Source: Burkholderiaceae bacterium (GTDB lineage: Bacteria; Pseudomonadota; Gammaproteobacteria; Burkholderiales; Burkholderiaceae). Taken from it: DNA of 29,848 bases. Positions 1 through 29,848 of the stretch are shown piece after piece. Each line of letters starts with the position of its first letter. Positions within the stretch are counted from its first letter, which is position 1. Where the stretch lies: contig JALREG010000314.1 of assembly GCA_023253905.1 (NCBI GenBank), forward strand, positions 1 to 29,848, written 5' to 3'. The translations under genes and the position numbers were made by a program. The notes beneath the pieces are model-generated. The model was not told the origin of the DNA. It was given only the letters and a program-made list of their open reading frames with translations, and searched no databases.

Positions 1-711
1 GGCTATCGGGTGGTGCTGCACGACCGCCGCAACACCGGCGCCACCGATATCGTGATTGAAGGCGATGTGCCGGAGGAAACGCTCTGGCTCGATGACCTGC
101 TCGCGCTCCTCGAGCAGCTCGGCGCAACCCCCGCCTTCATCGGCGGATCGTCCGCTGGTGCACGCACCGCGATGCGCTTTTATCTGCGCTACCCGAACAA
201 GGTCCGCGGACTGCTGCTCATGCGGGTCACTGGCGGAGCCTTCGCCGCGGGGCGGCTACCCGATATGTATTACGGCCAGTTCATCAAAGCGGCGCGCGAG
301 GGTGGCATGGCGGCCGTCTGTGCACATCCGCAATATCAGGAAAGAATTGCCGCCAATCCGCCGATGCAAGCGCGCCTCATGTCGATGAACGCCGAGGACT
401 ACATCGCAGTTATGAGCCGGTGGCAGGAGATGTTCATTGCTGGCACCCGCTTACCCGTGATGGGAGTCACCGATGAAGAGTTGGGGTCGATCCGGGTGCC
501 CACCGTGGTGATTCCCGGTAATGACCTCACGCACGCTTCAGCAAATGGGGCGCTCGCGGCTGCGCGCATTCCGGGCGCCAAGCTTCACTCGCTACCCATC
601 ACCGATCAGGACATCCCGCTGATCCCGTATCCGGAATGGGAGATCTATGAAGACGAGATCGCCCAGGTTTTCGTCGGACACATGCGCGCGATCGAGAGTG
701 CGAACGCCTGA
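1..711 (+). CDS. Alpha/beta hydrolase, 5' end cut off by the window
   Basis: The reading frame is open from base 1 to a TGA at 709-711 and gives 236 residues; the true start lies before the window. The fragment opens with a strand and HDRRNTG turn typical of alpha/beta hydrolases ahead of the nucleophile elbow. The elbow itself is GGSSAG, with the likely nucleophile Ser at codon 51 of the fragment (bases 151-153). A later PGNDLTH segment resembles the acid/base region of this superfamily, but I cannot assign the catalytic His with confidence. There is no signal peptide in the visible part, and the protein is probably cytoplasmic. The gene converges on the SMP-30-like gene, with 26 bp between the stops. 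Substrate is unknown; a hydrolase for an ester, lactone or C-C bond in a catabolic pathway is an inference from context. Confidence 0.82.
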   Translation, partial: GYRVVLHDRRNTGATDIVIEGDVPEETLWLDDLLALLEQLGATPAFIGGSSAGARTAMRFYLRYPNKVRGLLLMRVTGGAFAAGRLPDMYYGQFIKAAREGGMAAVCAHPQYQERIAANPPMQARLMSMNAEDYIAVMSRWQEMFIAGTRLPVMGVTDEELGSIRVPTVVIPGNDLTHASANGALAAARIPGAKLHSLPITDQDIPLIPYPEWEIYEDEIAQVFVGHMRAIESANA

Positions 712-737
712 GGAACAAACGCCCCGCTGCGATTGGA

Positions 738-1580
738 TCAGGGCAGACCCGCGCCCGGCACCTCCACCTGAGCCACTTCAATACAGCCGTCGCGTTTGTT
801 CGCCATGCCTGGGCCCGCTCCGCTGTTGGTCAGCACGAAGAGCGTCCGCCGACCGGGTCCGCCCAGCATGCAGGCGTAGGAATTGCGGTCGCCGGTTCGG
901 ATCTCTTCGGCAATCTTGCCGCCCTCGAATACCCGGACCATGCGATTGCCGGTGGGATTGCTCACCCACACCGCGCCTTCCGCATCCAGACAAATGCCAT
1001 CGGGAGCAACGCCCTCGATCTGCGCGAACAAACGGCGATTGACCAGCCGACCATCGGGCTCAATGTCAAAACGGGTCAGCCGGTGCGCGAAGGTTTCACC
1101 CACGATCAGGCTCTTGCCATCGGGGGTGATCACCATGCCATTCGGAAATACCACATCATCGGCTGCGCTCATCACCTCGCCTCGCTCGGAGATGAAGGCG
1201 ATACAGGTGTTACGCGGTGACTCGCCGGCGTGGCGGTCGTAACCGAAGTTACCCACCCAGCTGCGGCCGCGTGCATCAGTCACCATGTCGTTACAGGGTC
1301 CGGTGGCCAGACCACTGAGATCGGCATGGGGTTCGAGCTTGCCCGCCCGCAGCCGCATCACTCTTTTCTCAAGCATGGAGACGACCAGCAGGTCGCCGTC
1401 CGCCGTCCAGCCCAACCCGGACGGACGGCCTGGGACCTCGGCGATGGTCTCGTCACGGCCATCCAGACCAACCGTCATGACACGAAACGAATAAAAATCG
1501 GAGAACCAGAGCCGGTCTGCGCGCCAGCGCGGGGCTTCGGGAAAGGTGAGTCCGCTCAGCAGAATATCGAGTTGCCGCAT
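738..1580 (-). CDS. SMP-30/gluconolactonase/LRE-family protein
   Basis: This gives a 280-residue six-bladed beta-propeller protein of the SMP-30/gluconolactonase family, whose members are mostly metal-dependent lactonases. The N-terminal LTFPEAPRW segment carries the Glu that normally binds the divalent metal. Repeated blade motifs follow, such as VTDARGRSWVGNFG, FPNGMVITPDGKSL and DGICLDAEGAVWVSNP. Length fits the family (about 280-300). I chose the ATG at 1580 rather than an in-frame upstream one (1646) because GGAGG sits six bases before it and family similarity starts there. The enoyl-CoA hydratase gene lies 123 bp upstream on the same strand, so the two may be co-transcribed. The lactone substrate cannot be told from sequence. 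Confidence 0.87.
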   Translation of the reverse strand: MRQLDILLSGLTFPEAPRWRADRLWFSDFYSFRVMTVGLDGRDETIAEVPGRPSGLGWTADGDLLVVSMLEKRVMRLRAGKLEPHADLSGLATGPCNDMVTDARGRSWVGNFGYDRHAGESPRNTCIAFISERGEVMSAADDVVFPNGMVITPDGKSLIVGETFAHRLTRFDIEPDGRLVNRRLFAQIEGVAPDGICLDAEGAVWVSNPTGNRMVRVFEGGKIAEEIRTGDRNSYACMLGGPGRRTLFVLTNSGAGPGMANKRDGCIEVAQVEVPGAGLP

Positions 1581-1703
1581 ATTGGGCCTCCATCCATAAA
1601 TGGGGAAATCACTCAACCGACGTGAGGCCGATGCATCCGAATGCACGCCCCGTACTGATCGCGAATCTAGCGAGCTGATGCACGACCGGCAAGGTCTGCC
1701 GTC

Positions 1704-2465
1704 TCAATCTTCGTAGCGGGGCGGTCGCTTTTCCCGGAATGCCGCGACGCCTTCAGCAAACCAGGGGCTCGCGCGAACCTGGTCTCCCAGGCGCTGTTCG
1801 ATCGGCTCGCGGCTGCGCGCGTGTTCAGCAATGCAGTCGCTGATCTGCTGCCGAACCGCCTGTACCGCCACCGGGCTGTTGGCTGCAATGACACTGGCTG
1901 TGGCAAGCGCGTCATCGAGCACCAGCTCGGCGGGCACCACACGGTTGATCAGCGCCATGGCGCGGGCGCTCTCGGCGTCGATCAGCCGCGCGGTGAGGAG
2001 CAGATCCATCGCGTGCACATAGCCGATCTGCTGCACCAGTTTCACCGTGGCGCCGCCGAATGGATAGATCGACCATTTGACCTCGGGCAGGCCGAAGCGC
2101 GCATGGGGCGCAGCCACCCGGATATCGGTCGCCAGGAGCAGTTCCACCCCGCCGCCTGCGCAATCACCATTGATCGCCGCGATGATCGGTTTTGAAAATG
2201 CGCGGGTCTTCAGCAGTGCATCATTGACGATACGGGCGGTTTCCTCGGCTGCGCTCAGGTCACCGCCGATGTCGGCGCCGGAGCAGAAACCTTTTTCGCC
2301 AGCCCCCGTGAGCACGATCGCACGACAGCCTGGATCGGAATCGAGGCGCTCCCAAAGACGCCCCAGTTCAGCCAGGTCCGCGCGCGACAGCGCATTTCGT
2401 TTCGCCGGATTGTCCAGCGTGACCAGCGTGACCGAGGGGCGGGGTTGACTCACATGAATGGGCAA
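1704..2465 (-). CDS. Enoyl-CoA hydratase/isomerase family protein (crotonase), TTG start
   Basis: This is a crotonase-fold enzyme of 253 residues that would act on a CoA thioester, most likely hydrating a 2-enoyl-CoA. Both glutamates of the classic hydratase pair are present: E108 in CAGGGVEL and E128 in GLPEVK. Both oxyanion-hole segments (FCSGADI and CAGGGVE) are also visible. The frame stays open far upstream, but family similarity starts near PIHVSQPRPSV. The best start is a TTG at 2465, preceded by AGGAGA with a six-base gap; a GTG at 2453 is the alternative. The gene is divergent from the CoA-transferase at 2620, with 154 bp between them. Two CoA-handling genes side by side suggest a shared acyl-CoA pathway. 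The exact substrate is unknown. Confidence 0.88.
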   Translation of the reverse strand: MPIHVSQPRPSVTLVTLDNPAKRNALSRADLAELGRLWERLDSDPGCRAIVLTGAGEKGFCSGADIGGDLSAAEETARIVNDALLKTRAFSKPIIAAINGDCAGGGVELLLATDIRVAAPHARFGLPEVKWSIYPFGGATVKLVQQIGYVHAMDLLLTARLIDAESARAMALINRVVPAELVLDDALATASVIAANSPVAVQAVRQQISDCIAEHARSREPIEQRLGDQVRASPWFAEGVAAFREKRPPRYED

Positions 2466-2619
2466 CGGGGTTCTCCTGGCTCGAGTGGCATTGGACACCA
2501 CTTGATGGCTGTTGATATTCTCGATGCGCATCATAGAGAGACAAGCGGGCTGTTGGTCGAATAGGCATGCCTTTTCGAATTCCATCCCCCTCCCACGAAT
2601 TTCATTGACGGGTGAACAG

Positions 2620-3714
2620 ATGAGCCAAGGCATGAGCCGGTGGCTGGCAGGCGTTCGTATCCTCGATCTGTCGCAGTACATCCCCGGGCCGCTCGCCAGT
2701 CTGCTGCTCGCCGACATGGGGGCCGAGGTCCTGAAGATCGAGCCGCCCTCGGGCGACCCCATGCAAACGCTCGGTCCGAGGAACCGCGAGGGCGAAGGGC
2801 TCTTTTATCAGACGCTCAACGCTGGCAAGCGAGTTCTCCGGATCGATCTCAAGAGCGACCAGGGTCGCGAAACGCTGCTGGAGCTTGCGCGCGAGGCCGA
2901 TGTGTTGATAGAGGGCTTCAGGCCTGGCGTGATGGAGCGACTGGGGCTGGGCATCGGGTTACTCAGAGCACACGCGCCGCGGCTGATCGTGTGCTCGATC
3001 AGTGGCTATGGCGCGGCCGGGGAGTCGCTGCAAAAAGCCGGACATGACGCCAATTATCTGGCCGAGGCGGGCGTCCTGGATCGTAATGGTCACCAGGGCC
3101 CGGTTTTTTTCGACCCGCCGGTGGCGGACGTGTCAGGCAGCCTGTTCGCAGCGATCGCGATCCTGGGCGCGCTTCAGGGACGCCACGGTAGCGGCGAGGG
3201 TTGTGCGATCGACCTGGGCCTTGCCGATGTGATCATGCCGCTTCAGATGCTGCAGGTGGCCGACTTCGGCGAGAACCGCGCGGTTCCGAAGCGGCGAACC
3301 ACCTATCTGAACGGCGGTGCAGCCTATTACCAGGTGTATCGCACCCGTGATGACCGACACGTGGTGGTGGGAGCGGTCGAGCCCAAATTCTGGCGGCGCT
3401 TCAGCGACGCAGCCGGCCATCCCGAGTGGGCGGCCAGGCAGACTGAACCCCTGCCACAGCACCGGCTGATTGCCGACGTGGCAGACGTGATTACCGCGCT
3501 TTCGTTCGATGAATGCCTCGCGCGATTTTCTGACGATGAGTGCTGTGTCTCGCCGGTGCTTGCACTCGACGAAGCACTGGCGAGCCCTCGTCTGGCCAGT
3601 CGTAAGCTGGTAGCCAGAGCACCCGATGGCAGCCTGCAGGCGCTGTTTCCGGCGTGGGTGGATGGCGCCCCGCCCGCGATCCGGCCGGCCGTGACGCCAG
3701 GCACTGCGGACTGA
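2620..3714 (+). CDS. CaiB/BaiF family III CoA-transferase, alpha-methylacyl-CoA-racemase-like
   Basis: A 364-residue protein of the CaiB/BaiF (family III) CoA-transferase superfamily. Its N-terminal half holds the CoA-binding core, with LDLSQYIPGPLASLLLADMG, KIEPPSGDPM, LNAGKR and SISGYG. The region around residues 141-151 reads GHDANYLAEAG, close to the GHDINYLALSG of alpha-methylacyl-CoA racemases. H142 and D170 (in PVADVSGS) line up by motif with the racemase catalytic His/Asp pair (H126 and D156 in the mycobacterial enzyme). It may therefore epimerise a 2-methylacyl-CoA rather than transfer CoA; this is inference from motifs. Start chosen at the ATG at 2620; an ATG at 2632 is possible, and neither has a strong ribosome-binding site. 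It converges on the IclR gene. Confidence 0.87.
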   Translation: MSQGMSRWLAGVRILDLSQYIPGPLASLLLADMGAEVLKIEPPSGDPMQTLGPRNREGEGLFYQTLNAGKRVLRIDLKSDQGRETLLELAREADVLIEGFRPGVMERLGLGIGLLRAHAPRLIVCSISGYGAAGESLQKAGHDANYLAEAGVLDRNGHQGPVFFDPPVADVSGSLFAAIAILGALQGRHGSGEGCAIDLGLADVIMPLQMLQVADFGENRAVPKRRTTYLNGGAAYYQVYRTRDDRHVVVGAVEPKFWRRFSDAAGHPEWAARQTEPLPQHRLIADVADVITALSFDECLARFSDDECCVSPVLALDEALASPRLASRKLVARAPDGSLQALFPAWVDGAPPAIRPAVTPGTAD

Positions 3715-3756
3715 CCTCGCCAAGGGTCCTCCGTCGGCCTGTCAGGCGAGGGAGTC
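3709..3756. terminator. Inverted repeat between convergent genes, possible bidirectional terminator
   Basis: CCTCGCC (3715-3721) and GGCGAGG (3745-3751) are perfect inverted repeats. They are extended outside by GACT (3709-3712) and AGTC (3753-3756), with a 23-base loop. The hairpin covers the stop codons of the convergent CoA-transferase and IclR genes. There is no run of T on either side, so intrinsic termination is uncertain; it may only protect 3' ends. Confidence 0.35.
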
Positions 3757-4575
3757 TGACAGTGCACGGGCCCGCGCAAGGAGATCCTCGATCAGGCCCC
3801 GGCGCGCCCGCGCGCTGTTCGATTCCCCCATTTCGGCTGCCACCAGTGCGTGTGACAGCACGCCGCCAGCATTGAAGACGGGTACGGCGATCAGCGTCAC
3901 GCCTGCGATGTAATCGCCTTCATCCAGGCTGAAGCCACGCTCGCGGACTTCAGCGACCTGCTTGAGCCAACGGCGATAGCCCGGCGCCTTCTGCCAGCGA
4001 AGCTTTCGGAACCGGGCTTCGAGTTCGCCTGGCGGCCACTGCGTGAACGCAGCCACCAGCCGCCCGGTTGCGCTGATGAGCGCGGGGAATCGGCTGCCGA
4101 CATCCACATGCAAACGAAACGGCGCCTCCGAGCGAGAGATTGCGAGCACCAGCATGTGCTCGAGTGCTGCGATTTCAACACCGATCGCCGTGACCTTCCA
4201 GCGATACGAAATCTGATCGAGTACAGGCTGCGCGAGGGCCGGGAACGGGTCGCGGGCGAGCGCGGCCCGGGCAAGTGCGGCCAGGCCATTCCCCAGACTG
4301 TAGCGACGCGTGACGGGGTCGAGTTTCACCAACTGCTCGGCCACCAGAACACGAAGAATGTGCAGACAGGTGCTGGGGACGAGCTCGAGCTGATCAGCGA
4401 GGGCCTTCACACCCATCGGTTCGGCACTTCGCCCGAGCGCGCGCAGTATCGCAACCGCCCGACTGACCGCGGGGACCGGGCGAACGCGGTCGACCGCTGC
4501 GGGGGGACCAGGTCGGACAGGGCGGGAAGGCGCCCTCGACGCGGGGGGCGGTGACGGTTGAACTTTTTTGTCCAT
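3742..4575 (-). CDS. IclR-family transcriptional regulator
   Basis: This encodes a 277-residue IclR-type regulator. After a Pro/Arg-rich N-terminal tail of about 35 residues comes the winged helix-turn-helix (roughly 36-95), with VPAVSRAVAILRAL, a recognition-helix region VPSTCLHILRVL and the wing LVKLDPVTRRYSLG. The C-terminal effector domain contains SATGRLVAAF, ERGFSLDEGDYIAGV and a final LIAVPVFNAGG segment, as in the family. Start is taken at the ATG at 4575 with a TTG two codons earlier as alternative; no clear ribosome-binding site is visible. The gene diverges from the acyl-CoA ligase operon with 99 bp between starts, so it very probably controls that operon in response to an aromatic or other carboxylic acid. 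The effector is unknown. Confidence 0.92.
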   Translation of the reverse strand: MDKKVQPSPPPASRAPSRPVRPGPPAAVDRVRPVPAVSRAVAILRALGRSAEPMGVKALADQLELVPSTCLHILRVLVAEQLVKLDPVTRRYSLGNGLAALARAALARDPFPALAQPVLDQISYRWKVTAIGVEIAALEHMLVLAISRSEAPFRLHVDVGSRFPALISATGRLVAAFTQWPPGELEARFRKLRWQKAPGYRRWLKQVAEVRERGFSLDEGDYIAGVTLIAVPVFNAGGVLSHALVAAEMGESNSARARRGLIEDLLARARALSDSLA

Positions 4576-4582
4576 ATACAAA
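4567..4582. promoter_or_regulatory. Candidate IclR operator (imperfect palindrome)
   Basis: The 16 bases TTTGTCCATATACAAA have matching arms TTTGT/ACAAA around a six-base centre. The site overlaps the regulator's own start codon and lies next to the divergent promoter. A second ACAAAT occurs at 4599. Position and symmetry fit an autoregulatory IclR site, but the assignment is inference. Confidence 0.3.
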
Positions 4583-4594
4583 TACTAACGCCAA

Positions 4595-4624
4595 TTGACA
4601 AATCTTTGGGCGGCACGCCATAGT
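4595..4624 (+). promoter_or_regulatory. Candidate sigma-70 promoter for the ligase-to-selenoprotein operon
   Basis: A perfect -35 box TTGACA (4595-4600) is followed after 18 bases by CATAGT (4619-4624), which matches four of six -10 positions. Transcription would start near 4631, about 45 bases before the ligase ATG. The promoter lies in the IclR/ligase divergent region, next to the palindrome at 4567. Confidence 0.45.
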
Positions 4625-4674
4625 CCGGTATCCACCAGAACCTGTCACCCGCGCCCCCGCGCCCGCCCCCTTGT

Positions 4675-6282
4675 ATGCCGCTCCTCACCGAATTCAGCCG
4701 CTACGCCGACGCGCAGCAGCACTACTCCAAAGATGCGCTGTGGGCCCTCTTCGATGGCAACCGGGAGCAGCTCAACATCGCTCACGAGTGCATCGACCGG
4801 CATGCCGCCGGAGACCGCACCGCGGTGATCGTGGTCCGCCCTGGCCAAGCTGACGAACTCCTCAGCTTTCGCCAGATCTCTGCTGATTCAGCACGCTTCG
4901 CGCATCTGCTTGCCGCACGCGGTATCAGCCGCGGCGACCGGGTGGCGGTCATGCTGGAACCTGGTCGCCTCTTTTATGCGGCGATCTTCGGTGCAATCAA
5001 ACTCGGCGCCATCGCAGTGCCGCTCTTTACGCTGTTTGGGCCCGACGGGGTGCGGCTCAGAGTGCTCGACTGCGAGCCGCGTGTCCTGATCACCGTACCA
5101 GACAAAGCCCAGGCGGTGGCTGGCATCGCCGGTCTCACCTGTCTCTACGACGACTCCGCGCTCCAGGCCGAGCTCGCGCAATGGCCCGACGTGTTTCAGA
5201 CCGACACCCGGGCGAGCGACCTCGCAATCTTTCAATACACCTCGGGAACCACCCGCGAACTGCCCGAAGCCGTGCGCCACACGCACGCCGCGCTTGTCAC
5301 GCTGATGCTGGCCGCGCTCTACGGCACGGGTATCCGTCCGGGAGACCGGTTCATGTGCCCATCCTCGCCCGCCTGGGGTCATGGCCTGTGGCACGGCACG
5401 CTCGCGCCGCTTGCGCTCGGTGTCACCATCGGCGTTTATGCCGGGAAGTTTGATGCCGCCCGGTTGCTGCAGGCACTTGCCGAACAGGGCTTCACCAACC
5501 TGTCGGCTGCGGCCACGCATTACCGCATGATGCGAAATAGTGGCGCAGCAACCCGCTACCGTTACCAGCTTCGCAAGCTCTCGTTCACCGGCGAGCCGAT
5601 TGATACCGAGACACTCCGCTTTGCCGAAGCCACGTTTGGTGCGCCGGTGTGCAGCATGTATGGCACGACCGAGATTGGGGTGGTGCTGGTGAACTACCCT
5701 GGCGCCCCCGATTTTCCGATGAAACCAGGCTCGCTCGGAAAGCCCGTGCCAGGCGGCCGCGTTGAGGTTCAGGACGCGAGCGGCCAGCCCTGTGCGCCCG
5801 GTGTCACCGGCGAACTGAAGGTCTGGCGCCGAGACCGCTGGGTGCCCACCAAAGACCTGGGACGTATCGATGAAGAGGGCTATTTCTGGCACGGCGGCCG
5901 CGCTGATGACGTGATCATTTCAGCCGGCTGGACCATGAGCGCAGTGGAAATCGAAGACGCCATTCTCAAACATCCTGACGTTCAGGAGGCCGCCGCAATC
6001 GGCGTTCCAGACGCGCTCCGCGGCAGTGTGGTGAAGGCATTCATCGTCTCCCGCCGGACGGGTGATAGCGCGTTCATCGAGGAAATCCAGACCCGGGTCC
6101 GTAACAATCTGAGTCAGCACGAGTATCCGCGGAAGGTCGTGTTCGTGACCGAACTGCCCAAAAACCCGGCAGGAAAGATCAATCGCAAAATCCTTCGTGA
6201 CCGAGAGGCGCTCGCGCATCAGACGGACGTAGCGCAGGCGAATGTGCCGCGCGCCACACCCCCCTCTTCTCCTGGAGCCTGA
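4675..6282 (+). CDS. AMP-dependent acyl-CoA synthetase/ligase
   Basis: A 535-residue adenylate-forming ligase that would join a carboxylic acid to CoA at the cost of ATP. The phosphate-binding motif A3 is at 188-205 and reads YTSGTTRELPEAVRHTH; it departs from the usual TSGTTGxPKG but still has the TSGTT core. A5 is MYGTTEIG (328-335). A7 is TKDLGRIDEEGYFW (392-405), followed by GGRADDVIISAGW (407-419). The C-terminal catalytic lysine is K501 in PKNPAGKINRK. Overall it looks most like the acetyl/medium-chain acyl-CoA synthetase branch. The start at 4675 has no visible ribosome-binding site, the upstream bases being C-rich. It is the first gene of the operon and would supply the acyl-CoA for the next two enzymes. 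Its substrate is unknown. Confidence 0.92.
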   Translation: MPLLTEFSRYADAQQHYSKDALWALFDGNREQLNIAHECIDRHAAGDRTAVIVVRPGQADELLSFRQISADSARFAHLLAARGISRGDRVAVMLEPGRLFYAAIFGAIKLGAIAVPLFTLFGPDGVRLRVLDCEPRVLITVPDKAQAVAGIAGLTCLYDDSALQAELAQWPDVFQTDTRASDLAIFQYTSGTTRELPEAVRHTHAALVTLMLAALYGTGIRPGDRFMCPSSPAWGHGLWHGTLAPLALGVTIGVYAGKFDAARLLQALAEQGFTNLSAAATHYRMMRNSGAATRYRYQLRKLSFTGEPIDTETLRFAEATFGAPVCSMYGTTEIGVVLVNYPGAPDFPMKPGSLGKPVPGGRVEVQDASGQPCAPGVTGELKVWRRDRWVPTKDLGRIDEEGYFWHGGRADDVIISAGWTMSAVEIEDAILKHPDVQEAAAIGVPDALRGSVVKAFIVSRRTGDSAFIEEIQTRVRNNLSQHEYPRKVVFVTELPKNPAGKINRKILRDREALAHQTDVAQANVPRATPPSSPGA

Positions 6283-6286
6283 AACC

Positions 6287-7426
6287 ATGTCAACGTCAGC
6301 GGAACGTTCGTTCCCGAAAATTACCGAAAGCGGCCTCGATGCGCTGCGCCGCCGCATCGGCGTCAAGATTGAAAACCAGGCTGAACCCTGGTGCCATGAA
6401 GCCACTCGCGACAACATCCGCCACTACGCTCACGGCATCGGCGACGATAACCCGCTCTGGTGCGATCCCGACTACGCGGCGGGCAGCCACTACGGCGGCA
6501 TCGTCGCGCTGCCAAGCTTTCTTTTTTCCACCAACCGCATCATCTCCGGTTACGTCGGCGGCTTGCCCGGCATTCACGCCATGTGGTCGGGCTCCGATTG
6601 GACCTGGCACCTGCCCGTGCGCCGCAATGACGAAATCCGTACCGAGTCCTGGCTTAAAGATCTGGTGCTGCATGAAACACGATTTGCAGGCCGGGCGGTG
6701 CAACAGATTTATCACGTGAATTTTTACAATCAGAAGGGCGAGCTGCTCGCTGAGGCCGACAGCTGGTGCTTTCGCACCGAGCGCGATACCGCGCGCGAGC
6801 AGGGCACCAAGTATCAGCACACGCGAGCGCGCGCTCCGCGTCGCTACTCGGCCGAAGAGATTGCCGAGGCCTACAAGCTCTATCGCGATGAGCCGGTTCG
6901 GGGCGCAACTCCTCGTTTCTGGGAGGATGTATCAGAACACGAGGCGTTACCCGTCATGCTGAAGGGTCCCATGACGGTCACCGGTTTCATTGCCTATGCG
7001 CAGGGCTGGGGGGGGCTCTACATCCGGGCCAACAAACTCGCCTGGAAGCTGATTGACGCGCATCCGGGCGTGGGCATCACCAATCGCTTCGGGATTCCCG
7101 ATGTACCCGAGCGGGTGCACTGGGAGGAAGACTTCGCGCTCGAGGTGGGCGCGCCAGGCGCCTATGACTACGGTCCCGAGCGGGCATCATGGCTCACCCA
7201 CCACCTCACCAACTGGATGGGCGACCGCGGGTTTCTGCGCAAGGCCACCTGCAAGATCCGGCGCCACAACCCCGAGGGCGACCTGCTCTACATCCAGGGC
7301 CGGGTGCTACGCAAGTTCGTGGAAAACGGAAGGCATCTGGTCGAAATCGAGCAGCAGGCTCACAATCAGGATCAGGAACTGTCGGTGCTCGGAACTGGCA
7401 TCGTGGAACTCCCCTCTCGAACATGA
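6287..7426 (+). CDS. MaoC/FAS1-like acyl dehydratase, two hotdog domains
   Basis: A 379-residue double-hotdog protein of the MaoC-like acyl dehydratase group; members hydrate or dehydrate acyl-CoA substrates. The N-terminal half (about 20-165) is FAS1-dehydratase-like, with GIGDDNPLWCDPDYAAGSHY and a later GWTWHLPVRRND-like SDWTWHLPVRRND turn. The C-terminal half contains GPMTVTGFIAYAQGWGG and a second hotdog core with HHLTNWMGDRGFLRKATCKI. Start at the ATG at 6287, with GGAG about ten bases upstream; an ATG at 6242 in the same frame would overlap the ligase gene and lacks family similarity. It follows the ligase stop by four bases and its own stop overlaps the next start (ATGA), so translation is probably coupled. 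Function beyond acyl-CoA hydration is inference. Confidence 0.87.
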   Translation: MSTSAERSFPKITESGLDALRRRIGVKIENQAEPWCHEATRDNIRHYAHGIGDDNPLWCDPDYAAGSHYGGIVALPSFLFSTNRIISGYVGGLPGIHAMWSGSDWTWHLPVRRNDEIRTESWLKDLVLHETRFAGRAVQQIYHVNFYNQKGELLAEADSWCFRTERDTAREQGTKYQHTRARAPRRYSAEEIAEAYKLYRDEPVRGATPRFWEDVSEHEALPVMLKGPMTVTGFIAYAQGWGGLYIRANKLAWKLIDAHPGVGITNRFGIPDVPERVHWEEDFALEVGAPGAYDYGPERASWLTHHLTNWMGDRGFLRKATCKIRRHNPEGDLLYIQGRVLRKFVENGRHLVEIEQQAHNQDQELSVLGTGIVELPSRT

Positions 7427-8655
7427 CCGACACCCCCCCACCCACCCTACCCGATCGACCGCCTCGCGCGCTCGAGGGCCTGCGCGTCATCGATCTGTCG
7501 CGCGTTGTCGCCGGCCCCCTCTGCACGCAGACGCTCGCCGATCACGGTGCCGATGTCATCAAGGTCGAGCCGCCCGGTGGCGATGAAACCCGCCATCTGG
7601 GCCCGCCCTTTACCGCCATCGGGTCGGCCGCCTATTTCGGCAACCTCAATCGTGGCAAGCGCGCACTTGCGCTGGATCTCACCCGCCCCGATGCACGCGA
7701 GGTGCTGCTGCGCCTTCTGGAAGGTGCCGATATCCTGGTCGAAAATCTGCTGCCCGGCACCATGGAGCGATGGGGGCTGGGCTTTGAACACGATTTGTTG
7801 CCACGTTTCCCGGGGCTGATCTACTGCTCGATCTCTGGATTCGGTCGCGATGGGCCACTGGGCGGACTGCCCGGCTACGACGCCGTCCTGCAGGCGATGT
7901 GCGGGCTGATGAGCATCAATGGCGATCCTGCGGCTGGCCCCACCCGGGTGGGCGTTCCAATCGTCGATCTGGTGACCGGCCACATGGCGGTGAGCGGCAT
8001 CCTGATGGCGGTCCTGGCACGCACCCGAACAGGTCGCGGACAGCGGGTCGAGGCAACGCTCTTCGACAGCGCACTCAGCATCCTGGTGCCGCAGGCGGTC
8101 AACTGGATGCATTCGGGCCGCGCGCCAGGACTCCTTGGCAGCGCGCATCCCAGCATTGCGGCATACGACCGGTATCGCTGCGCTGACGGCGAGATTTTTT
8201 TGGGTGTGGTCAATGACGGTCAGTTCCGCCGCTTCTGCGAACACGTCGGACTGAACCACCTGCTCACCGACCCACGTTTTTCGAACAATGCGCAGCGGAT
8301 GCAGCACCGGCCGGCGCTTCGGGAAACCATCGAGAAAACGCTCTCCGCGCGCACTCGCTATCCCCTCTGTGATGAACTGATGGCAGCGGGCGTACCCATT
8401 GGTCCGGTCAATTCCATCCCGGAGGCGTTTGCGCTCGAACATACCCGCCATCGCAAAATGGCCGTGACCGGTGAAGGCGACTATCAGAGCACCGGCATTC
8501 CGCTGAAGCTCTCGGACACTCCGGGCTCACCGGGCAAGGCGCCGCCTGCGTTTGCAGCCGACACCGACGCCATCCTCGCCGAGCACGGTTACGACGAAGC
8601 CGGGCGCGCGCGACTGAAAGCAAGCGGAGCGGTACTCGAACGGTTGCCGCGCTGA
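7423..8655 (+). CDS. CaiB/BaiF family III CoA-transferase
   Basis: A 410-residue family III CoA-transferase, which moves CoA between carboxylic acids through an aspartyl-CoA intermediate. Visible family motifs are LRVIDLSRVVAGPLCTQTLA, KVEPPGGDETR, NLNRGKRALALDL and SISGFGRDGP. Then comes LPGYDAVLQAMCGLM, where D153 is the expected catalytic aspartate. Unlike the CoA-transferase at 2620 it lacks the His-Asp racemase signature, so a true transferase is more likely. The start ATG at 7423 overlaps the previous stop by four bases; longer in-frame upstream codons lie inside the dehydratase gene and were rejected. It may recycle CoA onto the incoming acid, working beside the ligase. The acid is not known. 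Confidence 0.9.
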   Translation: MTDTPPPTLPDRPPRALEGLRVIDLSRVVAGPLCTQTLADHGADVIKVEPPGGDETRHLGPPFTAIGSAAYFGNLNRGKRALALDLTRPDAREVLLRLLEGADILVENLLPGTMERWGLGFEHDLLPRFPGLIYCSISGFGRDGPLGGLPGYDAVLQAMCGLMSINGDPAAGPTRVGVPIVDLVTGHMAVSGILMAVLARTRTGRGQRVEATLFDSALSILVPQAVNWMHSGRAPGLLGSAHPSIAAYDRYRCADGEIFLGVVNDGQFRRFCEHVGLNHLLTDPRFSNNAQRMQHRPALRETIEKTLSARTRYPLCDELMAAGVPIGPVNSIPEAFALEHTRHRKMAVTGEGDYQSTGIPLKLSDTPGSPGKAPPAFAADTDAILAEHGYDEAGRARLKASGAVLERLPR

Positions 8656-8705
8656 CACCTTTCGGGCATCGTGACACCCACAATTATCGATAGGAGACAC
8701 CCCCT

Positions 8706-9662
8706 ATGAAATGGCTCGCACTGCTCGCCGTGTCAGCGGCAACCTGCTCTACCGCCGTGCAGGCGCAGGATTACCCCACCCGCCCGGTCCGAATCATCGT
8801 GGCCTACCAGGCCGGACAGGGAACCGACGTTGCAACCCGGTTCGTTGCCGAACAACTCAGCAAGGCCATTGGGCAGAGTTTCTTCATTGAAAACCGCGCC
8901 GGCGCGGGCGGCAACGTCGGCACCGCCGAGGCAGCGCGTGCTGCACCCGATGGCTACACGCTCACCATGGGCACCTCGGGCACACAGACCATGAATCCCT
9001 TTCTCTATGCGTCCACCGGTTACGACGCGGAGAAGGCATTCGAGCCCATCATTCTGGTGAGCCGCTTTCCCATGGTAATTGCCGCGGGCCCTTCGGCCTC
9101 CTTCAAGAGCGTGGCCGAGGTGCTGGCCGCGGCACGCGCCAATCCCAAGGCGGCCGACATGGCGATGCCCAGCACGACGGCACGGCTGGTGGTGGAGTTA
9201 CTGAAAGAGCGTACCGGTATCGGCCTTTTCGGCGTGCCCTACAAAGGTTCGCCTGCAGCGGCCACTGACGTGCTGGGGGGGCAGTTACCCCTCCTGATCG
9301 ACACCATCAGCGCGGCCAAACCCGGGCTCGCGAGCGGCAAGCTCCGTGCACTCGCCGTGACCTCGGCCAAGCCGTCTGCGCTCTTACCCGGGGTACCCAC
9401 GGTGGCCGAGCAGGGCGTTCCAGGATTTGATGTGTCTGCCTGGAATGCGCTCTATGCACCCAAAGGTACGCCGCCCGCCATCATCACGCGTCTCAATGCC
9501 GAAGTGTCCAAGGTGCTCGCCCAGGCCGACACGCAGCAGCGGCTTCTTCAGCTGGGTCACGAGCCAGTGGGGGGCACAGCTGCTGAATTAGCCGCCTTCG
9601 AGAAGACCGAGCGTGCAAAGTGGGAGCCCATCATCCGCAAGGCGGGCCTCAAGGCAGACTGA
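8706..9662 (+). CDS. Bug/TctC-family periplasmic substrate-binding protein
   Basis: A 318-residue Bug-type (tripartite tricarboxylate transporter, TctC) receptor. It has a signal peptide of about 20 residues ending at VQA before QDYPTRPVRIIVAY. The ligand-site loops typical of the family are seen: a glycine-rich AYQAGQGTDVATR, ENRAGAGGNVGTAEAARAAPDGYTL, and later VPYKGSPAAATDVLGGQ. It would bind a small carboxylate in the periplasm. No TctA/TctB membrane genes are in the window, as is common for orphan Bug proteins in Burkholderiales. AGGAG at 8692 supports the start. It sits between the CoA-transferase and the selenoprotein gene on the same strand, so its ligand may be the pathway substrate (inference). 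Confidence 0.93.
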   Translation: MKWLALLAVSAATCSTAVQAQDYPTRPVRIIVAYQAGQGTDVATRFVAEQLSKAIGQSFFIENRAGAGGNVGTAEAARAAPDGYTLTMGTSGTQTMNPFLYASTGYDAEKAFEPIILVSRFPMVIAAGPSASFKSVAEVLAAARANPKAADMAMPSTTARLVVELLKERTGIGLFGVPYKGSPAAATDVLGGQLPLLIDTISAAKPGLASGKLRALAVTSAKPSALLPGVPTVAEQGVPGFDVSAWNALYAPKGTPPAIITRLNAEVSKVLAQADTQQRLLQLGHEPVGGTAAELAAFEKTERAKWEPIIRKAGLKAD

Positions 9663-9678
9663 CTGAAAGGGAGTGTTC

Positions 9679-11406
9679 ATGAACCAGCTTGAGTCGGTCG
9701 TCTGGCCGCGAAGCGCCAGAACGATCACCTCGCGTCCGCTCGCGGCGCGGCTCACCTCACTGGAGGGTAAGCGCATCGCCTTCCTCTGGGACTACCTCTT
9801 CCGCGGCGACGAGATCTGGGAGTTGCTCAAAGCCGAGCTCGCCAGCCGATTTCCTGGCATCCGCTTCATCGACTGGGACCAGTTTGGTTCCACTCACGGC
9901 GAAGACGAGCACCGGGTGCTCGCCGAGCTTCCAGACAAGCTGAAGGCGCTTCAGGTCGACGCCGTCGTCTCCGGAATGGGCTGCTGAGGCAGCTGCACGC
10001 CCGCCGTGTTGCGGGTGAGCGCTGTCGCTGAGCAGGCCGGCATTCCGAGTTCATCGCTCTGCTGCGAGGGCTTCCTGGGGCAGGCCCGTACCACTGCTGA
10101 AGGGTTGGGCTATTCCAGCCTGCCTCTTGCCAAGGTCCCGGGTCACGTCGATGTGCAGCGACCCGACGAACTACGTGCGGGCGTGCTCGGCACCACCGTC
10201 AACGATCTGATTCGAAATCTCACTGAACCCGTGGTCACGGTCGCGCAAAGCCCGGATCCAGGCCCGCGAGAGATCGTCTTCACCGGCACCATTGATGAAA
10301 TCAACCGGTTTTATATCGAGAACGGTTGGAGTGACGGCCTGCCGATCGTTGCCCCCACGATGGCGCGCATTCAGGCCTTCCTCGACTTTGTTGACCGCGA
10401 CCCGGACGAGATCCTTGGCACGCTCCTGCCCGATAACCGACAGGCCACCATCTGGAACGTGGCCGTCAACGGCGTGATCGCCGGGTGCCGTCCTGAGTAC
10501 ATGCCCGTGCTGGTTGCGCTCGTCGAAGCCATGGCCGATGCGCGCTATGGTGTTGAACACAGTGGCAACACGCCCGGCGCGGAAACCCAGATCATTCTCA
10601 ATGGCCCCATCGCCCGTACGCTGGGATTCAATACCGAGCAGGGCGCGCTACGCGACGGATTCCAACCCAACACAGCCATCGGCCGGTTCTGGCGACTCTA
10701 CCTCCGGAACGTTGCGGGCTTCATGCTCCACCAGAACGACAAGGGAACGTTCGGTGGCACATGGAATGTGGTGCTCGCCGAAAACGAGGCAGTGCTCGGG
10801 CGCATTGGCTGGAATAGCGTCGCGCAAGACCTCGGCGAGCCCGCAGGGGGCAACGCGGTCACCATCTCGCGCTTTACCGGACGTAATGTGATCGTCTCGG
10901 TCTTTGGCGACAGTCCCGACAAGGTGCTGCCCTATCTGGCTGACGCCATGGTCACCCACACTACCTGGGAAGTGATCTTCGTGGTGGGGCTGGCAAACGG
11001 AACCTATCAGCCGCTACTGGTGTTGAGCCCCCTGATCGCCGAGATGCTGGCACGCGCCGGAATGTCCAAGGCCGAGCTTCGGCAGCAGCTCTTTGAGCGC
11101 GCCCGCATGCCGGCCAGGCGTTTCGAGAACCTGATGACGAACTGGACCAATCTGGTGCCGGGCGGCAGGCGGGGGCTCTTCGAGATGACCCGGCTTGGAA
11201 AGGCCCCCAAGCTATTCGGCGAGTCGCGCGATCCTGAGCGATTGGTCCCCATCGTCTGTAAACCCGAGGACATCATCATTGCCGTGTGCGGCGATCCGCT
11301 ACGCTCCAACTGCATGTTCATGCCGCATAACGGCATGCTGGGCTACACAACGGTCAAGCCGATCCGTCTGCCTGACCGCTGGGAGCAGCGGGTCGGAGCC
11401 CTTTGA
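9679..11406 (+). CDS. UGSC-family selenoprotein, read through in-frame TGA (Sec103)
   Basis: One frame runs from ATG 9679 (AAAGGGAG just upstream) to a stop at 11404-11406, broken only by TGA at 9985-9987. Read as selenocysteine, it gives 575 residues with Sec at 103 inside GMGC-U-GSCTP, the signature of the UGSC (seleno)protein family. The N-terminal domain (about 25-185) fits that family on both sides of the TGA: LEGKRIAFLWD, VDAVVSGMG, then AVAEQAGIPSSSLCCEGF. Cysteines flank Sec at 102 and 106. The C-terminal part (about 205-575) is homologous to the whole next gene, with GWSDGLPIV and AGCRPE. A SECIS-like hairpin follows the TGA and selB is nearby. The biochemical role is unknown; a selenol-based redox or reductive reaction is inference. 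A nonsense mutation is the main alternative. Confidence 0.85.
9985..9987 (+). other. Selenocysteine codon (UGA) in the UGSC motif
   Basis: The codons are ATG GGC TGC TGA GGC AGC TGC, giving Met-Gly-Cys-Sec-Gly-Ser-Cys. The triplet is in frame with coding sequence on both sides and falls exactly at the U of the family motif. Conventional gene calling would end the first gene here. Confidence 0.85.
9988..10026 (+). promoter_or_regulatory. Bacterial SECIS hairpin inside the selenoprotein gene
   Basis: The 39 bases directly after the TGA fold by hand into one hairpin with 15 pairs. 9988-9993 pair with 10021-10026; U9994 is bulged; 9995-9996 pair with 10019-10020; A9997 faces A10018; 9998-10004 pair with 10011-10017. 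The six-base loop 10005-10010 is CGUGUU. The loop begins 17 bases after the UGA and has G as its second base, matching the bacterial SECIS consensus. A bulged U and loop GU are the SelB contacts known from E. coli fdhF, though here the bulge lies further from the loop. Confidence 0.75.
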
Positions 11407-11428
11407 AGCGCACCTGCCCTCGCGAGCC

Positions 11429-12631
11429 ATGAGCGACGCCCGCCCTCCGACGCACTGGCTGCTGATTCCGGTGGGCCAGCAGGCGGGTGGCGCCTGGATC
11501 GATGACACGGTGTCGGCGCGAATCGCGGAAAGCGACGCGCGCGATTTGCTCTTGGCCCGCTCGCCTCGCGTGGGCCAGTTCCCGAGACAGCGTGTGGAGG
11601 TGATCACCTCGGCCAACCCGGCCGCCGATATCAATGAACTGTACGGGGACCGGGGTTGGACCGATGGGCTTCCCATCGTCCCGCCCGAGGTGAGCGCAGT
11701 CAAACGGATGCTTCTCGGAAGTTCGCGGCCCGCGACCACTGTTCTGGGGGAGCTCGAGCCGCTTCAGGGACAGGCAACGCTAGAAAAAATTGCCGCTAAC
11801 GCAGTGATGGCGGGGTGCCGCCCGGAGCAGTTCCCGATCGTGGTCGCGGCGGTAGAGGCCTTACTCGATCCCGCTTTCAACCTGCGCGGTGTGCAGACCA
11901 CCGACGAGAACGTTGCGCCCCTTCTGGTGGTGAGCGGACCGATCGTGAAGCGTCTCGGCATTAACAGCGGATTCGGTCTACTCGGACCAGGCTGGCGCGC
12001 AAACGCGTCCATCGGTCGCGCGCTTCGGTTCGTGATGCAGAACATCGGTGGCGGCTGGCCGGGCGCTGTCTCCTATGCCGGTCTCGGGCAGGCGGCCCGC
12101 TATTCACTCTGCATTGCGGAAGATGAGACGGGCAGCCCCTGGCCATCGCTGCACACCGATCTCGGGCTGGCACCCGAGGTGAACGCGGTCACGCTGCTGC
12201 GCGCGGAAACCCTGATCAACGTCACCGGGGGATTGGAAGAAATTGCCAGCGCGATGGCCAGTGCAAGTTCAGCCTTCTCCATGCGCTGGGCAGGGATCTC
12301 CACAGTGATCCTGTCACCCGTCGTGGCAAGAATGCTCGCCGGGCAGGGGTTGGACAAAGCGGCCGTGCGTCAGATCTTGTACGAACGCGGGCGCTGGACC
12401 CCCGAGCAGTGGCGCAGTTCCTGGCTTTATCGGACCGTTGGCGACGAGACGCGATGGCCGAATTGGGTGCAGGATGCGGCTTCGCGCGGCTCGATTCCGG
12501 TCACCGCATCGCCCGACGACCTCACCCTGATCGTCGCAGGGGGCGACGTACCGGTTCCCCAGCATGCGTGGTGTCCGGCCTGGGGTTACCCAGCCTGTCG
12601 AGTCACTCGAATCATCGAGGAGAAAGGATGA
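11429..12631 (+). CDS. Paralogue of the C-terminal part of the UGSC selenoprotein
   Basis: A 400-residue protein that lacks a UGSC domain but matches residues about 205-575 of the selenoprotein just upstream. Shared blocks include INELYGDRGWTDGLPIVPPE, AGCRPEQFPIVVAAVEALLD, SGPIVKRLGINSGFG and ASIGRALRFVMQNIGG. The Cys in AGCRPE is common to both and is a candidate redox or metal residue. No signal peptide or membrane segment is evident. The start ATG at 11429 has only a weak GCGAG upstream; the previous stop is 22 bases away. Its stop overlaps the start of the flavoprotein gene (ATGA), so the two are translationally coupled. The fold and function are unknown to me. It may form a hetero-oligomer with the selenoprotein (inference from homology and adjacency). 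Confidence 0.8.
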   Translation: MSDARPPTHWLLIPVGQQAGGAWIDDTVSARIAESDARDLLLARSPRVGQFPRQRVEVITSANPAADINELYGDRGWTDGLPIVPPEVSAVKRMLLGSSRPATTVLGELEPLQGQATLEKIAANAVMAGCRPEQFPIVVAAVEALLDPAFNLRGVQTTDENVAPLLVVSGPIVKRLGINSGFGLLGPGWRANASIGRALRFVMQNIGGGWPGAVSYAGLGQAARYSLCIAEDETGSPWPSLHTDLGLAPEVNAVTLLRAETLINVTGGLEEIASAMASASSAFSMRWAGISTVILSPVVARMLAGQGLDKAAVRQILYERGRWTPEQWRSSWLYRTVGDETRWPNWVQDAASRGSIPVTASPDDLTLIVAGGDVPVPQHAWCPAWGYPACRVTRIIEEKG

Positions 12632-13545
12632 GCGGTCCGCTTGATCTGGCGGTCGTGGGTAGCGGCGTGGCAGCCTATGTGGCAGCCCTCGAGGCTGCGT
12701 CCTCCGGCATGCGGGTGTTGCATCTTGCGGGCGCCGGTCTGCCGGGCGGTCTGGTCGCCAACATCGGTGTACTCGATGACTATCCCGGCGCCCCCGCCCC
12801 GGTATCGGGAGCGGAATTGATCGACTCGCTCGGTCGTCAGGGACTTGAAGCCGGTATCGAACGGGTCGCTCAGGATGCCCAGTCACTCGAACTTGCCACC
12901 GACGGCTTCACGCTCGCGAGCAGCCACGATCGCTGGCAGCCAGCCCAGGTCATCGCCGCCACAGGCGCATCACTGAAACCGCTTTCGGTTCCCGGGGCCG
13001 AGCGCTTCGTCAACCGTGGACTGCTTCAGTGCGCCTGGTGCAACGCTGGGCTTTATCGCGGGCGGCGAGTGGTCGTGGTGGGCGGGGGCGACTCAGCCCT
13101 TCAGGAAGCGCTGCACCTCGCCCGTCACGCCGAATCGGTGGTGATGGTGGTGCGCGGCGATACGCTTCGTGCACGCCAGCGCTTTGCCGCTCGAGCCGCC
13201 GATATCGAGTCGATCGAATTCCGATGGGATAGCGAACTGTTGTCGCTTGAAGGCGCCGAGGCACTTGAAGGTGTCATGATCCGCGATCGCTACGCCACGG
13301 CGCCTGAACGCATCGACTGCGACGCGGTATTCGCCTACATCGGGCTTTCGCCTTGCGCCGACTGGCTGGGCACGCTGGTCGAGCGCGACCCGCAGGGTGC
13401 GGTCATCACCGATGCCAGCCTTCAGACGCGAACCCCCCATCTGTATGCCGTGGGTGCACTTCGCAGCGGATACTCGGGGCGGCTCGCGGTCGCGATCGGC
13501 GAGGCAACGCTGGCCGCCCAACTGGCCGCACGCGTCATCGCCTGA
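12628..13545 (+). CDS. Thioredoxin-reductase-like FAD/NAD(P)H oxidoreductase with CAWC motif
   Basis: A 305-residue flavoprotein of the thioredoxin reductase/AhpF class. The N-terminal FAD-binding motif is VVGSGVAAYVAALEAASSG (residues 9-27). A second nucleotide-binding motif, VVVVGGGDSALQEAL (148-162), would bind NAD(P)H. Between them C135-A-W-C138-N-A takes the place of the redox centre, which is CATCDG in ordinary thioredoxin reductases; the Asp that follows is Asn here. The C-terminal FAD segment TPHLYAVGALRSGYSGRLAVA is shortened and unusual, with YAVGAL in place of FAAGDV. A ribosome-binding site GAGGAGAAAGG precedes the ATG at 12628, which overlaps the upstream stop. It is the obvious candidate electron donor for the selenoprotein (inference from motif and operon position). 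Confidence 0.88.
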   Translation: MSGPLDLAVVGSGVAAYVAALEAASSGMRVLHLAGAGLPGGLVANIGVLDDYPGAPAPVSGAELIDSLGRQGLEAGIERVAQDAQSLELATDGFTLASSHDRWQPAQVIAATGASLKPLSVPGAERFVNRGLLQCAWCNAGLYRGRRVVVVGGGDSALQEALHLARHAESVVMVVRGDTLRARQRFAARAADIESIEFRWDSELLSLEGAEALEGVMIRDRYATAPERIDCDAVFAYIGLSPCADWLGTLVERDPQGAVITDASLQTRTPHLYAVGALRSGYSGRLAVAIGEATLAAQLAARVIA

Positions 13546-13582
13546 CCCGGCACCCTCACCCCTCTTCAACGAAAGGACCGAC

Positions 13583-14338
13583 ATGCGCGACTATCTGGCC
13601 TGGCGAATGGCATTCGGTGTTGCGACGCCTTCGACCAATACGGTGGTTCAGCCCGAATACGACGAGATGCGGCCAGCGGGCATCACCAATCACCTCGGCC
13701 GGATGGTGATTCACGAGCGTCCGGTGAGCAGCTCTGAAGATTTCAATCAACTGGTCGAGGATATCGATCGCGCGCTCGAACCCGCCGTGGCGAGCGTCAT
13801 GGATGCAAGGCCCAATGCGTTTGTGCTCGGCATTTCTGCGCTTGCGGTGTGGGGCGGAAATACGGAGTGGGGTGAGCACCTGAAAGCCCGGATCCGCAAG
13901 GTGGCCGGACACGATATTCCCGTGGCCCTCGCCTCCGATGCGGTGGTTGCGGCGCTCAAGGCGCATGGCGTTAAACGCAGAATCGCAGTGATGGAACCCT
14001 ACTACCCCTCGATTGAGCCACGACTGCAGGGCGTGCTCGGGAGCTTTGGCTACGAGATCCTGCGGTTTAATCACATGCGGGGCAGCAACCCCGCCTCCTA
14101 TTCCGTCCTCACCGCTCAGGACATGATCCGCGCGATGAGATCGATTGACGGCGATGACATCGAAGCCATTGTTCAGTTCGGCGCGAACCTCCCCATGGGC
14201 CGTCTTGCTGACGAGGCTGAGCGCTGGCTCGACAAACCGGTGATCAGCGTGAACGTGGCCACCTACTGGCATGCGCTGCGAATGAACGGCATCACCGACC
14301 GTATCCGCGGGTTCACCCGCTTGTTGTCGGAGTTCTGA
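13583..14338 (+). CDS. Asp/Glu racemase-superfamily protein (maleate isomerase/arylmalonate decarboxylase-like), no cysteines
   Basis: A 251-residue protein resembling maleate cis-trans isomerase and arylmalonate decarboxylase. Visible features are the N-terminal FGVATPSTNTVVQPEYDEM, the middle ALASDAVVAALKAHGVKRRIAVMEPY, and the C-terminal IVQFGANLPMGRLADEAER and PVISVNVATYWHAL. Members normally use one or two active-site cysteines. Here the sequence contains no cysteine: the first site reads GISALAVWGG and the second FGANLPM. Chemistry must therefore differ, or the protein may only bind its ligand. The start at 13583 follows GAAAGGA. It is the last gene of the presumed operon, 37 bases after the flavoprotein gene. 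A link to a dicarboxylate substrate is inference. Confidence 0.82.
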   Translation: MRDYLAWRMAFGVATPSTNTVVQPEYDEMRPAGITNHLGRMVIHERPVSSSEDFNQLVEDIDRALEPAVASVMDARPNAFVLGISALAVWGGNTEWGEHLKARIRKVAGHDIPVALASDAVVAALKAHGVKRRIAVMEPYYPSIEPRLQGVLGSFGYEILRFNHMRGSNPASYSVLTAQDMIRAMRSIDGDDIEAIVQFGANLPMGRLADEAERWLDKPVISVNVATYWHALRMNGITDRIRGFTRLLSEF

Positions 14339-14352
14339 TTCGCTGTACCTGC

Positions 14353-15267
14353 TCAGACCGCCGGGTGCAGGCTACGCTCGGCAGCCTCAACAAACGAGGT
14401 ATCGATATAGGTGTCGGCGCGCATGGAACCGCGGGTGGGCAAATCTCGGATCAGGCTGCTTACCTCAATGAGGGAGCGTACAGCGGCCACCGACGGGCGG
14501 CCGTCCAATGGAAAAATGGTGTCGCGAGTGTACTCAAGCCAGGCCTGATCGGCGTAGCGGCGCTCAACACTGGTTTCGCGACAGGCCACCGCAGCGACCG
14601 CGTCCTGGTCGGCGTAAAACAGACGATGCGCGCGAATGAAGGCTCGCATGAAGCGTACTGCGGTCTCCGGGTTTTTCTGGAGCCAGGATCGCCGGGCATC
14701 CAGCGACGTAAACTGAAAATCGGGAAAGAGGTTGCGCGGGCTGCCGAGATCGGCGAAACCCAGATCGATCGCAATGTGATTCAGGGGCGCACCCTGGAGC
14801 CCGGCGTCGATCTCGCCCGAGCGCAGTCGCTCCCAGCGGGCGAGGATCGGACCGACCGCCACCAGCGTGTAGTCGGCCGGGTGGTGTAACCCGGCATCGG
14901 CGAGTAGCCGCATGACGAGCGAAGAACTGCCTGCTCGCAATGAGGACACCCCGATCGTTGCGCCCCGCAGATCGCCCACTTCGCGCACGCCTGGTCGAGC
15001 AATCAGCGAAAACGGCAGCCGGTTGACGTTACCGCCAATGATCGTGAGATCACCGCCGGATTCACGGTTGAGGAGCGTGTTCTCGGTGACATTGAGCGCC
15101 AGATCGAGCGTACCGCCCGCCAGCCCGTTGGTCACCTGATCGATCGCTTCGATCAGGTGCACCTCGAGCGACAGCCCTTCGGTGCTGAAAAACCCCGCCT
15201 CGATGCCCAGCCAGAGCGGCAGATTGAAGTAATTGCGCGAAACCGCGCCCACTCTGAGTAAGGTCAT
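14353..15267 (-). CDS. NMT1/THI5-like ABC-type substrate-binding protein without signal peptide
   Basis: A 304-residue protein of the NMT1/THI5/SsuA-like binding-protein superfamily. Typical segments are YFNLPLWLGIEAGFFSTEGL (residues about 13-32), a ligand-site stretch VTNGLAGGTLDLALNVTEN, then GVREVGDLRGATIGVSSLRAGSSS, and PETAVRFMRAFIRAHRLF near the C-terminus. The start at 15267 has AGGAGG four bases upstream, and there is no hydrophobic leader before MTLLRVGAV. Export therefore looks unlikely by the Sec route. The protein may be cytoplasmic, perhaps an enzyme or sensor using this fold. No ABC permease or ATPase gene is adjacent. It converges on the racemase-like gene (14 bp apart) and diverges from the TRAP operon. 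The ligand is unknown. Confidence 0.8.
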   Translation of the reverse strand: MTLLRVGAVSRNYFNLPLWLGIEAGFFSTEGLSLEVHLIEAIDQVTNGLAGGTLDLALNVTENTLLNRESGGDLTIIGGNVNRLPFSLIARPGVREVGDLRGATIGVSSLRAGSSSLVMRLLADAGLHHPADYTLVAVGPILARWERLRSGEIDAGLQGAPLNHIAIDLGFADLGSPRNLFPDFQFTSLDARRSWLQKNPETAVRFMRAFIRAHRLFYADQDAVAAVACRETSVERRYADQAWLEYTRDTIFPLDGRPSVAAVRSLIEVSSLIRDLPTRGSMRADTYIDTSFVEAAERSLHPAV

Positions 15268-15424
15268 GGATCCTCCTGTTTCCATCGGCGGCTACTTCCC
15301 GCCGAACGAAGCCTTCGCCTTGAATGCGCCCGGCCGGTAACCTCGAAGCTGCCGTTCGATCATAGAGGCGCAAGCGCGCTCGAGGCTGACCACGCGGGCG
15401 CTTTCCGGAAGATTGCCGCCATGC

Positions 15425-15453
15425 TTGTCAAGCGCCACAGGACTGCGGATACT
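15425..15453 (+). promoter_or_regulatory. Candidate sigma-70 promoter for the TRAP operon
   Basis: TTGTCA (15425-15430, five of six -35 matches) is followed after 17 bases by GATACT (15448-15453, four of six -10 matches). The predicted transcript would start near 15460, about 58 bases before the TRAP receptor ATG. It lies in the 250-bp region between the two divergent binding-protein genes; nothing else was recognised in that gap. Confidence 0.45.
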
Positions 15454-15517
15454 GCTTTATTGAACAACCTTGGTCCGCCACCGGCGGCGGGCGCCATTCC
15501 AACAACAGGAGACACCC

Positions 15518-16540
15518 ATGTTTAAACCGTCCCGCCGTACCCGGCTTGTGGCAGGCGCGGCGCTCGCTGCTGCTGCATTCGCCGCTGGACCGATTCAATC
15601 CGCACAGGCTGCCGAAAAATGGGACATGTTTGTGTTTCCCGGTGCCACGCACCCCATCAGCCTGCGCCTGAAAGAGTTCTCCGACGAGGTCCGTAAGCGT
15701 AGCAATGGCTACCTCACGATCACTGTGAGGCCGCAGGGCGAACTGCCCTTCAAGGCAACCGAAGTCGTACGCGCAACCGGCCTGGGTCAGGTTCAGATTG
15801 GCGAGGCATATTCAGGCTTCATTTCAGGCGCCGTGCCAATCTCGTCAATCGGCAATCTGCCGTTTCTCGTGCGTACATCCGAAGAGCTGACCAAGATCTA
15901 TCCCATCATCAGCAAATATGCGGAGCCGGAATTTCGCAAGGCGGGCGTCAAGACGCTGTTCTACTTCGAGTGGCCCGATCAGAACCTCTGGGGCCGCGGC
16001 CCGCAAGTGAAAAAACTTGAAGATTTCGCAGGCCGAAAATTCCGCACCACCGACGTGAAGCAGACCGAGATGCTTCGCCAGTTCGGCGCTGCTTCGGTAT
16101 CGCTCACGCTCGCGGAAGTGCCGGCGGCGGTGGAGCGGGGCGTGGTCGAGGGTTTTCTTACCGCAGGCTTCAACGTGGTGGGCGCCAAATGGTATGAGTT
16201 TGTGAAGTGGGGCTTCACCCCAGGCTTTCACGTGGGTGGCCCCGACTACATGCTCATCAACCTGGCCGCCTACAACAAACTCCCCGCAGAGGTGCGCAAG
16301 GTTGTCGACGAAGTGGCCGCCGTCTGGGGACCCCGCATGACCCAGCAGAACCTTGCTGACGAACAGAAAGACCGCGAGGTGCTGAAGACCAAGCACGGGG
16401 TGGACATTTTCACGCCGTCCGCCGCGGAAATCGACCGGATGACAGCCAGGATGATTCCCTACTGGGACGCCTGGGCCCAGCAGAACGGTCCCAACGCGGT
16501 CGCGGCGCTGAAGGAAATCCGTCAGGTTCTGGGGCGCTGA
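15518..16540 (+). CDS. TRAP transporter solute receptor, DctP family
   Basis: A 340-residue periplasmic receptor for a TRAP transporter. The signal peptide has a basic start (FKPSRRTRL), an Ala-rich core and a cleavage site near AQA before AEKWDMF. The mature part has the DctP-family layout, with LKEFSDEVRKRSNGYLTITV, FAGRKFRTTDVKQTEMLRQF and the strongly conserved LTLAEVPAAVERGVVEGFLT. These receptors mostly bind carboxylates through a conserved Arg, probably in the KFRTTD segment here. ACAGGAGA stands upstream of the ATG. It is followed by the small and large membrane genes in the order P-Q-M, so this is a complete transporter. The substrate cannot be named from sequence; an aromatic or keto acid would suit the neighbourhood. 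Confidence 0.92.
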   Translation: MFKPSRRTRLVAGAALAAAAFAAGPIQSAQAAEKWDMFVFPGATHPISLRLKEFSDEVRKRSNGYLTITVRPQGELPFKATEVVRATGLGQVQIGEAYSGFISGAVPISSIGNLPFLVRTSEELTKIYPIISKYAEPEFRKAGVKTLFYFEWPDQNLWGRGPQVKKLEDFAGRKFRTTDVKQTEMLRQFGAASVSLTLAEVPAAVERGVVEGFLTAGFNVVGAKWYEFVKWGFTPGFHVGGPDYMLINLAAYNKLPAEVRKVVDEVAAVWGPRMTQQNLADEQKDREVLKTKHGVDIFTPSAAEIDRMTARMIPYWDAWAQQNGPNAVAALKEIRQVLGR

Positions 16541-16563
16541 CCCGAACCGCGGTCTTATCGTCA

Positions 16564-16593
16564 CGGCCGGCGTCTCACGGACGGCGTCGGCCG
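16564..16593 (+). promoter_or_regulatory. Strong intercistronic hairpin between TRAP receptor and membrane genes
   Basis: CGGCCGGCGTC (16564-16574) pairs completely with GGCGTCGGCCG (16583-16593), 11 pairs including two G-U, around an eight-base loop. No T run follows. Such hairpins after binding-protein genes usually stabilise the receptor mRNA or partly stop transcription, so that the receptor is made in excess over the membrane subunits. This role is inferred. Confidence 0.5.
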
Positions 16594-16608
16594 CTCTCAG
16601 GATCAACC

Positions 16609-17136
16609 ATGCAGACCCACTCGGATCAACCGGCTGCGATCCCATCTCGCCGACGTTCGTGGATCGATAAGATCGTTGATGTCGGCGAAGTCATGGCCTC
16701 GATAAGCGTGGTCCTGATCCTCATCCTGGTGTGCGCAGAGGTTTTTTTCAGGCTCTTCAACCGCTCCACGATGGTTGCCGATGAACTGGGAGCGTATCTG
16801 AACGCCGCGATCGTTTTCCTCGGAATGTCCTACACCCTGCGTGAAGGCGGTTTCATCCGAATCGAAGTGATCTACGAGCGGTTGAGCGGGGTGGCGCTGC
16901 GTGCGGTCGATATTCTCTGCGGCCTCATCAGCCTGGCCTTTGCGGCTGTGCTCGGCTGGTTCATCTGGCTTCACATCGCCTATGCCTATTCGATGAATAC
17001 GCGATCCACCAGCATTCTGCAGACACCCGAATATGTGCCTCAGTCACTCATGCTGATCGGACTGGTGATGTTGGTACTCCAGTTGCTCGTCCTCACCTTT
17101 CGCCCGCCCAAGCGTGTGGCGAACGAGTTTCTATGA
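16609..17136 (+). CDS. TRAP transporter small membrane subunit, DctQ family
   Basis: A 175-residue inner-membrane protein with four clear hydrophobic segments. They are around VVLILILVCAEVFFRLF, LNAAIVFLGMSYTL, ILCGLISLAFAAVLGWFIWL and SLMLIGLVMLVLQLLVL. Length and the LGAYLNAAIVFLGMSYTLREGG region fit DctQ. It pairs with the large subunit to form the transport unit. Start at the ATG at 16609 with a weak AGGAT upstream. The stop overlaps the next gene's start (ATGA), implying coupled translation and equal amounts of the two membrane subunits. Confidence 0.92.
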   Translation: MQTHSDQPAAIPSRRRSWIDKIVDVGEVMASISVVLILILVCAEVFFRLFNRSTMVADELGAYLNAAIVFLGMSYTLREGGFIRIEVIYERLSGVALRAVDILCGLISLAFAAVLGWFIWLHIAYAYSMNTRSTSILQTPEYVPQSLMLIGLVMLVLQLLVLTFRPPKRVANEFL

Positions 17137-18440
17137 TGGATACCGGCGCGCTCTCAATTCTGATGCTGGTCACCCTCTTTGGCTGCCTGCTGCTCGGCCA
17201 GTGGACCGCGTTCGCACTGGGCTCGGTGGGTGTGCTGGTACTGCTTCTCAGCAAAGGACTGATCGGCCTCACCTCACTCAGTTCGGTGGTCTGGAATTCG
17301 GCCAACAGCTACATCCTGATTTCTATCCCCATGTTTCTTCTGATGGGGGAAATCATTCTTCGAAGTGGCGTGAGTTCAAAGTTCTACGCCGGCGTGGTTG
17401 CCCTGCTTGGCCCTCTTCCGGGCGGGCTGCTGCACGCCAATATCGTGAGCTGTGCGGTGTTCTCGGCAGTGAGCGGCTCCAGCGTAGCCACCGCCGCGAG
17501 CGTGGGCACCGTGGCCATCCCCGAGCTCCGCAAAGCAGGCTACAACGACCGCGCGCTCCTCGGCTCGCTTGCAGCTGGCGGCACGTTGGGTATTCTCATT
17601 CCACCCAGCATCGTGCTGGTTCTTTATGGTGCATTGGTCGACGAATCAATCACCCAGTTGTTTGTGGCGGCGGTGGTCCCGGGCCTGGTGATGACAGCGC
17701 TTTTCATCGCCTACATCGCCGTTCTCGTAATGGTGAATCCCTCGGTTGCGCCCCCCACATCGAACCGAATGCCGGCAGCCGAGCGCAGGCAGGCTGTACT
17801 ACACCTGATCCCCATCGTCCTGCTGCTGCTCGTGGTGCTGGGCGGTATATACGGCGGGTTCACGACGCCAACCGAAGCCTCCGCAGTCGGCGCACTGGGT
17901 GCCATCATTCTGGCGGCCGCCTATCGCCGGCTCACCTGGAACATGTTCAGGGAAGCGCTCACGGCGACGGTCAAGACATCGTGCATGGTCTCGCTGGTGA
18001 TCATTGGCGCACAGATTCTTTCCACTGCCCTCACCTTTTCAGGCGTGAGTCGCGAGGTGAGTGAATGGATGCTCGCGCTCGGTCTGTCGAAGTGGGCGTT
18101 CTTTACGGCGGTCATGTTTCTCTATCTGGTGCTCGGCTGCTTCGTCGACGGTCTCTCCATGATGTACATGACGCTACCGGTACTGCTGCCGGTCATCAAA
18201 TTCATGGAGTTCGATCTGGTCTGGTTCGGCGTGGTGATGGTGGTCATTATTGAGGTGGGTCAGATCACACCACCGGTTGGCCTTAATCTCTTCACCATTC
18301 ATGGCATCTCCGGCGGTGCAAAATTTTCTGATGTCTCGGCAGGATCCTTCCCTTATGTGATCCTGATGCTCTTCATGATCGCCGTGCTTGCGGTCTGGCC
18401 GGAGCTTGCGCTGTGGCTGCCACAGACCCTCAAGGATTAG
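17133..18440 (+). CDS. TRAP transporter large permease, DctM family
   Basis: A 435-residue, very hydrophobic inner-membrane protein of the DctM family, which carries the sodium- or proton-coupled transport path. Family landmarks are SIPMFLLMGEIILRSGVSSKFY, GGLLHANIVSCAVFSAVSGSS, GTVAIPELRKAGYN, GGTLGILIPPSIVLVLYG, TTPTEASAVGALGA and EVGQITPPVGLNLF, all in the expected order. There are about 12 membrane segments. The start can be the ATG at 17133 or the adjacent one at 17136. The gene ends 49 bases before selB on the same strand, so selB may be partly transcribed from the transporter promoter (inference). Confidence 0.95.
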   Translation: MMDTGALSILMLVTLFGCLLLGQWTAFALGSVGVLVLLLSKGLIGLTSLSSVVWNSANSYILISIPMFLLMGEIILRSGVSSKFYAGVVALLGPLPGGLLHANIVSCAVFSAVSGSSVATAASVGTVAIPELRKAGYNDRALLGSLAAGGTLGILIPPSIVLVLYGALVDESITQLFVAAVVPGLVMTALFIAYIAVLVMVNPSVAPPTSNRMPAAERRQAVLHLIPIVLLLLVVLGGIYGGFTTPTEASAVGALGAIILAAAYRRLTWNMFREALTATVKTSCMVSLVIIGAQILSTALTFSGVSREVSEWMLALGLSKWAFFTAVMFLYLVLGCFVDGLSMMYMTLPVLLPVIKFMEFDLVWFGVVMVVIIEVGQITPPVGLNLFTIHGISGGAKFSDVSAGSFPYVILMLFMIAVLAVWPELALWLPQTLKD

Positions 18441-18489
18441 GGTGCGACGTTTCCAGGCCTGGCACAGAGCCCCGGGGTGACCTGCGCCC

Positions 18490-20532
18490 ATGAGCCTGAT
18501 CATTGCGGTGGCCGGCCATATCGATCACGGCAAGACAGCTTTGGTTCGCGCGCTCACGGGCGTTGACACAGATCGGTTGCCCGAAGAGCGCAGGCGCGGC
18601 ATTTCCATCGAGGCAGGGTTTGCCCATTGGCGCCGCGCCAATACCGACGCACCGCCCCTCATGTCGTTTGTCGACGTCCCCGGTCATGATCGGTACATCC
18701 GCAATATGGTCGCTGGGATTCAAGGCGCACGCGCGGCCCTGCTCGTCATTGCCTGTGACGATGGCGTCATGCCGCAGACCCGCGAACATGCTGAGATTCT
18801 GCGCCTGCTGGGCGTCAACGATTGGGTGATTGCCCTCACCAAGTCGGACCGTCTCGATCCGGTTCAACTCGCCGACCGTATCGCTTCGGTCCGGACATGG
18901 CTCGCGAGCGAGGCTATTGATGCCGAGGTGATGACGGTCAGCGCACACACTGGATTTGGCCTTCCCGAGCTCGCCGCTCGACTTGAGGCGCTCGCTGCGG
19001 GCGCTCATCAGATCGCAGAGCGGGTCGAGTCAGGCGCTCACGGGACGCCTGACACCGCGATCCGGCTATGTGTTGACAAGAGCTTCATCGCGCCAGGCGC
19101 TGGGCTGGTGGTCACCGGCATCCTGATGGCAGGCGTGCTGAGGATTGGTGAGACGGTCGTGGTGAGCCCAGCAGGTCATCGCGCCCGTGTACGCGGCCTC
19201 CAGGTTGCCGGCCAGGCGGTTCGTGAAGCGCGACCGGGCTCGCGCTGTGCAGTCAATCTGGCCGGCACGGGGATCGACCGACAGTCCGCAGGTCGAGGCG
19301 ACTGGATCGTCTCTAGCGAGTTGCATCAACCGATCAGCATCGTCGATGTCCAGATGCATTGGTCGAGCGGCCTGGATGACGCGCGTCCGAGAGCGCCAGA
19401 CCGGCAAGCACCGCTCCGATCAGGCGGGGCTGACCACCCGATACGACTGCCCGCGGAGGTCCAGGTCCACGCTGGAACCGCCAGGCTGAACGGGCGGCTC
19501 GCGGCGCTCTCCGTACCCGAAATCGGGGCAAGGAATCACGGCAGGTGGGCGCGGCTGCGGTTAGCTCAGCCCGTCAGTGCTGTCGTGGGCGACCGATGGA
19601 TTATTCGGGCCAGCGACGGCTTAAGTACCTTGGGGATGGCGGAGGTCGTCTGGCCTGTTGTCGCTGCCGACGGACTGCGCGGCACCGCGCATGCGGCCTT
19701 GCTTCAGGGTCTGAACCGGGACAGTCCTCAGTCATGGCTCGCCTCGGCGCTCGCCGAATTGCCTGGCGGCATGGCACCCGCGCGGTTTGCCGCGGCCTGG
19801 GCACTGTCGACCGGATCAGCAAGCGCCTGCTGGCCGGGCGCGGGCGCAGTCCTGGTACGGCATTTTGGAGAGGACGTACTGCTCGACAAGACGCGGCTGA
19901 CCGAGGTTCGCTCCGCGCTAATCGGCGCAGTCGATACCTGGCATCAACAGAATCCGCAGAGCCCAGGCGCCGATTGGAGCACATTACTGAGCGCGCTCAA
20001 CCGGCGCGATATTCGGCGCTATGCGGGAGTCGCGCTATCGGCCCTGCAGGCGCAAGGCGAACTGATGCGGCACGGCGAGCGGATCTTCAGACCAAGCCAT
20101 GTCCCCAACCCCAGCGCAGAGGACGATGCCTTCCGACAGCGCGTCCTGCCCCTGCTCGCCGAGCGGCGTTCACGATCCGTGCACGAACTGTCGGAGCTGC
20201 TGGCAATGCCAGTCGGGGAGGTACGTCGGGCGCTTGATCGCCTCGCCTTGCAGGGGTTCGCAATTGCGATCACACCGCAACGTTACCTCGCGGTTGCCCA
20301 GATCGAAGCGCTGGCCGCCACGGCCCTCGCAATCGCCCAATCGGGCCCGCTGCGGGCAGGCGATTTCAGTCGAGCCACAGGCATCGGGCGTAACCTTGGC
20401 ATTGACGTACTGGAGTTTTTCGATCGGATCCGACTCACGCGACGCCTGGGCGACCGACGGATCGTGATCGACGATCAGGCCTTGCGACGCGTGCTCAGGC
20501 CCGATGCGACGTCGGTGTTTGAAGCCGCCTGA
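18490..20532 (+). CDS. selB: Selenocysteine-specific translation elongation factor SelB
   Basis: A 680-residue SelB, the GTPase that carries Sec-tRNA to UGA codons marked by a SECIS hairpin. The G domain has GHIDHGKT (residues 9-16), switch region TDRLPEERRRGISIEAGFAH, DVPGH (62-66) and TKSD (117-120). Beta-barrel domains follow, containing GLVVTGILMAGVLRIGE. The C-terminal third has the winged helices: FRQRVLPLLAERRSRSVHEL, EVRRALDRLALQGF and the last one, GIGRNLGIDVLEFFDRIRLT, whose family counterpart binds SECIS RNA. Start at the ATG at 18490 with GGGGTGA upstream. Neither selA, selD nor tRNA-Sec is next to it. Its presence supports real selenocysteine insertion at 9985. Confidence 0.96.
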   Translation: MSLIIAVAGHIDHGKTALVRALTGVDTDRLPEERRRGISIEAGFAHWRRANTDAPPLMSFVDVPGHDRYIRNMVAGIQGARAALLVIACDDGVMPQTREHAEILRLLGVNDWVIALTKSDRLDPVQLADRIASVRTWLASEAIDAEVMTVSAHTGFGLPELAARLEALAAGAHQIAERVESGAHGTPDTAIRLCVDKSFIAPGAGLVVTGILMAGVLRIGETVVVSPAGHRARVRGLQVAGQAVREARPGSRCAVNLAGTGIDRQSAGRGDWIVSSELHQPISIVDVQMHWSSGLDDARPRAPDRQAPLRSGGADHPIRLPAEVQVHAGTARLNGRLAALSVPEIGARNHGRWARLRLAQPVSAVVGDRWIIRASDGLSTLGMAEVVWPVVAADGLRGTAHAALLQGLNRDSPQSWLASALAELPGGMAPARFAAAWALSTGSASACWPGAGAVLVRHFGEDVLLDKTRLTEVRSALIGAVDTWHQQNPQSPGADWSTLLSALNRRDIRRYAGVALSALQAQGELMRHGERIFRPSHVPNPSAEDDAFRQRVLPLLAERRSRSVHELSELLAMPVGEVRRALDRLALQGFAIAITPQRYLAVAQIEALAATALAIAQSGPLRAGDFSRATGIGRNLGIDVLEFFDRIRLTRRLGDRRIVIDDQALRRVLRPDATSVFEAA

Positions 20533-20680
20533 TGGGTCACCACTCGCGAACGCCCGGGCGATATCGGACGGGCGGACCGCTGCATCCGGTCGACCGCGGG
20601 CAGGGAGGCTCCAGAGGGCGACTGCACCCAGGCTCCCAGCCCGGGGGATAATCGGGTTCGGTCTGTAACTCATCCTGAAC
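20533..20680. other. Non-coding stretch between selB and the arfA-like gene
   Basis: This 148-bp GC-rich gap, and the 123 bp at 20837-20959 after the arfA-like gene, are the non-coding parts of the longest region without a large gene. Small local inverted repeats are present (GACCG/CGGTC at 20575-20591 and GGGAG/CTCCC at 20603-20638). A GATAAT at 20647-20652 could be a -10 box for the arfA-like gene but has no fitting -35. I looked for a tRNA-Sec gene here and found no anticodon arm with UCA. Confidence 0.4.
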
Positions 20681-20836
20681 ATGAAGCGCCCTGGTACTGC
20701 CCGTCGTCCTCGTAATCCGGTCGCCCGTGCGGTGCGCACACCGCTTTACCGACCGCGCGCCGAAGAGGACAAGCGGCGGAAGCTCCGCGACCCACCCGTC
20801 CGGCCACGCGGCCCGGTTGAGCCGGACGAAAGCTGA
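20681..20836 (+). CDS. arfA: Small ArfA-like ribosome-rescue factor (51 aa)
   Basis: A 51-residue, very basic protein. The core RNPVARAVRTPLYRPRAEED followed by KRRKLR resembles the N-A-x-A-L-x-x-P-L-F-R-x-R-x-E-x-x-K pattern of ArfA, which frees stalled ribosomes together with release factor 2. The tail RDPPVRPRGPVEPDES is Pro/Arg-rich and probably dispensable. The coding sequence carries a perfect seven-base inverted repeat near its 3' end, as in many arfA genes, whose mRNAs are cut or terminated inside the frame. No good ribosome-binding site is visible. It lies between selB and the Rieske gene on the same strand. The identification rests on one short motif, so the call is moderate. Confidence 0.6.
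   Translation: MKRPGTARRPRNPVARAVRTPLYRPRAEEDKRRKLRDPPVRPRGPVEPDES
20798..20827 (+). promoter_or_regulatory. Hairpin within the arfA-like gene
   Basis: GTCCGGC (20798-20804) and GCCGGAC (20821-20827) are perfect inverted repeats with a 16-base GC-rich loop, ending nine bases before the stop codon ends. In known arfA genes such a hairpin leads to transcripts without a stop codon, so the protein accumulates only when tmRNA rescue fails. No T run follows, so RNase cleavage would be more likely than intrinsic termination. Confidence 0.45.
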
Positions 20837-20959
20837 GTGGGCCTCGACCGATGTGGCCCGTCGCCCGGCAGCATTCGCGGGCTCTCGGATCGACGCCCCT
20901 GGGGTATGTAATGATTGGCCGCCACGCCCAACTCAAACCATCGCCAACCGGCCAGATCC

Positions 20960-22249
20960 ATGCAGACCTCCGTCCCGCCGTCCTCACAGACCCTGTCATC
21001 AACCCGCCCAGCACCCGGCGCCCTGTCCCGCCAGTGGCCCGAGGAAGGCTACCGGCGTGCGCCGTATTGGGTCTATACCGACCCCAGCGTCTATGCGCTC
21101 GAGCAGCAACGCATCTTTCGCGGGCGCGCCTGGCACTACGTCGGTCTTGAGGCGGAGGTTCCCGAGCCGGGAAACTACAAAACCACCTTCATCGGCGACA
21201 CGCCGGTGGTCCTTGCGCGTGCGGAAGATGGCAGTTTGCATGCGGTGGTGAACCGCTGCGCGCATCGTGGCAATCTGATCTGCCGCGAGCCTTTCGGAAC
21301 CGCTACCAAGCTCTACTGTGTTTATCACGCGTGGAGCTACACGCTTTCGGGCGACCTGAGCCATGCCGCCTTCAGCCAGGGGCTGCGCGGAGAGGGCGGC
21401 CTGCCTGCCGATTTCGACAAGACGCAGCACGGTCTTCGAAAGCTCAAAGTCGACACCCTCTGCGGGCTGGTGTTTGCAAGCTTCAGCGATGACATTGAGC
21501 CACTGGCTGGCTGGTTGGGAGAGGTGGCGCCGGGCATTCGCCGCGTGCTCAACCGCCCGCTCAAGGTGCTGGGCTACGACACGCAGCGTATTCACGCGAA
21601 CTGGAAGACCTATCACGAGAATCCGCGCGACTCGTACCACGCGAACATTCTCCACACGTTTTACGGCACCTTTGGTCTCTCGCGGCAATCGCAGGAATCA
21701 GCCATGACGATCGATCGCTCGGGTCGCCATGTTTATTTCTACACCAAGGCGGGTACCGAGAAAAAATCAACCGACTACGACAGCACTGCGAACCAGCTTC
21801 GCTCGCACAATGATCAGATGAAGCTCGAGGACCCCTCCATTCTTCGCTGGCGCGATGAGTTCGGCGATGGCATCAGCGTTCAGATCCTCAACACCTATCC
21901 CTCTTTCGTGCTCCACCAGATTGCCAACAGCCTCGCCACCCGGCAACTGATCCCGCGCGGCGTTCGGCAGTGCGATCTGGTCTGGACCTATCTTGGCTTT
22001 GCCGATGACGACGAGGCCACCACACGCACCCGACTCAATCAGACCAACCTCGCGGGCTCCGCGGGCCTGGTATCGGTGGAAGATGCAGCGGTCTGCGAGA
22101 TGATGCAGCGGGCGTTTGCCGACGGCGAAGACGGTGCGTCATTCATCGAGATGGGCGGCAAGACGCTGGAAAGTGGTGGCTCAAGCAAACTTTCCGAACG
22201 CGCGATCCGCAACTTCTGGAACGTATATCGCCAGGACATGGGACTCTGA
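20960..22249 (+). CDS. Rieske aromatic-ring-hydroxylating dioxygenase, alpha subunit
   Basis: A 429-residue large subunit of a Rieske non-heme iron oxygenase. The [2Fe-2S] cluster ligands are C100-x-H102 (NRCAHRGN) and C120-x2-H123 (LYCVYHAWSY). The mononuclear iron site is seen in ENPRDSYHANILH, with D224, H227 and H232 in the usual D-x2-H-x4-H spacing. It would add O2 to an aromatic acid or related compound. The start is placed at the ATG at 20960 because the family similarity begins soon after; an in-frame ATG at 20915 is possible, and neither has a strong ribosome-binding site. The beta subunit follows two bases after the stop. No ferredoxin or reductase gene is nearby, so electrons must come from elsewhere. 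Substrate unknown. Confidence 0.94.
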   Translation: MQTSVPPSSQTLSSTRPAPGALSRQWPEEGYRRAPYWVYTDPSVYALEQQRIFRGRAWHYVGLEAEVPEPGNYKTTFIGDTPVVLARAEDGSLHAVVNRCAHRGNLICREPFGTATKLYCVYHAWSYTLSGDLSHAAFSQGLRGEGGLPADFDKTQHGLRKLKVDTLCGLVFASFSDDIEPLAGWLGEVAPGIRRVLNRPLKVLGYDTQRIHANWKTYHENPRDSYHANILHTFYGTFGLSRQSQESAMTIDRSGRHVYFYTKAGTEKKSTDYDSTANQLRSHNDQMKLEDPSILRWRDEFGDGISVQILNTYPSFVLHQIANSLATRQLIPRGVRQCDLVWTYLGFADDDEATTRTRLNQTNLAGSAGLVSVEDAAVCEMMQRAFADGEDGASFIEMGGKTLESGGSSKLSERAIRNFWNVYRQDMGL

Positions 22250-22251
22250 TC

Positions 22252-22740
22252 ATGGATCTCGCCCTGCACCATGCCCACATCACTACCGTGTCCTGGCTGA
22301 TCGCCGAGTGGGCGCATGCCATCGATGATGACCGGGTTGAACGCATTGCCGAGCTCATGCGCGAGGACGGTCGCTACACCGTCTGCTCGCGCTTTAATGC
22401 CGACCGCGGCCTGCCACTTGCCATCATCGATACGCATAACGCAGCGCAGCTGCGCGATCGCATCCGGTCCATGCGCGTGGCGAACATCTATCAGCCTCAG
22501 CACTACCGGCATGTGGTCTCAGCAATCCAGGTCACCGGACAAACCGAGGCCGGGCTCCTTCAGGTGCGATCCGCTTTCGCCGTGTTCCGTACGCTGGTCA
22601 CCACCGGCGACACGATTTTTTTTGCAGGCGGACGCTGCGAGGATCTGGTGGACGCCAGCGGTACCGAGCCGCGCTTTGCTCGTCGCCTCATGACCTTCGA
22701 TTCGCGTGCAGTTGAAACACTGATGATCATTCCGATCTGA
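22252..22740 (+). CDS. Aromatic-ring-hydroxylating dioxygenase, beta subunit
   Basis: A 162-residue protein of the SnoaL/NTF2-like fold used by small subunits of ring-hydroxylating dioxygenases. It has the N-terminal helix with LIAEWAHAIDDDRVERIAEL, then MREDGRYTVCSRFNADRG, a DTHNAAQLRDRI segment, and the beta-sheet core VRSAFAVFRTLVTTGDTIFFAGG. It lies two bases behind the alpha-subunit stop, so the two are surely co-translated into an alpha-beta complex. Beta subunits are structural and sometimes affect substrate choice. Slightly shorter than some family members but otherwise complete. Confidence 0.88.
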   Translation: MDLALHHAHITTVSWLIAEWAHAIDDDRVERIAELMREDGRYTVCSRFNADRGLPLAIIDTHNAAQLRDRIRSMRVANIYQPQHYRHVVSAIQVTGQTEAGLLQVRSAFAVFRTLVTTGDTIFFAGGRCEDLVDASGTEPRFARRLMTFDSRAVETLMIIPI

Positions 22741-22763
22741 CCGCCCCACTTTCGGAGACCGAT

Positions 22764-23792
22764 ATGCCCCGCTCGTTTATCTATTGCCCGCTCTCGCCCC
22801 GCCCCCTGAAACCGGGTCGTCGCGCAGCCCTGGCGGGCGCTGTGCTTGGCACCCTGTGCGCACTAACAGGGCTCTGGCCCGTCACTGCGACCGCGCAAAG
22901 CTGGCCCTCGCGACCCATCCGCTTCATCGTCCCCAATCCCGCGGGCGGCGCAGCCGATGCACTGCCTCGCATGCTCGCCGAAGCGCTGGTGTCAAGGCTG
23001 GGGCAGCCGGTGGTGGTTGAAAACCGTCCCGGTGCGGCAGGCAATATCGGCGCCGAGCAGGTATTCAAGGCCGAGCCTGATGGCAGCGTGTTCCTCGCAG
23101 CGCCCCCACCCTCGCTCACGGTCAATCCCAGCCTCTATCCGAAACTGAACCATGACCCGACGCGCTTTGAACCGGTCACCGTCATGGCCACCTCGTCCAA
23201 CGCGCTCCTGGTTCACCCCTCCGTGCCCGCGCAGACGCTACGTGAGTTTCTCGAATACGTGAAGGCGAACCCCGACAAGCTCAGCTACGCGTCGCAGGGC
23301 AACGGATCCACCGCACATCTCACAGCCGAACTCTTCAAACTCAAGACTGGCCTCAAGATCACTCACGTGCCCTACAAGGGCGACGCGCCGGCAGTCACCG
23401 ATCTGCTTGCGGGTCATGTTCAGGTGATGTTCGGCAACGTCCTCGCTGGCCAGAACCATGTACGCCAGGGCAAACTCCGCATGCTCGCCGTCACCAGCGA
23501 ATCGCGTCTGCCGGGTCTGGCTGACATCCCCGCACTCATCGAGCAGGTACCCGGTGTGGTCGCCGTGACCTGGTTTGGCATTGTGGCGCCCCCCAACACA
23601 CCGGTCGCCATTACCGAGAAGCTCTCGCAAACCATTGCCGACATCCTCAAGACGCCCGACATGGCCAAGCGCTTTGCCGACGCGGGTGCGAACCCGGTCG
23701 GTAACACGCCTGCCGCGATGCGGGCATGGATGAAGGATGATGCCGAACGCTGGGCGCAGGTAATCCGTGAAGCGAAGATCAGGATTGACTGA
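22764..23792 (+). CDS. Bug/TctC-family periplasmic substrate-binding protein
   Basis: A 342-residue Bug-type receptor. The leader is long, about 45 residues, with KPGRRAALAGAVLGTLCAL and cleavage near ATA before QSWPSRPIRFIVP; the twin Arg could mean Tat export. Family motifs are VPNPAGGAADALPRMLAEAL, ENRPGAAGNIGAEQVFKAEP and VPYKGDAPAVTDLLAGHVQ. GGAG stands about seven bases before the ATG. It follows the dioxygenase beta subunit by 23 bases and is probably in its operon, so its ligand may be the dioxygenase substrate (inference). Its stop is only three bases from that of the convergent cupin gene. Confidence 0.93.
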   Translation: MPRSFIYCPLSPRPLKPGRRAALAGAVLGTLCALTGLWPVTATAQSWPSRPIRFIVPNPAGGAADALPRMLAEALVSRLGQPVVVENRPGAAGNIGAEQVFKAEPDGSVFLAAPPPSLTVNPSLYPKLNHDPTRFEPVTVMATSSNALLVHPSVPAQTLREFLEYVKANPDKLSYASQGNGSTAHLTAELFKLKTGLKITHVPYKGDAPAVTDLLAGHVQVMFGNVLAGQNHVRQGKLRMLAVTSESRLPGLADIPALIEQVPGVVAVTWFGIVAPPNTPVAITEKLSQTIADILKTPDMAKRFADAGANPVGNTPAAMRAWMKDDAERWAQVIREAKIRID

Positions 23793-23795
23793 GGT

Positions 23796-24338
23796 CTAGC
23801 GCTTCCCGTCAATCAGCACGAAGCAGATCCGGGCGAAATCATTCGACCGGTTGCTCCACGCATGCGCGGTCCCGCGCTGGATCAGGACGTCACCTGCCCG
23901 CATCAGCTTTTCGCCTTCTTCCATCACGGCATAAATTTCGCCCTTCAGCACGATGGCGTAATCGACTGACTCGGTGGTGTGCATGCCAGGATGAACCGCA
24001 TCGGGCGGCAAATGTCGGCCATCGGGGAACAGCTTCGAAAACATTGCCTCGAACATGCGCTGTCGTTCAACCGGATCGGCCGGCTCGGGCGGGTAATCGA
24101 TGATGCGGATCAGGCTGCCCCGGGGCGGCGGTGCGAGCCCCGCCACTTCGGCTACCCGGTCGGGATCATTGATGGCGGCTGGCGAATCAAACAGCGCCCA
24201 GAGGTTACTCACCCGATAGCCGGGCCGCTCCTCAACAGTTCTCACGCGGTGAGGCTCGCCATCGGAAACGAAGGTGGAACGACCTTCAGCGGTATGGCCG
24301 GTGACAAGCAGGCGCGGGAGCGGCAAGGCAGTGGGCAT
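23796..24338 (-). CDS. Small cupin-domain protein
   Basis: A 180-residue protein whose C-terminal two thirds form a single cupin barrel. The first cupin motif is HPGMHTTESVDYAIVLKGEI and the second is RAGDVLIQRGTAHAWSN. The usual second His of motif 1 is replaced by Thr, while the His of motif 1 and the final His remain, as in the short DYxxVLxGE cupin subgroup. It could be a metal-dependent dioxygenase, isomerase or simple binding protein. It is too short for a gentisate dioxygenase, which has two cupin domains. AAAGGA precedes the ATG. It lies 59 bases downstream of the FAH-family gene, so a joint role in ring-fission or acid degradation is likely (inference). Confidence 0.85.
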   Translation of the reverse strand: MPTALPLPRLLVTGHTAEGRSTFVSDGEPHRVRTVEERPGYRVSNLWALFDSPAAINDPDRVAEVAGLAPPPRGSLIRIIDYPPEPADPVERQRMFEAMFSKLFPDGRHLPPDAVHPGMHTTESVDYAIVLKGEIYAVMEEGEKLMRAGDVLIQRGTAHAWSNRSNDFARICFVLIDGKR

Positions 24339-24397
24339 GGCTCAGTCCTTTGAGGGACAACGCGGTGAAGAAAATATTCGTTGAGGCAGTGCGTCAG

Positions 24398-25384
24398 TTA
24401 TGGGGTGCGGATTGGAAATGCGGGTGGCCGCGGTACATGCGGCGCCACGATGCGATTACGCAGTACCCCCAGACCGCTTACTTCCAGTTCAATCACGTCA
24501 CCATCTTTCATGAACCGGCCGAGCTCGTTCCCGCAACCGCCACCCACCGTCCCCGACCCGAGCACCTCACCGGGATACACGGTTTCCTCTAGCGAGGCAT
24601 AAGCGAGCAGCTTGGCAAACGGATGATGCATGGTGCTTGAGTGTCCGCGCGACCACTCCTCGCCATTGATACGCGCAATCATGGTGAGATTCTGAGGATC
24701 GATCTCGTCGGCCGTTGCGATCCAGGGCCCGAGCGCATTACCCGTATCGAAGTCTTTCCCCTTCGAGGGGCCAAGCGAGCCAGGCATCTCTGCATACTGA
24801 ACATCACGCGCCGAGAAATCGTTAAAGATGCAGTAGCCGAAGACATGCTGCGACGCGGTGTCCGCGGTCAGGTTTTTGCCTTGCCGTCCCACCACCAGCG
24901 CGACCTCGAGCTCATAGTCAACCGTGACCGAATAGGACGGCCAGTGAATCTCGGCCTCCGGCCCGACCACGCTGAAGCAGTTGCTCTTGTAGTAAATGGG
25001 GCGCTCGTACCAGACCTTGGGGATCTGGATTTTTGCCGGGTCGCGGGGCTCGGTTTCGATGCCAAACAAGTGCCGATTGGCGCGCGACTGCCGCACATGC
25101 AGCTCGAAACTTAGAAAATCGCGAAGCCGCCTTGGCACCGGAATGGGGGCGAGCAATTTCACGTCCTGCAGGGCAAGCGTCTGGCGCGCCGAGCGGCTCA
25201 GGTTTCTGGCCTGATCAAGCGCGGCATCACCGCCATCGATCAGGCTCAGCATATCGCCAAAACTTGAGGCCTGCGCGGTCCCAGCGGCTGCAGCGGTCAG
25301 GTCAACCACCCGCTCATTGAGCTCGCCCACCACCGCACCCACCCGGCGCGAGCCCCCCGATGTCTCAAAGGTCACCAGTTTCAT
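24398..25384 (-). CDS. Fumarylacetoacetate hydrolase (FAH) family protein
   Basis: A 328-residue enzyme of the FAH family, which hydrolyses C-C bonds or decarboxylates ring-fission products with a divalent metal. Metal ligands are visible as E158 and E160 in VDYELEVALVVG, with D189 in CIFNDFSARDVQ. A conserved Lys/Asp/Gly region follows, KGKDFDTGNALGPW (208-221), and the C-terminal GSGTVGGGCGNELGRFMKDGD. The N-terminal domain is complete, MKLVTFE starting at the ATG at 25384. It begins two bases after the stop of the upstream Bug gene, so it relies on coupled translation. Homologues act on fumarylpyruvate, acylpyruvates or 2-hydroxymuconate-type acids; which applies here is unknown. Confidence 0.93.
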   Translation of the reverse strand: MKLVTFETSGGSRRVGAVVGELNERVVDLTAAAAGTAQASSFGDMLSLIDGGDAALDQARNLSRSARQTLALQDVKLLAPIPVPRRLRDFLSFELHVRQSRANRHLFGIETEPRDPAKIQIPKVWYERPIYYKSNCFSVVGPEAEIHWPSYSVTVDYELEVALVVGRQGKNLTADTASQHVFGYCIFNDFSARDVQYAEMPGSLGPSKGKDFDTGNALGPWIATADEIDPQNLTMIARINGEEWSRGHSSTMHHPFAKLLAYASLEETVYPGEVLGSGTVGGGCGNELGRFMKDGDVIELEVSGLGVLRNRIVAPHVPRPPAFPIRTP

Positions 25385-25386
25385 GA

Positions 25387-26361
25387 TCAGTCGAGTTTGA
25401 TGTTGGCTTTACGAATGGCCACACCCCAGCGGTCGAAGTCGGACTTCACCGTTGCAGCAAATTGCGCCGGAGTGTCGCCCACAGGCGTGAGACCAATATC
25501 GGTGAGCCGCTTGCGAACATCAGGCATCTCCAGCACCTTGGCGGTTTCAGCCGCCAGCCGTGCAACCACCTCTGGGGGCGTGCCCGCTGGCGCGAGCAGT
25601 CCGTGCCACGCATCGCCCGAGTAGCCAGGTACGGTCTCAGCGATCGCGGGGACATTGGGCAGCGCGGCCAGCCGCTGCGGGAGCGTGACGCCCAGAGGCT
25701 TGCCTTTGCCGCTTGCCACCAGCGGCACGGCGGTGGTGGCGGGCACCATGGACAGGTCCGATTCGCCGGTGACCACGGACAGCGCGCTATCCCGGTGCGG
25801 CACATGAACCATGCGCGTGCCGGTGGCATCGAGCAGCATTTCCATGACGATATGATTACCCGCGCCCACCCCTGCGGAGCCGAAGTTGAATTTGCCGGGC
25901 TGCGCCTTGGCGGCTGCAATCAGACTTGGGATGTCGTTGGCAGGAAAATCAGGCCGTGCGATCAGGACGTAGCCGAATCGAACGGTCATGGTGACAGGTA
26001 CAAAACTTTTGAGACCGTCGTAGGGCAACTTTGAATACAGATGCGGGTTGGCGCAGATCACCGAGTTGACCGGATACAGCAGGGTGTAGCCATCGGGCTG
26101 TGCCTTGGCGACCAGATCAGCACCAATGATGCCGGCAGCGCCGGTGCGGTTCTCGATGATGACCGTTTGACCCAGACTGTCGGTCAGCTTGCTGGCAATG
26201 ATGCGGGCGGTCACGTCAGGCGAACTGCCGGCAGGAAACGGTACGACAAATCGGACCGTTCGCTGCGGCCACGCCTGCGCACTGACCGACACAGGCAAGC
26301 CGGCAACCCCGGCCGCCAACCCGAACAGTCCGACGCTTAGCGCGCGACGGGATGGTTCCAT
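25387..26361 (-). CDS. Bug/TctC-family periplasmic substrate-binding protein
   Basis: A 324-residue Bug-type receptor, the third in the window. The signal peptide contains EPSRRALSVGLFGLAAGVAG with cleavage near VSAQA before WPQRTVRFVVPF. Family motifs are VPFPAGSSPDVTARIIASKL, ENRTGAAGIIGADLVAKAQP and the C-terminal ATVKSDFDRWGVAIRKANI. GAGGAG seven bases before the ATG at 26361 decides the start; another in-frame ATG seven codons upstream overlaps that site. It is the first gene of a Bug, FAH, cupin operon. The ligand is probably the acid degraded by those enzymes (inference). Confidence 0.93.
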   Translation of the reverse strand: MEPSRRALSVGLFGLAAGVAGLPVSVSAQAWPQRTVRFVVPFPAGSSPDVTARIIASKLTDSLGQTVIIENRTGAAGIIGADLVAKAQPDGYTLLYPVNSVICANPHLYSKLPYDGLKSFVPVTMTVRFGYVLIARPDFPANDIPSLIAAAKAQPGKFNFGSAGVGAGNHIVMEMLLDATGTRMVHVPHRDSALSVVTGESDLSMVPATTAVPLVASGKGKPLGVTLPQRLAALPNVPAIAETVPGYSGDAWHGLLAPAGTPPEVVARLAAETAKVLEMPDVRKRLTDIGLTPVGDTPAQFAATVKSDFDRWGVAIRKANIKLD

Positions 26362-26467
26362 CAATGTCTCCTCATGACACATTCTTGACAGATGGTAACC
26401 GCGTCGCGTCCACGCCGTACGACTTCATTTCGAACAGCGCTCGGCTCACATAAGCAATTGCGGAGCG

Positions 26468-26986
26468 CTAGCGCACGCGGATGGTGCCGCGCATACCGGC
26501 CTGATAATGCCCTGGCAAGAGACAGGCAAACTCGAATTCGCCCGCACGGTTGAAGGTCCAGACCAGATCACCCGACCGGCCGGGCTCCACGTGCGCCATC
26601 CAGGGTTCGTCATGCTCCATATTCGGATGCTTGAGCATGAGCGCGGCGTGCGAATCGAGCTCATCGCGGGTGCCGATCACCATTTCATGCATGAGCGCGC
26701 CGCGATTTCGAATAACGAGGCGTAACGTCTCACCGAGCCGTGCATCGAAGTGCGCAGGTTGAAAGCGCATGTCATCGCCCATGCTGATTTCAATCGTTCG
26801 CCGGACGGCTGACGCAGCACCTGCGACACCCCATGGTTTCTGCTCGGCAGCGGTTGCTGGCCGGGCGGACTCGCTTCGACCGTGATGGCCCGGGCCGTGG
26901 GCACTGACCGCCCCCACCGACGCTATCGACATAAGGCCAAATAAGAGGCGAAAAACCCATTTCAGTGATGGACAGGATGGGCCCAC
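26468..26986 (-). CDS. Exported cupredoxin (plastocyanin/azurin-like copper protein), GTG start
   Basis: A 172-residue precursor with a hydrophobic leader (LKWVFRLLFGLMSIASVGAVS) before a His-rich segment AHGPGHHGR. The C-terminal 110 residues form a cupredoxin domain. Copper ligands are a His in ALMHEMVIG and the cluster FACLLPGHYQAGM near the end, giving His-Cys-His-Met, a type 1 site. It is probably periplasmic and either carries electrons or handles copper. The GTG at 26986 has GGAGAA in front and is preferred to a TTG four codons upstream. It stands apart from its neighbours: 106 bp from the Bug gene and divergent from guaD. A role in copper tolerance or as an electron carrier cannot be decided from sequence. 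Confidence 0.87.
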   Translation of the reverse strand: MGPSCPSLKWVFRLLFGLMSIASVGAVSAHGPGHHGRSESARPATAAEQKPWGVAGAASAVRRTIEISMGDDMRFQPAHFDARLGETLRLVIRNRGALMHEMVIGTRDELDSHAALMLKHPNMEHDEPWMAHVEPGRSGDLVWTFNRAGEFEFACLLPGHYQAGMRGTIRVR

Positions 26987-27092
26987 GGTCTTCTCCAAAG
27001 TGGTGACCCACGCAGTCTACCGAGAAGCCAGCATGCCTACCGATTAGCCGTGATGGGAACCCATGAATCGCCTCATCCGCAACGGCCGACCC

Positions 27093-27098
27093 GATAAT
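27093..27098 (+). promoter_or_regulatory. Candidate -10 box just before guaD, possibly leaderless
   Basis: GATAAT (five of six -10 matches) ends seven bases before the guaD ATG. If used, transcription would start at or beside the start codon, giving a leaderless mRNA; this would fit the lack of a ribosome-binding site. No convincing -35 box is present. Confidence 0.3.
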
Positions 27099-27105
27099 CG
27101 CAAAA

Positions 27106-28383
27106 ATGACAAACCCCTCACCCATCTCACCTACGCGCTGGCGCGGTAACCTGCTGCGATTCGACATGCCGCAGCAGGCACGAATCCTCACCGACCAGGT
27201 GATTGAGGTCGACTCTCAGGGCATCGTGCGCGCCGTTCGCGCCCCGCTCCCGGGCGAGCAGGTGGAACGTGACCACCGGGGCATGCTGATCGCACCGGGC
27301 TTTATCGACAGCCATGTTCACTTCCCGCAACTCGATGTCATCGGCTCACCTGCCGAGGGGCTCCTGCCCTGGCTGGAAAACCATACTTTCCCTGAGGAGG
27401 CCCGTTTCTCAGATCGTCATCATGCTGGCGAAGTGGCACGGGTGTTTCTAGGCGAACTGCTGAGGCACGGCGTCACCACGGCGGCCGTGTACTGCACCGC
27501 GCATCCCGAATCGGTGGATGCTTTCATGCAGGCAAGCGATGAGCGAGGCCTCGCGATGATTGCAGGCAAAGTGCTGCAGGATCGACATTCGCCGCAGACC
27601 TTGCGTGACGATACCGAGCGATCGCTCCTCGACTCAGCAGCATTGATTCGCCGCTGGCACGGCCGCGGGAGGCTTCGCTACGCAATCACACCGCGTTTCG
27701 CGCCGACCTCCACCGAACGGCAGCTCGCCGGTGCCGGCGAACTCGCGAGGGCCTTTCCTGAAGTCATCGTGCAATCGCATGTTGCCGAAAATCTCGACGA
27801 AATCGCCTGGGTAGGACGACTCTTTCCCAACGATCGCAGTTATCTCTCGGTCTATGAACGCTTTGGCCTGATCCGACCGCACTCGCTCTGGGGGCACTGC
27901 ATTCATCTCGACCCGGATGATCGGGCCCTGCTGCGCGACCGACAGGCAGTGGCCGCCGTGTGCCCCACCTCCAATCTGTTCCTCGGCAGCGGACTGTTCA
28001 ATTTTGCGGCGGCAAATCATCCCTGGACGCTTGCGAGCGATATCGGAGGAGGCTCCTCGCTTTCACCCTTCAGGACCATGATGGCCGCATTCGAGGTGGC
28101 CCGACTGGGTGGCCAGTACCTCTCGCCGTCCAGGCTCTGGTGGCATGCCAGCACAGGCAGCGCCGACGCATTGGGCCTGGGCGATCAGCTGGGCCGCATC
28201 CAGCCCGGCTTCGACGCCGATTGGATTGTGATCGATCCTCGCGCCAAGCCGCTTCTGGCTCGCCGCTGGAATCAGGCGGAATCTGACGATGCGCGACTCT
28301 TCGCTTTGATCGTGCTGGGCGACGATCGCAATATCGCCGCGACAGTGGTGAGGGGCCGCGTGGTTCAGCCGGTTTGGCCTTGA
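27106..28383 (+). CDS. guaD: Guanine deaminase
   Basis: A 425-residue zinc amidohydrolase that would turn guanine into xanthine and ammonia. The metal-binding HxH lies in PGFIDSHVHFPQLDVIG and is followed by WLENHTFPEEARF, a pattern specific to guanine deaminases. Further ligands appear in QSHVAENLDE and WGHCIHLDPDD, and the catalytic Asp region is LASDIGGGSSLSPF. The length fits the bacterial enzyme. There is no visible ribosome-binding site before the ATG at 27106. The gene is divergent from the cupredoxin gene and convergent with the LysR gene. With the GTP-cyclohydrolase-like gene at the window end it suggests a purine/pyrimidine degradation neighbourhood. Confidence 0.93.
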   Translation: MTNPSPISPTRWRGNLLRFDMPQQARILTDQVIEVDSQGIVRAVRAPLPGEQVERDHRGMLIAPGFIDSHVHFPQLDVIGSPAEGLLPWLENHTFPEEARFSDRHHAGEVARVFLGELLRHGVTTAAVYCTAHPESVDAFMQASDERGLAMIAGKVLQDRHSPQTLRDDTERSLLDSAALIRRWHGRGRLRYAITPRFAPTSTERQLAGAGELARAFPEVIVQSHVAENLDEIAWVGRLFPNDRSYLSVYERFGLIRPHSLWGHCIHLDPDDRALLRDRQAVAAVCPTSNLFLGSGLFNFAAANHPWTLASDIGGGSSLSPFRTMMAAFEVARLGGQYLSPSRLWWHASTGSADALGLGDQLGRIQPGFDADWIVIDPRAKPLLARRWNQAESDDARLFALIVLGDDRNIAATVVRGRVVQPVWP

Positions 28384-28451
28384 CCCAATCTCACTGGAGC
28401 GCCGCGGCACAGCGGTCCGCTTGCAAAGCGTCGCCAGCTCAAACTCTTCAT

Positions 28452-29390
28452 TCAGCGCGCGACGCGCCGCTCCCGCGTACGGCCCAGGTGCGAAAGCATC
28501 ATGGCGGCGGGGCCTGACAGTTGTTCGAATCGCCGCGCATATACAAACAACTGCAACTTAGCCCAGGAATCCGTGAGCGCAACGATTCGGCTTCGATTTC
28601 GCCGCGCGGCAAGCGCCACCATACCGCGCGGTAACACCGCAATTCCAAGGCCCGATTCAACCATTCGACACATCGAGCTGATGCTTGCGACCCGAATGCG
28701 CTGGCGCAGGCTCCGGCCAGCCTCAGCGGCGGCAGTCTCGAGCATCGCCTGAACCTGGCTGCTTCCAAGCAAACCGATCTGCTCATGATCAAGCGCCTGC
28801 GAAAAACCAGCCGACCCCTCGCGGGCCAGCGGGTGCGCTGGCGGGGTGAGCAGCACCAGATGGTCCATTCGGTAGGGACGGCGTTCCAGCCCCTCCCCCC
28901 CATCGCTTGATCCGCACAAACCGAAATCGGCACGCCCGTCGCGAACTGCCAGCAGCACTTCGGTGCTCGTCCGCTGGATCAGGTCAATCGAAATATCTGG
29001 GTGGGAGGCAGCAAAGCGGGCAATTTCTTCCGGCAGATAGAGTTCAACCGCCGAGGCACTGGCGGCAATGTGTACGCTTCCCAGACGACCCTGCGCGAAC
29101 GCCCGCATATCCTCATAAAGGTCACCTACACCTGCGATCAGACTGCGCGCATGGCGAAGCAGCGTCTCACCCGCCGCGGTCGGACGTACGCCCCGCGCGT
29201 GACGTTCCAGAAGCGCGCAGCCCGCCGCCTCTTCGAGGAGCGTGATCCGTTTACTGAGGGACGATACCGCAAGCTGCCCGGGCAACGCCGCCGCTGCAAT
29301 GCTTCCGCTTGCGCAGATGCTTACGAACAGGTCGAGCGTGGACACGTCTAATCTGCGAATGAAGGCGGAGAGCGATACAGGCTTGGCCAT
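28452..29390 (-). CDS. LysR-family transcriptional regulator
   Basis: A 312-residue LysR-type regulator. The N-terminal winged helix-turn-helix spans roughly residues 12-72: DVSTLDLFVSICASGSIAAA, the recognition part AVSSLSKRITLLEEAAGCAL, and LLERHARGVRPTAAGETLL. The effector-binding domain starts near GSVHIAASASAVELYLPEEI and has the usual LVLLTPPAHPLA and GLGIAVLPRGMV segments. Start at the ATG at 29390. It is divergent from the GTP-cyclohydrolase-II-like gene, with 126 bp between, the common arrangement for a LysR protein and its target. No clear T-N11-A operator was picked out there. It converges on guaD, which may also be a target (inference). Confidence 0.93.
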   Translation of the reverse strand: MAKPVSLSAFIRRLDVSTLDLFVSICASGSIAAAALPGQLAVSSLSKRITLLEEAAGCALLERHARGVRPTAAGETLLRHARSLIAGVGDLYEDMRAFAQGRLGSVHIAASASAVELYLPEEIARFAASHPDISIDLIQRTSTEVLLAVRDGRADFGLCGSSDGGEGLERRPYRMDHLVLLTPPAHPLAREGSAGFSQALDHEQIGLLGSSQVQAMLETAAAEAGRSLRQRIRVASISSMCRMVESGLGIAVLPRGMVALAARRNRSRIVALTDSWAKLQLFVYARRFEQLSGPAAMMLSHLGRTRERRVAR

Positions 29391-29516
29391 CCAGTAATGC
29401 TATCGTAAAGCGCACGAGCCTTCGATTTTTTTCATAGCTCACGGAAAAGCTTTCGCTGGTGCAAGGGACCACACCGGGCGGATGCTTGGATGCTCATTGA
29501 CCCACGGAGCGATTTC

Positions 29517-29848
29517 ATGAATGCCGATCCCCGCGGCGGCGAGGCGAACAATGACCGCGCCAGCACGCATATCCGACTGACGTCTCATCCCGGTCAGGGC
29601 TCGGGGGGTGCGCCCCCCATCCGCTGGGCACACCCCGACCCGGCGGAGCGCGGTCCCGTCATTGGATCCACATCGGCGCCGCAGCAAAGGAACGCGATCG
29701 GAGCGCACAGCGGTTCCTACGGCGTCTATCGAGCGCTGGCGGTGGCCGCAGGAAGACTGGACCGCCGGCACCGCCCCGACCTCACCGATACCCGCCCCAC
29801 CCGCAGCATCGGCCCGTATCCTCAATGGGCTGATGCCGAGCGGATCGT
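29517..29848 (+). CDS. GTP cyclohydrolase II-like protein, 3' end cut off by the window
   Basis: An ATG at 29517, with GGAG seven bases upstream, opens a frame that stays open to the window end (110 full codons). The segments STHIRLTSHPG, ERGPVIGSTSAPQQRNAIG, AHSGSYGVYRALAVAAG and IGPYPQWADAERIV match my recollection of the N-terminal part of a longer GTP-cyclohydrolase-II family. That family is RibA/Urc1-like and in some bacteria and yeasts belongs to uracil catabolism. The catalytic zinc-binding part would lie beyond the window. The gene is divergent from the LysR gene. Together with guaD this suggests nucleobase breakdown rather than riboflavin synthesis, which is inference. The identification is from motif memory on a partial sequence. 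Confidence 0.72.
   Translation, partial: MNADPRGGEANNDRASTHIRLTSHPGQGSGGAPPIRWAHPDPAERGPVIGSTSAPQQRNAIGAHSGSYGVYRALAVAAGRLDRRHRPDLTDTRPTRSIGPYPQWADAERI

What the first reader, a model, noticed from the sequence alone, without database searches (positions are those of the whole stretch)
9679..11406. UGSC-family selenoprotein hidden by an in-frame TGA
Two open stretches in the same frame meet at a single TGA (9985-9987). The codons read Cys-[TGA]-Gly-Ser-Cys, exactly the UGSC motif after which a known but poorly characterised selenoprotein family is named. Family-like sequence continues on both sides of the TGA. The downstream 460+ codons remain intact, and cysteines flank the Sec. Standard annotation would report two truncated proteins and lose the active site. 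The reaction catalysed is unknown, so this is the strongest lead in the window.
Basis: partly seen in the sequence, partly recalled or inferred. Interest (0 to 1): 0.95.

Follow-up and report, generated by a model that had tools for sequence, protein, structure and literature searches.

The report
Selenoenzyme operon carrying its own decoder
A bacterial gene that looks cut in two by a stop signal is really one selenium-containing enzyme of a known but uncharacterised family, and it sits in a cluster that also carries what looks like a second, possibly dedicated, factor for reading that signal as selenocysteine.

Summary
TGA 9985-9987 lies in one open frame (9679-11406). Twelve full-length homologues carry Cys there; all 79 genomic loci kept from one database scan carry TGA. 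A conserved hairpin follows; its five codons have near-invariant third bases and its basal pair covaries: a bacterial SECIS. Selection is purifying on both sides of the TGA. All 38 gene-holding genomes searched also have selB; of 143 genomes from one relative's class, 6 do.

The protein is a fusion (one such fusion was reported in 2008): a UGSC domain plus a partner domain that is the neighbouring gene of 21 of 23 short UGSC genes read. In the window a partner paralogue and a thioredoxin-reductase-like gene follow.

New here: the window holds a divergent selB. The three closest relatives keep it as an extra copy beside a canonical selB, with one strong tRNA-Sec, one selA, one UGSC gene and (seen in two) an fdhA with a different SECIS class. 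I infer two decoders sharing one tRNA-Sec; 33 of the 38 genomes manage with one selB. The reaction stays inferred: a thiol/selenol reductase.

The parts
9679..11406 (+). UGSC-fusion selenoprotein gene, 575 codons read through the TGA
9985..9987 (+). TGA read as selenocysteine (residue 103), motif C-U-G-S-C
   Evidence: TGA in 79 of 79 loci; Cys in 12 of 12 full-length sense homologues among the 120 listed
9999..10016 (+). Apical stem-loop of the SECIS (6-bp stem, loop CGUGUU beginning 17 nt after the UGA)
9697..10185 (+). UGSC domain (residues 7-169), Rossmann-like in the model
   Evidence: PF24696 93.3 bits; AF2 model; VIA residues 26-188
10246..11403 (+). Partner domain (about residues 190-575), no Pfam family
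   Evidence: 30% identical to the next gene
11429..12631 (+). Stand-alone paralogue of the partner domain
   Evidence: BLASTP 7e-37; found just downstream in 47 of 79 loci
12628..13545 (+). Thioredoxin-reductase-like flavoprotein with a C-A-W-C motif
   Evidence: PF07992 107.7 bits; TIGR01292 215 bits, below its cut-off of 343
13583..14338 (+). Arylmalonate decarboxylase / Asp-Glu racemase superfamily protein
   Evidence: PF17645 46.9 bits
14353..15285 (-). NMT1/SsuA-like substrate-binding protein on the opposite strand; belonging uncertain
   Evidence: kept in L001-L003
15470..18440 (+). TRAP transporter DctP, DctQ, DctM
18490..20532 (+). Divergent selB, 680 aa, with intact GTPase and last winged-helix motifs
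8706..9662 (+). TctC/Bug solute-binding protein
4675..8655 (+). Acyl-CoA ligase, MaoC/FAS1-dehydratase-like protein, class III CoA-transferase (starts not resolved)
   Evidence: ligase and MaoC also near this gene in L005, L006, L008, L012, L020
3742..4581 (-). IclR regulator

Best explanation
One gene makes a 575-residue selenoprotein. SHOWN by comparison: the UGA stands where homologues have Cys; an RNA hairpin right after it is conserved as RNA; both sides are under purifying selection; genomes with the gene have selB and nearly all a tRNA-Sec. INFERRED: the UGA is decoded as Sec, in this organism most likely by the divergent SelB of the same cluster, using the one tRNA-Sec that the canonical (formate dehydrogenase) Sec locus also uses. 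INFERRED: Sec103 and Cys106 form a UxxC redox pair at the start of a helix in a Rossmann-like domain, with Cys102 beside it; the pair reduces, or reductively cleaves, a small organic-acid-type substrate brought in by the TRAP/TctC uptake system; the partner domain and its paralogue hold substrate or form the complex; the thioredoxin-reductase-like protein re-reduces the enzyme.
For: Pfam UGSC above cut-off. 79/79 loci TGA. Third codon bases at residues 108-112 near invariant: 79/80, 80/80, 80/80, 78/78 (two of 80 rows not Leu), 80/80, v mean 0.60 and maximum 0.90 at 100 comparable columns. Basal pair GC 33, AU 16, GU 4, other 4 of 57; 0 of 500 shuffles reach the pairing percentage or covariation score. 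selB over cut-off in 38/38 genomes v 6/143 in a class sample that includes G003. tRNA-Sec at 65 bits or more in 36/38. Partner-domain gene just upstream on the same strand of 21 of 23 short UGSC genes read. A TrxR-like gene 1.3-4.5 kb downstream on the same strand in 35 of the 70 loci with more than 3 kb of room. For the second decoder: relatives G001-G003 have 3, 3 and 2 selBs, one strong tRNA-Sec each, one selA, one UGSC copy and one strong UGSC-type SECIS match each, and an fdhA SECIS_3 in G002 and G003.
Against: No whole genome is held for the window, so its own selA, selC and selD are unseen. The same SECIS class occurs in genomes with a single selB over the cut-off (33 of 38), so a dedicated selB is not needed everywhere; a selB lies within the fetched flanks in only 6 of 79 fusion loci. 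The window-type selB evolves fast (dN/dS 0.15-0.24 v 0.11 for canonical selB of G001/G003) and lies about 8.5 kb past the TGA, beyond an opposite-strand gene. 2 of 38 genomes (G013, G023) show no strong tRNA-Sec, and G670 has a TGA form without selB. The fold energy of the hairpin alone is weak (z -1.71), and two of the five covariation measures do not beat the shuffles. No fold match gives a reaction. The TrxR-like gene was not found downstream in half of the loci with room.
Confidence: 0.75

Rival explanations
1. The TGA is a real stop, or a sequencing or mutational error, and the gene is decaying.
For: Standard annotation ends there; 106 of the 120 listed database homologues are truncated copies starting after it.
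Against: The same TGA in 79 of 79 loci, with titles naming proteobacteria, actinobacteria, Chloroflexi, Rokubacteria and Nitrospinota; dN/dS 0.010-0.087 on both sides; RNA-level constraint after it.
Confidence: 0.01
2. UGA is read as cysteine, not selenocysteine, by a dedicated Cys-tRNA plus the extra SelB, as proposed for selC*/selB* of some deltaproteobacteria (PMC7609411).
For: There is an extra SelB, and homologues use Cys here.
Against: No tRNA found in the window or in L001-L003 near the window-type selB. In G001-G003 I checked 9 of the 25 weaker tRNA-Sec-model matches: all are tRNA-Ser or tRNA-Leu, and two tRNA-Cys beside them have GCA anticodons. The other 16 were not checked and an unusual tRNA could be missed.
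Confidence: 0.04
3. The extra SelB serves another selenoprotein, or is redundant or drifting, and canonical SelB reads the UGSC message.
For: 33 of 38 genomes with this gene have one SelB over the cut-off; the window-type SelB evolves faster than its neighbours; a third SelB of unknown use exists in G001 and G002.
Against: It is kept, intact and under purifying selection, in the same gene cluster in the window and L001-L003; each of these relatives has one UGSC match and one match of the UGSC SECIS model above 20 bits.
Confidence: 0.4
4. The enzyme is not a reductase: the selenol acts as a nucleophile or ligand in a lyase, isomerase or transferase linked to acyl-CoA chemistry.
For: CoA ligase, CoA-transferase and MaoC-like genes are nearby; the weak best fold hits of the partner-domain paralogue are class I fumarate hydratases.
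Against: Those fold hits are weak (E 1.3e-3, TM 0.25), and the C-terminal part has one invariant Cys only, too few for the iron-sulfur cluster of those enzymes (recalled); the UxxC motif and TrxR-like neighbour favour redox.
Confidence: 0.3

Closest known systems
UGSC-containing selenoprotein family (PF24696; NCBIfam NF041046)
   Same: C-U/C-G-S-C motif, domain match across the Sec, Sec/Cys alternation, Sec organisms
   Different: Fused to a roughly 390-residue partner domain; below the NCBIfam equivalog cut-off
UGSC/Unknown_1 fusion of the Global Ocean Sampling study (PMC2398784, passages read)
   Same: A UGSC domain fused to a conserved uncharacterised domain
   Different: I could not compare sequences, as its alignment is in a supplement; a gene cluster, partner paralogue or selB were not in the passages read
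Glycine/D-proline reductases (GrdB/PrdB)
   Same: UxxC selenoproteins (table in PMC13188914, passages); a TrxR gene neighbour is recalled for them, not looked up
   Different: PF07355 was not among the Pfam matches of 67 members
selC*/selB* second SelB of Syntrophobacterales and Desulfobacterales (PMC7609411, passages read)
   Same: A second SelB in one genome
   Different: There it sits beside an unusual tRNA-Cys; here no tRNA was found beside it and the one strong tRNA-Sec of the relatives is elsewhere
Photobacterium profundum 3TCK, two complete Sec operons (PMC5330540, passages read)
   Same: Duplicate Sec machinery; G022 resembles this
   Different: In the window's relatives G001-G003 only selB was found in extra copies

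Membership tests
UGSC family (Pfam PF24696) | Profile score above the curated cut-off | tested here: met
   93.3 v 25 bits
UGSC family (NCBIfam NF041046 equivalog) | Profile score above the curated cut-off | tested here: not met
   46.7 v 125 bits
Bacterial selenoprotein | In-frame UGA aligned with Cys of homologues | tested here: met
Bacterial selenoprotein | SECIS hairpin after the UGA: loop of 3-9 nt, upper stem of 4-16 bp, G in the first two loop positions, 16-37 nt from UGA to loop (constraints quoted from PMC13188914) | tested here: met
   6-nt loop CGUGUU, 6-bp stem, G second, 17 nt; conserved
Bacterial selenoprotein | Sec machinery in the same genome | tested here: inconclusive
   selB in the window; the rest only in relatives
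Bacterial selenoprotein | Selenium in the purified protein | not testable with these tools
   needs 75Se labelling or mass spectrometry
Known Rfam SECIS classes | Match to a curated SECIS model | tested here: not met
   no SECIS match in the window at gathering or at E 10, while fdhA of L118 and L116 matches SECIS_3 at 74.6 bits
SelB (18490-20532) | GTPase, SelB beta-barrel and last winged-helix domains | tested here: met
Thioredoxin-fold oxidoreductase | Trx fold of the UGSC domain, as suggested in PMC2398784 | tested here: inconclusive
   listed rows are Rossmann-like and similar folds
GrdB/PrdB reductases | Match to PF07355 | tested here: inconclusive
   not among matches of 67 members at E up to 10, but HMMER filters drop weak ones

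The most novel reading that the evidence does not exclude
In this lineage one pool of Sec-tRNA is shared by two SelB decoders with separate messages: canonical SelB for formate dehydrogenase (SECIS_3 class) and a cluster-borne SelB for the UGSC fusion (a SECIS class not matched in Rfam). The UGSC cluster would be a catabolic module that carries its own stop-codon reader and plugs into a host's existing Sec synthesis.
Probability: 0.45. Interest if true: 0.8.

Novelty: new variant of a known kind. Interest (0 to 1): 0.6.

Why it matters
[quoted passage not shown] The fusion, the neighbouring-gene form and the TrxR-like neighbour give a definite enzyme set to purify. If the clustered SelB is specific for the UGSC hairpin, it is a natural second Sec-insertion channel using the same tRNA, useful for understanding SelB-SECIS recognition and how Sec use spreads.

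Full report
OBSERVATION. The reading frame 9679-11406 is open except for TGA 9985-9987; the read-through is 575 residues. Residues 7-169 match Pfam UGSC at 93.3 bits, cut-off 25, and residues 30-168 match NCBIfam UGSC at 46.7 bits, below its cut-off of 125. The rest (about 190-575) has no Pfam family.

IS THE TGA SENSE? The protein search scored 7995 candidates and found 3439 homologues; 120 are listed. Of these, 12 are full length with a sense codon and all 12 have Cys at the position; 106 are 443-471 aa and begin after the TGA; 2 are longer (861 and 888 aa) and also lack the N-terminal part. A scan of the species-genome collection with alignment A1 gave 287 relatives, of which the best 80 (79 loci) were kept. 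At the aligned position all 79 have TGA in their best match. These are the closest relatives, so the share of Cys forms in the whole family is not measured. dN/dS between the window and L001-L003 is 0.056-0.087 for codons 1-102, 0.010-0.028 for 104-190 and 0.048-0.056 for 191-575.

SECIS. The strand after the UGA folds at -25.8 kcal/mol; a z-score of -1.71 alone is weak. Comparison is much stronger: across the window and 79 loci (80 rows) the third base of codons 108-112 (CCC GCC GTG YTG CGG) is the same in 79/80, 80/80, 80/80, 78/78 (two rows not Leu) and 80/80, while 100 other columns of four- or six-fold residues with 95% or more the same residue average 0.60, maximum 0.90. In 57 of the 80 sequences aligned as DNA the 6-pair stem is paired in 98.8% of cells; the basal pair is GC 33, AU 16, GU 4, other 4; 0 of 500 shuffles reach the pairing percentage, the cells changed on both sides or the covariation score, but the counts of pairs and of pair types are reached by 499 and 500 of 500, and the both-side changes all come from that one pair, four pairs never varying. 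The loop CGUGUU starts 17 nt after the UGA and meets the constraints quoted in PMC13188914 (passages). No Rfam SECIS family matches it.

MACHINERY. The window has selB at 18490-20532. Of 38 genomes holding the gene (38 of 79 loci chosen), 38 have selB over the cut-off and 36 have a tRNA-Sec at 65 bits or more (I take the matches of about 55 bits or less for tRNA-Ser or tRNA-Leu, as the 9 that I checked are). In a sample of G003's class 6 of 143 have selB, G003 included. In 349 phylum genomes 43 have selB and 5 have UGSC: G003, G246 and G701 have TGA forms with selB; G670 has a TGA form without selB at E 1e-60; G539 has a copy without a stop and no selB.

SECOND DECODER. Among the 38, five have more than one selB over the cut-off: G001 (3), G002 (3), G003 (2), G015 (2), G022 (3). 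In the phylum sample only G003 of 43 does (only three candidates per genome were scored, so extra copies could be missed). G001-G003 are the genomes of L001-L003, the window's nearest relatives in the scan (93-95% identical). Their window-type selB lies in the same cluster and forms a clade with the window's (5 rows, one gene among them twice; support 100/100), apart from their canonical selB, which sits with tRNA-Sec and selA and, in G002 and G003, fdhA with an in-frame TGA and an Rfam SECIS_3. Each has one selA match (G001's is partial, at a contig end), one UGSC copy, one strong match of the UGSC SECIS model and one strong tRNA-Sec; no SECIS_3 match was found in G001. So G002 and G003 hold one Sec-synthesis set, two SECIS classes and three or two SelBs. 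The window-type SelB is 67-71% identical to its counterparts where neighbours are 81-98%, with dN/dS 0.15-0.24, which is purifying but faster than canonical SelB (0.11). Against a strict pairing: 33 of 38 genomes have one SelB over the cut-off and the same kind of hairpin, and only 6 of 79 fusion loci have a selB within the fetched flanks. A second SelB has precedents: selB* with a tRNA-Cys in deltaproteobacteria (PMC7609411, passages) and two complete Sec operons in Photobacterium profundum 3TCK (PMC5330540, passages). G022 is like the latter, with two selA, two tRNA-Sec and UGSC-type SECIS matches on both contigs.

ENZYME SET. The gene after the fusion (11429-12631) is a paralogue of the partner domain (30% identity, 7e-37) and follows in 47 of 79 loci, or 42 of the 70 with more than 3 kb downstream. 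A TrxR-like gene lies 1.3-4.5 kb past the TGA on the same strand in 35 of those 70. Ligase, MaoC-like, TctC, TRAP and IclR homologues recur together in L006, L012 and L020. Of 30 loci around further UGSC matches of the same genomes, 25 could be read: 21 are short UGSC genes with a partner-domain homologue as a separate gene upstream on the same strand, 2 are themselves fused, and 2 show no partner (one of these loci is short, the other ends there). Their hairpins sit at the same place but have other apical sequences. The window protein is thus a fusion of two proteins that elsewhere are neighbours, there in the order partner, UGSC; a UGSC/Unknown_1 fusion was reported in PMC2398784 (passages).

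MECHANISM. Shown: conservation, RNA constraint, co-occurrence, gene linkage. Inferred: UGA read as Sec; UxxC redox chemistry recharged by the TrxR-like protein; substrate taken up by TRAP/TctC. The substrate is not known; the CoA genes suggest an organic acid.

VERDICT. The finding is right, and the family is known. The cluster-borne extra SelB is the part that would surprise a specialist.

Noticed in passing
L115:1978-3951, L117:2454-4406: A third selB type in G001 and G002, with no tRNA found on the stretches read and no known selenoprotein recognised nearby.
   Followed up: partly
G033 (genome of L060): 26 UGSC-family matches in one genome; the listed ones each have one in-frame TGA (list cut).
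   Followed up: no
L026 / L119, L120 (G022): Two selA, three selB and two tRNA-Sec, with UGSC-type SECIS matches on both contigs; two selBs and a tRNA-Sec lie within 10 kb of a UGSC fusion.
   Followed up: partly
G701:C31: A divergent selB match about 2.5 kb from a UGSC gene in another genome of the phylum.
   Followed up: no
P0058 (861 aa), P0089 (888 aa): Predicted proteins that join the fusion's C-terminal part to what looks like the downstream paralogue; P0089 looks frame-shifted in places.
   Followed up: no
G012:C7:1671-2132: A UGSC copy with three in-frame TGAs.
   Followed up: no
G013, G023: selB and UGSC-TGA genes but no strong tRNA-Sec match; the MAGs may be incomplete or the tRNA divergent.
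   Followed up: no
L003, L013, L079: Record titles name Bordetella parapertussis and Klebsiella pneumoniae for MAGs that sit among environmental ones; the labels look doubtful, not verified.
   Followed up: no
window 20915-28383: Rieske dioxygenase pair, two more TctC proteins, FAA hydrolase, cupredoxin and amidohydrolase: an aromatic or organic-acid catabolic neighbourhood.
   Followed up: no
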